Assembly (NCBI GenBank): GCA_030698395.1 | Contig: JAUYKW010000023.1 | Location: 1 to 47,234, forward strand | Reading direction: 5' to 3' | Length of the DNA stretch: 47,234 nt | DNA from: a bacterium | GTDB lineage: Bacteria > Patescibacteriota > Patescibacteriia > UBA9570 | In this document: positions 1-47,234 of the stretch, piece by piece | Layout: each line of letters opens with the position of its first letter | Numbering within the stretch: position 1 is the first letter of the stretch | Made by a program: the position numbers and the translations under genes | The notes under the pieces: model-generated | What the model saw: the letters and a program-made list of their open reading frames with translations, nothing else | The model's database searches: none | What the model was told of the DNA's origin: nothing

Positions 1-344
1 ATAGTGAGCTCTATAATAGTCAATTTGCTGAGTAAATAACTTCTGTTAGAGTGTGTCATGCTACATACTTCGTGAATCCTCGTGTCCTACCGTAAACGAT
101 AAAACGCCGGCCTAAAGACCGACGTTTTATCGTTGTGCTGGCCGTTGTGGTCCAGAACCTAGGCCCCACAAGCACCTTTCGGTCATTGTATCAGGTTACC
201 AACAGGGTTGCCAGGTCATAAAGTGAGACAAATGAGACACTATAAAAAGGAAGTTTTGGTGTCTCAAAGTAATGATTGTGATGGGACTAGACTTTGTTCG
301 GGTGTATATGGCGTAATATACATATAAACATTAACAATAATATT
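1..344. other. Intergenic region with two adjacent hairpins and a small dyad
   Basis: No gene is supported here; the ORF on the minus strand at 287-583 is a shadow. It holds a terminator-like stem (95-134), directly followed by a bulged hairpin (135-175, arms GTGCT..TGTGG and CCACAAGCAC). A dyad TGAGACAC (233-240) / GTGTCTCA (259-266) follows, with an extra direct copy TGAGACA at 224-230. The dyad brackets an AT-rich TATAAAAAGG and lies about 80 bp before the 345 gene, so it could be an operator, but no clear promoter is seen. Confidence 0.5.
95..134. terminator. Long terminator-like hairpin
   Basis: A 12-bp perfect outer stem (AACGATAAAACG paired with CGTTTTATCGTT) continues after one mismatch with CGG/CCG around a short loop. 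The T-rich arms on both strands would allow bidirectional termination. No gene end is visible to its left inside the window. Confidence 0.5.
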
Positions 345-1055
345 ATGGTCCAAATTTCAGATGAACGGCTCGATGAGTTTATCGAGTTAAGTAAAGAAAA
401 AAATATTGAATACAAAGATCGACAAGAGGCGTACGAATCAGCGAGTAATCTGGTGGGATTCTTTGAGCTTCTGCATAAAATTGATCGCCAAGAACAGATG
501 AGGAAAAGACGACTTGAAAATGAACCTAAAGGATTTTCAATGGAAGGCAGTGGTCGCAATTGTCGACTCTGTAGACAATCCATTCAAGAAGATATGTGGT
601 ATGATGAATATGGAATGAAGTGCATGGATTGTCAAAAAGCAGTGAATGATAACGTCGTACCAAAAAGCATCTTTCAGGATGATAAATCCTACATTACTTC
701 AAATGAACTATCCTGGAAGTATGGCATACGGCACCAAACGATTAAAAAATATATTCGTGAAGAGGAGTTGCTTAAGCAGTTACTGCACATTATTGATCAA
801 ATAGATTTAAATACCATTGCAGCTAAACGGAAATTCCAGGAAGAACTAGAACGCTTCAGAAAATTTGCACGGGGTGTGTTGGGACAGGTGACCGACGGAT
901 CAACTGGTCAAAAAGTAGTTGATATGAAAATGTATGTGCGGTATGTGCTACAAGAAGGAACGCGAGAGGAAAAGCATGAAATTTTAGAATGCTTGGATTG
1001 CAAAATTATGTTAAAAAATCAAAAAATATTTATTGAGACGAAAGGGCCAAGCTAA
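345..1055 (+). CDS. Zinc-ribbon/HTH protein with recombinase-like C-terminal tail
   Basis: The protein is about 236 aa. I chose ATG 345 over the upstream TTG at 294, because the extra N-terminus is low-complexity. Two CxxC pairs (CRLC and CMDC, about residues 82-108) form a putative zinc ribbon. They are followed by a helix-turn-helix-like segment (ITSNELSWKYGIRHQTIKKY). From about residue 150 the character changes to a helical, charged tail ending in EEKHEILECLDCKIML. That tail resembles, from memory, the C-terminus of CPR large serine recombinases. The protein may therefore be a fusion of a DNA-binding protein and a recombinase remnant. Its stop overlaps the stop of the convergent helicase gene. 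No Shine-Dalgarno is visible. Function is unknown; DNA binding is inferred. Confidence 0.6.
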   Translation: MVQISDERLDEFIELSKEKNIEYKDRQEAYESASNLVGFFELLHKIDRQEQMRKRRLENEPKGFSMEGSGRNCRLCRQSIQEDMWYDEYGMKCMDCQKAVNDNVVPKSIFQDDKSYITSNELSWKYGIRHQTIKKYIREEELLKQLLHIIDQIDLNTIAAKRKFQEELERFRKFARGVLGQVTDGSTGQKVVDMKMYVRYVLQEGTREEKHEILECLDCKIMLKNQKIFIETKGPS

Positions 1056-4000
1056 CTTATTCTATTAGCCACGTCAGCAATGATTGTCGGTAAATCCAAT
1101 ACAACTTCAGCATCTTCTTTTTGCAAACGGGGAATCAGTTTAGTTAATTCAGCTCGAGCTTCAGCAATCAAAATGGTCTTATCTAAGCCCATTTCAACCG
1201 CCAGCATAGCTGTCTCTTCAGTGTCTGCCACTGCCGGAATACTTTCCCAAGCCCCGAGGTACTTTAGTGTCCAGTCTGGACGGTAACCAGTTACTGTTCG
1301 TGCGCCAGTTTTATCCCAAGCTCTGTCTACCCGACGACGCAAATCAGCCACTAAACCGCGAATGCGTTCTGGACGAGGGTTACTAGCTGCTAGTTCGCCT
1401 CGAACATTGCGAGTCGTGTCATTCAAACCTGGAATCAACTTATCATATAATTCCAATAAGGCTTTATCTCGATCGGTTGGCCGATCCTTTGGTTGCAACT
1501 TTGGTTTATCACCTAAGGTTTTTAATTGACCAATCAGACTGTGTAACACATCAACTTGATCAGTAAAGCTGGCCAAAAGTTCTGGAGTCATTACTTCAAC
1601 TTCAACAGCTTTAACTTCTGCAACCGGGCGAGTTGGAACTTCCACTACCTGAGCAGGGACTTCGACTACTGGTTCTGATGTGCCAGATTTTTTCTTACCT
1701 TTATCTCCGCCAAAGGCCGCTACTAACTGACCAAGGGTACTAGCATCTGCTGCCGGACCAACTGGTTTAACAGATTCCACTGCTTTAGGAGGTTCCTTAA
1801 CTGTAACTTTTTTTAAAGCTGCTGCAAACGGACTATCCACAGATTCAAGCTGAATAGGTTCATTTGCCACTTCAGCCCAGTTAGCAACACCTTCGGGTGC
1901 CACACCTTGATCGTAGGATACTTGGAGTGCTTCTACTTTTTGTTGAGCTATAAGTTGCTCACCACGGCGTTGGACAGAATACACTTCACCTTTGTTACCA
2001 ACAGCATATAATCCATCAGGTAATTGATAGTGATCGTATAAGGTTCTACCGGTACCACTCCAGTGTGATAGCTCTCGACCACGCATATACATGTTCCCAA
2101 CACCTAAACGCATAGTTATACGACGTGGTTCACGTTTATATTTCTCTTCAGAATTAAGCTGGAGAGTATCATTTTGACCATCCATACCAGAGGCACGCAC
2201 AGCAACGCCGCCACGTACCTCGAGTAGCCGAGCTGAGGAACCGGCTTGATCAAGCATTTCTAAAAACGCCACTTGTAATGGTGAAGTGTTCAACTCTAAG
2301 GGAAGTAAAGTCTGCTCTACTTCAGGCATAACACGCATGGCCTCTGCAGGATTAAAAGTATCAGTCGTTCGGCCTGGTGTAAATCTGCTGAGCAGACGCA
2401 CAGCCGCATCCCATTGAGTTTGTAATGCTCTACCGCGTTCTTCAGCTAAACCATAGTACCGAAACCGATTACCGGCTAATTTTTCTGTGACTAGTTGTTG
2501 TGCACGATCACGCACTGCAGTTGCTTGTTTGTATAATTCTGCCTGCCCCAGTTTAGACTTCTCACGATCCGCTAACGTTTGTTCAATTGCCTGCAACAGT
2601 TCAAGCGCTTTACGCGGATCAACTTCAGTAGTACGGCCATAACGATCACGCCCTTGAATGGACATGTTAGCTTCCTGCAATCGTGTGTTTAGATCTTGGG
2701 CTTCACTGTAACTAAACCCAAACTGCTCATAACCTTTAACTACTGCAGCTACTCTTGGTTCTATCTGAGCATACAGTTCTTGAGCTGGTGCAAGTATAGT
2801 CTCTCGATCAAGCCGGCGTTGTTCAGCTGCATCAACCTCAGTTTTTTTGGCTGTGGCACTGGTTTGTGCTTGCTCGGCTTCAGCATTGTTTGGATAATAT
2901 TGCACAGAAAAATTATATCGGTAAGCCGATATGCTGTAATCATATTCTTGTAAAGTTGTAATCGCCGGATAGGCCAATACAGGTTCACCATTCCGATTTG
3001 TCGTGTAAGCTGTGGGTTCATAACCCAATTCTGCACAACTTGGTAGCGGCTTCAACAGCTCTGTGGCCACAGGTTTGGCTGCTGGCTTTTCCCATTGATC
3101 CCAGGCCTGGCGGATACGGTAGGTATCTAAAGCATCTTTTAGATTTTCAATATTGATGTCTGTTTGGGCTTGCCAACCAATCCGCGCCTCAAGCATAAGA
3201 GGTACTGGCTGTTCGGCGGTACCAAGTTGTGGGATATCGGTTTGCTCAAATAAATTAAGTTGTTCTTCTGTCAGCATGACAGTAGCAGTGAACCGCTCGG
3301 CTTTACCCCAACGTTCTTGAGCTGCCCGAAAATCATAACGTACAGGTAATTGTTCTCCGCCAATAGATACCGTTTCAGGATACAAACGATCAGTTTCTTC
3401 TTGCAGTACTTTAGGATAAAAATCCTCACGTTGTAACTGTAGCGCATCATTAATATATGTAGCTTCAGATTTACGGTACACCCCAGCTAAATGCTCAACA
3501 TACCAAGCGGCCATATCTGTAGGCGGCTGTACTTGCCCGCGACTACGTTGCTGTAAAGCTTGTAACTGTTCAAGTAGCGTTTTATTATGTGCCACACACG
3601 GCAGGTCAACTTGTGCATACGCCAAGGCCCGGGCAAATGTTTCAGTAGCCTCTGCCCCTTCAACTACACGATCTTCTTTGCCTAATTCAATCGAACTATT
3701 GCCTTTTGGATACAGCACAATTTCAACCACCACCTGATCACTCGTAGCGTCATAACGCAGACTATTCCGGCGCTCTTCAATCATGTGAGGTAATGCCTCG
3801 CGCAACACTTCAAAGCTAATCGGGTGTACTCCATTGGCATAATTACGCACTATTTCTGCACCACGTCGGCCAGACCCACGCCCCTGACTAATATCGGCAG
3901 CGATACATAACTTCGGTTGGCTATCAAAGCCTTCAGAACCAGGAGACATGTTAATTTCGTTCCCACGACTTCCGCTCAGTGGATAATAACTAGGCAACCC

Positions 4001-5989
4001 CCTACCTGTACTTGATAAGTATAAGATCTTATCTGGATGACTGGCCAGTACCACACAACCCAAATCGACATCTTTTGCTGACGCTAAATGCCCTTTGAGT
4101 TTTCGAAAATCCAGTTGGGTACCAGCATAGCGGGCATAATCCTGTAAGCGATAAGCAATATGGGTGAGTGCTTCAGCTCGAATATAAAATTGATCACACC
4201 ACTGGCGAAATCGTTGTTGGGCAGCGCGACCTTCTGGAGACTTATCGCGACGCATGGCTTCAACTACACCATTGTCCAGAGCTTCAGCAAACACATTTAA
4301 GGCCTTAAGCCAATCTGATCCACCACGGTCAAAGCGATTTTGAATACCTTGCACTTTTTTACGAGCATTTAAACGTTTGTCTTTTTCACCAAAACCAGAA
4401 GCTACTTCTTCATCACGCCGGCTGGGACCCATTAACACATCTCCCTCACGTTCAAAGGCGGCTAACACTAAGGCCGCTTCCAAACACTTACGTTCCTTGG
4501 CTTCAATCAACATTCGGGCAATTCTAGGTTCAAATGGCATTTCACCCATTTGTCTGCCGCGATCGGTTAAACTAGCGTCTTCCGCTAAGGCACCAAGGGC
4601 TTTTAATTCCTCCTCACCACCAGTTAAGGCAGCAGCATCTGGCGGTTCAATAAAAGGGAAAGTTTGTGGCTCAATACCTAAACGCTTCAAGCGTAAAATC
4701 ACATGCGATAAATTACTACGCCTAATTTCTGATTCTGGATGTTCGGCTAATTGAGAAAATTGCTCAGTTGTAACAATGCGTACACACTCACCAGGTTGCA
4801 CGCGACCAGCACGCCCTGCGCGTTGTTGAGCTTGATCTTTGGAAATGAAACCTGTACCCAATTCTTGGATACCAGTTTGTGGGTTATAGCGCACTGACCG
4901 TTCACGACAGGTATCTACCACTAGCGTCACACCAGGCACTGTCACGGAAGTTTCAGCGATATTCGTTGCCACAATAACCCGCCGTCGCACACCGCTCGGT
5001 TTATCGCCAGACAAGGCATAGTCACGATCCTTAGGCGTTAAGCCACCATAGAGTGAGATAACTTCTACCCCAAGAATTGTGCCAATTTGCTTAATACAAT
5101 CCCTAATTTCTCTGGCACCGGGCATAAAGACTAAAATATCACCACCCTTAGTGCTGCAAGCTTTTTTCACTTCTTCAGCAGCTAGCCGAATGTATTCATA
5201 TTTTCCCTGAGTAGCTTCATGAGCCTTTTCAGCATAACGCGCATCAACTGGGTGAGCTCGACCTTCGATTCTGACATATTGGTCATCAGGGATATCAAAA
5301 AATTCCTGGACTCCTTCGCGGTTCATGGTGGCACTAGTCAGCACTGTTGGTGGCAATTCCCCCCCCTGTTGCATTAATTTCATCAAGCCCAAGGCCAGGT
5401 GATAATCAATGCTACCTTCATGCAGTTCATCTACGATGATGGCACCCACTTCACTAGCGCGTAAATCGCCAGACATTAAGTGGCGTAAAAAAATACCAGG
5501 TGTGATGACACTTATTTGGGAGTTTGATCTGACGGCTTTCATTTCAGACGTAGAAAAACCAATCGTGCTGCCTAATTCTTCATCAGCTATTGCTGCCATG
5601 GCTCGAGCTACGCCACTGCAGGCGTCACGTCTTGGTTGCATCACTACCACGCGCAATTTTCGATCAAGTTTGCGTAACAGTCTACGAACAATTAACGGAG
5701 TGTACAATGATTTACCAGATCCAGTTTCACCTTGCAATAACGTAATGCCATTACCAGCTGTGATGGCATGTTCAACAACGCTGGACAACTTTTCTCGATC
5801 ACGACTAACTGGTAAATCTTGAGCCTCAATTCTCGCCCGCAAACTGCGTTGTCGATCCTGTGTAGCATACTCTTCCACTGTTCTGTCGTCCACAACACGC
5901 TCATCGCTATCATCTGGAGTACCAACAGTAGCAACGTAATCTAAAGATTTATCGGGTAGTCCTCTTGGTTCAGGAGGTTGGGTTGGCAT
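1052..5989 (-). CDS. Giant DEAH-box HrpA/HrpB-like RNA helicase
   Basis: This 1645-aa protein carries all core motifs of a DEAH/DExH superfamily 2 helicase near its N-terminus: Walker A GETGSGKS (about 87-94), DELH (about 187-190), SAT (about 219-221) and motif VI QQRAGRAGR. The segments that follow look like the HrpA/HrpB accessory region (ASHPDKILYLSSTGRG). About 1000 further residues, with helical charged stretches and a Pro/Val/Glu-rich linker, match nothing I recognise. E. coli HrpA and HrpB are about 1300 and 800 aa, so this is unusually long. It starts 5 nt after the stop of the 184-aa gene and is the last gene of the unit. A role in remodelling RNA or ribonucleoprotein is inferred from family; the substrate is unknown. 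Base composition is more GC-rich than the core genes. Confidence 0.85.
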   Translation of the reverse strand: MPTQPPEPRGLPDKSLDYVATVGTPDDSDERVVDDRTVEEYATQDRQRSLRARIEAQDLPVSRDREKLSSVVEHAITAGNGITLLQGETGSGKSLYTPLIVRRLLRKLDRKLRVVVMQPRRDACSGVARAMAAIADEELGSTIGFSTSEMKAVRSNSQISVITPGIFLRHLMSGDLRASEVGAIIVDELHEGSIDYHLALGLMKLMQQGGELPPTVLTSATMNREGVQEFFDIPDDQYVRIEGRAHPVDARYAEKAHEATQGKYEYIRLAAEEVKKACSTKGGDILVFMPGAREIRDCIKQIGTILGVEVISLYGGLTPKDRDYALSGDKPSGVRRRVIVATNIAETSVTVPGVTLVVDTCRERSVRYNPQTGIQELGTGFISKDQAQQRAGRAGRVQPGECVRIVTTEQFSQLAEHPESEIRRSNLSHVILRLKRLGIEPQTFPFIEPPDAAALTGGEEELKALGALAEDASLTDRGRQMGEMPFEPRIARMLIEAKERKCLEAALVLAAFEREGDVLMGPSRRDEEVASGFGEKDKRLNARKKVQGIQNRFDRGGSDWLKALNVFAEALDNGVVEAMRRDKSPEGRAAQQRFRQWCDQFYIRAEALTHIAYRLQDYARYAGTQLDFRKLKGHLASAKDVDLGCVVLASHPDKILYLSSTGRGLPSYYPLSGSRGNEINMSPGSEGFDSQPKLCIAADISQGRGSGRRGAEIVRNYANGVHPISFEVLREALPHMIEERRNSLRYDATSDQVVVEIVLYPKGNSSIELGKEDRVVEGAEATETFARALAYAQVDLPCVAHNKTLLEQLQALQQRSRGQVQPPTDMAAWYVEHLAGVYRKSEATYINDALQLQREDFYPKVLQEETDRLYPETVSIGGEQLPVRYDFRAAQERWGKAERFTATVMLTEEQLNLFEQTDIPQLGTAEQPVPLMLEARIGWQAQTDINIENLKDALDTYRIRQAWDQWEKPAAKPVATELLKPLPSCAELGYEPTAYTTNRNGEPVLAYPAITTLQEYDYSISAYRYNFSVQYYPNNAEAEQAQTSATAKKTEVDAAEQRRLDRETILAPAQELYAQIEPRVAAVVKGYEQFGFSYSEAQDLNTRLQEANMSIQGRDRYGRTTEVDPRKALELLQAIEQTLADREKSKLGQAELYKQATAVRDRAQQLVTEKLAGNRFRYYGLAEERGRALQTQWDAAVRLLSRFTPGRTTDTFNPAEAMRVMPEVEQTLLPLELNTSPLQVAFLEMLDQAGSSARLLEVRGGVAVRASGMDGQNDTLQLNSEEKYKREPRRITMRLGVGNMYMRGRELSHWSGTGRTLYDHYQLPDGLYAVGNKGEVYSVQRRGEQLIAQQKVEALQVSYDQGVAPEGVANWAEVANEPIQLESVDSPFAAALKKVTVKEPPKAVESVKPVGPAADASTLGQLVAAFGGDKGKKKSGTSEPVVEVPAQVVEVPTRPVAEVKAVEVEVMTPELLASFTDQVDVLHSLIGQLKTLGDKPKLQPKDRPTDRDKALLELYDKLIPGLNDTTRNVRGELAASNPRPERIRGLVADLRRRVDRAWDKTGARTVTGYRPDWTLKYLGAWESIPAVADTEETAMLAVEMGLDKTILIAEARAELTKLIPRLQKEDAEVVLDLPTIIADVANRIS

Positions 5990-5994
5990 ACCTG

Positions 5995-6549
5995 TTACTG
6001 TAAGCGATTATCGTTATAAAATAATTGTGTGATAGGTAGTTGGATAAACCAATTCACTGTCAACAATAGTAGAGTAACTGGAACTTCTCCAGTGAGATGT
6101 ACTGTCTGCTTATTTTGCGCTAACGCATACAACTGTCTTAGAAAATTTAGAGCTGGCTCATCAGGTTGGTCACGTTTCGAATCTTCCCACCATTCAATTA
6201 AATTAATGGTCACATCAGTGGTTGTATCAGACTGTTGTTGCTGTGCAAAACCATCGAGGTCTGCTTCAGAAAATTCCGCTACGCACTTTACATCACTTGG
6301 ACGTAAAGTTATGGTTTCGTCAACTTGGGTTGTTAGGAGATAAGCAGTAGGTGAACCAGATGGGCGATAGGTAATTTCTGTGGCGACAGTGCGCAAACGT
6401 AAAAATAACGGTAACAGTAATTCTGTATCTGCCTGTCCACGCAATTCATACGCTACATTTTTGGCTTGCGTTAAAAACGTTTTAGCTGAAGGTTTGGTCA
6501 ACTTATCTAAGCGTACTACAACGTAATCAAGTAACTGTTCAGATTGCAT
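5995..6549 (-). CDS. Degenerate tandem Csx3-like protein
   Basis: This 184-aa protein has two halves, each ending in the pattern hydrophobic strand, LxG, helix, then a TxxxYxxxxxxxxLL-like strand. Half one has YELRGQADTELLLPLFL followed by TEITYRPSG. Half two has TVHLTGEVPVTLLLL followed by ITQLFYND. This is the same order as the core of Csx3 (strand-SGxGPxWLY-helix-strand), but the GxGPxWLY signature is lost. The protein lies between the triple-repeat protein (5 nt spacing) and the helicase (5 nt spacing), so all three are co-expressed. A ligand-binding or structural role is a guess. Alternative: an unrelated alpha/beta protein. Confidence 0.55.
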   Translation of the reverse strand: MQSEQLLDYVVVRLDKLTKPSAKTFLTQAKNVAYELRGQADTELLLPLFLRLRTVATEITYRPSGSPTAYLLTTQVDETITLRPSDVKCVAEFSEADLDGFAQQQQSDTTTDVTINLIEWWEDSKRDQPDEPALNFLRQLYALAQNKQTVHLTGEVPVTLLLLTVNWFIQLPITQLFYNDNRLQ

Positions 6550-6554
6550 TGAGT

Positions 6555-7784
6555 TTAGGCTTTAGCTCTCCAAGATTTTACTAACACTGCCTCTTCATCT
6601 GGCTTTTGATAATGCAGTTCTGCAATCAAACCATGTGCCGCATGGGCCACTTTACCAGCGATGGCTAATTCCACTGCATTGGTAATCCCGGTGATAGTTA
6701 ATACACTAGCTTTATTAACAGCTTCTTTGGCCAGAGCTAACACTACGGCATCAACATTCATTGGGTCAGCCGCTAAGGCTTCCTGCACGTTTAAAGTGAG
6801 TGGCACACGACTGTCTTTAAATTGTAGATCAGGATTTTGACCTTTATTCTTAGGAACTAAATCATGCGTTCTGGGATCGCGATGTTGGAAGACTTCAATG
6901 CCTGCAACAGTTAGTGATTTGGCTACCGAGTGGACGCTATCCATTAATCGCAACCCAGCTTGAGGTGATAGAGCTTCCAATTCAGCGGCATTGATTTTTA
7001 CTTCGTTATTCGGTAATTCTACACCAAGTGCGGTTTGAGCACCGCGCCAATTTTGTACTTGTTCTATGCTCGCAGTCGGATTACTTGCCTCAACAGTTTG
7101 CGATGGAGTGCTTTCAACCCTACCCATCTGGTTACTAGCTTGATCAGTACTGGCATCATAGGTTACAACCTCTTTTCCCGGAGCAAAAGAAATGACTTTA
7201 GTAAAACCTTCTTTGACTGCAGCAAACGCCGCACCTTCCGCCAACCAAATTGGAAATCCAGTTAACCGCACTGTCGTATCACCCTGGCTCCGCAGCTCGC
7301 GCAGTTGAGCAATGACTTGTTGCATCACGGCTTCACTGGCAGCTGCATTGACCATTTCCGGACCCTCGGGATCACCGCGAAAAGTCAAACGTAAATCTAA
7401 TACTTGACTAGGAGCCGTTGGATCAATTTTTGAATCTCCCTGATCAGCCATTAGTGAGCGTTTTAATTCTACAGTAGGTTGTGCCATCGCTTCAGACCAC
7501 AATACTACTCTGCCTTCACGTCCAGGGTTATTAAAGGCTAATTCATTTACTGACGAACCTGGCTTAGCAGCTTCGGCAGCCACTGCCATGTAGATGGTCA
7601 TCAACGTACCACCAGTTAGGTCCAGTTTTTGTTTATCTAACAGTCCGCGCTCTTGAGCAGTTCGTACATAAGCTGCTAACTGCCCTTCATCGGCCTTACC
7701 ACCCTCATATAACTTACTCGCATCAATCAAAGTTGTATCTGTTGGGTGTTCTTGAGGTATGGCTAGCGGATGTACTGGTTCCAT
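6555..7784 (-). CDS. Protein with three Csx3-like repeats
   Basis: This 409-aa protein shows the same unit three times, at about residues 16-103, 118-213 and 327-405. The core lines are LDLTGGTLMTIYMA, VRLTGFPIWLAEG and LTITGITNAVELA. Each is followed by a helix and a strand pair ending in AVLVKSW, EVVTYDA or RVVLWSE. Known Csx3 has VVISGRGPIWL, a helix, then VAVYDPRLGAVVV; the middle repeat keeps most of it (GFPIWL). Residues 214-326 form a spacer. Csx3 proteins bind or cleave cyclic tetra-adenylate or RNA ends, but the histidines important there are not clearly conserved here, so catalysis is doubtful. The gene has its own strong promoter (7816-7844). Confidence 0.6.
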   Translation of the reverse strand: MEPVHPLAIPQEHPTDTTLIDASKLYEGGKADEGQLAAYVRTAQERGLLDKQKLDLTGGTLMTIYMAVAAEAAKPGSSVNELAFNNPGREGRVVLWSEAMAQPTVELKRSLMADQGDSKIDPTAPSQVLDLRLTFRGDPEGPEMVNAAASEAVMQQVIAQLRELRSQGDTTVRLTGFPIWLAEGAAFAAVKEGFTKVISFAPGKEVVTYDASTDQASNQMGRVESTPSQTVEASNPTASIEQVQNWRGAQTALGVELPNNEVKINAAELEALSPQAGLRLMDSVHSVAKSLTVAGIEVFQHRDPRTHDLVPKNKGQNPDLQFKDSRVPLTLNVQEALAADPMNVDAVVLALAKEAVNKASVLTITGITNAVELAIAGKVAHAAHGLIAELHYQKPDEEAVLVKSWRAKA

Positions 7785-7815
7785 AAAATGATATGAAATA
7801 TATTAATTGTTGATA

Positions 7816-7844
7816 ATTTTAGCAAATTTTTTCGCAAAAGTCAA
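7816..7844 (-). promoter_or_regulatory. Internal sigma70-type promoter before the triple Csx3-like gene
   Basis: On the minus strand TTGACT (7839-7844), a 17-nt spacer and TAAAAT (7816-7821) form a near-consensus promoter with an extended TGC. The start would fall near 7809, giving a leader of about 25 nt to ATG 7784. The -35 begins just after the stop of the nucleotidyltransferase fragment. The triple-repeat, double-repeat and helicase genes can therefore be transcribed independently of the DHH and nucleotidyltransferase genes. Confidence 0.7.
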
Positions 7845-7848
7845 GCTC

Positions 7849-8577
7849 TCATGGCATATCTTCAACATATTTCTCTTGGCGTTTTTTACGATTGTTTTCA
7901 AATACTGGTCGGTCGTCATCATGGGTCTCATTCAACCAGTTCTCTTCCATGTCAAATTGTTCACGTTCAGCAAAACGAAATACAAAACCCGGCCCTTCAA
8001 CTAAATCAGCTAGATACAATGCCGCTTGTTCTGGTGTTTGTATAGTTGCTGGAAGCTGGCCATAGGACTTCAACTTTTCTGTATAGGCTATTGCCACTGC
8101 CCGATTGCCTTCAAGAGCTTTATCTAGTTGTACTAATAACCAAAATGGCCGAATAAAAGCTTCAGAAAACTGCCCTTCGTTGATCGTAAGATGTCCTTCA
8201 CCATAACGGTGAATGGTTTCCACCCAAAAACGCAATACCTTAGCCAACATTTTGGGGCCAAGTTTTTCATCATCTCCATCCCAGCCTAATTCTTTCGGTG
8301 TTGGCCTAATAATACGCCGCACGGTATCCAAAATACATTGCTTACTGGCAAAAATAAATTGATCATCCGCATAGACTTCATTGATCGTCAGGTCTCGTGA
8401 TTGAAAATAGTCATCATCGACTTCCTCAACCACTTCATGTTTGGTTAAGGCTAAATCATCTTGCATAAATTGTTCTGCAATATCCTGATCGTGAGTATTG
8501 GGTATTCCAGACAAACGCGCTACATCCACATCCCTAGGTTGCGCCATGGGTTGCAAGTCTAAGGCCTGCATTAACAA
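7849..8577 (-). CDS. Nucleotidyltransferase, C-terminal part (frameshifted)
   Basis: The ORF starts at a TTG inside a longer open frame and carries the second half of a Pol-beta-type nucleotidyltransferase. RDVDVARL matches the DxD metal-binding motif of the CCA-adding/poly(A) polymerase family. SRDLTINEV matches the family RRDxTINA block, and a helical neck follows (KMLAKVLRFWVETI). The missing GG motif is at the end of the preceding ORF in another frame. Adding one G or removing two in the 10-G tract joins the two into one protein of about 357 aa with a correct GG-x-D-x-D arrangement. As it stands the fragment should be inactive. The acidic, Asn-rich C-terminus is unrecognised. Confidence 0.75.
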   Translation of the reverse strand: MLMQALDLQPMAQPRDVDVARLSGIPNTHDQDIAEQFMQDDLALTKHEVVEEVDDDYFQSRDLTINEVYADDQFIFASKQCILDTVRRIIRPTPKELGWDGDDEKLGPKMLAKVLRFWVETIHRYGEGHLTINEGQFSEAFIRPFWLLVQLDKALEGNRAVAIAYTEKLKSYGQLPATIQTPEQAALYLADLVEGPGFVFRFAEREQFDMEENWLNETHDDDRPVFENNRKKRQEKYVEDMP

Positions 8578-8915
8578 TGCACGCGCTGCCCCCCCCCCTT
8601 ATACACATACCCTTCCGGTAAACGCTGCTGATGAAAATGTTCTTTTACCGCCAGACGAAAAATATCTGGTTTGACCTCGCTGATTTCTAGCGTACTTATA
8701 TCTACACCATATTCTTCTATAACTGACTGTAAGTCTGGATGTCTATCCCACACCACAGCATCAATCTGTTCAGCTTTGACTAATACTTCATTAACAGTTG
8801 CTCCAGTATTTTCCGGTCGCGGTAAGATCTCAGTTAATTTTAATAACTGCTGTTTCCAATCTGGTAAACTTGGACGTTTTTCTACGTGTCTTTTTAAGAC
8901 TGAAACTGGTTCCAT
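8571..8915 (-). CDS. Nucleotidyltransferase, N-terminal part (frameshifted)
   Basis: The track ORF starts at 8957, but ATG 8915 (MEPVSVLKRH) is preferred because it avoids a 29-nt overlap with the DHH gene and lies 14 nt after that gene's stop. The last sensible residues are GYVYKGG, the start of the Pol-beta nucleotidyltransferase hGG motif. The frame then runs out through the G tract into QRVHC and a stop. The following frame continues as AARALLMQALDL, the expected continuation of the GGxxR helix. The protein is therefore interrupted exactly at its catalytic loop. It could be a phase-variable gene, a slippage-expressed gene, a decayed gene or a sequencing error. Confidence 0.7.
   Translation of the reverse strand: MEPVSVLKRHVEKRPSLPDWKQQLLKLTEILPRPENTGATVNEVLVKAEQIDAVVWDRHPDLQSVIEEYGVDISTLEISEVKPDIFRLAVKEHFHQQRLPEGYVYKGGGQRVHC
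8589..8598 (-). repeat. 10-G homopolymer tract in the nucleotidyltransferase GG motif
   Basis: Ten C on the plus strand are ten G in the coding strand. With 8 G the frame reads K-G-G-A-A-R and with 11 G it reads K-G-G-G-A-A-R; both fuse the two flanking ORFs. The present 10 G give premature termination after 5 more codons. Confidence 0.95.
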
Positions 8916-8928
8916 TGCTAGCAAAGTA

Positions 8929-9870
8929 TTAGCCAATAAATGATTTAGCTTGTTCAAGCACTGCTGCCATCAAAACTGGAGTTGGATTACCAGTATTATC
9001 TACACCCATGCAATTTGAACCAAATCCAAAAGCTAACCGTGGTTCGGCTACTAACCCTTTATAATGTTCAATCAGTGCTGGAACACCTGCCGGATTAATA
9101 TTCTGCACATAAATTTTTGCTCCACTGTTAACACTAATCACTACTGGCTTCGTATCCAACCCGGCTTTCATGGCCGCTTCAGATATAAAAGTGCGCGCAT
9201 CATAAGGCTGGGTTGATTCCACCACCATAAAACCATCCTGCTCGCGGCGCTGTGCCCAATCTTGTTCAGCTGCGATGACTCGTTCAGGATACTGCGGGTC
9301 AATTTCGGCAGCTAACTGTTGGCGAAATTCTATCACGCGGGCAATGTCGGCTTGATCATACTGGTGATTACGTAAACCTTGCACAAAACCATGGTCCATA
9401 ATGCCAATCCCACGAACGGTTTTTGGATCATAGCCCCAGGCCATTAATTCTGTATCGGTGATATGCGTTCTAGCCATGAACTGTTCTAAAGAACTAGGTA
9501 AAGCTCTGCCGTTAGAAGCTTGCGTTCTATCTAAACTACCATAACGATGATGGTCAATCACTTCTAACTCTAAACCTGAAACGCGCAATGCCTCTTCAAT
9601 CTCAACATTTGGAATTTCAATAATCCACACCTCTTGTTTTTGGGTAGCACTCAGCTTATTTGATAAATCAGGTTCTTTGTCTAGCGTAGCGCCATGTTTC
9701 TGATCACTAGTAATTACTGTCATACCAAGTCTTTCAGCTAAGTGGGTAATAGTTTGTGATTCAGCATCATTACGTGGACACACTAAAACAACCCGTTCTA
9801 AAATTCTTTCACGGAATTCACGTGGATCATCTGGTGTTTTAGGTAAACCGATTTTAGCTCCTGGCTCCAT
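8929..9870 (-). CDS. DHH-like phosphoesterase
   Basis: This 313-aa protein contains LEVIDHHRYG (about residues 102-111), the signature DHH motif of the RecJ/NrnA phosphoesterase superfamily. It is followed by GIGIMDHG, which could supply the next metal-binding Asp. The C-terminal half has a DHHA1-like pattern of strands and a glycine-rich loop (FGFGSNCMG). The canonical N-terminal DxDG motif is not obvious: the first strand reads VVLVCPRNDAE, so the active site may be altered. Family members degrade nano-RNA, cyclic dinucleotides or single-stranded DNA. It is the first gene after the 9915 promoter, directly upstream of the nucleotidyltransferase. Activity is inferred, with moderate certainty. 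Confidence 0.65.
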   Translation of the reverse strand: MEPGAKIGLPKTPDDPREFRERILERVVLVCPRNDAESQTITHLAERLGMTVITSDQKHGATLDKEPDLSNKLSATQKQEVWIIEIPNVEIEEALRVSGLELEVIDHHRYGSLDRTQASNGRALPSSLEQFMARTHITDTELMAWGYDPKTVRGIGIMDHGFVQGLRNHQYDQADIARVIEFRQQLAAEIDPQYPERVIAAEQDWAQRREQDGFMVVESTQPYDARTFISEAAMKAGLDTKPVVISVNSGAKIYVQNINPAGVPALIEHYKGLVAEPRLAFGFGSNCMGVDNTGNPTPVLMAAVLEQAKSFIG

Positions 9871-9914
9871 AAATTTTATTGTGAATAATGATTGTCCAGA
9901 TTTTTGATTGACTT

Positions 9915-9920
9915 AGTATA
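9915..9920 (-). promoter_or_regulatory. -10 element of the DHH/nucleotidyltransferase unit
   Basis: TATACT on the minus strand lies 45 nt before ATG 9870, in an AT-rich gap between the GC-rich cassette and the DHH gene. The -35 at 17-nt spacing (TATTTG) is poor, so a regulator or a weak promoter is possible. Confidence 0.45.
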
Positions 9921-10049
9921 GCACCTTTCTTAACTACCAAATACCATTTTTAATGTGAGGTTTAGTAATTCAGGAAGATGGGTATTTTAGGGAACTGGCG
10001 TGAAGTGAATCACGTAGCTCAACCACGGTATACCCGACCGTTTTTCTTT

Positions 10050-10712
10050 CTACTCCTCCGAGATGGTGGGCTTGAAGGCCCCGTCCACCCGCAGGCGGTG
10101 GCGAGCCTCGAGCCGGATGGCCTGGCGATCGACCGGCTTCATCCAGACGAATCCGCCGCCATCAACCCGGCGAGACCAGGAGATGCGAACGAACTCGCCT
10201 ACGATGCCGTGCAGCACCGCGTCCATCACCATCACTCCGGCCGGGAGGTTGGGTGGGACGAGCACGACGTTCGGGTCGGCCGCCATCAGCCGCGAACGAA
10301 TGGCGTCGGGGAGCGTCATCAGCGCATCGATCACCGAATCCCGGAGGGCGTCGGTGGTGTCGATGTTCAGGTGGATCGCGTGATCCACCATGATCGCTCC
10401 CGTTCCCCAGTCGGCTTCGAAAGCACGAAGGGGGTGGCCGCTCATGTTCACGATGGTGAGCGGTCCCGCGGTGGCAGAGCCCCGAATGGCCACGGTGGCC
10501 TTGCGGGTCTGAGCGACGGCGACGAGGATCGCCACCATGGAAATCACACCCGTGAACGGCTCCAAAAAATTCCAGAGACCGAGCGACCAGACGACGAGAG
10601 CGGCGACCACGGCGCTCGGCACCCAGATACGGATGTCGGCGAAGATGTGGGCCAGCTTGTCACCGGCGGTGGAGAGGGCGGGGAGGACGGTGTTGTCGAG
10701 GAACGTGCGCAT
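10050..10712 (-). CDS. Membrane-anchored Csx15-like protein
   Basis: This is a 220-aa protein. ATG 10712 is chosen because AAGGAG lies 8-9 nt upstream; the longer ORF to 10874 has no such site. Two hydrophobic helices (about residues 31-48 and 53-68) are followed by a soluble domain from about residue 80. That domain begins TIVNMSGHPL and later has VVLVPPNLPAGVMVMDAVLHGIVGEF, split here by function rather than quoted whole: NMSGHPL, then PPNLPAG, then LHGIVGEF. From memory this matches Csx15, a small Rossmann-like CRISPR accessory protein with NFSHPLT at the start and a Pro-Gly/LHG segment near the end. The stop is followed by no strong terminator. Membrane sensing or ligand binding is inferred. 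Confidence 0.55.
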   Translation of the reverse strand: MRTFLDNTVLPALSTAGDKLAHIFADIRIWVPSAVVAALVVWSLGLWNFLEPFTGVISMVAILVAVAQTRKATVAIRGSATAGPLTIVNMSGHPLRAFEADWGTGAIMVDHAIHLNIDTTDALRDSVIDALMTLPDAIRSRLMAADPNVVLVPPNLPAGVMVMDAVLHGIVGEFVRISWSRRVDGGGFVWMKPVDRQAIRLEARHRLRVDGAFKPTISEE

Positions 10713-10880
10713 GATTTCTTCTCCTTTTTTGAGAAAGACTGAGTGGCGCCCAGAGTGGAGGGGTTTTGGTTCCACTTCTATAATCACCTTTGGATTTTTA
10801 AAGATGAGTATGGAAGCGGTGGTCGACGGCGAGATTCCTTGTTGAAGGGAAACCCGCCGCCGACCGATCCGCAAGAACCG

Positions 10881-11456
10881 CTACTTGTGGTCGATCACCA
10901 CGACCCGGGCTGCGTTGGGAGCGCTGTACACGACCTGGCCTCCGCGCGAGTGCAGCGCGGCCGCGAGGGCAAGGTACAGCCAGATCGGACCGGGACCCGA
11001 GAGCACCACCTCGAACTCGGGCAGCGAACACCCGGGGCGGAACGCGGGCAGGAGCGCCAGCGCCTTCGCTTGGTACTCCACGACGGAGCCCAGTTCGAAG
11101 TTGATGCGCTGGCCGGGCGCGGGGGTGGGGACGAGGGTGGTGATGTCGAGGACGATCTGTCCCTCGACGATGGCGGAGCCGTCACCGCTCGCGACGCCGA
11201 CCGCGACGGGCGAGTAGTCCACACCCGGGGCCTGGTAGTGAATGCCGCCGTCCGGGATGGTACCGTGCGCGGCGTGCCACACGGCGAGGTAGAGCCAAGC
11301 GGGACCGGGGCCGGTGAGGGTGATGGACGAATGGCCGGTGATCCGGGTCAGGAAGGTGTTGATGTACGTGGGGAGATCTTCCACCACGAAGTTCACCTTG
11401 CCCTCCGGGATGGAGGCGTCGGTGGTCAGGAGAGAACGCAGATCGAGAGTGAGCAT
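10881..11456 (-). CDS. Tandem Csx3-like (Crn3 ring-nuclease-like) protein
   Basis: The protein has 191 aa and starts at ATG 11456, 4 nt after AAGGAGG. It has two repeats: residues 1-94 with GPGPAWLY (about 49-56), and 98-191 with GPGPIWLY (about 154-161). In both, the motif is preceded by a V/T-L-S/T strand and followed by a helix ending in His. The second repeat also has a VVYSAP strand and a closing AARVVVIDH. This is close to the Csx3 core (SGRGPIWL, helix with HKYAH, VYDPRLGAVVV). Csx3 cleaves or sequesters cyclic tetra-adenylate in type III CRISPR signalling. Here it is encoded without any Cas gene, 168 nt before the Csx15-like gene and co-directional with it. Confidence 0.75.
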   Translation of the reverse strand: MLTLDLRSLLTTDASIPEGKVNFVVEDLPTYINTFLTRITGHSSITLTGPGPAWLYLAVWHAAHGTIPDGGIHYQAPGVDYSPVAVGVASGDGSAIVEGQIVLDITTLVPTPAPGQRINFELGSVVEYQAKALALLPAFRPGCSLPEFEVVLSGPGPIWLYLALAAALHSRGGQVVYSAPNAARVVVIDHK

Positions 11457-11495
11457 ATGTCCTCCTTGGACATCCGTGCAGCGCCGAGATGAAAT

Positions 11496-11554
11496 CCGGT
11501 TGCAGGTAGCGAGGGAGAAAGGTTATTACATTCTCACTTAATACCTACAACCGG
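11496..11554 (-). promoter_or_regulatory. Promoter inside an inverted repeat, upstream of the GC-rich cassette
   Basis: Arms CCGGTTGCAGGTA (11496-11508) and TACCTACAACCGG (11542-11554) match at 12 of 13 positions. On the minus strand TTGTAG (11545-11550), a 16-nt spacer and TAATAA (11523-11528) make a plausible promoter whose -35 lies in one arm. The other arm lies just past the start site, as expected for a dimeric repressor operator. The dyad also marks the composition boundary, so a recombination site is an alternative. Confidence 0.5.
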
Positions 11555-11867
11555 TATCAAATTGGTGACGATAAAGTAGTTTAGTTCTTGCAGATAAAAC
11601 GTAGTATGTTCGCCCTTGCGGGCAAGTCTACCAACGTATTGTAAAGAGCGTGCATTCATTATCCCACTGTGGGACAGTCCATTTTAGGCCTAATCAGTGC
11701 ATATCACTGTGATAAGCCTTTTGGCCTAATGAACTAGACATTATCGCATGTTTAGCGGCGGTTTTTTATACCCCAGCAGTGCATAAACTGCCGGAATCAA
11801 AAAATGGCATAAAACAGCACAGTATACTCTTTTTAGTGCTTTGTGTCAATGTAGGCTAGGTGCAACC
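11555..11867. other. Intergenic region with clustered palindromes
   Basis: No gene is seen. Short perfect dyads follow one another: CTTGCGGGCAAG near 11615, TCCCACTGTGGGA (11662-11674), TTAGGCCTAA (11684-11693), CAGTG-N5-CACTG (11695-11709) and GCAGT-N6-ACTGC (11776-11791). AGTGCATA occurs twice (11697 and 11778) and GGCCTAAT twice. They could be regulator sites, remnants of a mobile element end, or transcript hairpins between the palindrome-free flanks. Confidence 0.5.
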
Positions 11868-12278
11868 TCAGACTTCCTTTATTTCACTATTGACTAGTGC
11901 CTGAATCAACAATTGGTTATCTTTCCCAAGCTTTTTACATATTAGTTTAAGTGTCTCCTCATTCAAACGACCAGTGGTATGATCAATAGCAGCGATAATC
12001 TGATCTCGGTGTGTGAGTAATGGTTCAGTCTCTAACAGAGTAGCTAAGCGTCCGACATTATAGTGAGTAAACTGGCAGTCACGTTGAATCTGTTCAACTA
12101 ATTCATCAATCGTAGCATCGATCCACACTTCGGCTTTACGCAGCTGCTGTAACTGTCGCTCAATTTTCCGGCTATTTAATTCGGCTACGGGTTGGCCGGC
12201 CGGCTTGAACTGCTCCCCCAACCCCCTGCTTAATTGCAAACCATTCTCTTGCTGACCTTTTTGCTTTTGCTTGTACAT
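11868..12278 (-). CDS. Hypothetical helical protein
   Basis: The protein is about 136 aa from ATG 12278; the track start is a TTG four codons earlier. Only GGGGAG, 15 nt upstream, resembles a ribosome site. It is Gln/Lys-rich at the N-terminus (residues 1-30), then helical and acidic (KIERQLQQLRKAEVWIDATI). I recognise no domain. It overlaps the truncated res ORF by 107 nt in another frame, so it either took over the end of that gene or is fused behind a deletion point near 12290. It is the last complete gene between the defence operon and the GC-rich cassette. Confidence 0.5.
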   Translation of the reverse strand: MYKQKQKGQQENGLQLSRGLGEQFKPAGQPVAELNSRKIERQLQQLRKAEVWIDATIDELVEQIQRDCQFTHYNVGRLATLLETEPLLTHRDQIIAAIDHTTGRLNEETLKLICKKLGKDNQLLIQALVNSEIKEV

Positions 12279-12420
12279 TTTCTGAAACAAGCTCTCCCCT
12301 TAAATCTACTTCATTTTTAAGTTCCAACTCACCCACAAGTTTTGATAAAATCTCAAGACTCTCTGTTTGTGGAGGTCGAAGACTAAGCCTGTTGTTAATA
12401 GTTTGAGCATTTTTATTCAT
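12172..12420 (-). pseudogene. Truncated type III restriction subunit (res) remnant
   Basis: The ORF overlaps the Mod stop by 8 nt (ATG 12420), the usual mod-res junction. Its first 50 residues (INNRLSLRPPQTESLEIL, then ELELKNEVDL) match the N-terminus of type III Res helicase-nucleases. A full Res is 800-1000 aa; this ORF is 82 aa and ends before any helicase motif. The segment FAIKQGVGG sits where FALATGVGKT (Walker A) would be expected and may be its degraded relic. No Res C-terminus or endonuclease domain is found downstream. Confidence 0.65.
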
Positions 12421-14050
12421 AGTCTTCATGGTTAAGATCTTGGTCATCAGCAACTTCTTCAGTTGATTGAATAATATTCAAATCATAATTGTCTTGACCA
12501 AATTCACATTTACCTAGAATCATTAAAGGAATTTTCTTGATCGTGATATTAGGATGTCGGCTATCACATTCGGGAGCATAAGATTTAGCACAAATAAGCA
12601 AGCTTTCCTCATCATTCATTTCTTCATGAATCTTATCGAGTTGCTCCACAGTGACAAAGGCAGTTGTGACAAATATATGATCTGTTTCAGTTGATTGACC
12701 CTGTTTCCAATACAATTCTTCATGAGGAGCAAATCTAAAACCTTCATGCTTACACATGGCTGCACTAAGCATATTGGCATTGTACTTTTCATCAATGACC
12801 CAATTGCCGTATTTGTCTTTTTGAAGCAGACTTGGGGCAAGATTATAAAACTTGAAGCCACCTCCACCTTTCCAGCTCAATGTCTCGGAAAGTAGTAATC
12901 CATCAGTATTATCTACTACCTTCCTGAGTCTTGGTAAGCAGTGCGTATTAGCATGTTCACCATACTCAATCCCAATATGCCTTCTGTTCATTTTATGGGC
13001 AACGGCTGAAGTTGTTCCTGATCCAAGAAAACTATCAAGGATCCAATCTCCCGGTTTTGAAGCTAGATCTAAAATTCTTTTTATAAGTCGTTCTGGTTTT
13101 GGGGTGTCGAATACGTCATCTCTAAATAATTCCTTTATTTCTCTTTTTGACTCTTGATTATCACCAACTTCTATTCGATACCAGATAGTTTTTGAAACCA
13201 TGCCTTCTTGTACTTCAGAAAGAAATCTTTTAATTCGTGGCAAACCATTCCCATCTTTTCCAAACCATATTCTATTATCTTTAATGAGTCCTTCAAATTT
13301 TTCTTTAGTAAATCCCCAGCATCTGCTATTAGGAGGATTGACAATCCTACCAGAGGGCGTAGTGATTGGAAAATCAGTATTGGCCGAGTAAGTCTTGACT
13401 GAAGGATTATCGGACATCCACGCTCCACGGGAATCATTATCAGGATTTTTATACGAAGAATTATTCTCATTTGTCCTTGGTAATAAATATGGTCGCCAAA
13501 CTGACTTATTATTTGCATACACTAAAATGTGATCATGGCTGTCGGAAAGCCATTTCGCATCATTTTGAGGAGAATATTTTTTCTCCCAAATTACATTTGC
13601 TACAAAATTCGAACGCCCAAAAACTTCATCACATAGCACTTTCAGATAATGGCTTTCATCGTCATCTATGGAAATCCAAATACTACCTGCGGTGGGGTGC
13701 AAAAGATTTTTTAAGATATCAAGTCGTGGCCTCATTAAGCTAAGCCATGTTGAGTGCTCAAGATTGTCATCATAATGCTCAAAAGCACTCCCCGTGTTGT
13801 AGGGAGGATCGATATAAATACATTTTACTTTACCAGCATAATCCTGCTCCAAAGCTTTCAAAGCTAAGAGGTTATCTCCGTGAATCAGCATGTTCTCTGA
13901 GTTCGGATCACCATATGATTTTTCAGGATCTTCAATCAGAATTCTTGGCTCCAATTTCACTTCATCATCTTTACCAATCCATGTTAGCTCAAGGCGTTGC
14001 TTCCTCTTTTTTGGAGTCTTACCGTTTTGTTGTTGATTATTATTATTCAT
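12413..14050 (-). CDS. Type III-like Mod DNA methyltransferase
   Basis: This 545-aa protein has catalytic motif IV DPPYNTGS (about residues 80-87) first and AdoMet motif I FLGSGTT (about 340) later, the order of beta-class N6-adenine/N4-cytosine methyltransferases such as type III Mod. The region between holds the likely target-recognition segment. ATG 14050 lies 2 nt after the stop of the 156-aa gene, so translation is coupled. With res truncated, the enzyme may act as an orphan methylase or together with the SNF2 helicase upstream. Adenine as the target is inferred from the family. Confidence 0.9.
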   Translation of the reverse strand: MNNNNQQQNGKTPKKRKQRLELTWIGKDDEVKLEPRILIEDPEKSYGDPNSENMLIHGDNLLALKALEQDYAGKVKCIYIDPPYNTGSAFEHYDDNLEHSTWLSLMRPRLDILKNLLHPTAGSIWISIDDDESHYLKVLCDEVFGRSNFVANVIWEKKYSPQNDAKWLSDSHDHILVYANNKSVWRPYLLPRTNENNSSYKNPDNDSRGAWMSDNPSVKTYSANTDFPITTPSGRIVNPPNSRCWGFTKEKFEGLIKDNRIWFGKDGNGLPRIKRFLSEVQEGMVSKTIWYRIEVGDNQESKREIKELFRDDVFDTPKPERLIKRILDLASKPGDWILDSFLGSGTTSAVAHKMNRRHIGIEYGEHANTHCLPRLRKVVDNTDGLLLSETLSWKGGGGFKFYNLAPSLLQKDKYGNWVIDEKYNANMLSAAMCKHEGFRFAPHEELYWKQGQSTETDHIFVTTAFVTVEQLDKIHEEMNDEESLLICAKSYAPECDSRHPNITIKKIPLMILGKCEFGQDNYDLNIIQSTEEVADDQDLNHEDYE

Positions 14051-14052
14051 AT

Positions 14053-14523
14053 TTATGACCAGTTAAAAGTTTTTAATCTATTTCGAGGAATTGTATATTC
14101 TAAGATTTTCCCTCTACACTTAACATGTAATCGAGTATTATTATTCCAAGAAACAATTACACTTGTTGATTTTTTTTCAAATAAGAGGCGTGTGTTATCT
14201 ATATCTTCCCATTCAAGTGTACAAACTTCGTTATCAGCGCAGACCAAACATATCAATAAATTTTTTTCAGTTTCAATTTCTCTCAATTTAGAGATATCTG
14301 ACTCGGAAAATGTAAATGAAGAATAATGCACTTCCTTTTTTCCAATACGTACATTTGATGTGGACTTAACAAAGACCTTGTGTGTGGATTGGTTATCCGT
14401 AATCTCATAAGCACTCCATTCAAAATCATCACTTTTTTCTAGCAATTTTATATTTATTCTCGGACTTCTAATTATCTGAGATAATACAACGCCGTGATAT
14501 AATTCAAATTTAGAAATAGTCAT
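14053..14523 (-). CDS. Small protein of the Mod/SNF2 operon
   Basis: The protein is 156 aa. I do not recognise the family. It begins ISKFELYHGVVLSQI and is rich in beta-strand-like segments, with one Cys-containing stretch (LLICLVCADNEVCTLEW) and a basic C-terminus. It sits 11 nt after the helicase and 2 nt before mod, so it is an integral part of the operon. A recognition or accessory subunit is possible; there is no direct evidence. Confidence 0.6.
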   Translation of the reverse strand: MTISKFELYHGVVLSQIIRSPRINIKLLEKSDDFEWSAYEITDNQSTHKVFVKSTSNVRIGKKEVHYSSFTFSESDISKLREIETEKNLLICLVCADNEVCTLEWEDIDNTRLLFEKKSTSVIVSWNNNTRLHVKCRGKILEYTIPRNRLKTFNWS

Positions 14524-14534
14524 TGTATATTTAA

Positions 14535-17474
14535 TTAAATCACTTTCCAGCGAATAGTAAATAATGGAGTAAGTGTGGAGTCTTGTTTTAACTGAGCCTC
14601 CACGCGATCGATTAGATTTTCTTTTCTTTCTTCCATTTCATCTTGAGATACAAATAGCTTTTTTCTCATTTCATTTCGTTTCTTTTCCATGTCTTTAATT
14701 TCTTTTTGCACCTTCAATTTCTCATCGAGATTCAAAATATTCTTGGAATTAGTCTTAGCTGCCTTAATATCAATATCCAGCTTCTTTAAATCCAACTCCA
14801 AGGCAATCTTCATGTCATCCGCCCACTTGTCCAGTTTTTCTACCTCAGCATCAAAGAATTCGCTATTTCTTCCTGCAATTTGTCCTGAAATTATAGTTAC
14901 TGTTTGAGCTTCAAATTCATTAATCTTATTTTCTTCTACTGAAGTTAGGGAGTCGCAAGCCTGCTCCTTTCCATAGAGGGCTAGGATTTTTTTTGCCACT
15001 TCGGATTCTAGTTTCTCACCATTATTATCAAACGCTATAGCAATAATATGATCTTCTTTTTCAAATGCCTGAACTGTATAATTGGAAACTCGTAGCAATC
15101 CGCTTTGTCCAACAAAATGTTCTAAAACTGAAATAATTGCCTGATGATTGCTATAGTCAAAAACTATCTCTTTTACAGGCAGGTCACTATTTTTTACTTC
15201 ATTCAAAATTCTTTGCGCTAATGGATGGCCTGGGCGGTAAACATGAGAATCTTCAATATTATTTCCAATTTTATATGGACCCGGTGGGATAGATTCACCC
15301 TGAAATGGGTTTTTCTCCAAAGAAAATGAATATTCATGTTCAGCAAATTTTGCACTGTCACCCAAATAAAATTTAGTAGTCTCCCATAACCATTTTTGAT
15401 AAGTATCCAGATAGCGCTGGCTTTCATGAAGATTTAATTTCAGCTTCTCATGCACTTCGGCATCAAAATTTTCAAGAAGTTTTTGTTTGGCATCACCCAT
15501 ATTTTCCTGAATACTAACATCCATTTCTTCTTGCAAAGAGTCAAATGCACTGTTTATTTCATCTTCTGATCTACAGGATTGATAAATCGAAGCAATGCGC
15601 TTCTCAAAATCCACACCTGATTCAATACTTCCAAGAACTTCATCGCTGGCACCAAATACACCTTTAAATAAATTGAACTTCTGATCTAAAAGTTCGTATA
15701 CTCGCTGATCTGCGGCGTTTTTTCTGTTGACGAAATTAATAACCACAACATCATGTTTCTGCCCATAACGATGACAACGACCGATTCTTTGCTCAATTCG
15801 TTGCGGATTCCAGGGTAAATCATAGTTTATTACCAAAGAACAAAACTGCAGATTTATTCCTTCCGCACCTGCCTCTGTGGCAATCATTATTTCCGCTTCA
15901 TTCTTAAAATAATCTACAATGGCCGCGCGCATATCAGATGTTTTTGATCCGGTAATTTTATCTGTATCTTTGTGTTTTTTCATCCATGCTAAATATATCT
16001 CTTTTGACTTAGGATCATTGTTAGAGCCATTGAAAAATACAACTTTATCTTTATAGCCATTATCAGAAAGTAGCTCTAATAAATAATTCTGAGTAATTCT
16101 AGATTCTGTAAAAATGATGGCTTTCTTTTTAGCGCCTAATTTTTCCGTCATCTGAAAACCTTTCTGTAGACCAATAAGCAAGGCATCCCCCTTTGAGTTT
16201 TTAAAGATCTTCTTTGCAAGATCTCTATATTTTTCCAAATCTATTTTCTCCGCCTTCATTGCTTGAATATCTTCTTTGGTATAAATTTTTTCTTCCTCAT
16301 TTTCCTCATCATCAATATCCTCATCATCAATCCACTCATCTGATAATTCATCAAAGGAGTCAAAATTTTCTTCGATACCAGGAATGCCTAATTCACCTTG
16401 AGCTTGCTGCTTTTTAGCTTTCTCAATCAATTTTTCCAGTTTATAGGCGAGTCCTGTAAGTGTGCTAGCAATAGCAAAAGATGATGAAGCTAGCAGTTTA
16501 CGAAGAATAAGTGACATTAAGTGTCTTTGGCTGGCTGGTAAAGCATAGAGCTTTGGTCTTTGTAGATAATCCGTCATCTCATTATAAAGCTCCACCTCTT
16601 CTTCTGATGGGACATAGTCCTCGGTAAGTGGTATGCGCTTAGTGTATTTGATATATTCTAAAACCTGTTTTCGAAGTGTTCTATTGCAGACAGTTTTTAA
16701 TCGTTTTCTCAGATCAATAAACATTTCTTGCTTTGGCTCTATCAGACCAAGTTCATTTTCGTAAATATCCTGCACTTGGGATACCCGTGAGTATTGTGAT
16801 TTGAAACTTTTTAGGTCACCAAAAACATGATCATCAATAATGCTAACAAGCCCATATAATTCGAGCAATGAATTTTGCAAAGGAGTGGCTGTAAGTAGAA
16901 TTTTAGGGACGTTCTCAAGTGAGTCCTTTATGTCTTTAGCAATTTTATTACTAGGCTTATATACATTTCTCAATCTGTGAGCTTCATCAATAATAGCTAA
17001 ATCCCACGCAGTTTGTTTTACATAGGGAGCTTTATTGCGAGCAAAATGATATGAACAAATTATAATGGTATCGCCTTGATCAAACGGATTGAGATTTCCT
17101 TCTTTTAGACATTGGTTAAACGATTTTGCTTCTAGAATTGTGGATGGAATAAAAAACTTTTCTTGAAGCTCAGTACTCCATTGTTTACGAAGGTTAGACG
17201 GCACAATCAAAAGCATTCTTCTTTTACGCTCAGCCCATTTCTGAGAAATAACCAAACCAGCTTCAATTGTTTTCCCTAAACCTACTTCATCTGCCAAAAT
17301 TGCCCCTTTGGAAAGTGGTGAGCGAAAAGCAAATAAAGCCGCTTCAATCTGATGAGGATTCAAATCAACCTGAGCATTAGATAAAGTGGAGGTAAATTTC
17401 TCCAAACTGTCAGAGGCACTCCGTTTTGTTAACTCGTAAGCATAATATTTTGCGTGGTAATCGGTTATGTTCAT
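14535..17474 (-). CDS. SNF2/HepA-type helicase of a defence operon
   Basis: This 979-aa protein has SNF2-family motifs: I DEVGLGKT (about residue 62), II DEAH, III TATP and VI QRIGRCHRYGQ (about 605). An acidic insertion (EEWIDDEDIDDEENEEE-like, about 365-395) splits the two RecA lobes. A long coiled-coil C-terminus (KLDIDIKAAKTNSKN onwards) follows. Such helicases occur in operons with Mod methylases and act as DNA translocases in anti-phage systems such as DISARM (DrmD), though no drmABC genes are seen here. Its ATG is 2 nt after the XRE gene. ATP-driven DNA translocation is a family inference. Confidence 0.88.
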   Translation of the reverse strand: MNITDYHAKYYAYELTKRSASDSLEKFTSTLSNAQVDLNPHQIEAALFAFRSPLSKGAILADEVGLGKTIEAGLVISQKWAERKRRMLLIVPSNLRKQWSTELQEKFFIPSTILEAKSFNQCLKEGNLNPFDQGDTIIICSYHFARNKAPYVKQTAWDLAIIDEAHRLRNVYKPSNKIAKDIKDSLENVPKILLTATPLQNSLLELYGLVSIIDDHVFGDLKSFKSQYSRVSQVQDIYENELGLIEPKQEMFIDLRKRLKTVCNRTLRKQVLEYIKYTKRIPLTEDYVPSEEEVELYNEMTDYLQRPKLYALPASQRHLMSLILRKLLASSSFAIASTLTGLAYKLEKLIEKAKKQQAQGELGIPGIEENFDSFDELSDEWIDDEDIDDEENEEEKIYTKEDIQAMKAEKIDLEKYRDLAKKIFKNSKGDALLIGLQKGFQMTEKLGAKKKAIIFTESRITQNYLLELLSDNGYKDKVVFFNGSNNDPKSKEIYLAWMKKHKDTDKITGSKTSDMRAAIVDYFKNEAEIMIATEAGAEGINLQFCSLVINYDLPWNPQRIEQRIGRCHRYGQKHDVVVINFVNRKNAADQRVYELLDQKFNLFKGVFGASDEVLGSIESGVDFEKRIASIYQSCRSEDEINSAFDSLQEEMDVSIQENMGDAKQKLLENFDAEVHEKLKLNLHESQRYLDTYQKWLWETTKFYLGDSAKFAEHEYSFSLEKNPFQGESIPPGPYKIGNNIEDSHVYRPGHPLAQRILNEVKNSDLPVKEIVFDYSNHQAIISVLEHFVGQSGLLRVSNYTVQAFEKEDHIIAIAFDNNGEKLESEVAKKILALYGKEQACDSLTSVEENKINEFEAQTVTIISGQIAGRNSEFFDAEVEKLDKWADDMKIALELDLKKLDIDIKAAKTNSKNILNLDEKLKVQKEIKDMEKKRNEMRKKLFVSQDEMEERKENLIDRVEAQLKQDSTLTPLFTIRWKVI

Positions 17475-17476
17475 AA

Positions 17477-17689
17477 TTAATTTCGTATTAAGTCATCTAC
17501 CCCAACACCAAGACCATTAGCAATTTTGGTTAAAGTGTCGATTGTGGGATTTTCATTTGCGCCACTTTCAACAGTAACCACGGTATTTAAAGAAAGGTCT
17601 GCTAATTTTGAAAGGCGATCTTGTGAAATACTTTTTTCTACTCGCAATCGCTTCATGTTTTTTCCAATTGTATTTTTAGAATTTTGCAT
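17477..17689 (-). CDS. XRE-family transcriptional regulator
   Basis: This 70-aa protein is a single helix-turn-helix of the Cro/C1 type (KNMKRLRVEKSISQDRLSKL, then NTVVTVESG and IDTLTKIANGLGV). It is the first gene of the SNF2/Mod operon and resembles controller proteins that time restriction-modification expression. Just upstream, TACA-N6-TGTA (around 17690-17705) overlaps a TATACT/TATACA -10 region, a plausible autoregulatory site. Confidence 0.85.
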   Translation of the reverse strand: MQNSKNTIGKNMKRLRVEKSISQDRLSKLADLSLNTVVTVESGANENPTIDTLTKIANGLGVGVDDLIRN

Positions 17690-17822
17690 ACAGTATAATG
17701 TATAGGTTTGAATGTATGGTACTCCGTAAAAACCGCCATGTCAAAAGGAATTACATAATTATTCAATATGAATTCACCTAAATGCTGGCTATGTGCTTAG
17801 TTTACGCATGTATACAAACTAC

Positions 17823-17857
17823 ACATAAAAGAGGCCAAAAATAGGCCCCTTTTATGT
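17823..17857 (-). terminator. Terminator of the 278-aa membrane protein gene
   Basis: Arms ACATAAAAG-A-GGCC and GGCC-C-CTTTTATGT pair over 13 of 14 positions around a 7-nt loop. The T-rich descending arm directly follows the stop at 17865. Confidence 0.7.
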
Positions 17858-17864
17858 TCGGCAA

Positions 17865-18701
17865 CTAAATTTCCAAATACAGCTTATCCTTTGTAAGATT
17901 CTTATTTATACCTGGATGAACATAATAATAGGCTGAGCCACTTTCCATCTGCTGCCATACAGGCTGGAAGCTCAAATTATCCCATTCATACTTTTGAAAC
18001 TCATCTTTGTTGAACCAAACCTCAATGGCTATCTCTGAATCCTTTTTTCCATACTGGTCGGTGAACTCAGTTTTATAGACGACTTGCACCTGATTAACTC
18101 CTTCAATCGTGAATGCCTCCTTACCGTACTGAACAAGATCTGCGTAATCCTTTCGTACAAGATCGTTTTCGTCCCAGAAGCTATCTTCTACTTTTGTCAC
18201 AGTTACTGCACTTGAAGTATCACTCCACGCAATATCATAACCCGAACGATTCTTAATGCTGTTATCGAAAGCTATCCATAGCCTGTCGATCATCGTCACT
18301 TCTTTTGGGGCCTCGGGCTGTATTTCATTGTTTACGTTTGTATCAATAGTTTCAACAACTACTTCTACTTTTGCATCTTCCTCTGCGATGGTAGGTGGCG
18401 TGTTGTTCTTTGCAACATTCGAATCATCATTATTGCTCGAACCTAATGATGCGACACTCGCAATGATCAATAAGATAAATGAAATAACAATGAGGACTGG
18501 TCGTGAAAATGTTGTATTCACTTTTTTCTCTAACCATTGCCTACTAGGTGGCAATATTAGTAATCCAGCTGCTAATACGCAGATCCCGGCCAGAACGCTT
18601 TCGGATAATGCGCCTAATGTGCTAATTAGTAAAATAACTCCGAATATCCATCCGAGAGTATGTTTTTTCTTCTCTTTTTGGGAGTTAACGTCTTGCGACA
18701 T
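17865..18701 (-). CDS. Membrane protein with exported C-terminal domain
   Basis: This 278-aa protein has three hydrophobic helices (about residues 17-33, 35-51 and 68-88). An acidic Thr/Asn/Val-rich linker (90-130) and a soluble C-terminal domain with several Trp/Tyr (about 135-278) follow. I recognise no family. It is preceded by an unusually long structured leader and followed by its own terminator, so it is a single-gene unit between the defence operon and tRNA-Gln. No Shine-Dalgarno is visible before ATG 18701; one arm of the leader switch lies only 8 nt upstream. Confidence 0.7.
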   Translation of the reverse strand: MSQDVNSQKEKKKHTLGWIFGVILLISTLGALSESVLAGICVLAAGLLILPPSRQWLEKKVNTTFSRPVLIVISFILLIIASVASLGSSNNDDSNVAKNNTPPTIAEEDAKVEVVVETIDTNVNNEIQPEAPKEVTMIDRLWIAFDNSIKNRSGYDIAWSDTSSAVTVTKVEDSFWDENDLVRKDYADLVQYGKEAFTIEGVNQVQVVYKTEFTDQYGKKDSEIAIEVWFNKDEFQKYEWDNLSFQPVWQQMESGSAYYYVHPGINKNLTKDKLYLEI

Positions 18702-18905
18702 AGTTGTGTGTAGTTAGGGCTTAATTAAATTCTGGCTCAAGAAACACAAAAGGCCTCCCGAACCAGCGACAGCCCTTACGGAACTGCCATCCATCCTTTC
18801 GAATGGATACCCTAACTACAGAATACTGGTCGGAAGACCGTCTCTATGTAGTTAGGGATACTGACAACCATGCCTCCGAAAAGGTTTAGGCTGTTTGCTT
18901 TCGCA
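18702..18905 (-). ncRNA. Structured 5' leader with alternative hairpins (riboswitch-like)
   Basis: Read on the minus strand there are three 11-nt elements: arm A CCCTAACTACA (18847-18857), arm B TGTAGTTAGGG (18810-18820) and arm A' CCCTAACTACA (18709-18719). B is perfectly complementary to both A and A', so two exclusive pairings exist. A:B encloses a GGTC-TTCC-GACC hairpin. Between B and A' lie stems ATCCAT/ATGGAT, GGCAGT/GCTGTC and CTGGTTC/GAGCCAG. Pairing B:A' would place a stem directly before the start codon. I match it to no known riboswitch class. A promoter upstream near 18910 (TACAAT) is weak. Confidence 0.55.
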
Positions 18906-19042
18906 ATAAATTGTAGTTACATAGTAACATAAGTACCCCAAAAATAAAGGTGCTTATCAAGCGAGTTACCTACAATCAACCCATTCGCAACCAGATCGAT
19001 TGTGTGAAGTTCTATGAACCACTGAGGGTTGTACACGTAATT

Positions 19043-19073
19043 CAAAACCCCTCGCAAATTTGGAGGGGTTTTG
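19043..19073 (-). terminator. Terminator downstream of tRNA-Gln
   Basis: Perfect 11-bp stem CAAAACCCCTC / GAGGGGTTTTG with a 9-nt loop, 44 nt beyond the tRNA 3' end. Confidence 0.75.
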
Positions 19074-19116
19074 AGGGTTTGAGGTTGATAGGTCGGATCG
19101 CACGATCCGTCCATGA

Positions 19117-19191
19117 TGGCTGGGGCGGTAGGATTCGAACCTACGCATGCGCGGACCAGAACCGCGTGCCTTACCGCTTGGCTACGCCCCA
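19117..19191 (-). tRNA. tRNA-Gln (anticodon CTG)
   Basis: The minus strand folds into a full cloverleaf. The acceptor is TGGGGCG/CGCCCCA, and the anticodon stem CGCGG/CCGCG encloses loop TTCTGGT, giving CTG, which decodes CAG. The T-arm carries GGTTCGAATCC. Discriminator G is followed by an encoded CCA (19117-19119). Confidence 0.93.
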
Positions 19192-19202
19192 ATGAATTGT
19201 CA

Positions 19203-19359
19203 ACCGCTTTCCGCCGGAGGCGGATCCGCCTTTGGCGGAGGCTACGCCCCATCCGGACAGTTGCTTCGCAACTGAACGGACAAGATCGGAATTATTACCG
19301 CTTGCTTGTCTGTTCAATTTCGAATGAAATGAGAATTTGGTCAAAGCTACGCCTCAATG
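19203..19359. repeat. Two interrupted copies of the tRNA-Gln 5' end
   Basis: In tRNA-Gln the plus strand reads ACCGCTTGGCTACGCCCCAATG. Copy 2 has ACCGCTT (19203-19209) and GGCTACGCCCCA (19240-19251), separated by a 30-nt palindromic insert (GGCGGATCCGCC core). Copy 3 has TTACCGCTTG (19295-19304) and GCTACGCCTCAATG (19346-19359), separated by 41 nt. Both are broken at the same point, in the D-loop. A CAGTTG-CTTCG-CAACTG hairpin lies between the copies. Confidence 0.65.
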
Positions 19360-21099
19360 TTAATCACTGTTTTCTTCTCCACCAAAAGTATTTAGCGCTA
19401 AATCCCAAACATTGTCAACCTCTTCCACACTAGAAATATTATCGGATGGCATAGTATTTAACACCTCAACTTCTATCTCATATTGATCATCCACAATACA
19501 GCTAACATTTGCAATTTCATAACCCATAATTTCTTTAATCACTTTTTGAACGATAGATATACTATCACTATCCCCTAACCTTTCCTTATGAAAAGCAAAT
19601 CTAGTACCTAACTGTAACATTCCTGACTCTGTTACCGAAATTACATGCGCCAAAGATAAACTCATAGCTAATGCATGATTATATTGCCGAGTTGCTGAAA
19701 TTATTTCTTTCCATTTTCCTTTAACAGTATCTACGCTAACAACTACACTTGAATCAATTGCAGGTGGTTCATCCTCTGGTACTATCTCATCTGTTTCAAC
19801 CGTTTTTTTTTCTGCAATCTCTGATACTTCTGACATTTTTTCAACCTCTAGTTTTTTCACTGCTTCTGTTTGCTCATTATTAATTGCTGATATAGTAGGT
19901 GTATCGTTTATTGATTCCGCTACAGGCTGTGGAGCTGTCGGCTGTTTAACTTCCGGCGAACTAGGAGCAGGCTGTGTTGGTACAGGTGCCACAGGTGTTT
20001 TAGTAGCAGGTTGTACTGGCACATTACTTTGATTTGATACACTTCCACACCAAGTAATGCCAGCAGTTTCTAACGGTAATTGTAAAATTCTAGCATTATA
20101 CATTTGCTGTCCTGCTTTGGTAAATAAATCAATCAAAGTTATACAATCAGCAGTTGTAACTGATTTCATTAAATCAATCAACTGAGCATGTACGTCTGTA
20201 TGCACATCCAACTCAGAAAAATGATCCAAGGATTTATCAATTGTATACAGCATACACTGACGGAGTGCATCCATTAATGAACTATGTAGCTCCATTAAAT
20301 GCATACCATCATGAACAGCTGTATTAATAACTTCTAAATAAAACCTAGCTTCTTTCTTAACAAGATGTTCCAACAATGAAGTTACTACTGTCATGTCTGT
20401 ACGTGGCAAAACAATATCGGCTTGTTCATCTGTAATTTCTTTTTCTCCAATAGAAAAAATTTGCCCTAACATACTCTCAGCATCACGAATAGCGCCATCA
20501 GATCTCCGAGCAATCCTTTCTAAAATAGTTGTTGCTACTTTCATGCCTTCATTCTCGCAAATATATTGCAACCGTTTTACAATGTCTGGCAAACTAATTG
20601 TATGAAAATCAAATCTCTGACAGCGCGAGATAACTGTAGCCGGAATTTTATGTGCTTCTGTAGTGGCTAAAATAAATACTACATGTGCAGGAGGTTCTTC
20701 CAAAATTTTCAACAAAGCATTAAAAGCCGATGCAGATAACATGTGTACTTCATCAATAATGAAAACCTTATACTGCAATTGTGTTGGCACAGCATACGCA
20801 TTCTGAATAACATTCTCTCGAACATTATCCACACCCGTATGGCTAGCTGCGTCAATTTCGATAATATCGATTAATTGAGTTCCTTCTAAATTGAATTTTT
20901 TAATTGAATCAGCATTAACAGCATGGGCAAATAACCGAGCAATGGTAGTTTTTCCTACACCTCGGGGTCCAGCAAATAAATAAGCATGGGCAAATTGTTT
21001 GCTTTCAATTTCATTCAGCAATGTTGTCTTAACATGTGCCTGATTTACTACGTCCGAAAATGATGTTGGACGGTATTTTCGATATAATGCCTGAGCCAT
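19360..21099 (-). CDS. dnaX: DNA polymerase III subunit gamma/tau
   Basis: This 579-aa clamp-loader ATPase starts ALYRKYRPTSFSDVV, as DnaX does. It has Walker A GPRGVGKT (about residue 45), Walker B IDEVHM, sensor 1 LATTEAHKIP and the SRC arginine-finger motif (VISRCQRFDF). The zinc-binding cluster of four Cys that normally follows Walker A is absent: the segment reads HAVNADSIKKFNLEG. A Pro/Thr/Val-rich linker (about 365-450) leads to a tau-like C-terminal domain. It is the last gene of the 26288-19360 unit and also has a promoter of its own. Confidence 0.95.
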   Translation of the reverse strand: MAQALYRKYRPTSFSDVVNQAHVKTTLLNEIESKQFAHAYLFAGPRGVGKTTIARLFAHAVNADSIKKFNLEGTQLIDIIEIDAASHTGVDNVRENVIQNAYAVPTQLQYKVFIIDEVHMLSASAFNALLKILEEPPAHVVFILATTEAHKIPATVISRCQRFDFHTISLPDIVKRLQYICENEGMKVATTILERIARRSDGAIRDAESMLGQIFSIGEKEITDEQADIVLPRTDMTVVTSLLEHLVKKEARFYLEVINTAVHDGMHLMELHSSLMDALRQCMLYTIDKSLDHFSELDVHTDVHAQLIDLMKSVTTADCITLIDLFTKAGQQMYNARILQLPLETAGITWCGSVSNQSNVPVQPATKTPVAPVPTQPAPSSPEVKQPTAPQPVAESINDTPTISAINNEQTEAVKKLEVEKMSEVSEIAEKKTVETDEIVPEDEPPAIDSSVVVSVDTVKGKWKEIISATRQYNHALAMSLSLAHVISVTESGMLQLGTRFAFHKERLGDSDSISIVQKVIKEIMGYEIANVSCIVDDQYEIEVEVLNTMPSDNISSVEEVDNVWDLALNTFGGEENSD

Positions 21100-21109
21100 A
21101 GTACGACTC

Positions 21110-21138
21110 AGTATAGAGAAAAATTAGCCGCTTGGCAA
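21110..21138 (-). promoter_or_regulatory. dnaX promoter
   Basis: TTGCCA (21133-21138), a 17-nt spacer and TATACT (21110-21115) on the minus strand, overlapping the 3' end of the upstream gene. ATG 21099 is 10 nt after the -10, so the leader would be only about 3 nt. Confidence 0.6.
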
Positions 21139-21819
21139 TTCCGAGTCGGTGCCATCATCTAGCTCTGCTGAACTACCATCTGCCAGCTCTGCTTCATCCC
21201 CCATTGGTAGCTCTGCTGCACTGCCATCTGGCAATTCTAGCGCCTCTTGTTTATCAATGTATTCAGAAGCAGACTGCTCTCCTTGGCGAATAACGTTTTC
21301 CACAGCAGCCCAAGCACTATCACCGTCAATGGAAGTTAAAATAACAACTTCATCACCAGGTTCGCCATGATAATAAGTTATAGAAGCCTTAATAACCTTA
21401 TATGATTTAGTACCTACAACCACAAAATAATCTCCAGATTCCTGATCTATTACCAAAGAACCCACTATCCGGCTTCTTTCCACTGGCCCAATTTGCTTAT
21501 AAATAAAAGAACCATCCGGCCTAATTGTCAGCTTCATGATATCTCCCTCTACTAATTTTGATTTTGATGCATAATTTGCCGGAACTGTATAAATCTTTCC
21601 ATCCGGACCAACCATATTCTGGCCATTAAAGACTCCCTCTACAATTTGAGAATTTCCTTGGTATTCCTCACTAGCAACTTGTTCAACTTTTTGTTTAAAT
21701 GCTGATGATACGGGCCAATTACCATTTAATTCAGCCATTATCTGCCTTGCTTGCTGTAACTGAGCTGATGCATTATCGAGTACCTGTTGTAACTGATTTA
21801 TTTTGTTTTCTTCTTCCAT
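21124..21819 (-). CDS. Conserved CPR hypothetical protein
   Basis: This 231-aa protein has an N-terminal coiled coil (about residues 3-30) followed by a compact beta-rich domain (about 55-175: VEGVFNGQNMVGPDGKIYTV, then KSKLVEGDIMKL and GPVERSRIVG). It ends in an acidic low-complexity tail with repeats of the type ELPDGSAAELPMGDEAEL. The core is familiar to me from Patescibacteria genomes, but no function is known. It lies 24 nt before dnaX. No signal peptide or membrane helix is seen. Confidence 0.7.
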   Translation of the reverse strand: MEEENKINQLQQVLDNASAQLQQARQIMAELNGNWPVSSAFKQKVEQVASEEYQGNSQIVEGVFNGQNMVGPDGKIYTVPANYASKSKLVEGDIMKLTIRPDGSFIYKQIGPVERSRIVGSLVIDQESGDYFVVVGTKSYKVIKASITYYHGEPGDEVVILTSIDGDSAWAAVENVIRQGEQSASEYIDKQEALELPDGSAAELPMGDEAELADGSSAELDDGTDSELPSG

Positions 21820-21947
21820 ATTTTTGTTATTTTATTCTATTTTTGTTAATGTTTTGTATTTTTTTTGAACGCTAAATGTAAAGAAAAGTATATCACGACA
21901 AATTATACTTGGCTAGATTAGCTTGAATTACATTTTTTTCGATTTTC

Positions 21948-22982
21948 TTATGCAGCTTTCTTTTCTTGGTCAGCTTCATCTACTTTTTTTGCATTATCTG
22001 GAACATTGAATAGTGACTTTAAGTCTTCAGTAGTATCATTCTGCTTACGTTTTTGAGCCACCTTTCGCGCTGCTGCCAAATCAATAACATCACCCTGTGC
22101 ATCTTCCCCGCCTTCAGCTGAAGCATCTGCTCCATCATCACTCCCGGCTACTCCTTCATCTAAATCAACAAAATCCTCATCTGCTTCGCTTGTTTTTTCA
22201 TCCCCTGAATCGTTAGACACATCAGGTGCTGGTTCATTCTCATCTACATCAACATATTCCGGATCATCGACAGATGGTTGCTCCGTTTTTGGACCACCCA
22301 AACCTTCTTGAAAAACAAATACCATATGAATGCCTAATTCTCTATTTTGCAATACAAAGCCATAATTATTTTTCCGCTTTATCTTCATTGGTGTATGTTG
22401 TTGCTTTAATGATTCCAACAACTCATGACCAGCCTGTTCATTAACGACAAAGTTTGCATCTCCTTTAGCACCTAGCTTAGACGTAGTTTCTTTACCAATG
22501 TCATCTGTTTCAATCACAGCTATTGATCGCCTATTTTGATTTAATGCATCTACTACATTTTCTGCTAATTTTTTTAAGTACTCAAGTACCTCTTTTTGTA
22601 ATTTATCACCTGAACCTTCAATTCCTTCTTCCATTGTTGTTGGCTTATCAGCTTCCGTGTCTGGTAAATCAGTATCTATATCAACGCCCATTTCAGCTTC
22701 CATCTTTTTAAGCTCTGCTTCTCTACTTCCTTTACTCTTACGTTCCAAGCCTGCCACCATCTGTTCATAAACATCATGTACTGTAAAATACTGTCTAGAA
22801 GGTTCAACTTCTGTCATCCAATCTCCTGTTTTTGTAGGAATTCTCTTGCTAAAATCCATTCCTTCAGTGTGTTTAGTCAATGCTGTTGATTTATCACGAT
22901 GTAACATAGCATTACTCATGCCCGACTCTGCACTCCGCATTGATCCTTGTTCGAAACTCTCGTTTTGATTCTTATCTTCCAT
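21948..22982 (-). CDS. Acidic hypothetical protein
   Basis: The protein is 344 aa and the family is not recognised. The N-terminus is polar, the middle (about residues 130-230) looks globular (VDALNQNRRSIAVIETDDIG, ELGIHMVFVFQEG), and about 235-300 is an Asp/Glu/Ser/Gly-rich disordered stretch. The end is lysine-rich. It lies 22 nt downstream of the TraD-like ATPase gene and is probably co-transcribed with it. It may be a partner of that ATPase; this rests on position only. Confidence 0.6.
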   Translation of the reverse strand: MEDKNQNESFEQGSMRSAESGMSNAMLHRDKSTALTKHTEGMDFSKRIPTKTGDWMTEVEPSRQYFTVHDVYEQMVAGLERKSKGSREAELKKMEAEMGVDIDTDLPDTEADKPTTMEEGIEGSGDKLQKEVLEYLKKLAENVVDALNQNRRSIAVIETDDIGKETTSKLGAKGDANFVVNEQAGHELLESLKQQHTPMKIKRKNNYGFVLQNRELGIHMVFVFQEGLGGPKTEQPSVDDPEYVDVDENEPAPDVSNDSGDEKTSEADEDFVDLDEGVAGSDDGADASAEGGEDAQGDVIDLAAARKVAQKRKQNDTTEDLKSLFNVPDNAKKVDEADQEKKAA

Positions 22983-23004
22983 AATGTTATTTATTGACTA
23001 TTCT

Positions 23005-25566
23005 TTAAAAAAATGAATCTGGTGCTGTTAAATCAGCTCCCCCGCCCATTTGATCTAACTTACCACGCTCGATCACTTCTGCTTCTACAATTGCTCTATC
23101 TCGACCAAACTTCAAACGTGATAATTGAGTCATCTGTTTAGCCAAATCAAGATTACCTTCCGGTGGTAGTATCGTTTTCATATTAAACGGCCGACTAGTA
23201 GTATTATCAATCAACAACTTAATGTTAGCTGTAAATTTTTCTACATTAATTACATCATTCTCATTAAACACTGGAGCAAATTCTTTAGCTAACATCTCCG
23301 CATCTTCCACACCGATTCTAAACGCTACTTTTGTACCAACGTTACCAAATACAGCATCTCGAATAGATGCATCATTATCCTTTACCAGCTGAGAAACATA
23401 CTGGTGAGCTAAAATTAAATCTAACTTATATTTTCTAGCCTCAGATAATATCACAGCAATAGAATCTGTTGTGTAGTTTTGGAACTCATCAATATATGTA
23501 TAAAAATCTTTTCTATCTTCCTTGGCCATATCGGCACGTCCCATTGCTGCCATCTGAATCTTAGATACCATAATCAAACCAAGTAATGAACTATTCACTT
23601 CACCAACTTTACCTTTAGATAAGTTAACCAACAATATCTTTCTATTATCCATGATATCTCGAACATTAAATCCTGATTTTGGCTGACCAACAATATTACG
23701 CATCATGTCGTTACTTAAAAAACGTCCAATCTTAGAAATTACATAAGAAAGCATATCCGCTGCTTGCTGACCTTGTTGAGACTGTTCGTACTCTTGCTCC
23801 CAGAAATTTTTTACAATTAAATTCTTTACATTTTTCAATTTATCTTTTCTAAATTTTTCATCCGTAAACATACGCGGAATTTCAATCATGGTAGCGCCTG
23901 ATTCTTTATCTTCCATCATAGCTAACATAGCATTACGCATATAATGCTCGAACATCGGACCAATCATTTCTTGGCCAAACAATTTATAAAAAATTGCTAC
24001 CATTTCTTGCACTGCGAAATCTTTCTGCTCATCTGTATCATATTCAAGCATGTTCAATCCAACTGGACGATCCGTATCGGAAGGATCAAATATCACCACA
24101 TCATCCGCTCGCTCTTTTGGAATACGCTCCAAAACATCATTAACTAAATCGCCATGCGGATCAATAATACACACGCCCTCTCCCCGCTTAATATCCTGTA
24201 CTGCTAAAGAAGATAATAATACAGATTTACCAGAACCAGTTTGTCCAATTACATATAAATGACGCCTGCGATCGGCCTTCTTCATTCGTACCGGAGTTAC
24301 GACGCCACGATAATCAACTTCTCCCAAAATAACACCATCTTTAGGCATATTGAATGGCGGTGCTGCCTTCTTCGATAATAGCCATCTAATATTTGGAGTC
24401 TCAGTAGTCGGCAACGGCATGTGATACAACGTAGTCATCTCCTTAATGTTCAAAACAAAAGAATTTTTCTCATCAAAAGTACGGTAGATAAAATTCTCAA
24501 TCTCGCTCTCGTTTACAGATGGCTTAGAATACGAAAGCTCATTTGCATACAAAGTACCAGAATACTGAGCAAACGATCCCAAAATTGTATCAGCTTTATG
24601 TGCAGCAGCTTCTCTAGTTGGTGCAGTTACCAAAACTCTGATATTAACATCAAATCCACTACTAGATGCTTTCTCCTCAAATCCCTTTACCATCTCCTCT
24701 TCCATTGGAGACAATTTATATTCTCGCTCTGTTCTAATATCAATTCCCTGTTCTCGTTTTGCGCGACCTTTAAACATAATGAACTTAAACGACAACCACC
24801 AACGATACATAAAAAATCCAGCAACTTCAGCTCGGGCTTGTTCATACTTCTTTCCTTGTTGCATTACTTGGGCAATTTTTGCTGGAACACGCGCCCAATT
24901 GCTATGAGCTGGTCGAATAACAAACTGAATAGCTGCACCTTCATTCATCTCGAATTTCGACAATACATTAGTTAATGCACTCATTGGATCTGCTTCTAAT
25001 TTTTCGTAGGTTAAAATTGGAAAATAATATGCTTTCTTAAGCTTAATCCGTGATGTTACTACAGCTCCAGTTGCTTCAAAGATATTATAATCATCCACTT
25101 CATTAATAACAGCGTCATTATATTGAGCTTGAAATTGTTGCTCAAAAAATCTCCTTAAATAATATGGCACAACCGCATAGAACGATATCAATTGATCTTT
25201 GTCTGCGACTATTTCAAAACTAACATGATCATTACGGCCCAACCAAAAAGCCTGCCAACCAGTTTGTTCCTCAATGCTGGCCAAAGTATTAAAAAAAGCT
25301 TCTGCTATAGAAATACGTTGTTCTTCAGATTGTTTCCGATATGAAGGATTGTCACCACCTTGCTTTTCTTGCATGTCTTCTTTTGGCACCCGAACCAACA
25401 GTACTACTTTCCGAAAACTCTCACCTCTTCTAACTAATTTTCTAACTATCTTGCGCGAAACAAATAACATCACGGACAAAACTATTAAAGAAAATATTAG
25501 ATACCCGACGAATGTCAAAACAACACTATCGGCATATATCAATATTGTATCAATAACTACGTCCAT
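23005..25566 (-). CDS. TraD/VirD4-like membrane DNA-transfer ATPase
   Basis: This 853-aa protein has an N-terminal membrane helix (about residues 15-38) and a domain of about 350 aa typical of CPR members. The ATPase core then has Walker A GQTGSGKS (about 441-448), FDPSDTDRP and Walker B YIDEFQNY. The C-terminal RecA-like segment includes LAHQYVSQL. These are features of TraG/TraD/VirD4 coupling proteins and the HerA-like family. It could move DNA or protein through the envelope, perhaps with pili in competence. No relaxase or other type IV secretion genes are in the window. Its ATG overlaps the upstream stop as TAATG. Confidence 0.85.
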   Translation of the reverse strand: MDVVIDTILIYADSVVLTFVGYLIFSLIVLSVMLFVSRKIVRKLVRRGESFRKVVLLVRVPKEDMQEKQGGDNPSYRKQSEEQRISIAEAFFNTLASIEEQTGWQAFWLGRNDHVSFEIVADKDQLISFYAVVPYYLRRFFEQQFQAQYNDAVINEVDDYNIFEATGAVVTSRIKLKKAYYFPILTYEKLEADPMSALTNVLSKFEMNEGAAIQFVIRPAHSNWARVPAKIAQVMQQGKKYEQARAEVAGFFMYRWWLSFKFIMFKGRAKREQGIDIRTEREYKLSPMEEEMVKGFEEKASSSGFDVNIRVLVTAPTREAAAHKADTILGSFAQYSGTLYANELSYSKPSVNESEIENFIYRTFDEKNSFVLNIKEMTTLYHMPLPTTETPNIRWLLSKKAAPPFNMPKDGVILGEVDYRGVVTPVRMKKADRRRHLYVIGQTGSGKSVLLSSLAVQDIKRGEGVCIIDPHGDLVNDVLERIPKERADDVVIFDPSDTDRPVGLNMLEYDTDEQKDFAVQEMVAIFYKLFGQEMIGPMFEHYMRNAMLAMMEDKESGATMIEIPRMFTDEKFRKDKLKNVKNLIVKNFWEQEYEQSQQGQQAADMLSYVISKIGRFLSNDMMRNIVGQPKSGFNVRDIMDNRKILLVNLSKGKVGEVNSSLLGLIMVSKIQMAAMGRADMAKEDRKDFYTYIDEFQNYTTDSIAVILSEARKYKLDLILAHQYVSQLVKDNDASIRDAVFGNVGTKVAFRIGVEDAEMLAKEFAPVFNENDVINVEKFTANIKLLIDNTTSRPFNMKTILPPEGNLDLAKQMTQLSRLKFGRDRAIVEAEVIERGKLDQMGGGADLTAPDSFF

Positions 25567-26288
25567 TAAAGTATGTCTTTCTTATTAGCTCTTTCCCTAG
25601 TATACCGTAATACTTCTTCTGTTTTAATTTTTGCTTCTTGTTCTAAATAAAACTTACTAATTCCAGGAATTAACCTTAACCAATTACGTATTAAAGCCAA
25701 CGCCTTGCGAGCAGTTAGCTTAGCTTTCTCAATTAATATCTCAATTTTCTTGGCAGTTTTCTCTCCTTCTTCTTTGAACTTTTCTTGCTCCTTTGGCGAC
25801 ATAGTTTGAAACGCCTCACCTAACCCTACTACCATTAATTCTTCTAAATCAATTTGAACCTGCGTTTTATTTTTATCTTCTTCAGCAATATCGTCTTTTC
25901 TAGTTGATGATTTTGTTACAACATATGGTGATTCATCCGTCTGCTCTGCTGGTTTATCCAAACCCTGTTCATCAAAAGCTTTATCTAAAACTCTGGTTTC
26001 CTGCTCACTCTGTAATAGTTGCTCTGGCATAATAGAATCAACGGACCGCTCTTGCACTCCTGGTCTATTTTCTGCAGAACCACTAATTGCCGCTGATAAA
26101 TCTGCATTCATTGATGCAGTATCAACATTTGAATTAGACTGTTCGGTTGGCATTGCAACTGTTCTTGATGTAGGAACACGCTCTACACCACGTGCAGCAG
26201 ACATAGGAGCAGATTGCTCCAGTTTTGACTCTAGATCCTTTAAGGTATCTAGTATACTTGAATTATCGCTTTGATCGCTGTTTGACAT
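25566..26288 (-). CDS. Hypothetical protein, TraD-operon leader gene
   Basis: The protein is 240 aa. About residues 1-140 are polar and low in predicted structure (Ser/Asn/Gln rich). The C-terminal 95 residues are helical and basic (KIEILIEKAKLTARKALALI, then YLEQEAKIKTEEVLRY). I recognise no family. It is the first gene of the unit and its message is leaderless. It is translationally coupled to the ATPase through a TAATG overlap, suggesting a cytoplasmic partner. Confidence 0.65.
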   Translation of the reverse strand: MSNSDQSDNSSILDTLKDLESKLEQSAPMSAARGVERVPTSRTVAMPTEQSNSNVDTASMNADLSAAISGSAENRPGVQERSVDSIMPEQLLQSEQETRVLDKAFDEQGLDKPAEQTDESPYVVTKSSTRKDDIAEEDKNKTQVQIDLEELMVVGLGEAFQTMSPKEQEKFKEEGEKTAKKIEILIEKAKLTARKALALIRNWLRLIPGISKFYLEQEAKIKTEEVLRYTRERANKKDIL

Positions 26289-26295
26289 TGTTTAT

Positions 26296-26323
26296 ACTAT
26301 AGCACATTTTGAGAATATTTCAA
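26296..26323 (-). promoter_or_regulatory. Promoter of the TraD-like/dnaX unit, leaderless
   Basis: TTGAAA (26318-26323), a 16-nt spacer and TATAGT (26296-26301) with extended TGC. ATG 26288 begins 8 nt after the last base of the -10. Confidence 0.75.
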
Positions 26324-26336
26324 CCATATCTAGGGG

Positions 26337-26365
26337 TGGACAATTGCCAAAAAAAATGGTAAAAT
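26337..26365 (+). promoter_or_regulatory. corA promoter, leaderless
   Basis: TGGACA (26337-26342), a 17-nt spacer and TAAAAT (26360-26365). Only 6 nt separate the -10 from ATG 26372. It is divergent from the 26296 promoter. Confidence 0.75.
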
Positions 26366-26371
26366 ATATAT

Positions 26372-27331
26372 ATGAGTAAAGATAGCTTACCAAACAACGT
26401 TCAAATCGTTGAACATCAGAACATAAAGTGGATTAGTATTGAACATCCAGATAAAGCTTCCATGGACTACTTGAAAGAACAGCATGATTTTCATGCTTTA
26501 GATCATGAAGACATCATGACATCAATTCGTCGTTCTAAACTTGATAAATACGAAAAATATCTTTTCTTGATATTACTATTCCCCTTCTTTAATCGTAAAA
26601 CCAAACAAATTGAATCTGCCGAAATTGATTTTTTTATAGGTGAAGATTATTTAATCACCATTAGTAATGGAGAAATCCCTACGTTTACAGACATGTTCCA
26701 ATTATGTGAAACTTCTGAACAAGCCAGGGAATCATTAATGACTACATCTCCGCAACTATTACTATATAAAGTATTACAACTTCTATTTCAATATTGTTAT
26801 CCAATTTTAGATCACATTAATTTAGAAATTGAAGAAATTGAAAATCGCATCTTTGAAAAAGGAGAAAAAAAATTACTCCAAGAAATATTGTATGTGCGAC
26901 AAAATATCACAGACATGCGAAAAATTGTCCAACCACATCGTGCTACTCTCACTCGCTTAAAAAAACCAAATGTGGAATTAATATCCCGGCAAAGCTTTGA
27001 ACTCGAAAAACATTATGAGAATTATTTTGATAATCTGATGGATTATACTGAGGAAATTTGGAACCAGCTTGATTCTTTCAAAGAATCTGCAGATGCCCTG
27101 CACGAAACCAATGAATCGCTAATTTCATTCCGTATTAATGAAATAATGAAAACCCTTACAATATTTTCAGTTATCCTGCTACCAGCAAGCGTAGTTGCAG
27201 GATTATTTGGTGTAAATGCAAAACACATTCCATTTGTCGGACATGCTCAAGATTTTTATATCATATTAGGTATTACTTTAACTGCTATCCTCTCAACCCT
27301 CTTGTACATTAAGCGCAAGCATTTGCTCTAA
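26372..27331 (+). CDS. corA: CorA-family magnesium/divalent cation transporter
   Basis: This 319-aa protein has a large acidic N-terminal cytoplasmic domain and a long helix (EIEEIENRIFEKGEKKLLQE). Two C-terminal membrane helices follow (about residues 262-282 and 292-313), the CorA arrangement. The selectivity loop after the first helix reads GVN in FGVNAKHIP, where canonical CorA has GMN. CorA works as a homopentamer that imports Mg2+ and sometimes Co2+ or Ni2+. The substrate here is uncertain because of the GVN change; some ZntB-like exporters have variants in this motif. Confidence 0.88.
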   Translation: MSKDSLPNNVQIVEHQNIKWISIEHPDKASMDYLKEQHDFHALDHEDIMTSIRRSKLDKYEKYLFLILLFPFFNRKTKQIESAEIDFFIGEDYLITISNGEIPTFTDMFQLCETSEQARESLMTTSPQLLLYKVLQLLFQYCYPILDHINLEIEEIENRIFEKGEKKLLQEILYVRQNITDMRKIVQPHRATLTRLKKPNVELISRQSFELEKHYENYFDNLMDYTEEIWNQLDSFKESADALHETNESLISFRINEIMKTLTIFSVILLPASVVAGLFGVNAKHIPFVGHAQDFYIILGITLTAILSTLLYIKRKHLL

Positions 27332-27347
27332 CAACATAACAATAAAA

Positions 27348-27375
27348 TTGCTGAAATAGCCCAATTTGCTACAAT
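27348..27375 (+). promoter_or_regulatory. cysS promoter, leaderless
   Basis: TTGCTG (27348-27353), a 16-nt spacer and TACAAT (27370-27375) with extended TGC. ATG 27383 begins 8 nt after the -10. Confidence 0.7.
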
Positions 27376-27382
27376 ACCTAGC

Positions 27383-28768
27383 ATGTTACATTTATATAAT
27401 ACTTTATCCAGAAACAAGGAAGAATTTAAGCCTATTAAGGGTAAAAAGGTTGGTTTATATACTTGTGGACCTACAGTATATAACTTTGCTCACATTGGTA
27501 ATCTTAGAACATATATTTTCGAAGATCTTTTACGCCGTACCCTAGAAAAGAATGGTTATGTTGTTAATCATGTAATGAATATTACAGATGTGGGCCATCT
27601 GACTGATGATGCTGATGCTGGTGAAGATAAAATGGAAGCAGGTGCTAAACGTGAGAAGAAAACAGTCTGGGAAATTGCTGATGAATACACCAAGGCATTT
27701 CAAGACAACATGGCAGATTTAAACCTGCATACTCCAGATATCTGGTGCAAAGCAACGGATCACATTCAAGAACAAATTGATTTAGTAAAACAGATTGAAA
27801 CAAACGGTTATGCCTATGTAACTAGCGATGGCGTCTACTTTGATTCTGTTAAGTTCAAAGATTATGGCAAAATGGCCAAACTAGATATTGCTGGTTTACA
27901 AGAAGGTGCGCGCATAGACAAAGGAGAGAAAAAGAATTCTACCGACTTTGCCTTATGGAAATTTTCACCAAAAGATGAACAGCGTCAAATGGAATGGGAT
28001 TCACCTTGGGGCAAAGGCTTCCCTGGCTGGCATCTAGAATGTTCTGCTATGAGCATGAAGTATTTAGGTGATCATTTTGATATTCATTGTGGTGGCATCG
28101 ATCATATCCCAGTTCATCACACCAACGAAATCGCTCAGAACGAAGCCGCTGTTGGAAAGAAAACTGTTAACTACTGGTTACATGGAGAATTCTTGCTTAC
28201 CAATGATGATAGAATGGGTAAATCCAAAGGAAACTTCTTAACTCTGCAGGCTCTAAAAGAAAAAGGATATGATCCTCTAGCCTACCGCTACTTTGCTGTT
28301 AGCTCTCATTACAGATCCAAACTTAATTTTACATTCGAAGCATTGGATGGAGCTGTTACAGCTTTAAACAAACTTCGCCATCTCATGACTATTTGGGATG
28401 AATCCACTGAACAAGACGAAGCTATCATGGAAAAATTTATGATGACTATGAACGATGATCTAGATACACCAAAAGCTGTTGCAATTATGTGGGATATGAC
28501 CAAGCTAGAAAATATTGATCCTGGAAAAAAACTAGCCACTCTTTTGGAAATGGATTTAGTTTTAGGCCTAGGCTTGCAAAGCTGGTTTGATATAGAAGAA
28601 ACTCAACAAGCAGAAGTTCCACCGGATATCACCGAACTTGTCCAAGCCAGAGAAACTGCGCGCGCTGCCAAGGAATGGAATTTAGCTGACGAGCTACGTG
28701 AAAAAATTTCTCAGCAAGGATACGAAATCGAGGACACAACAGATGGCTCTCGAATTTATAAAGCATGA
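27383..28768 (+). CDS. cysS: Cysteinyl-tRNA synthetase
   Basis: This 461-aa class I synthetase attaches cysteine to tRNA-Cys. It has the [13 protein letters not shown] block carrying the HIGH-type motif and a zinc Cys (about residues 28-40). [10 protein letters not shown] and HHTNE supply the other zinc ligands, and KMSKS appears as GKSKGN (about 279-284). Length matches the usual 460-480 aa and the DALR-like C-terminus is present. It has its own promoter and a leaderless start. Nothing is unusual in the catalytic set. Confidence 0.97.
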
Positions 28769-28782
28769 TTGATTATTAATAG

Positions 28783-28810
28783 GTAGTGACATGCCATGGT
28801 ATGTCACTAC
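28783..28810. repeat. 28-bp palindrome (copy 1 of a small family)
   Basis: GTAGTGACATGCCATGGT is followed by its mirror ATGTCACTAC, perfect apart from one G:T. It probably ends cysS transcripts. It contains the ATG at 28796 that the ORF track used as a start for the next gene. Confidence 0.65.
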
Positions 28811-28819
28811 CCGATCTTA

Positions 28820-30139
28820 ATGAATAAGCGCACACTATTCAACTGGCAATACACAGGAATTGCTTTATTGCTACTACTTTTTTTGTGTCGCATCATTGCC
28901 GGCTTTTATGACGATCCAGTATTTTTTGGCAAAGCAGATTTTGCAGTTTTTTATACTACTGCTGAATTTGCTCTCGACAATCAAGATATCTATGGCAATG
29001 AAGCATTACAAGATGCTATTACCACTACCCGAGATGCCGAAGGCTCTGTTCGTTACCTCTACCCTCCTGCAGTATTAATACTCTTTTTGCCATTAACAAT
29101 TTTCTCTTTTAAAACTGCAGTTTGGCTATGGCTAGGATTAAATTGCATAATGCTATTTGCCACGATCTGGTTATTAGAAAAAATTATTCAGGTAAAACCA
29201 AAGCACAACACTTTCTATTGGTTGATTGCACTCTCCTGTATAACAATATATACGCCAATATTTGTTAGTCTTCGCACTGGACAGGTTAATATTTTCTTGA
29301 TGTTCTTGCTAGTTGTGCATTTATTTTTGTTTAATCTTAAAAAATTTAAATGGGCTAGCCTAGTAGTAGCTGGAATGATTATCATTAAATTATTTCCAGT
29401 AATTCTGCTGGCATATTACTTAATAAAGAAACAGTATAGTTTTGTTGAATATACTTTAGCTTGGATGCTAACACTGTTTATTATTACATTGCCAATTACA
29501 TCGCTTGATAACCATACTTCCTATATACAACGAGCATATAACCAAGCCACCCAAGGCATACATCAAACAGGTTTACATCGTTACGATAACCCAACTATCA
29601 ATGGTGAATTGTACCGTGCAACATTGATGAATAAAATTCGATCAGCAGATCGCAAAAATTATAAACCGCTATTAGTAAGCTTGAATAAAATTAAAGAAAA
29701 TTTATTAAAAACTGACATCACATTAAGAATGTCCCTCACTGATTGGATTGCTCCAACTCATCTAGTTTTAATTGTACTATTTGGATTAGGACTATTAATT
29801 GTCAGCATCCTAATTCGTACCACTCCACCAAATATAGTTGAGATATCTTTGTGGTTTAGTTTTGTATTTCTAGCTGCCAAAGATGCTCATATTGAATATT
29901 TCGTATTACTGCTACCTGTCTTTATCTTTATCTTTATGCAAAAGAAAGTTGCCAAGACTAATAAATATAAAATTATTATTCCACTAACATGTTTAATACT
30001 ATTTGCAGTATCCTGGATTAACCCCCTACCCTACACAGAATTACCAGCTCAACTTATCTGGATTCCTACAGCTTTGTTGGCTAACTTGATGTTATTCTTT
30101 TATCTGCTAAGATTGGTGAGATCATATGTTAAAAAATAA
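28820..30139 (+). CDS. GT87-family membrane glycosyltransferase
   Basis: This protein of about 439 aa has some ten hydrophobic helices. The early periplasmic loop FGKADFAVFYTTAEF, then YLYPPAVLILFLPL, is typical of GT87 (DUF2029) polyprenol-phosphate-mannose-dependent mannosyltransferases; the catalytic Asp is expected in that loop. ATG 28820 is chosen because the upstream ATG lies inside a palindrome. The gene overlaps dus by 14 nt. It probably adds a sugar to a surface glycan or lipid; the acceptor is unknown. Confidence 0.75.
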   Translation: MNKRTLFNWQYTGIALLLLLFLCRIIAGFYDDPVFFGKADFAVFYTTAEFALDNQDIYGNEALQDAITTTRDAEGSVRYLYPPAVLILFLPLTIFSFKTAVWLWLGLNCIMLFATIWLLEKIIQVKPKHNTFYWLIALSCITIYTPIFVSLRTGQVNIFLMFLLVVHLFLFNLKKFKWASLVVAGMIIIKLFPVILLAYYLIKKQYSFVEYTLAWMLTLFIITLPITSLDNHTSYIQRAYNQATQGIHQTGLHRYDNPTINGELYRATLMNKIRSADRKNYKPLLVSLNKIKENLLKTDITLRMSLTDWIAPTHLVLIVLFGLGLLIVSILIRTTPPNIVEISLWFSFVFLAAKDAHIEYFVLLLPVFIFIFMQKKVAKTNKYKIIIPLTCLILFAVSWINPLPYTELPAQLIWIPTALLANLMLFFYLLRLVRSYVKK

Positions 30140-31082
30140 TCCCTGGGAACTCCCTAAACCATTAGTTTATCTAGCGCCCATGAGTGGTGTAACAAATAAA
30201 GCATATCGCCAGATTGTTAAAAAGTTTGGATCTGATTTATTATTTCCAGAATTTGTATCCATCTATGGTATGCATTATGGTTCAGATAAAACTCTGGAAA
30301 TGTTGAAATTCGATGATATGGAAAGGCCAATCATTGCTCAGCTATTTGGTTCCAAGCCAGAATATTTTTATGAAGCTGCTAAAACAATAAAAAATATAGG
30401 CTTTGATGGAGTTGATATAAACTTTGGTTGTCCTGCTCCTAAAGTTGCCAAGGATGGTGGCGGTTGTGTTTTAATGGGAGATCTTGGCTTATGCAAAGAA
30501 ATTATTCAAGCAACTTTAAAAGGAGTAAATAATGAAATCCCAGTATCAGTAAAAACCAGAAAGAGTTATAAAAAAACTCATGTGCGAGATTTCTGTAAAG
30601 CAATTGCCGATTTACCAATAGCAAATATTTGTATTCACGGCAGATCTTTTGAAAAACCTTATATAGGTGAAGCCGATTTGGATTGCATCAAAGAAGCAAA
30701 AACTTTAGTTCCCTTCTTGGTGACGGCTTCGGGTCATGGTCATACACCAGAAGCTGCCAAATATACTTTGGATTATACAGGAGCTGATGGCATTACAATT
30801 GCTCGTGGTAGTTTTGGAAAACCTTGGTTAATAAAACAAATTAAAGATTATATAGCAACTGGTTCTTATACCGAACCTACTTTCAATGAAGTACTTGATA
30901 CTATGGTAGAGCATGCTCGCTTAGCCACCCAAATAAATAGCGAACGTCCCTTCGTGGAAATGCGCAAAGTTCTGGGTTGGTATATCAAGGGATTTCCTAA
31001 TGCATCTCAATACCGTGCTAAACTTGTGCGCGTAAATACCATAGCTGAAGTTGAAGCAGTAGTTGGAGAAATAAAACAATAG
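30126..31082 (+). CDS. dus: tRNA-dihydrouridine synthase
   Basis: This 318-aa flavoenzyme TIM barrel reduces uridines in the tRNA D-loop. It has the N-terminal APMSGVTNKAYRQ, NFGCPAPKVAKDGGGC with the proposed catalytic Cys at its end (about residue 114), KTRKSYK, CIHGRS and a phosphate-binding IARGSFGKPWL. Length matches Dus enzymes (310-330 aa). The class (DusA, B or C) cannot be fixed by eye. Translation is probably coupled to the GT87 gene through the 14-nt overlap. Confidence 0.93.
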   Translation: MLKNNPWELPKPLVYLAPMSGVTNKAYRQIVKKFGSDLLFPEFVSIYGMHYGSDKTLEMLKFDDMERPIIAQLFGSKPEYFYEAAKTIKNIGFDGVDINFGCPAPKVAKDGGGCVLMGDLGLCKEIIQATLKGVNNEIPVSVKTRKSYKKTHVRDFCKAIADLPIANICIHGRSFEKPYIGEADLDCIKEAKTLVPFLVTASGHGHTPEAAKYTLDYTGADGITIARGSFGKPWLIKQIKDYIATGSYTEPTFNEVLDTMVEHARLATQINSERPFVEMRKVLGWYIKGFPNASQYRAKLVRVNTIAEVEAVVGEIKQ

Positions 31083-31152
31083 CAACGTGAAGACCCCGGG
31101 TTAATCCCAGTGGTTGAATAATTTATTTATCAAAAATAACAACGTACACAAA

Positions 31153-31184
31153 ATGTAGAGACATACCATGGCATGTCTCTACAT
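31153..31184. terminator. Bidirectional terminator, copy 2 of the CCATGG palindrome family
   Basis: A 32-nt palindrome ATGTAGAGACATACCATG with its mirror, followed by TTTTTAT on the plus strand and TTTTG on the minus strand. It separates the convergent dus and 250-aa genes. The core GACAT-N-CCATGG-N-ATGTC is shared with 28783-28810. Confidence 0.8.
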
Positions 31185-31194
31185 TTTTATTATA

Positions 31195-31947
31195 CTATTT
31201 TTCTTCTCCAGATCTACCAACAAAAATCATGGCCGCAACTGGAGCAATGATCCAACCAAAGTACGTCCACTCATTAGTAAAGATAAATAATGTTAATTCA
31301 GAAAATTTGCTTAAAACTTCTGGTGGCAAGAAAGACATTGTTACAGCTACCAACAATCCAACGTGTAGAACGCTAAATAACAACACCTGCCAATATTTTC
31401 CTTCACTACTTGGTGATAAAGAGTTTAAAACTGCTTGCCGAGATAATAAAAAAAATAATACTACAAACACTGATAAGAAAGCTGTAATCTGCAAAGTATA
31501 GCTTTCATTAATTTTCACATTCAGCATAAAATCTGGTAAAGCAGCTACAACAGCTAAAGCCATATAAATGCTAACCATAATAGCTATCACTCTATCCTTA
31601 CCAAGAGACAATCCATAAAGTAATGCTCCAACAATGAAAAAACCTACCAAAAATAAATCCCATGATGGATTATTTAAATCTACTTTAGATGCAACTTGAT
31701 CGAAAGAAAATGTATTACTAGCCGTAGATGTTTCTGTAGTGCCAGTTTCAGATGCTGATATTGTTTCCTTTGCATCTGTGCCACTTTGTGTTTCAGTGTT
31801 TCCGCCGTTTAAGTTTTGATCTGTTTCAATAATTAAAGCAGTGCCTGAATCAGTTCCGGCCTCAGTACTGGTATCTTTAGTTACTTTCTCTTTATTTTTA
31901 TTCTTTTTTGTTGTTGTTTCTGTTACAACAACTTCTTCTGTATTCAT
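31195..31947 (-). CDS. Membrane protein with Thr/Ser-rich N-terminus
   Basis: This 250-aa protein has about 95 polar residues rich in Thr, Glu, Lys and Ser and without a signal peptide. Five or so hydrophobic helices follow (from WDLFLVGFFIVGALLYGL to WTYFGWIIAPVAAMIFVG). I recognise no family. Lys at the N-terminus suggests that the tail is cytoplasmic. It is a single-gene unit with its own leaderless promoter and a shared terminator. Confidence 0.65.
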   Translation of the reverse strand: MNTEEVVVTETTTKKNKNKEKVTKDTSTEAGTDSGTALIIETDQNLNGGNTETQSGTDAKETISASETGTTETSTASNTFSFDQVASKVDLNNPSWDLFLVGFFIVGALLYGLSLGKDRVIAIMVSIYMALAVVAALPDFMLNVKINESYTLQITAFLSVFVVLFFLLSRQAVLNSLSPSSEGKYWQVLLFSVLHVGLLVAVTMSFLPPEVLSKFSELTLFIFTNEWTYFGWIIAPVAAMIFVGRSGEEK

Positions 31948-31955
31948 AGAATATG

Positions 31956-31961
31956 ATTATA
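31956..31961 (-). promoter_or_regulatory. Extended -10 promoter of the 250-aa gene, leaderless
   Basis: TGG-TATAAT on the minus strand ends 8 nt before ATG 31947. No good -35 is seen, consistent with an extended -10 promoter. Confidence 0.65.
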
Positions 31962-32026
31962 CCATAAAAAAGAATAATTGATAAATAAGTTGGATACCCA
32001 GGGTTTATCCCTGTAACATTGTAAAC

Positions 32027-32057
32027 AAAAAGTCAGCCACCGGCATAAAGCCGGGGC
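32027..32057 (-). terminator. Heat-shock operon terminator
   Basis: On the minus strand GCC-CCGGC, loop TTTAT, GCCGG-T-GGC (8 bp with one bulged T), then TGACTTTTTG. It lies about 60 nt after the dnaJ stop. Confidence 0.6.
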
Positions 32058-32115
32058 CTCCAACATGGTACATGTTAATTTTCCTAGGAAACCCCGGGTT
32101 CACCCCGGTGGTTAC

Positions 32116-33270
32116 TTAACTAAATAGTCCCCCGCCGTTTATTATCTCTTCACCATTTAAGTCTGCTAACTCTTTTAACAATTTCTTTTCCTTTCGAGAA
32201 GGCTTGGTAGGAGTTTTAACTACGATAGTTACTAAATGATCACCCCGCTGAGAGCTCCCAATAGCAGGCGCACCTTTACCTCTTAGTTTTAATACTTTTC
32301 CAGATTGAGTTCCAGCTGGAATCTTAAGTTCTACCTTACCATCTACTGTACTAACATCCACCTTTGTTCCTAAAGTTGCTTGCGGAAATGAAACTTCTAC
32401 ATCTGAACGAATAGTTTCTCCATCACGGGTATACTGCTTACTATCTTTTACTTTTACTCGCACATACAAGCTACCATGATCTCCACCATAAGCAGATGCT
32501 TCTCCAGCTCCGGTTAACTTGATTGCCTGACCATCTTCAATACCTGCCGGAATCTTTACTTTAATATTTGTTGGCTGTTTAGTTACTCCAGTTCCGGTAC
32601 ATTCATCACAAGTTTTTTCTGCAATAGTACCTGCACCACGACAATCCGGACACTCTACTTGAGTACGCATTGCACCTAATAAAGTACGCTGGATTTGTTC
32701 TACAATTCCATGGCCACCACAGGTTTTACAAGAGTCTACCTTTGTTCTTGGCTCACCGCCATTTCCATCACAACGTTTGCATGTATCTACTTTATGTAAA
32801 TCGATAGATTTTTCTATACCAAATACAGCCTCATTAAAAGACAGATCTACTTTTACTTCAATGTCGCTTCCTACTTTATGTTGTTTTCTTCTGCCACCTC
32901 CACCAAAGCCAAAACCGCCACCGAATAATTCACCGAAGATATCACCGAGGTCTCCCAAATCTACATGAGCGCCGTTAAAGCCACCGCCTCCCCCGCCACC
33001 TTGACGAGCTTGTTGCATAAAGTCATCCCAGCCCATGCCACCACCAAAGCCACCTTGCTGTTGGAAGTCTGCACCATACTGGTCAAACTGCTTGCGTTTT
33101 TCCTCATTACCAACAATCTGATAAGCCTCGTTTATTTCTTTAAACTTTGCTTCATCACCGCCTTCTTTATCTGGATGGTATTTGTGCGCTAATTTTCGAA
33201 AAGCTTTCTTTATCTCTTCGTGAGTTGCACCTTTATCTACTCCTAATACGTTATAATAATCTTTTGACAT
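32116..33270 (-). CDS. dnaJ: Chaperone DnaJ (type I)
   Basis: This 384-aa co-chaperone stimulates the DnaK ATPase. It has a J-domain with HPD in [10 protein letters not shown] (about residues 28-37), then a Gly/Phe-rich region (about 75-120). Four CxxCxGxG zinc repeats follow ([32 protein letters not shown]), then the two C-terminal substrate-binding domains. All canonical parts are present. It lies 158 nt after dnaK, with two strong hairpins in between that could lower its expression relative to dnaK. Confidence 0.97.
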
Positions 33271-33334
33271 GTTGCTTATATTAACATTGCTTTACGAAAC
33301 TGAACAGGCTTCACTAATGCACCTCTCCCTTGTT

Positions 33335-33412
33335 CCCTCTCCTCATTTAGGAGAGGGATATCTACGAACCAGGATGATCAAATCTCCCCTTCTCCTAAAA
33401 GAGGAGAAGGGG
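33335..33412. repeat. Two GC-rich hairpins between dnaK and dnaJ
   Basis: CCCTCTCCT-N5-AGGAGAGGG (33335-33357) and CCCCTTCTCCT-N5-AGGAGAAGGGG (33386-33412) are perfect stems. Their arms are related in sequence (CTCTCC and CTTCTCC), so the two look like copies of one element. They may process or attenuate the dnaK-dnaJ message. Confidence 0.75.
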
Positions 33413-33428
33413 TTGGGGGTTGAGGTAC

Positions 33429-35369
33429 TTATTTCTTATCGTCTTTTTTATCTTCCTTTTTTTCCTCAAACTCTGCATCTTCAACAACTTCACCCTCTTT
33501 AGCGGAGTCGTCTTTTTTGTCGTCTCCAGATGGAGCGAAACCAGTTGCTTCAGCATCTTTCTTCTGCTCTGCTTCGTAAGCGATCTTACCAATTTCTTGG
33601 GCAGTAGTTGCTAGCTCGTCTGATTCTTTCTTAATCTTCTCAAGATCATCACCTTGAATAGCATTCTTTACATCTTCCATTTTATCTTGAATCTTCTTGA
33701 TAGTTTCTGCATCTACTTTATCACCATGATCTTTAATAGCACCTTCAGTTGTATAAACCATTGTTTCGGCTAAGTTCTTAGCTTCCACAAGTTCTTTCTT
33801 CTTGCGATCATCTTCTGCATGAGCTTCTGCATCCTGACGCATCTTCTCTACTTCTTCATCACTCAAACTGGTAGACGCTTCTATTCTAATTGATTGCTCT
33901 TTATTGGAAGCTTTATCTACAGCTTTCACGTTCAAGATTCCATTAGCATCAATATCAAAGCTTACTTCAATCTGAGGCATACCACGTGGTGCTGGTGGAA
34001 CTCCAGTAAGTACAAACTTACCTAGCGATTTATTATCCATCGCCATTTCACGTTCACCTTGCAACACATGTACTTCCACTGAAGTTTGATTATCAGCTGC
34101 AGTACTAAATACTTGGCTCTTAGAAGTTGGAATAGTTGTATTACGTTCAATTAATGGAGTACGCACACCACCTAAAGTTTCTAGACCCAAAGTTAATGGA
34201 GTTACATCAAGTAATAATACATCTTTCACATCTCCTTGTAATACACCAGCTTGAATAGCCGCACCTGCAGCTACCACTTCGTCTGGATTTACTCCAGCAT
34301 TTGGTTCTTTGCCAAAGAATTCTTTTACCTTCTGTTGTACCAATGGCATGCGTGTCATACCACCAACCAAGATAATTTCATTTATATCAGAAGCTTTCAA
34401 TTCAGCATCTGCTAAACATTTCTTTACTGGCTCTAATGAACGATCAACTAAATCGCCAATCAGTTCTTCCAGCTTAGAACGAGTCATTGTCATTACCAAA
34501 TGCTTTGGCCCACTATTTGGATCGTTAGCAATAAACGGTTGATTGATTTCTGTTTCTTGGGCAGATGATAATTCAATTTTAGCTTTTTCAGCAGCTTCCT
34601 TTAAGCGCTGTAAAGCCAGGTTATCTTTTGATAGATCTATACCTTCTTGTTTACGGAATTCTTCGATCATCCATTTGATAATAGTCTGATCAAAGTCATC
34701 ACCACCTAAATGAGTGTCACCATTAGTAGCTTGCACCTCTACTGTGTCATCTCCTACTTCTAATACAGAGATATCAAAAGTACCACCACCTAAATCGTAA
34801 ACGGCAATTTTTTCATTCTTCTTTTTATCAAAACCATAAGCTAATGCTGCTGCTGTAGGTTCATTAATAATACGCTTTACATCTAACCCAGCGATTTTTC
34901 CGGCATCTTTAGTAGCCTGACGTTGTGAATCATCAAAGTATGCTGGCACAGTAATTACTGCTCCATCTACTGGTTCACCAAGCCTTGCTTCTGCATCTGC
35001 TTTCAACTTAGATAAAATCATTGCTGATATTTCCTGTGGAGAATATTCTTTATCTCCCATTACTACCTTTAGTCCTTCTCCGGCTTGTTTTACATCAAAC
35101 GGAAACAAACCAAGATCTCTTTGTACAGATTCTTCATCAAACCTTCTACCAATCAAACGCTTCACCGAAAATACTGTATTTTTTGCGTTAGTTACTGCTT
35201 GTCTCTTAGCTGGCTGACCGGCTAACCGTTCACCAGTTTTAGAAATTGCAACAATTGATGGAGTAGTTCGATGACCTTCCGCGTTTTCTAACACTTTCGG
35301 CTGACCACCTTCTACTACTGCCACGCAAGAGTTGGTTGTTCCTAAATCAATTCCAATTATTTTTCCCAT
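33429..35369 (-). CDS. dnaK: Chaperone DnaK (Hsp70)
   Basis: This 646-aa protein has a complete Hsp70: [13 protein letters not shown] at the N-terminus, the [13 protein letters not shown] phosphate-binding segment and the [10 protein letters not shown] connector. The substrate domain has [13 protein letters not shown], and the helical lid ends in an acidic/lysine-rich tail ([12 protein letters not shown]). It refolds proteins in an ATP cycle driven by DnaJ and GrpE. It starts 107 nt after hsp20 without a visible Shine-Dalgarno. Length and motifs are normal. Confidence 0.98.
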
Positions 35370-35427
35370 ATTATTTCTTATTGTTTATTATATTGAATTA
35401 TTATTTTTCGCTTACGCTGGCGATTGA

Positions 35428-35473
35428 TAGACAGGTATATTCACCTGTCTATTTTATCGTCAGATAAGCTGAC
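35428..35473. repeat. Two small hairpins between hsp20 and dnaK
   Basis: GTCAG-ATAAG-CTGAC (35459-35473) and TAGACAGGT-N6-ACCTGTCTA (35428-35451). The second has a T-run only on the plus strand, so on the coding strand it is more likely a processing or stabilising hairpin than a terminator. Confidence 0.55.
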
Positions 35474-35476
35474 TCT

Positions 35477-35896
35477 TTATTTATTAATTGTGATTGTTTT
35501 CTTTTTTGCTACTTCTAATTTTGGCACGCTAATTTTTAATACGCCATCATTATAATCCGCTTTGGCTTTTTCACCGTCTACGCTACAAGGTAACGCAACT
35601 GCTCGATGGAAACCACCATAACGAACTTCTTTTCTGTAATAATCTTTTTCATCTACCTCGGTTTTTTTCTCTGTTTTACCTTCGATAGATAAAACATCAT
35701 TTTCAATTGATACTTCAATGTTGTTTGTATCAACTCCTGGTAAAGGTACTTCCGCTACCATGTTATTTCCTTCTTCATACACATCAATGGCTGGTGCAAA
35801 TCCGCCCTGAGCCATTGGGCCAGCGAAATCTTCGAACATATCATCGAAATCTGGCATGCGATTTGGAAACATAGGTGACCATTTTACAAGTCTCAT
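35477..35896 (-). CDS. Small heat-shock protein (Hsp20 family)
   Basis: This 139-aa protein has an alpha-crystallin domain (about residues 38-137): APAIDVYEEGNNMVAEVPLPGV, divided as APAIDVYE and VPLPGVD, then the conserved YNDGVLKISVPK near the end (the A-x-x-x-n-GVL motif). It acts as an ATP-independent holdase. Its position between grpE and dnaK, with 10-nt spacing to grpE, is unusual; most hrcA operons run hrcA-grpE-dnaK. It is under CIRCE control by position. Confidence 0.95.
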   Translation of the reverse strand: MRLVKWSPMFPNRMPDFDDMFEDFAGPMAQGGFAPAIDVYEEGNNMVAEVPLPGVDTNNIEVSIENDVLSIEGKTEKKTEVDEKDYYRKEVRYGGFHRAVALPCSVDGEKAKADYNDGVLKISVPKLEVAKKKTITINK

Positions 35897-35906
35897 ATTT
35901 TTATAA

Positions 35907-36482
35907 TTAATTATCTTTTAAATTAGCTTTATTATCTTCTTGCTTTTCCTCTTTTGTTTTTGCCACTATTACTTTAGCTGGTTTAACCACTCTACCGTTT
36001 AAAGTGAATCCAGCTTGGGGATTTTTTAAAATAGTATCTGCTGGTTCATCGCTATCTTCTTCACCTACTGCTTCATGAAATTCTGGATCAAATGTTTTTC
36101 CTACTGCATCAATCACCTCTATATTATTCTCTTGCAGTGTCTTTAGTAATTGATCTTGAATATGCTTAATGCCCATCATCCATCCTGATTCCAACTCTTC
36201 TGCTGGCACTGTTGAGAATGCACTGTTGAAATAATCTACCAATGGTGCAAGTTCTAACAATAATTGTTCCGTACTATATTTTCGAATGTCAGAAATCCTG
36301 GCTTCAGTTTGCTTTTGTAGATTCTGATAATCTGCTGCGAGACGTTGAGAAAGATCACGATACTCAATAGCTTTTTTCAATAACTCTTCCTCTGTCATTT
36401 CTTCTATTTTACTCGGAGCAGTTTGATCATTTTCTTGAATTCCATCTACTTCCTCTTCTTTATTTTTCTTCTTCTTTTTCAT
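35907..36482 (-). CDS. grpE: Nucleotide exchange factor GrpE
   Basis: This 191-aa protein has a lysine/glutamate-rich start and a long dimerisation helix (EYRDLSQRLAADYQNLQKQ). The C-terminal beta domain has the family block TFDPEFHEAV and the closing GFTLNGRVVKPAKVIV. It releases ADP from DnaK. It lies 9 nt after hrcA and 10 nt before hsp20. The size is normal for the family (180-200 aa). Confidence 0.96.
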   Translation of the reverse strand: MKKKKKNKEEEVDGIQENDQTAPSKIEEMTEEELLKKAIEYRDLSQRLAADYQNLQKQTEARISDIRKYSTEQLLLELAPLVDYFNSAFSTVPAEELESGWMMGIKHIQDQLLKTLQENNIEVIDAVGKTFDPEFHEAVGEEDSDEPADTILKNPQAGFTLNGRVVKPAKVIVAKTKEEKQEDNKANLKDN

Positions 36483-36491
36483 TAATCTGTA

Positions 36492-37196
36492 TTAATTGGT
36501 AATTAAATTTTTTACATGCTTCAGTAAACCGTAATTTTGTTGATAGTTCATTCGCATTGGGCCCAAGATAGCAATTACTCCACTATTATCTTCTGCTCCA
36601 TATTCAGTAACTAGCGTGCTACACATTTTGCTAATTGGATTATCTTTACCTATCAAGATATCAATCCCTTCTGTTACACCTAACATTTCTAATACATCAT
36701 CAAAATGATCAACTAATTCAGATAAAGAATAAATCATCTCAGTATCACTAAACTCTGGCTTACGAAAAATATTAGAAATACCGGTGTAGTAAAAACTATG
36801 TGCACCGAACCTTACCAATACAGCCTCCGAAGTTAATTCTGCCAATTCTTTAGCCATGTATTTTATCTGAACTTCTCTTACTACATGATCTGCCTGCTGG
36901 GCAAAATCATCAAATGCCTGCGCTACCTTTTTAGCTAATTTAGCTTGTTTATTTACAAAGTGCTCCACATAATACCGATAACCTTTTTCTGTAGGAATAC
37001 GGCCAGCTGAAGTATGAGGATGAGTAATCATGCCCAAATCTTCTAGCTCTTTCATTTCATTACGGATGGTAGCTGAAGAAATATCGAAATCGTGGTTTTC
37101 CGCAAGCATTTTTGATCCAATTGGCCTTGCTGTAGCAACATATTGTTCAATAATTGCGCTAAGTAAAGCATTTTTTCTATCAGATAACCTATCCAT
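36492..37196 (-). CDS. hrcA: Heat-inducible transcription repressor HrcA (short form)
   Basis: The protein is 234 aa, against about 340 aa in Bacillus. It has the N-terminal winged-helix with SSATIRNEMKELEDLGMI and the HTSAGRIPTEKGYRYYV block. The C-terminal part is shortened but keeps AILGPMRMNYQQNYGLL. It binds the CIRCE element upstream and represses its own operon. ATG 37196 is 8 nt after the -10 box, so the message would be essentially leaderless and lack a ribosome binding site. Confidence 0.95.
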   Translation of the reverse strand: MDRLSDRKNALLSAIIEQYVATARPIGSKMLAENHDFDISSATIRNEMKELEDLGMITHPHTSAGRIPTEKGYRYYVEHFVNKQAKLAKKVAQAFDDFAQQADHVVREVQIKYMAKELAELTSEAVLVRFGAHSFYYTGISNIFRKPEFSDTEMIYSLSELVDHFDDVLEMLGVTEGIDILIGKDNPISKMCSTLVTEYGAEDNSGVIAILGPMRMNYQQNYGLLKHVKNLITN

Positions 37197-37204
37197 AGAT
37201 TGTT

Positions 37205-37233
37205 ATATTAAAAGATTAGCACTCTACTGTCAA
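37205..37233 (-). promoter_or_regulatory. hrcA operon promoter
   Basis: Consensus TTGACA (37228-37233), a 17-nt spacer and TAATAT (37205-37210). The -35 lies inside the CIRCE spacer, so HrcA binding would block RNA polymerase directly. Confidence 0.9.
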
Positions 37234-37242
37234 GAGTGCTAA
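37216..37242. promoter_or_regulatory. CIRCE operator
   Basis: A perfect TTAGCACTC-N9-GAGTGCTAA inverted repeat, the HrcA binding site, 20 nt before the hrcA start codon. Confidence 0.97.
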
Positions 37243-37296
37243 AAAGCTGTTTATTGGATTGTTTAAAATATAGCTATCTTTGGCTGAAATTTCAAG

Positions 37297-37587
37297 TTAT
37301 TCTTGAACTTGAGGTACTGACTCTTCAGTAATGACATCTTCAGTATCAGTAGTTGTTCCAGCATCTTCTGTCCCCTGTTCTGTAGTTGCATTAGTAGTTT
37401 CTTGTTCTCCTTCTGTTACCATAGCTTCTTCAGCTGCAACGTCCTCAACTGTAATATCTACTGGTACAGTTGTAGTGTTTATTTCTTCATCACCAGCAAC
37501 TTCATCGCTCTTAGAACCTATACAACCTACGCCTACTAACAATAATATTGACACTAAGCTCGTGACTACAATTTTATTTCTCATCAT
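37297..37587 (-). CDS. Small acidic putative lipoprotein
   Basis: The protein is 96 aa. A charged start (MMRNK), a hydrophobic stretch and LLLVGVGC form a signal peptide with a lipobox-like Cys at about residue 22; the -3 position is Gly, so the box is imperfect. The mature part is a Thr/Glu/Val-rich, probably unstructured chain (EQETTNATTEQGTEDAGTTT). It sits before the CIRCE promoter and is not obviously part of the heat-shock operon. Surface location is inferred. Confidence 0.65.
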   Translation of the reverse strand: MMRNKIVVTSLVSILLLVGVGCIGSKSDEVAGDEEINTTTVPVDITVEDVAAEEAMVTEGEQETTNATTEQGTEDAGTTTDTEDVITEESVPQVQE

Positions 37588-37671
37588 TTCTATGCGTTAA
37601 AATATTAATCCTCTATTTTTATATCATCTATCACTAACAAAATCAATCAAACACATTACTTTATAGATATT

Positions 37672-37680
37672 TGCTATACT
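37672..37680 (+). promoter_or_regulatory. Extended -10 promoter of the 407-aa gene, leaderless
   Basis: TGC-TATACT ends 6 nt before ATG 37687; no good -35 is seen. Confidence 0.65.
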
Positions 37681-37686
37681 ATATGT

Positions 37687-38910
37687 ATGCCAGATATAGA
37701 ACAATCAACCCCAGAGCAAAATCCGTTTCTAGACCTCGACCAACATTCAGCGTGGATGCTACGCCAAGTTATTCAATATAGTGAAGCAGAAAGAACTGAA
37801 ACTGAGCAAGAACTTTCTAATGCGGGAGTAGGGGCAAGACGTTTAGCAGAAACTTTAAAAAGAATTGGTGAACTCCCAAAAGAATTTGATGCTGAAAGCT
37901 ATATTGGATTAGTCGATCAAATCAGTAAATTGGAAGCGGAAATAACCACGCCATCACCGAGTATAGCTGCCGAAGAAGTTAGCTTAGCCAAGAATGGTAA
38001 TGTTGAAGGATCGCAAATTATTGGAGAGCTAAAACAAAAACTAGCACCAATGGATGAAGAAATAAGTTCAGTCTTAGGAATTTCTCGTGAACGTGCTCAT
38101 CAAGCAATGGACGATGAACAATCAAGACGACATCTAGAAAACTTGCACTATGACAAACAAGACGTAGCAAGAAACAACCTTAAACAAAGAATGTCTCATT
38201 TTGCAGGCCAATCAAAAGCCTGGAAAATAGAAACGGCTTTTAATGTAGCAGGCAGATTTCCGTACAATGAGAGAATTAAAGATACAGTCCGGTCGTTAGA
38301 AGCCGGTATGCCAAATGCAGAAGAACTAGCTCCTCAACCAGAAAAAGGAACATTTCAATATTTAGAAGATAATAATCCAACTAATTCAGAAATACCAGTT
38401 AAACTTTACGAACGTCAATTGGTAAAAACATCGCGAGATGCTGTGAGTCCAGATTTTTCGTCATGTGCCGGAATAATGATGTACAAATTAGATAACAATG
38501 GTGTTCCAGAACAAGAATCGATTGTTGCTCACCTACCACCGAAAGTATATGGCGACATGTCTGAACGACCTTCTGACTTTAAAGATTATGATGATAAGTT
38601 CTTTAGCGATCAACTAGGAACAACTGATCTAACTGGATATCAAGTAAAAATAATTGCTGGCTTAAAAATTTCTCCTGCTCAACTTGCTGATACTTTGACA
38701 AAAATGGGCGCTACTGTAGAAACCGTTGAACAACTTCCCCGCGATATGTATACAGCTTATTTTGACGCAACATCAAAAACAATTGTAGTGCGTGGAGTCT
38801 CTGAACGAATAACCGATAGCAGCAGAGGTGATCGCGTTTCTTATCGAACAGATGAACACAAAATTCCAATAACACAGGAAGACTGGGAAGCAATCGCGAT
38901 TGTAGAATAA
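37687..38910 (+). CDS. Hypothetical protein
   Basis: This 407-aa protein is soluble and acidic. The N-terminal half is mostly helical with coiled-coil-like stretches (EAERTETEQELSNAGVGARR, then SYIGLVDQISKLEAEI). The C-terminal third is alpha/beta (YQVKIIAGLKISPAQLADTL, then TKTIVVRGVSERITD-like). No signal peptide, membrane helix or recognisable catalytic motif is seen. It is a single-gene unit on the plus strand between two minus-strand blocks, with its own promoter and terminator. Confidence 0.7.
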   Translation: MPDIEQSTPEQNPFLDLDQHSAWMLRQVIQYSEAERTETEQELSNAGVGARRLAETLKRIGELPKEFDAESYIGLVDQISKLEAEITTPSPSIAAEEVSLAKNGNVEGSQIIGELKQKLAPMDEEISSVLGISRERAHQAMDDEQSRRHLENLHYDKQDVARNNLKQRMSHFAGQSKAWKIETAFNVAGRFPYNERIKDTVRSLEAGMPNAEELAPQPEKGTFQYLEDNNPTNSEIPVKLYERQLVKTSRDAVSPDFSSCAGIMMYKLDNNGVPEQESIVAHLPPKVYGDMSERPSDFKDYDDKFFSDQLGTTDLTGYQVKIIAGLKISPAQLADTLTKMGATVETVEQLPRDMYTAYFDATSKTIVVRGVSERITDSSRGDRVSYRTDEHKIPITQEDWEAIAIVE

Positions 38911-38921
38911 TAAAATATCAA

Positions 38922-38955
38922 AACAAAAACACACTGGGAAGTGTGCCTTTGTTTA
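38922..38955. terminator. Bidirectional terminator
   Basis: AACAAA-A-ACACACT, loop GGGA, AGTGTG-CC-TTTGTT. T-rich arms on both strands serve the 407-aa gene (plus) and tRNA-Glu (minus). Confidence 0.7.
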
Positions 38956-38958
38956 TTG

Positions 38959-39030
38959 TACCCCCACGGAGAATTGAACTCCGGTTTCCAGGATGAGAAC
39001 CTGATGTCCTAGCCACTAGACGATAAGGGC
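38959..39030 (-). tRNA. tRNA-Glu (anticodon CTC)
   Basis: The minus strand folds as a cloverleaf. The acceptor is GCCCTTA/TGGGGGT (with G:U pairs), and the anticodon stem TCAGG/CCTGG has loop TTCTCAT, giving CTC. The T-stem is CGGAG/CTCCG. Discriminator A is followed by CAA, so CCA is not encoded, unlike tRNA-Gln in this window. Confidence 0.92.
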
Positions 39031-39032
39031 TG

Positions 39033-39134
39033 GTGCTCTTCAATCAAGAATCACTCCGCTGACCTCCACATCAGCCGAATACTCCACCGGGTCCTACATG
39101 AGAAAGGGTGAAGAGAGTGTCAACTGAAGAGCAC
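39033..39134. ncRNA. 102-nt multibranched structured element next to tRNA-Glu
   Basis: A perfect 10-bp closing stem GTGCTCTTCA / TGAAGAGCAC encloses smaller stems (minus strand: ACTC..CACC with GGTGGAGT, and GCTGA with TCAGC). On the minus strand it ends 2 nt before the tRNA-Glu 5' end. I could not match it to SRP RNA (no GGAA-tetraloop motif), 6S or RNase P RNA. Confidence 0.5.
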
Positions 39135-39205
39135 TATTTAGTTTATCATCTCCTGTGCAATCCATGCAATATTGTACTATGGATAGAATGTGGAAGAAAT
39201 ATTGA

Positions 39206-39664
39206 CTACTTTTTTGCTGGTACTGGCGAATCTATCACTAAAGTGACTGGTCCATCATTTACTAACTCCACCATCATATGCGCCTGAAACTCCCCTTGCG
39301 CAACCTTTAAATCACAACTTTCTTGCATGCTTGCAACAAATTTATCATACATTTCTTTAGCCAAATCTGGTGATGCAGCATTCGACCAACTTGGAACTGT
39401 CCCCTTCCGCACATCACCATATAATGTAAATTGAGAAATAATTAACAACTCACCAGATACATCTTGAACAGATTGTTTCATTCTCCCAGCATAATCTGGA
39501 AATATCTTCAAAGACAAAATTTTATTGATTAACCAATCAATATCTTGCTCGCTATCATCCGGGGCAACTGCTACCAAGAGTAGCAGTCCCCTGTTTATAC
39601 TTCCTAAAATTTTATCGTTAACAGATACAGATGCTTGCTCAACTCGCTGTAAAACTACGAGCAT
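39206..39664 (-). CDS. dtd: D-aminoacyl-tRNA deacylase
   Basis: This 152-aa protein hydrolyses D-amino acids from tRNA. It starts VVLQRVEQASVSV, and has the active-site SQFTLYGD (about residues 77-84) and the C-terminal NDGPVTL that corresponds to the cis Gly-Pro motif. Length is normal (145-155 aa). Its ATG overlaps the gapA stop (TAATG), so translation is coupled to the glycolytic gene. Confidence 0.95.
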   Translation of the reverse strand: MLVVLQRVEQASVSVNDKILGSINRGLLLLVAVAPDDSEQDIDWLINKILSLKIFPDYAGRMKQSVQDVSGELLIISQFTLYGDVRKGTVPSWSNAASPDLAKEMYDKFVASMQESCDLKVAQGEFQAHMMVELVNDGPVTLVIDSPVPAKK

Positions 39665-40680
39665 TATTTAGCGATTTTTTCGCCAGCTGCTACTGCCATG
39701 TCTACCAATCTATGAGCATAACCCATTTCATTATCATACCAACTAACAACCTTCACAAGATTTCCACCAGTCACTAAAGTTAAAGGTAAATCCACGATTG
39801 AAGATTCTGTTCTACCAACAACATCAGATGAAACAATTGGTTCAGTTGATGCAACTAGAATTCCTTGCATTTCTGGCCGCTCAGACCATTTTGTGATTGC
39901 TGCATTTACTTCTTCAATTGTAGTATCTTTCTTTAACAACATTGTAATATCAGATACAGATCCTGATGGTACTGGTACGCGTAACGCAAATCCATCAAAA
40001 ATTCCTTCAAACTCAGGCATTGTTTTTCCAACTGCTTTAGCTGCTCCTGTTGATGTTGGAATTGTGTTAATGGCAGCTGCTCGGGCACGACGAAGATCTG
40101 ACGAGTGAGTACCATCAACTAAATTTTGATCTGCAGTGTAACCATGAATAGTTGTCATCATAGCTTTTTCAACACCAAATTCTGCCATCATTACTCTCAT
40201 TACTGGGGCAATACAATTTGTTGTACAAGAAGCATTGGAAGACATATCGCTTTCTCCAATTTTTTCGTTATTCACACCCATTACATAAGTTCCAATATCA
40301 TCGCTCTTTGCAGGTGCAGAAATCATTACATGTTTAGCACCAGCAGTAAGATGTTTACCAGCTAATTCTCTGGTTCTAAATACACCTGTACATTCTAATA
40401 CCACATCTACATCCAAATCTCCCCATGGTAAAACACTAGGGTCTTTTTCAGAATAGCGTGGATATTTCTTTCCATCTACTATCAAAGTATCTTCACCTTC
40501 CCAAGTTACTTCCTTATTGTACTTACCGTACACACTATCATACTGTAATAATCGAGCAGCCATCTCCAAGCTACCTAATCCATTAATCGCTACTACTTCC
40601 AACTCTGGTCGTTCTAAAGCTATTTTAAAAGCTGCAGAACCGATACGACCGAAACCATTTATTGCAATACGTGTTGCCAT
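39664..40680 (-). CDS. gapA: Glyceraldehyde-3-phosphate dehydrogenase
   Basis: The protein has 338 aa from ATG 40680 (MATRIAINGFGRIG); the track start six codons earlier adds an untypical MINFNN. It has the NAD-binding GFGRIG and the catalytic SNASCTTNCIAPV (about residues 149-161). The C-terminal block is SWYDNEMGYAHRLVDM. It oxidises glyceraldehyde-3-phosphate in glycolysis. About 86 nt of AT-rich DNA upstream may hold a promoter (TTACGC-N16-TATAAA on the minus strand), not strong. Confidence 0.97.
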   Translation of the reverse strand: MATRIAINGFGRIGSAAFKIALERPELEVVAINGLGSLEMAARLLQYDSVYGKYNKEVTWEGEDTLIVDGKKYPRYSEKDPSVLPWGDLDVDVVLECTGVFRTRELAGKHLTAGAKHVMISAPAKSDDIGTYVMGVNNEKIGESDMSSNASCTTNCIAPVMRVMMAEFGVEKAMMTTIHGYTADQNLVDGTHSSDLRRARAAAINTIPTSTGAAKAVGKTMPEFEGIFDGFALRVPVPSGSVSDITMLLKKDTTIEEVNAAITKWSERPEMQGILVASTEPIVSSDVVGRTESSIVDLPLTLVTGGNLVKVVSWYDNEMGYAHRLVDMAVAAGEKIAK

Positions 40681-40766
40681 ATTATTGAAATTAATCAATT
40701 ATTAAATGTTGCTTCTTATGAAGAATTTATAAGAAAAAAATGCTTTTGCGTAAGAATTATATCATA

Positions 40767-41255
40767 TTAAAAGAATATTTTCAATGCTCCCAAAGAAATT
40801 GCAGACACTATTACGCCCGCAATCAATACTCCACTAAATATCAATGGTAAAGCCTTCTTTTTTGGTATACCAAACAACCATGCAGCTAAAGAACCAGTCC
40901 AAGCACCAGTTACAGGCAAAGGAATCGCTACGAACAAAACCAAAGCTAAATCTCCCCATTTTTTATGCTTATCATAAAATTTTTTCCGCGTTCTTTCAAA
41001 TAGCCAGTCAAAAAATCGGTTAAAAATCTTCCACTGCCGTAACCATTCAGATACTGGTCCAAATAACCAAAGAATAAAAAACACTGGAATCATATTACCA
41101 AGCACAGCCAAAGGATAAGCCTGCCACAAAGGTAAGCTATATGGCCCCAATGCAATTGGTAAAGCACCGCGCAATTCCCCTATTGGAATCATAGCAATCA
41201 AGATAGTTGCTATCTGTGATGGAATTCCTATAAATAATTCAACCCAATCTATCAT
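40767..41255 (-). CDS. Small multidrug export family protein (COG2426)
   Basis: This 162-aa membrane protein has about four hydrophobic segments and the family blocks IPIGELRGALPIAL near the start and PLPVTGAWTGSLAAWLFG near residue 115. A basic cytoplasmic loop (RTRKKFYDKHKKWGD) lies between them. The family name comes from sequence grouping; export of drugs is not shown. It starts 3 nt after the carboxypeptidase stop, so the two are co-expressed. Confidence 0.85.
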   Translation of the reverse strand: MIDWVELFIGIPSQIATILIAMIPIGELRGALPIALGPYSLPLWQAYPLAVLGNMIPVFFILWLFGPVSEWLRQWKIFNRFFDWLFERTRKKFYDKHKKWGDLALVLFVAIPLPVTGAWTGSLAAWLFGIPKKKALPLIFSGVLIAGVIVSAISLGALKIFF

Positions 41256-41258
41256 AAA

Positions 41259-42212
41259 TTATAATGCCGTATCCCAGCTATAATTATCATATGCCCAGGT
41301 AATTAACTCCTGAGTTTCCTCAAAACGAGTTGTTGCATCCGGACCACCAAGTAAAATTACCACGATTCTATTACCATCATCATTTGTAGCCAACGTAGCC
41401 AAACAATGACCAGCTTCATAAGTAAACCCAGTCTTGCCAGCTAATACACGCGGATCGCCTTCTTTGATTAAACGATTAGTTGTACTTACGGTAATCTCGG
41501 GATGATCCACACCTTCGTTCTGACGTGTCATTTTATGTTCCGGCTGACCCATGGCTTCTAAAAATTTATCATCTCGCACTACCGATCTTAATAGAATAGC
41601 CAAATCTTTTACTGTAGATTGATTCCCTAATTCTAAACCAGTAGGATCTTCAAATTCAGAATTCATCATGCCTAAAGCATCGGCTTTTTCGTTCATTTTT
41701 ACAACAAACTCATCTTGTTCTAAACCTGTACTATGAGCCAATGCAGCTGCTGCATTATTCGCCGACGCTATTAAAGTAGTTTTTAATATATCCTCTTTCG
41801 TAAACGAATCTCCATTGCCTGCTGCAAACCTTGCGCCAATTAACCAATTTTCTTTAGGTTGCATTTCATATGTTTCTTCCCAATCTTTTATATAATCATT
41901 AACAACTGTAACTGTCATTAACTTTGTTATGCTGGCAATGGGCATTTTAGTATCTTCATTCTTTTGCCATAAAATTTTTCCAGTTGATTCATCCATCACT
42001 AATGCTGCCCGCGATGTAATATTCGGTCCCCACTCAAAATCTAACTTCCGTGGTGTTTGTTTTAACTTAATAGCTGGTAAAACTCCCAACTCCAATTCAT
42101 TGTCTACAGTAAAAGTTGGAGGCACATAATATTCTGTCTCAATAGTTGTTGGCAGGGTCATTCCTGTTACAGTGGCAGCAAATGCAACAGACCAAAGAAA
42201 ATAATCTAGCAT
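41259..42212 (-). CDS. dacA: D-alanyl-D-alanine carboxypeptidase (peptidase S11)
   Basis: The protein is about 317 aa. ATG 42212 (MLDYFLWSVAFAATVTG) gives a signal peptide; the track start nine codons upstream adds a polar MEHNQEREH. The penicillin-binding motifs are SITK (SxxK) in MPIASITKLMT, SANN (SxN) and KTG in AGKTGFTYEAG. It trims the terminal D-Ala of peptidoglycan stem peptides outside the membrane. It lacks the long C-terminal PBP5 domain and amphipathic anchor of E. coli DacA. It overlaps the rluB end by 7 nt. Confidence 0.9.
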   Translation of the reverse strand: MLDYFLWSVAFAATVTGMTLPTTIETEYYVPPTFTVDNELELGVLPAIKLKQTPRKLDFEWGPNITSRAALVMDESTGKILWQKNEDTKMPIASITKLMTVTVVNDYIKDWEETYEMQPKENWLIGARFAAGNGDSFTKEDILKTTLIASANNAAAALAHSTGLEQDEFVVKMNEKADALGMMNSEFEDPTGLELGNQSTVKDLAILLRSVVRDDKFLEAMGQPEHKMTRQNEGVDHPEITVSTTNRLIKEGDPRVLAGKTGFTYEAGHCLATLATNDDGNRIVVILLGGPDATTRFEETQELITWAYDNYSWDTAL

Positions 42213-42925
42213 ATGTTCTCTTTCTTGATTATGTTCCACTTGCCTGGTGGCAAGGTTCCTAATGATAAATCACCAATACGAATTCGTTTTAATCCCATCA
42301 CTTTATTATCCAGACTCTGTATCATTCTCCTAATTTGTCTATTCCATCCCTGTTGAAGGATAATCGCAAAAGTTGTTGGATCTATCTGTTTAACTTTATT
42401 TTTTCCAGTATTACCTTCTGCTAAAACAATTCCATTTCTTAACTTGTTAATATCTGCCATAGTTAATGGATCTCTGGTTTTTACAATATACTCTTTCTCT
42501 TTGTTAAATTTTGGATGAGTCACCTCGTATGTATAATCACCATCATCAGTTAACAATATCAATCCACTGCTCATTTTATCTAATCTACCAACAGGATGTA
42601 CATGTTGCAAAGTATTTGGAAGTAAATCCATAATTGTCCTGATAGCATGAGCATCAGACTTAGTTACTACATAACCACTAGGCTTATGTAACATGATGTA
42701 TGTAAATTGAGTTTTTTTACCAGTCAATTTTTTTCCATTAACTTCCACTAGTAAAGTCTCATCTGATACGTCTACTTTCATACCCAATTCAGTGACTACT
42801 ACATCATTAATTCTAACTCGTCCATCCTCAATAAGTTCATCAGCCTTTCTTCTGGAACAAACTCCAGAATTAGCGATGTATTTATTTAATCGAACTAGCT
42901 CTTCGCCTTTATTTTTTGTCTTCAT
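42206..42925 (-). CDS. rluB: Pseudouridine synthase, RluB/RsuA family
   Basis: This 239-aa protein has an S4 RNA-binding domain (RLNKYIANSGVCSRRKADEL, about residues 11-58). The catalytic domain has GRLDKMSSGLILLTDDG, whose Asp is the nucleophile, and the family GWNRQIRRM block. It isomerises a uridine in 23S (RluB) or 16S rRNA (RsuA); I chose RluB because of the scpA-scpB-rluB neighbourhood, known in many bacteria. It overlaps scpB by 17 nt. Confidence 0.9.
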   Translation of the reverse strand: MKTKNKGEELVRLNKYIANSGVCSRRKADELIEDGRVRINDVVVTELGMKVDVSDETLLVEVNGKKLTGKKTQFTYIMLHKPSGYVVTKSDAHAIRTIMDLLPNTLQHVHPVGRLDKMSSGLILLTDDGDYTYEVTHPKFNKEKEYIVKTRDPLTMADINKLRNGIVLAEGNTGKNKVKQIDPTTFAIILQQGWNRQIRRMIQSLDNKVMGLKRIRIGDLSLGTLPPGKWNIIKKENIC

Positions 42926-43511
42926 CTATTTGTTCAACCTGTTTAAAAAAATCTTCCGGATCTTCCATTTCTGAAAGCGTTTCGCCAATAGTAATATCTC
43001 TACTTAATTTTTCATAATTAGGCAAATCCTTTGAAGCACCAACACCAAGTAATTGCAGATACTCAGTAGTAACATCATAAACATCAATTCCCCTCTTCTT
43101 ATCAAAGGACTCGGTTATTAAACCACGAATTAATAAATTTCGCAGAATCAATGTGCAGTTTACGCCTCTAATCATCTCTAACTCTGCTTTCGTTACTGGA
43201 TTTCGATACGCTATGATAGCCAAAGTTTCTAACGACGGTTTCGTAAGTTCTCCAGTGCGTTCATCTTTAATAATAGACGCAATTAAATCGTGTTGCTCTG
43301 GTGCGGTAGCCATTTGCACCTCGTCATTTGTTACTAATATACGTAGACCATGTTGCGCTTCCTCGAATTGCTTACTTAATTCCTGTACACCAGTCTTAAT
43401 GTCTTCTACTGAAGCATTCAGCCATTTAGCTAAACGTTTAAAACTAATAGATTTGGCCTCGACAAATAATATTGCCTCAATGCCTGCTTGAAGGTTTTGT
43501 TCTGAAATCAT
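42909..43511 (-). CDS. scpB: Segregation and condensation protein B
   Basis: This 200-aa protein has two winged-helix domains: IEAILFVEAKSISFKRLAK at the start and LETLAIIAYRNPVTKAELEMIRG, quoted in parts as LETLAIIAYRNPVTKAE and IRGVNC, in the middle. Both are signature ScpB blocks. It forms the kleisin-associated dimer of the SMC condensin complex with ScpA. It overlaps scpA by 4 nt (ATGA-type coupling). Confidence 0.95.
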   Translation of the reverse strand: MISEQNLQAGIEAILFVEAKSISFKRLAKWLNASVEDIKTGVQELSKQFEEAQHGLRILVTNDEVQMATAPEQHDLIASIIKDERTGELTKPSLETLAIIAYRNPVTKAELEMIRGVNCTLILRNLLIRGLITESFDKKRGIDVYDVTTEYLQLLGVGASKDLPNYEKLSRDITIGETLSEMEDPEDFFKQVEQIDEDKK

Positions 43512-44218
43512 GATTTTGCTTGAGTTATTAATATATCACTGTATTCGTCCTGTTGTCGGACGATAATATGTTGTTGTTTTAATAGTTCTAAAACAGCTAA
43601 AAAAGTTACCACAATTTCAGTTCGATCTCGTTGCTCACCAATAATTTCATTAAAACTAACTTTCTTATGTTGATCTAGCAACTTTGATAACGCATTGATT
43701 CTATCTTTTAAAGTGAGGGCTTTTCGAATTGCTGCTTTAGGTATTTTAATAATAGTTTGAATGCGCTCAATAACATCCCGATATGCTTCTTCCAACACCA
43801 CAGGAGTTACTTCAGTTGGTGGTGAAAATTCAATCATTTCTAACTGCTTAGCTGTTACTGGCCTGGCCATAGAAAAATTATGCTGAGCAACTCGCCCTGC
43901 TAATGCATCAGCTGCATCTCTAAACTCTTTATACATTTTCAAGTGCTCCGCTAAGTTCGATTCTGATTCTTCTTTCTCTGGTTCTAAAAATGGTAATAAA
44001 GCACGCGACTTTATATATAGCAATCTAGTAGCGATAACTAAAAAATCAGCTAACTCATCTGGATAACTCTGCTCAATTTTATCTAAATACTGTACAAAAG
44101 AATCAGTTATCTCTGCTAAAGAAATATCTGTAATTTGTAGTTCCTGTTCCTCGATTAGTTGTAATAAAACATCTAACGGTCCTTGGAATTGTTCAATTTC
44201 AACTTTATGTTTACTCAT
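43508..44218 (-). CDS. scpA: Segregation and condensation protein A (kleisin)
   Basis: This 236-aa protein starts VEIEQFQGPLDVLLQLIEEQ and continues DISLAEITDSFVQYL, the ScpA N-terminal domain that binds the SMC neck. TRLLYIKSRALLP and the C-terminal winged helix (VVTFLAVLELLKQQHI) follow. It bridges the SMC heads for chromosome organisation. The smc gene is not in the window. It is separated from the 97-aa gene by 2 nt. Confidence 0.96.
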   Translation of the reverse strand: MSKHKVEIEQFQGPLDVLLQLIEEQELQITDISLAEITDSFVQYLDKIEQSYPDELADFLVIATRLLYIKSRALLPFLEPEKEESESNLAEHLKMYKEFRDAADALAGRVAQHNFSMARPVTAKQLEMIEFSPPTEVTPVVLEEAYRDVIERIQTIIKIPKAAIRKALTLKDRINALSKLLDQHKKVSFNEIIGEQRDRTEIVVTFLAVLELLKQQHIIVRQQDEYSDILITQAKS

Positions 44219-44220
44219 CT

Positions 44221-44514
44221 TTAACCCTCTTGTTTAGGATACGTTCTAGTAATAGCGCTAGGTTCAATATTTTCTACATCACCACCTGTAAATTCGACCT
44301 TAACAAAACCCTTGTTATCAAACATTCTCACAGTACCCATCGTCACTCGGTTTCCTACCTGTACTCTCCAACCAGCCATGACTCCTGAATTGCGTTGCCG
44401 AAAATCTGTCAGATCTGCTAATCTATGTTGAGTTTCTGAATCTGATACTTCATGTCGTGGACCACGATCTCCAGTACGAAAGATTGGATTTGTAGGTTCT
44501 ACCTTTTTAGACAT
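44221..44514 (-). CDS. Small basic hypothetical protein
   Basis: The protein is 97 aa. Residues 1-45 are polar; the second half looks like a small beta barrel (AGWRVQVGNRVTMGTVRM, then GFVKVEFTGGDVENIEP). That arrangement resembles SH3-like or KOW-like folds, but I recognise no family. It lies 3 nt after aspS and 2 nt before scpA, so it is co-transcribed. Confidence 0.6.
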   Translation of the reverse strand: MSKKVEPTNPIFRTGDRGPRHEVSDSETQHRLADLTDFRQRNSGVMAGWRVQVGNRVTMGTVRMFDNKGFVKVEFTGGDVENIEPSAITRTYPKQEG

Positions 44515-44517
44515 CGA

Positions 44518-45909
44518 CTATACTAACTTAATTGATAACTCATCTAACTGTTCTTGATCCACGTCACTTGGTGAATCCATCATAGGATCTCGTCCTTCTA
44601 GAGTTTTTGGAAATGCAATCACATCCCGAATCCCCTGTTCTCCTGCTAGTACAGCAACTAATCTATCTAAACCAAAAGCAATTCCACCATGAGGTGGCGT
44701 ACCATACTTAAATGCTTCCAGCATGTGACCAAAGTTCGCCTGAATTTCTTCATCTGAATAACCAATAATCTCTAAAACCTTTTTCAAAGCTTCTGGTTGA
44801 TGATTACGAATACTTCCACCACCAATCTCAAAACCATTCAACACCATATCATATTGAGTCGTAATAATATCGCCAATGTTTTCTTTTTGCATTAGCCATT
44901 CATGATGATCTGGAATAGCAGCTGAAAATGGATTGTGCGTAAATGTCCATTTATCATCTTCAGTTTTTTCAAAAAATGGAAAATCAGTTACCCATAAAAA
45001 TGCTAGCTCATTTGGATCTTCCTTATTCTCTCTCAAGTCTGGTCGATCCACTCCATATTCATCCATCACTTCCTGATATGTCTTGCGTGGCATTGTAGAG
45101 AAAGTTAGTTTTTTCTCTGGCGCAACTACTTTTACAACTTGGGTTATTAATTCTTCCATCGCAACAATAACATCATCACGCTCTACGAAACTCATCTCAA
45201 TATCCAACTGAGTAAATTCAGGTTGACGATCACCGCGGGCATCTTCATCTCTAAAACATCGACTAATCTGAAAATACTTCTCAATGCCACCTACCATCAA
45301 TAATTGTTTATACTGCTGAGGTGATTGTGGCAAAGCATAAAATTTCTTTGGATAATTACGCGATGGTACTAAAAAATCTCTAGCACCTTCTGGAGTAGAC
45401 TTGGTTAGAATAGGAGTTTCTACTTCCATAAAATCCTGCTCGTATAAATACTCCCGCATACTTTTAGCAACATTGTGTCTGAGAATCAAATTCTTCTGCA
45501 TGCGTTCCCGCCGTAAATCCAAATAACGATGCTTTAGTCGCAACTCTTCGTTTACCTCCTCTTTAAATTCGTCCTCAATTTCAAAAGGTGGCGTTTCCGA
45601 TTCACTAAGAATCTTTAATTCCAGCGCTTCAATTTCTACTGTGCCAGTTGCTAAATCCTTGTTTACTTGTTTTTCCGGACGCTGATTTACCATCCCTTTT
45701 AGCTCGATGCAGTATTCAACTCCTAATTTCTTTGCTTCTTCTAAAGCTTCTGCATGATTAGGTAGAAAAATCACCTGACAAACACCAGATCGATCTCTAA
45801 AATCGATAAAAATCATCTTTCCCATCTTGCGTCGGGTATTTACCCAACCTTTTAAAACAACCTCCTCACCTACGTGATTAAGCGTGTCTAGAATAGAAAT
45901 TCTTTCCAT
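44518..45909 (-). CDS. aspS: Aspartyl-tRNA synthetase lacking the GAD insertion
   Basis: This 463-aa class II synthetase has the N-terminal anticodon-binding OB fold (VLKGWVNTRRKMGKMIFIDF), motif 2 FRDEDARGDRQPEFTQLD and motif 3 GIAFGLDRLVAVLAG. Bacterial AspRS is normally about 590 aa with a GAD domain between motifs 2 and 3. Here YGVDRPDLR runs almost directly into LAFLWVTDFPFFE, so that domain is gone. Whether it charges only tRNA-Asp or also tRNA-Asn is not visible; an asnS gene is adjacent, which removes the need for mischarging. Confidence 0.96.
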   Translation of the reverse strand: MERISILDTLNHVGEEVVLKGWVNTRRKMGKMIFIDFRDRSGVCQVIFLPNHAEALEEAKKLGVEYCIELKGMVNQRPEKQVNKDLATGTVEIEALELKILSESETPPFEIEDEFKEEVNEELRLKHRYLDLRRERMQKNLILRHNVAKSMREYLYEQDFMEVETPILTKSTPEGARDFLVPSRNYPKKFYALPQSPQQYKQLLMVGGIEKYFQISRCFRDEDARGDRQPEFTQLDIEMSFVERDDVIVAMEELITQVVKVVAPEKKLTFSTMPRKTYQEVMDEYGVDRPDLRENKEDPNELAFLWVTDFPFFEKTEDDKWTFTHNPFSAAIPDHHEWLMQKENIGDIITTQYDMVLNGFEIGGGSIRNHQPEALKKVLEIIGYSDEEIQANFGHMLEAFKYGTPPHGGIAFGLDRLVAVLAGEQGIRDVIAFPKTLEGRDPMMDSPSDVDQEQLDELSIKLV

Positions 45910-45998
45910 TTCAGTACTGTAAATAAATGATTAAACGTGAATTATAGTAAAATAATACTGTGCAATTATACAATTTTTTGCCTACTTATGCAATGATT

Positions 45999-46016
45999 TT
46001 GCCCTATTTTAGGCAA
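45999..46016 (-). terminator. Weak hairpin after asnS
   Basis: TTGCC-N8-GGCAA, followed on the minus strand by an A/T-rich stretch, directly after the asnS stop. It may partly separate asnS from aspS. A TATAAT (45941-45946) for aspS lies just downstream. Confidence 0.35.
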
Positions 46017-46019
46017 TAT

Positions 46020-47234
46020 TTACGGAATGATCCGATTGATCATGCGTGGGAATGGAATAGTTTCCCGAATATGCTTAACGCCAGATATCCAGCCAGTTAT
46101 TCTTTCTAAACCATAACCAAATCCAGAATGTGGAACTGAACCATATTTACGTAAATCTAGATACCATTCAAATGGTTCTCGTGGCAAATTAAACTCTTTC
46201 ATCTTTTGAACTAGCAAGTCATAATCATGAATACGTTCTGAACCACCAATCATCTCGCCATATCCCTCTGGAGCAAGCAAATCAGAGCATAGCACTCTTG
46301 TTTCGTCACTCGGATCTGGTTGCATATAAAATGCTTTCACTTTTGCTGGATACTTTTCGATAAAAATTGGTGTCTCATATTCCTTAGTCAATGTAGTTTC
46401 ATCATCTGCTCCCAAATCTTGATCTGGTTGAATGTCGCTTCCTAATTCCTGCAACTTTGCCACAGCATCTGCATGAGTAATTCGCGGAAATGGTGCTAAG
46501 CATTTTTCTAAAGCTGTTACATCTCTTTCTAGAATAGCTAGCTCTTCCTGATTATTTTCCAATACATGTTTTATAATAGCTTTAACCAAATCTTCTTGAA
46601 TTTGCATATTACCGATATGTTCTACAAATGCTGCTTCTGCATCCATCATCCAAAATTCTGTAAGGTGTCGACGGGTTTTAGATTTCTCAGCTCTGAAAAC
46701 TGGTCCAAAATCAAATACCTTACCGTGCGAAAACATAGCAGCCTCAATATAAAGCTGTCCGCTTTGAGTTAAGAAAGCTTTGCCCTCATCAAAATATTCA
46801 ATCTCAAACAATTCCGTTGTATCTTCACAAGATGTTGGCGTAAGAATCGGTGCATCAATTTTTATAAACCCCTCATTGTTTAAATGCTGATACGTTGCAT
46901 TAATTACAGAATTTCTAATCCGTTGAATCGCCCACTGTTTTGGGGAACGTAACCATAAGTGCCGTTTCTCCAATAAAAAATCTGGCCCATGTTCTTTTTT
47001 ACTAATCGGATAATCTTCTCCAGCAACTTGAACTATCTCTATAGCTGATACTTGTAATTCATATTCCTCTTTTTTTGGATGTTTCGAAACTATACCAATC
47101 ACCGCCAATGATGACTCATCTGTTAGTTGTTCAACTCCCTGCCAAACATCATCTGCAACATCTGCGCGATTAACTATAGCTTGAGTAAAACCACTGCCAT
47201 CTCTAATTTGTAAGAAAGCTATTTTTCCAGACGA
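46020..47234 (-). CDS. asnS: Asparaginyl-tRNA synthetase (5' end outside window)
   Basis: The track starts the ORF at a TTG (47108), but the frame stays open to the window edge. Its extra 42 codons encode SGKIAFLQIRDGSGFTQAIV, the anticodon-binding OB fold, so the gene is partial at its 5' end. The catalytic domain has class II motif 2 (FRAEKSKTRRHLTEFWMMD) and motif 3 (GFGYGLERITGWISG). The C-terminal FPRMINRIIP is typical of AsnRS rather than AspRS. It makes Asn-tRNA directly. Confidence 0.94.
   Translation of the reverse strand, partial: SSGKIAFLQIRDGSGFTQAIVNRADVADDVWQGVEQLTDESSLAVIGIVSKHPKKEEYELQVSAIEIVQVAGEDYPISKKEHGPDFLLEKRHLWLRSPKQWAIQRIRNSVINATYQHLNNEGFIKIDAPILTPTSCEDTTELFEIEYFDEGKAFLTQSGQLYIEAAMFSHGKVFDFGPVFRAEKSKTRRHLTEFWMMDAEAAFVEHIGNMQIQEDLVKAIIKHVLENNQEELAILERDVTALEKCLAPFPRITHADAVAKLQELGSDIQPDQDLGADDETTLTKEYETPIFIEKYPAKVKAFYMQPDPSDETRVLCSDLLAPEGYGEMIGGSERIHDYDLLVQKMKEFNLPREPFEWYLDLRKYGSVPHSGFGYGLERITGWISGVKHIRETIPFPRMINRIIP

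Follow-up and report, generated by a model that had tools for sequence, protein, structure and literature searches.

The window (the whole stretch of DNA that was analysed, 47,234 nucleotides) contains a short GC-rich cassette of two genes, with a resident operon that includes an HrpA-like helicase gene on one side and two flanking defence genes on the other. The features that we refer to are as follows.

1052..5989, minus strand: HrpA-like DEAH helicase, 1645 aa (TIGR01967, E 2.7e-94); its orthologs mark the locus in relatives
5995..6549, minus strand: 184-aa protein, ortholog (E 4e-27) of a 203-aa protein of the relative G001 that matches the Csx3-like HMM
6555..7784, minus strand: 409-aa protein, three Csx3-like repeats of divergent sequence (E 0.0024 with an HMM built from other genomes only)
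7849..8957, minus strand: ORFs of 128 and 242 aa, apparently one split gene (ORF list; run of 10 C at about 8590)
8929..9870, minus strand: DHH-like protein of 313 aa, with the IDHH motif alone; its profile match to the G001 and G024 DHH proteins is weak
9990..11517, no strand: GC-rich cassette, 1.53 kb, 63.8% GC (two-state GC segmentation with an HMM; 60-bp profile)
10050..10712, minus strand: gene 2, 220 aa, two predicted transmembrane (TM) helices and a Csx15 domain at aa 87-206 (NF040560, hydropathy, phmmer to 9tet)
10721..10726, minus strand: Shine-Dalgarno site AAGGAG of gene 2 (sequence; 8 nt upstream of the ATG)
10881..11456, minus strand: gene 1, 191 aa, a tandem of two Csx3 domains, mini-Csx3 subfamily (PF09620 E 3.7e-9, TIGR02579, PADLOC Csx3, alignments)
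11461..11467, minus strand: Shine-Dalgarno site AAGGAGG of gene 1 (sequence; 4 nt upstream of the ATG)
11496..11554, minus strand: inverted repeat CCGGTTGYAGGTA, arms 11496-11508 and 11542-11554; a hairpin in the presumed 5' leader of gene 1
11821..11849, minus strand: promoter-like TTGACA-17-TATACT, 11/12 consensus, in the AT-rich flank and reading towards the cassette
12413-14050, minus strand: type III-like DNA methyltransferase, a flanking defence gene (PADLOC E 1e-194)
14535-17474, minus strand: DrmD-like SNF2 helicase, a flanking defence gene (PADLOC E 1.7e-212)

We ranked 2,233 ORFs with a Csx3-like HMM that was built solely from domains of other genomes. Gene 1 came first (7e-12), the 409-aa protein second (0.0024) and the third ORF reached only 0.33, so that the two best Csx3-like ORFs of the genome are only 3 kb apart. 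The DHH-like protein had no significant BLASTP match to the other DHH-like proteins.

There are a few irregularities around these genes. The split gene (8571-8957 and 7849-8577) is interrupted at the C10 run, which could be phase variation or a homopolymer error. Two overlapping ORFs of 140 and 93 aa beside the methyltransferase (11868-12453) look like one frameshifted gene. The start of the contig (window 1-141) is identical over 141 bp to the ends of two other contigs, C19 and C20; the assembly branches here, close to a hairpin that resembles a terminator.

Composition and origin of the cassette

An earlier note, made from the letters alone, had described the cassette as a GC-rich pair of genes in an AT-rich genome, and this agrees with the genome's mean GC of 36.2% (1.228 of 1.317 Mb covered). 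The jump in composition that it placed within about 150 bp is real, although slightly less abrupt on the left. In 60-bp windows, GC goes from 0.30 at 9860 to 0.73 at 10070 on that side (about 210 bp) and from 0.62 at 11390 to 0.33 at 11540 on the right (about 150 bp). Both genes are intact and on the minus strand with a strong coding bias, and the GC3 of gene 1 is 0.88 against a mean of 0.245 for the AT-rich genes.

The note's contrast in translation signals was also borne out. A Shine-Dalgarno match of at least 4 bases precedes 79% of the GC-rich ORFs (n=19), whereas the AT-rich ORFs (n=928) have one in 13.7% of cases and random positions in 16.1%. The host's AT-rich genes have no Shine-Dalgarno signal above chance and the GC-rich genes have retained theirs. 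The 3' end of the 16S rRNA in this genome still contains CACCTCC and reads GGATCACCTCCT. Taken together, the GC3 difference and the Shine-Dalgarno contrast support a horizontal acquisition of the cassette from a GC-rich donor whose translation signals were kept, much as the earlier note had proposed. The GC-rich donor that it expected among the nearest homologues did not turn up. The closest relatives of gene 1 are single-domain mini-Csx3 proteins of 79-97 aa with about 35-53% identity, which occur in Firmicutes and Desulfobacterota genomes and on a few viral contigs, and single-sequence queries with the cassette proteins found no close relatives in the viral_contigs, genome_contigs, phages or plasmids sets.

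The 13-bp inverted repeat at the right edge is real as well. Its arms match at 12/13 bases and form 13 pairs as RNA, with a folding z of -4.4. However, it is not the end of an element; the genome has a single copy, with no counterpart at the left edge, and we rejected it as a mobile-element terminus. We found no terminal inverted repeats, target duplications or shared recombination motif at the edges of the cassette or of the other islands, no motif above chance when edges were compared across the genome's islands, and no mobile-element machinery. A transposon or an integron cassette was set aside for lack of terminal repeats or a common recombination site at both edges. The promoter-like element in the AT-rich flank is only suggestive as a candidate promoter of the gene pair (one match was found against 1.1 expected in shuffles).

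The host genome is 1.32 Mb (1.317) in 31 contigs and 97% complete, with a contamination estimate of 0.95%. It contains about 20 GC-rich islands that code for proteins, each 0.3-5 kb long, and their gene content is unrelated: an aminotransferase, a LOG-family protein, a formyltransferase, a response regulator, a lipoprotein-like protein and others. The cassette is therefore one island among many, and GC-rich transfer is a genome-wide habit here. Examples of islands in this genome (G000) are L035 16529-20000 with L051 1-1510, L037 1511-2780, L082 2196-3946 and L093 1498-3799; they are coding, have 55-64% GC and Shine-Dalgarno sites, and one of the items encoded is a MopE-like repeat protein. The abrupt change of composition is what one would see in an assembly chimera or a contaminant. 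We consider this very improbable given the low contamination estimate, the many such islands inside AT-rich contigs, and the same theme of arrangement in a separate relative genome (discussed in a later section), and a chimeric contig is an unlikely source of the cassette.

The two cassette proteins

The earlier note had named Csx3-like and Csx15-like domains. The families stand, and the content is more specific: a tandem mini-Csx3 and a Csx15 with two TM helices, resembling the pairs of membrane effector and ring nuclease in type III systems. Csx3 and Csx15 are both already known families. Single-sequence AlphaFold models of the two proteins had pLDDT of 41 and 37, too poor to interpret.

Gene 1 scores 36.7 bits against PF09620 (cut-off 21) in two stretches, which identifies it as a Csx3-domain protein, and 35 bits against TIGR02579, under the equivalog cut-off of 55.4. 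It has in common with Csx3/Crn3 the GxGPxWLY motif and H60 in both domains, and differs by the tandem duplication, the score below the TIGR02579 cut-off and several replaced residues. Residues important for the cleavage of cA4 by A. fulgidus Csx3 are D69, R71, H60 and H80 (PMC7371418). The D69 position of gene 1 is Q in domain 1 and S in domain 2, there is no R at 71 in either, and R46 is replaced by P in both. Among the histidines, H57 together with H60 is kept in domain 1 only, and H60 together with H80 in domain 2 only. Because both domains are without D69 and R71 and have P for R46, ring-nuclease cleavage by the predicted product is doubtful; binding of a ligand is possible.

Gene 2 scores 40.3 bits against NF040560, over the curated cut-off of 35, and hydropathy places one hydrophobic segment at aa ~29-47 and another at ~49-67. 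Csx15 proteins stack head to tail when they bind cA4, with S9, H11, H82, R116, R120 and R123 as interface residues, and some members act as sponges (PMC13148439); about 25% of csx15 genes are orphans (PMC12409355, PMC13148439). Gene 2 keeps the S-x-H, the second His and the C-terminal arginines of PfCsx15 and CliCsx15. S91, H93 and H168 correspond to S9, H11 and H82 of PfCsx15, and R196, R200 and R204 are near R116, R120 and R123, with the third spaced +4 rather than +3 and its position approximate. Characterised Csx15 proteins are soluble dimers, whereas gene 2 has an N-terminal predicted TM pair and lies in a genome without a detected Cas10. Judged from its sequence, gene 2 contains a Csx15 domain in a variant architecture and is not a canonical Csx15, because the two hydrophobic segments precede the domain and it would not be a soluble stand-alone protein.

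What gene 2 does fit is the layout of cA4 membrane effectors, with predicted TM helices and a domain of a type that binds cyclic oligoadenylate (cOA). Cap1, which has 2 TM helices and a CARF-like domain, opens a pore upon binding cA4 (PMC12642688), and Csx23 is a cA4-binding membrane effector (PMC11014256). Like Cap1, Cam1 and Csx23, gene 2 would have N-terminal TM helices before a cytosolic cA4-binding domain; the sensor is a CARF, CARFL or Csx23 domain in those effectors and Csx15 here, and gene 2 is without DUF4579. The Csx15 literature that we found, leaving aside a large CARF-superfamily classification, describes no membrane-anchored Csx15.

Single mini-Csx3 genes in other genomes are found in comparable pairs. 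In a type III-A locus of Desulfoluna (L102), mini-Csx3 comes after Csm3-Csm4-Csm5 and a TM-CARF gene, and in a type III-B locus of Nitratidesulfovibrio (L106) it comes after Cmr4, Cmr6 and a TM-SAVED gene. In Desulfatirhabdium (L101), it directly follows a TM-SAVED gene. For both SAVED proteins (L101 and L106), the TM part was called from family models and the N-terminal sequence and is under the hydropathy threshold. In all three loci a membrane sensor gene adjoins mini-Csx3, as in the cassette, which differs in that the sensor is Csx15, the Csx3 is doubled and lies first, and there are no CRISPR genes. Because mini-Csx3 follows a membrane CARF or SAVED sensor in type III loci, we read the cassette as a likely pair of a membrane cA4 sensor and a ring-nuclease-like protein.

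Other mini-Csx3 genes are near phage capsid, terminase or integrase genes. One viral contig (L110 1809-5598) has type IV-like csf2/csf3, a CysH-like gene and a mini-Csx3 gene. In a Chloroflexi CRISPR array of 114 repeats (L107), the spacer at 10034-10074 encodes the mini-Csx3 motif LTGPGPVWLYLAVG, and because of this spacer we think that the family probably travels on CRISPR-targeted elements.

This second set of neighbours brings up the main rival to an effector, a pair of sponges that acts as an anti-defence or dampener module. Both proteins would be ligand traps, a tethered Csx15 sponge and a weakened Csx3 sponge, with no membrane toxicity, and the ligand would be cA4 or a related nucleotide from another cell, plasmid or defence system. 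The orphan PfCsx15 is a cA4 sponge (PMC13148439), and the Csx15 of gene 2 could likewise be a tethered sponge instead of an effector. The loss of D69 and R71 in both Csx3 domains is compatible with binding without cleavage, and the viral contigs, the phage and integrase neighbours, the csf2/csf3 neighbours and the Chloroflexi spacer all suit such a role. However, the D69/R71 replacement may weaken binding as well, and Csx15 has not been seen in phages by others (PMC13148439), nor did we find a phage match. The TM fusion, and a parallel Csx23 pair in the relative G001, suit an effector better. On balance we regard the two sponges as possible but unlikely.

HrpA-like loci in related genomes

Orthologs of the HrpA-like gene are present in 28/380 genomes of the class. 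In G001, which is of the same family, the HrpA ortholog has 52% identity over 1245 aa and the 184-aa ortholog is also present. After these two comes a GC-rich pair, Csx23 (PADLOC E 8e-21) and a DHH-family gene, with 63% and 69% GC against 40% for the genome and an AAGGAG site on the DHH gene. We considered gene 2 as a direct ortholog of this Csx23 and dropped the idea, as there was no significant match. A search of the phylum with the Csx23 model PDLC01550 gave no match, but the controls gave none either. A CBASS operon (CD-NTase, E2, HNH-SAVED; L132 17084-19772) lies about 4 kb from the Csx23 and DHH pair.

The GC-rich genes recur in other relatives. G024 has a GC-rich (67%) ortholog of the G001 DHH gene by its HrpA-like operon. 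The operon of G429 adjoins a Csx3-AAA gene that is GC-rich (65% vs 46%), scores 76.8 bits against TIGR02579 and has a 5-base Shine-Dalgarno match, and in G022, G139 and G715 Csx3 or Csx3-AAA genes are adjacent to HrpA-like genes. The Csx3-like domains at the loci of G022, G139, G429 and G715 are like those of Csx3-AAA and AAA-Csx3 (PADLOC PDLC01045, PDLC01059), whose P-loop domain is absent from the cassette in the window. In total, a Csx3-like neighbour was found at 7/25 HrpA-like loci, a count that includes G001 and G688 weakly and is not fully blind, as the G022 and G139 loci were first met through Csx3. Csx3 occurs in 10/379 genomes of the phylum in total. G447 and G627 are examples of HrpA loci without any GC-rich neighbour.

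With about 20 islands per Mb, we estimate the chance of a GC-rich island within 3 kb of the operon as ~0.1 per genome, and the recurrence of GC-rich genes at the operon, taken alone, is suggestive. The shared theme plus the recurrence is stronger evidence than the recurrence by itself. The placement of the cassette looks functional and not random, because the highest-ranking Csx3-like ORF and the runner-up are neighbours, and relatives have GC-rich genes on the same theme at their HrpA operon; the earlier note had come to the same view from the window. The cassette could also be passive DNA, captured recently and under no selection for a function, and the many islands with their varied genes show that uptake is habitual here. 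We find this improbable, as both ORFs are intact with strong coding bias and adjoin Csx3-like genes, and the theme repeats at the same operon in relatives.

A role tied to the resident locus is rather unlikely, though less so than passive DNA. The Csx3 tandem would then tune the machinery of HrpA and the 409-aa and 184-aa proteins through protein contacts or a ligand other than cA4, for example to rescue RNA or ribosomes when phages attack, with the TM-Csx15 as no more than a tether. The operon itself has Csx3-like repeats, and these recur with HrpA-like helicases across families without Cas10. On the other side, the ligand residues that Csx15 keeps, and the presence of a Csx23 partner in G001, favour the sensing of cyclic nucleotides. 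We found no literature linking Csx3 to Patescibacteria, or HrpA to cyclic oligoadenylate.

We also observed several features of the relatives that touch on these loci. Among the G001 contig ends (L137, L139, L140, L143, L144, L145, L146), six contigs start with an identical AT-rich sequence of 139-140 bp that leads into different, mostly GC-rich DNA, and a second type of end has the core ACGCGCCnnnATGnAACGGT. An integron was considered and rejected for G001 because the two types look like the inverted ends of one multi-copy insertion sequence. Contig-end sequences of the G001 type are absent from the window genome. In G182 (L193 6980-12165), an HrpA-like gene of 50% GC and a neighbouring 342-aa gene of 55% GC lie within a stretch of 26% GC that is partly masked. 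Small proteins starting with KxLWxSxHxxTxRQ are found beside the relatives' Csx3-AAA genes (L043, L047); they have no NCBIfam match and may be another Csx15/Csx16-like family.

Signal source and function

For a source of the signal, we searched the window genome with the Cas10 palm domain PF22335 (no match at E <= 1) and the SMODS cyclase PF18144 (no match at E <= 0.1). The search for a synthase covered these two models. PF22335 also gave nothing over the cut-off in 11 relatives carrying Csx3-like or HrpA-like genes. We rejected an accessory module of type III CRISPR-Cas for want of a detected Cas10 in the window genome, and CBASS for want of a detected CD-NTase (SMODS).

Our best explanation is that the cassette is a horizontally acquired, Cas10-less module of a membrane effector and a ring-nuclease-like protein, attached to the resident HrpA-helicase/Csx3-like operon, and we give this an even chance. 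A cyclic oligonucleotide, most likely cA4, would come from some synthase and bind between the Csx15 domains of gene 2 proteins anchored in the membrane. As these domains stack, they would cluster the TM helices and perturb the membrane, leading to arrest or a lost membrane potential. The tandem mini-Csx3 would capture, and perhaps slowly cleave, the same ligand, which would set a threshold or reset the alarm. A membrane Csx15 effector is mechanistically plausible because the Cap1 pore opens on cA4 and Csx15 stacks on cA4. We infer the ligand, the membrane action, the regulation by gene 1 and the link to phage defence. The activating signal is missing from this explanation because no cyclic-nucleotide synthase was found. 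The earlier interpretation as a whole is partly supported.

A broader reading, which we consider less likely than not and about as probable as the paired sponges, is that the locus belongs to a Cas10-less cyclic-oligonucleotide system of defence or stress. It would consist of an HrpA-type DEAH helicase, Csx3-like and DHH-like partners, an unrecognised synthase in or near the operon, and swappable GC-rich cassettes of effectors and ligand-degrading proteins: TM-Csx15 with tandem mini-Csx3 in the window, Csx23 with DHH in G001, and Csx3-AAA in G429. The HrpA-Csx3-DHH locus has a reasonable chance of being a system in its own right.

Should these readings be true, type III CRISPR signalling would have membrane effectors and ring nucleases that also operate outside CRISPR in bacteria with small genomes, and a new source of cyclic oligonucleotides tied to an HrpA-type RNA helicase would await discovery. 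Orphan csx15 and csx3 genes would be partly explained, and a Csx15-based membrane effector, unnamed in the literature that we found, would be added to those known. It would also mean that imported genes can retain the GC content and Shine-Dalgarno sites of their donor in a genome that does not use them.

What the first reader, a model, noticed from the sequence alone, without database searches (positions are those of the whole stretch)
18702..18905. Riboswitch-like leader with one arm that can pair with either of two identical partners
Element TGTAGTTAGGG (18810-18820, minus strand) is perfectly complementary to CCCTAACTACA both 27 nt upstream and 90 nt downstream, the latter just before the start codon. 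At least four additional stems are interleaved. Mutually exclusive 11-bp helices are the hallmark of a regulatory switch. The downstream gene encodes a three-helix membrane protein of unknown role. It fits no riboswitch class I know.
Basis: seen in the sequence. Interest (0 to 1): 0.65.

Follow-up and report, generated by a model that had tools for sequence, protein, structure and literature searches.

The report
LOOT RNA leader with start-codon switch
The stretch is a bacterial RNA of the known but unexplained LOOT family (listed as a stand-alone small RNA); here and in its relatives it sits at the front of protein genes, and in about a quarter of them one of its arms can pair either with a partner inside the RNA or with a matching copy at the gene's start codon, which makes it look like an on/off switch for translation.

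Summary
In detail: three 11-nt arms (A 18857-18847, A' 18820-18810, A'' 18719-18709, minus strand) allow A:A' or A':A'', and the 11-mer occurs nowhere else in the genome. A'' and the 3' tail lie outside Rfam's model. In 112 LOOT loci of the same class, 25 carry a copy of their own P2 arm of >=9 nt (0.6 expected with swapped arms), normally 0-10 nt before the start codon. In 65 further loci, fetched afterwards, 15 do (0.15 expected). The arms differ between loci and change together. LOOT is thus a 5' leader, not a free sRNA: 162 of 174 loci have a same-strand gene starting within 150 nt (39% at random positions). A second unmodelled element, a 7-bp pseudoknot between the P2 loop and the tail, pairs in 99.5% of cells. 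Best reading: an orphan riboswitch-like leader in which A':A'' hides the start codon when P2 opens. Signal, ON/OFF direction and ligand binding are not shown. The 2017 LOOT paper was not held, so prior description cannot be excluded.

The parts
18768..18892 (-). LOOT RNA core (Rfam RF03000, model 1-121 complete)
   Evidence: cmscan 60.7 bits, gathering 46.4, E 4.7e-9; found again with a model built here from relatives, 50.5 bits
18907..18926 (-). Promoter-like -10 (TACTAT, 18926-18921) followed 6 nt later by conserved ACAATTTA (18914-18907); inferred transcription start just 5' of LOOT
   Evidence: ACAATT-type element within 60 nt upstream in 92 of 112 loci, often with a TATAAT-like hexamer 6-7 nt before it; start site inferred, not measured; the generic promoter scan did not list it
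18866..18892 (-). P1 with internal loop CCUAAA/CAUGG, like the 11-nt GAAA-tetraloop receptor
   Evidence: CCTAAA with CATGG in 70 and CCTAAC with TATGG in 25 of 112 loci; receptor resemblance from own knowledge
18847..18857 (-). Arm A, 5' strand of P2 (CCCUAACUACA)
18821..18846 (-). P2 terminal region L2; hairpin P2b GGUC-UUCC-GACC; CUUCCG 18836-18831 complementary to tail CGGGAG 18760-18755
18810..18820 (-). Arm A', 3' strand of P2 (UGUAGUUAGGG), can pair with A or with A''
18789..18808 (-). P3 with GAAA tetraloop
   Evidence: loop GAAA detected in 93 of 112 loci
18768..18788 (-). P4 with GNRA tetraloop (GUAA here)
   Evidence: GAAA/GCAA/GUAA in 89 of 112 loci
18741..18767 (-). Conserved 3' tail T (GCUGGUUCGGGAGGCC, 18767-18752) and U-rich UUUUGUGUUUC end; pairs with L2 (pseudoknot); terminator-like; outside the Rfam model
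   Evidence: own loop-tail duplex -24.1 vs -14.4 kcal/mol swapped; 99.5% of cells paired with 5 of 7 pairs changed on both sides; U-rich profile
18732..18766 (-). Competing tail hairpin formed by T and its 3' flank
   Evidence: MFE fold
18709..18719 (-). Arm A'' (CCCUAACUACA), second possible partner of A', ends 7 nt before the start codon
   Evidence: replicated
17865..18701 (-). Controlled gene: 278-aa membrane protein of unknown function
17823..17857 (-). Intrinsic-terminator-like hairpin after the gene; LOOT plus gene look like one transcription unit

Best explanation
The element is a LOOT RNA acting as a cis-regulatory 5' leader of the membrane-protein gene 17865-18701. SHOWN by sequence: the RNA belongs to RF03000; its P2 3' arm A' can pair with A (inside LOOT) or with A'' (at the translation start); the two cannot form together; and A, A' and A'' change together across loci. 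INFERRED: with P2 formed (A:A'), supported by P1, the P3 GAAA loop and the L2-tail pseudoknot, the start codon is free and translation is ON; when P2 is opened, A' pairs with A'' and the 30S site is blocked, OFF. UNKNOWN: what opens or stabilises P2 (small ligand, protein, or transcription speed). The tail plus U-rich run may add a transcription-termination step common to all LOOT leaders, A'' being an extra translational platform in about a quarter of them.
For: RF03000 match. Third arm of >=9 nt in 25 of 112 loci vs 0.6 expected, replicated in 15 of 65 loci outside the class vs 0.15. A'' ends within 10 nt of an ATG, or overlaps it, in 34 of 42 loci by the automatic rule; in L078, L110 and L162 it lies in the first codons, still inside a 30S footprint. 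Orthologous methyltransferase leaders changed all three arms together (L064 CCCAACCAC, L071 CCCATCCCT). In genomes with several LOOTs each arm mostly matches its own leader: 20 of 33 own vs 5 of 74 others at >=8 nt, two of the five being near-identical sister leaders. Same-strand gene within 150 nt in 162 of 174 loci vs 39% at random positions and 48 of 135 for divergent genes. The two states are nearly equal in energy in the window (-83.9 vs -84.7 kcal/mol) and in 34 of 42 loci within 5 kcal/mol. The A-rich context before A (linker) is repeated before A''.
Against: About three quarters of LOOT loci have no A'' and show no other pairing of the core with the start region as a group (L022 and L026 are exceptions), so start-codon masking is not the family's only mode. 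Near-equal energy follows partly from A and A'' being alike, and the energies ignore the pseudoknot and tertiary contacts. A:A' is local and forms first, so something must open it. The wobble test (is A'' the complement of A' or a copy of A?) is 5:1 in favour of pairing but most informative sites are at arm ends. No expression data.
Confidence: 0.68

Rival explanations
1. LOOT is mainly a transcription attenuator: the tail T pairs with the P2 loop and, followed directly by a U-rich run, acts as an intrinsic terminator whose 5' half lies about 70 nt upstream; P2/P2b and the tail hairpin are the competing structures, and A'' is secondary.
For: L2:T pairing is found across the family with double changes; after T the first three bases are U and positions 4-9 stay U-rich; the tail hairpin in the window is picked up as terminator-like.
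Against: The U-run is often broken by G (UUUGUGUUU), and the promoter/terminator scan finds terminator-like sites about as often in shuffles. It does not explain why A'' sits at the start codon. Not exclusive of the best explanation.
Confidence: 0.3
2. Same switch, but driven by a protein or by temperature rather than by a small ligand (protein-responsive leader or RNA thermometer).
For: Downstream genes are very varied, with no shared metabolite pathway; two states of similar energy.
Against: A strongly conserved core with tetraloop/receptor-like parts and a pseudoknot is more than a thermometer needs; no candidate protein found.
Confidence: 0.3
3. LOOT is a stand-alone trans-acting sRNA, as typed in Rfam, and the downstream gene is incidental.
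For: Rfam type 'Gene; sRNA'; own promoter-like region.
Against: 162 of 174 loci lie directly before a same-strand gene vs 39% at random positions; A'' is in cis and arm-specific; the window's 11-mer has no other site in the genome.
Confidence: 0.08
4. DNA-level feature: a mobile palindrome, recombination site or target-site duplication that happens to contain three arms.
For: Arms are palindromic at DNA level; LOOT is multi-copy in some genomes (up to 7).
Against: Single copy here, arms found nowhere else; single-strand features (GNRA loops, receptor-like motif, G-U changes) and constant position relative to start codons.
Confidence: 0.03

Closest known systems
LOOT RNA, Rfam RF03000
   Same: P1, P2, P2b, P3, P4 and their covariation; the window element scores above the gathering cut-off.
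   Different: Rfam's model stops at P4 and types it as an sRNA. Not in the 121-position model: the 3' tail with its pseudoknot to the P2 loop, the A'' arm at the start codon, and the consistent 5'-leader position. Rivas 2020 (PMC7657543) reports unusual cross-covariations in LOOT but no function.
Translational riboswitches / attenuator leaders with alternative 1:2 versus 2:3 pairing
   Same: Conserved core, variable platform, mutually exclusive helices, start-site masking.
   Different: No known aptamer matched, no ligand known; the masked site is a C/A-rich copy of the core's own arm rather than a purine-rich Shine-Dalgarno sequence.
Riboswitches with a terminator-embedded aptamer (e.g. HMP-PP/thiS class, PMC6478431, abstract seen only)
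   Same: In LOOT the tail that closes the pseudoknot is directly followed by a U-rich run, so sensing part and possible terminator overlap.
   Different: Different fold and genes; termination not shown for LOOT.

Membership tests
LOOT RNA (RF03000) | Covariance-model score above the gathering threshold over the full model | tested here: met
   60.7 vs 46.4 bits, positions 1-121 of 121
LOOT RNA (RF03000) | P1-P4 architecture with CCUAAA/CAUGG internal loop and GAAA-capped P3 | tested here: met
   alignment; loci statistics
LOOT RNA (RF03000) | Free-standing sRNA gene (Rfam's type label, not part of the model) | tested here: inconclusive
   leader position in 162 of 174 loci speaks against the label, but transcripts were not measured
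Riboswitch | Located in the 5' leader of the gene it controls | tested here: met
   same transcript inferred, not measured
Riboswitch | Mutually exclusive structures, one of which covers the expression signal | tested here: met
   sequence and covariation only; effect on expression not tested
Riboswitch | Direct binding of a small molecule or ion by the RNA | not testable with these tools
   needs in-line probing or calorimetry
Known riboswitch classes in Rfam 15 | Match to any described riboswitch model | tested here: not met
   only LOOT and tRNA reach threshold; no riboswitch even at E <= 1
Intrinsic transcription attenuator | GC-rich helix directly followed by a U-tract, with a competing helix | tested here: inconclusive
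   helix L2:T conserved, U-tract interrupted by G
Mobile palindrome / repeat element | Copies at unrelated sites | tested here: not met
   only three 11-mer occurrences in the genome, all here; one LOOT in the genome

The most novel reading that the evidence does not exclude
LOOT is a new orphan riboswitch class of small-genome bacteria with a two-part platform: a pseudoknot-terminator used by all members and, in a quarter of them, a replica of the core's own P2 strand placed at the start codon (A-rich linker included), so that the messenger can swap its start site into the sensor fold. The replica form is favoured by DNA methyltransferase and restriction genes, whose expression must be tightly held.
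Probability: 0.3. Interest if true: 0.8.

Novelty: new variant of a known kind. Interest (0 to 1): 0.6.

Why it matters
LOOT was catalogued as an sRNA of unknown role. Showing that it is a leader of protein genes, with a start-codon arm that changes together with the core and a pseudoknot missing from the model, turns an orphan family into a testable switch and gives a list of genes it should control (restriction-modification enzymes, zinc-ribbon membrane proteins, secreted proteins). Little is known of gene regulation in these small-genome bacteria.

Tried and rejected
Chance repeat: rejected by swapped-arm controls and replication. Dispersed palindrome: rejected. Trans-acting sRNA: the arm finds no other exact site in the genome. 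Masking of the start by some other part of LOOT in loci without A'': no group signal, only L022 and L026. Function of the window protein: no Pfam or PADLOC match. The LOOT discovery paper (Weinberg et al. 2017, own knowledge; doi looked up) is not held. Method limits: arms were called by a simple longest-stem rule; L039 was read 9 nt out of register; some automatic start codons are wrong (L024, L035, L043, L103, L159); L153 in the replicate set is probably a chance hit.

Full report
WHAT IS THERE. On the minus strand the window holds CCCTAACTACA at 18857-18847 (A), its exact reverse complement at 18820-18810 (A'), and a second CCCTAACTACA at 18719-18709 (A''), 7 nt before the ATG of a 278-aa membrane-protein gene. 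The three sites are the only occurrences of the 11-mer in the 1.3-Mb genome. The leader folds far better than shuffled sequence (z -6.2).

WHAT IT IS. A search against Rfam identifies 18892-18768 as LOOT RNA, RF03000, 60.7 bits against a cut-off of 46.4. A:A' is helix P2 of that family. No known riboswitch matched, even at E <= 1. The genome has one LOOT. In the same class 84 of 381 sampled genomes carry it, in the phylum sample 82 of 380, and none of 14 well-known control genomes. A model built here from 29 relatives including the tail finds the window element again, and the core helices covary strongly (the alignment is fitted to the structure and so leans towards it).

THE THIRD ARM IS REAL. 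For each of 112 loci the P2 arms were located and the downstream 300 nt searched for the same arm. 25 loci have a match of 9 nt or more; swapping arms between loci predicts 0.6. The search was then repeated, with a shorter 130-nt window and only the complement of A' as query, on 65 loci from outside the class: 15 matches against 0.15 expected. The arm sequences are different in most loci (CCGACCAAGGC, CCTCCGCAAC, CCCATCCCT, CGTAACGCA and so on), so the third arm has followed the other two. Orthologous methyltransferase leaders L064 and L071 differ in all three arms in step. Within genomes that hold several LOOTs the arm mostly finds its own leader: 20 of 33 own against 5 of 74 other pairings reach 8 nt. 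In 34 of 42 loci the copy ends within 10 nt of an ATG or overlaps it. In L078, L110 and L162 it is written into the first codons of the protein. Where P2 contains a G-U or unmatched end base, A'' is the Watson-Crick complement of A' in five loci and follows A in one (L113); this favours pairing over mere duplication, but most of those sites are at arm ends and the evidence is modest. The A-rich stretch before A is repeated before A''.

LOOT IS A LEADER. 162 of 174 loci have a same-strand ATG reading frame of at least 60 codons starting 15-150 nt after LOOT; at random positions in the same loci it is 39%, and for divergent frames upstream 48 of 135. A TATAAT-like hexamer often lies 6-7 nt before a conserved ACAATTTAAT just upstream of LOOT, which suggests that transcription starts there. 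In the window, a terminator-like hairpin follows the gene at 17857-17823. Rfam's label 'sRNA' is therefore doubtful.

TWO FEATURES OUTSIDE RFAM'S MODEL OR TYPING. First, a conserved tail (consensus GCUGGCGnGGGGCUUUGUGUUU) directly after P4 is complementary to the P2 loop: own pairs average -24.1 kcal/mol against -14.4 for swapped ones. On an alignment not fitted to it, the 7-bp pseudoknot pairs in 99.5% of cells with double changes in 5 of 7 pairs. In window-like members the complementarity extends into hairpin P2b, so the two compete. The U-rich run after the tail makes a pseudoknot-terminator possible; this is inference. Second, the P1 internal loop (CCUAAA/CAUGG in 70 loci, CCUAAC/UAUGG in 25) resembles the 11-nt GAAA-tetraloop receptor, and P3 is capped by GAAA in 93 of 112 loci. 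A docking contact is likely; the receptor motif is from own knowledge and was not tested.

HOW IT PROBABLY WORKS. A:A' and A':A'' exclude each other and are close in energy: -83.9 against -84.7 kcal/mol in the window, median difference 1.7 kcal/mol over 42 loci with 34 within 5. This closeness is partly built in, since A and A'' are alike, and the numbers leave out pseudoknot and tertiary energy. With P2 formed the start is free; with P2 opened A' masks the start. The direction and the trigger are inferred. Loci without A'' show no substitute masking as a group, so the common mode must lie elsewhere, perhaps in the tail.

WHICH GENES. Downstream genes are varied: zinc-ribbon membrane proteins, trypsin-like and other secreted proteins, nucleases, and DNA methyltransferases or restriction subunits. 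Seven restriction-modification genes (L002, L013, L018, L064, L071, L098, L112) are all in the A'' set; for those families the counts in the A'' set equal the counts in all 107 proteins scanned. GmrSD (L069) lies outside it. By hand 7 of 23 against 0 of 84 gives about 1e-5, but the comparison was made after the fact and several loci are homologous. The window's own gene has no known family and lies next to a DISARM-like DrmD helicase and methyltransferase.

LITERATURE. Rfam 14 shows LOOT as a metagenome-based RNA (PMC7779021). Rfam 15 lists it among families whose structure was improved with R-scape (PMC11701678). Rivas 2020 calls it an extreme case with 28 cross-covariations (PMC7657543). No held paper found here gives a function. 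The 2017 discovery paper is not held, so some of the features described here may already be noted there.

VERDICT. A real, reproducible structural switch in a known RNA family of unknown function; leader role and third arm well supported by sequence, the mechanism plausible, the signal open.

Noticed in passing
window 12413-17689 (-): Defence-like cluster just downstream of the LOOT gene: XRE-type control protein, SNF2 helicase with best PADLOC match DrmD (E 1.8e-212), a small protein with weak DUF4365 similarity, and a type III-like adenine methyltransferase.
   Followed up: partly
window 19178-19252 and about 19349: The 5' end of the tRNA gene (19191-19120, minus) is repeated nearby (GGCTACGCCCCA at about 19240-19252, a weaker copy near 19349), as might be left by integration at a tRNA gene.
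   Followed up: no
window 19046-19076: Near-perfect palindrome (CAAAACCCCTCGCAAATTTGGAGGGGTTTTG) that could end transcription in both directions between the tRNA and LOOT.
   Followed up: no
L154 / L178 (G487:C3:17612-18107): Two LOOT RNAs in tandem about 240 nt apart; L080 also holds a second LOOT match, and G708 has seven copies.
   Followed up: no
L022 and L026: Two leaders without an exact third arm whose start region is still strongly complementary to the LOOT core (-32.5 and -26.3 kcal/mol), L022 around P3-P4, L026 around A' imperfectly.
   Followed up: no
G472:C25:1-121 and C88:1-121: LOOT copies exactly at contig ends, as if near-identical copies broke the assembly.
   Followed up: no
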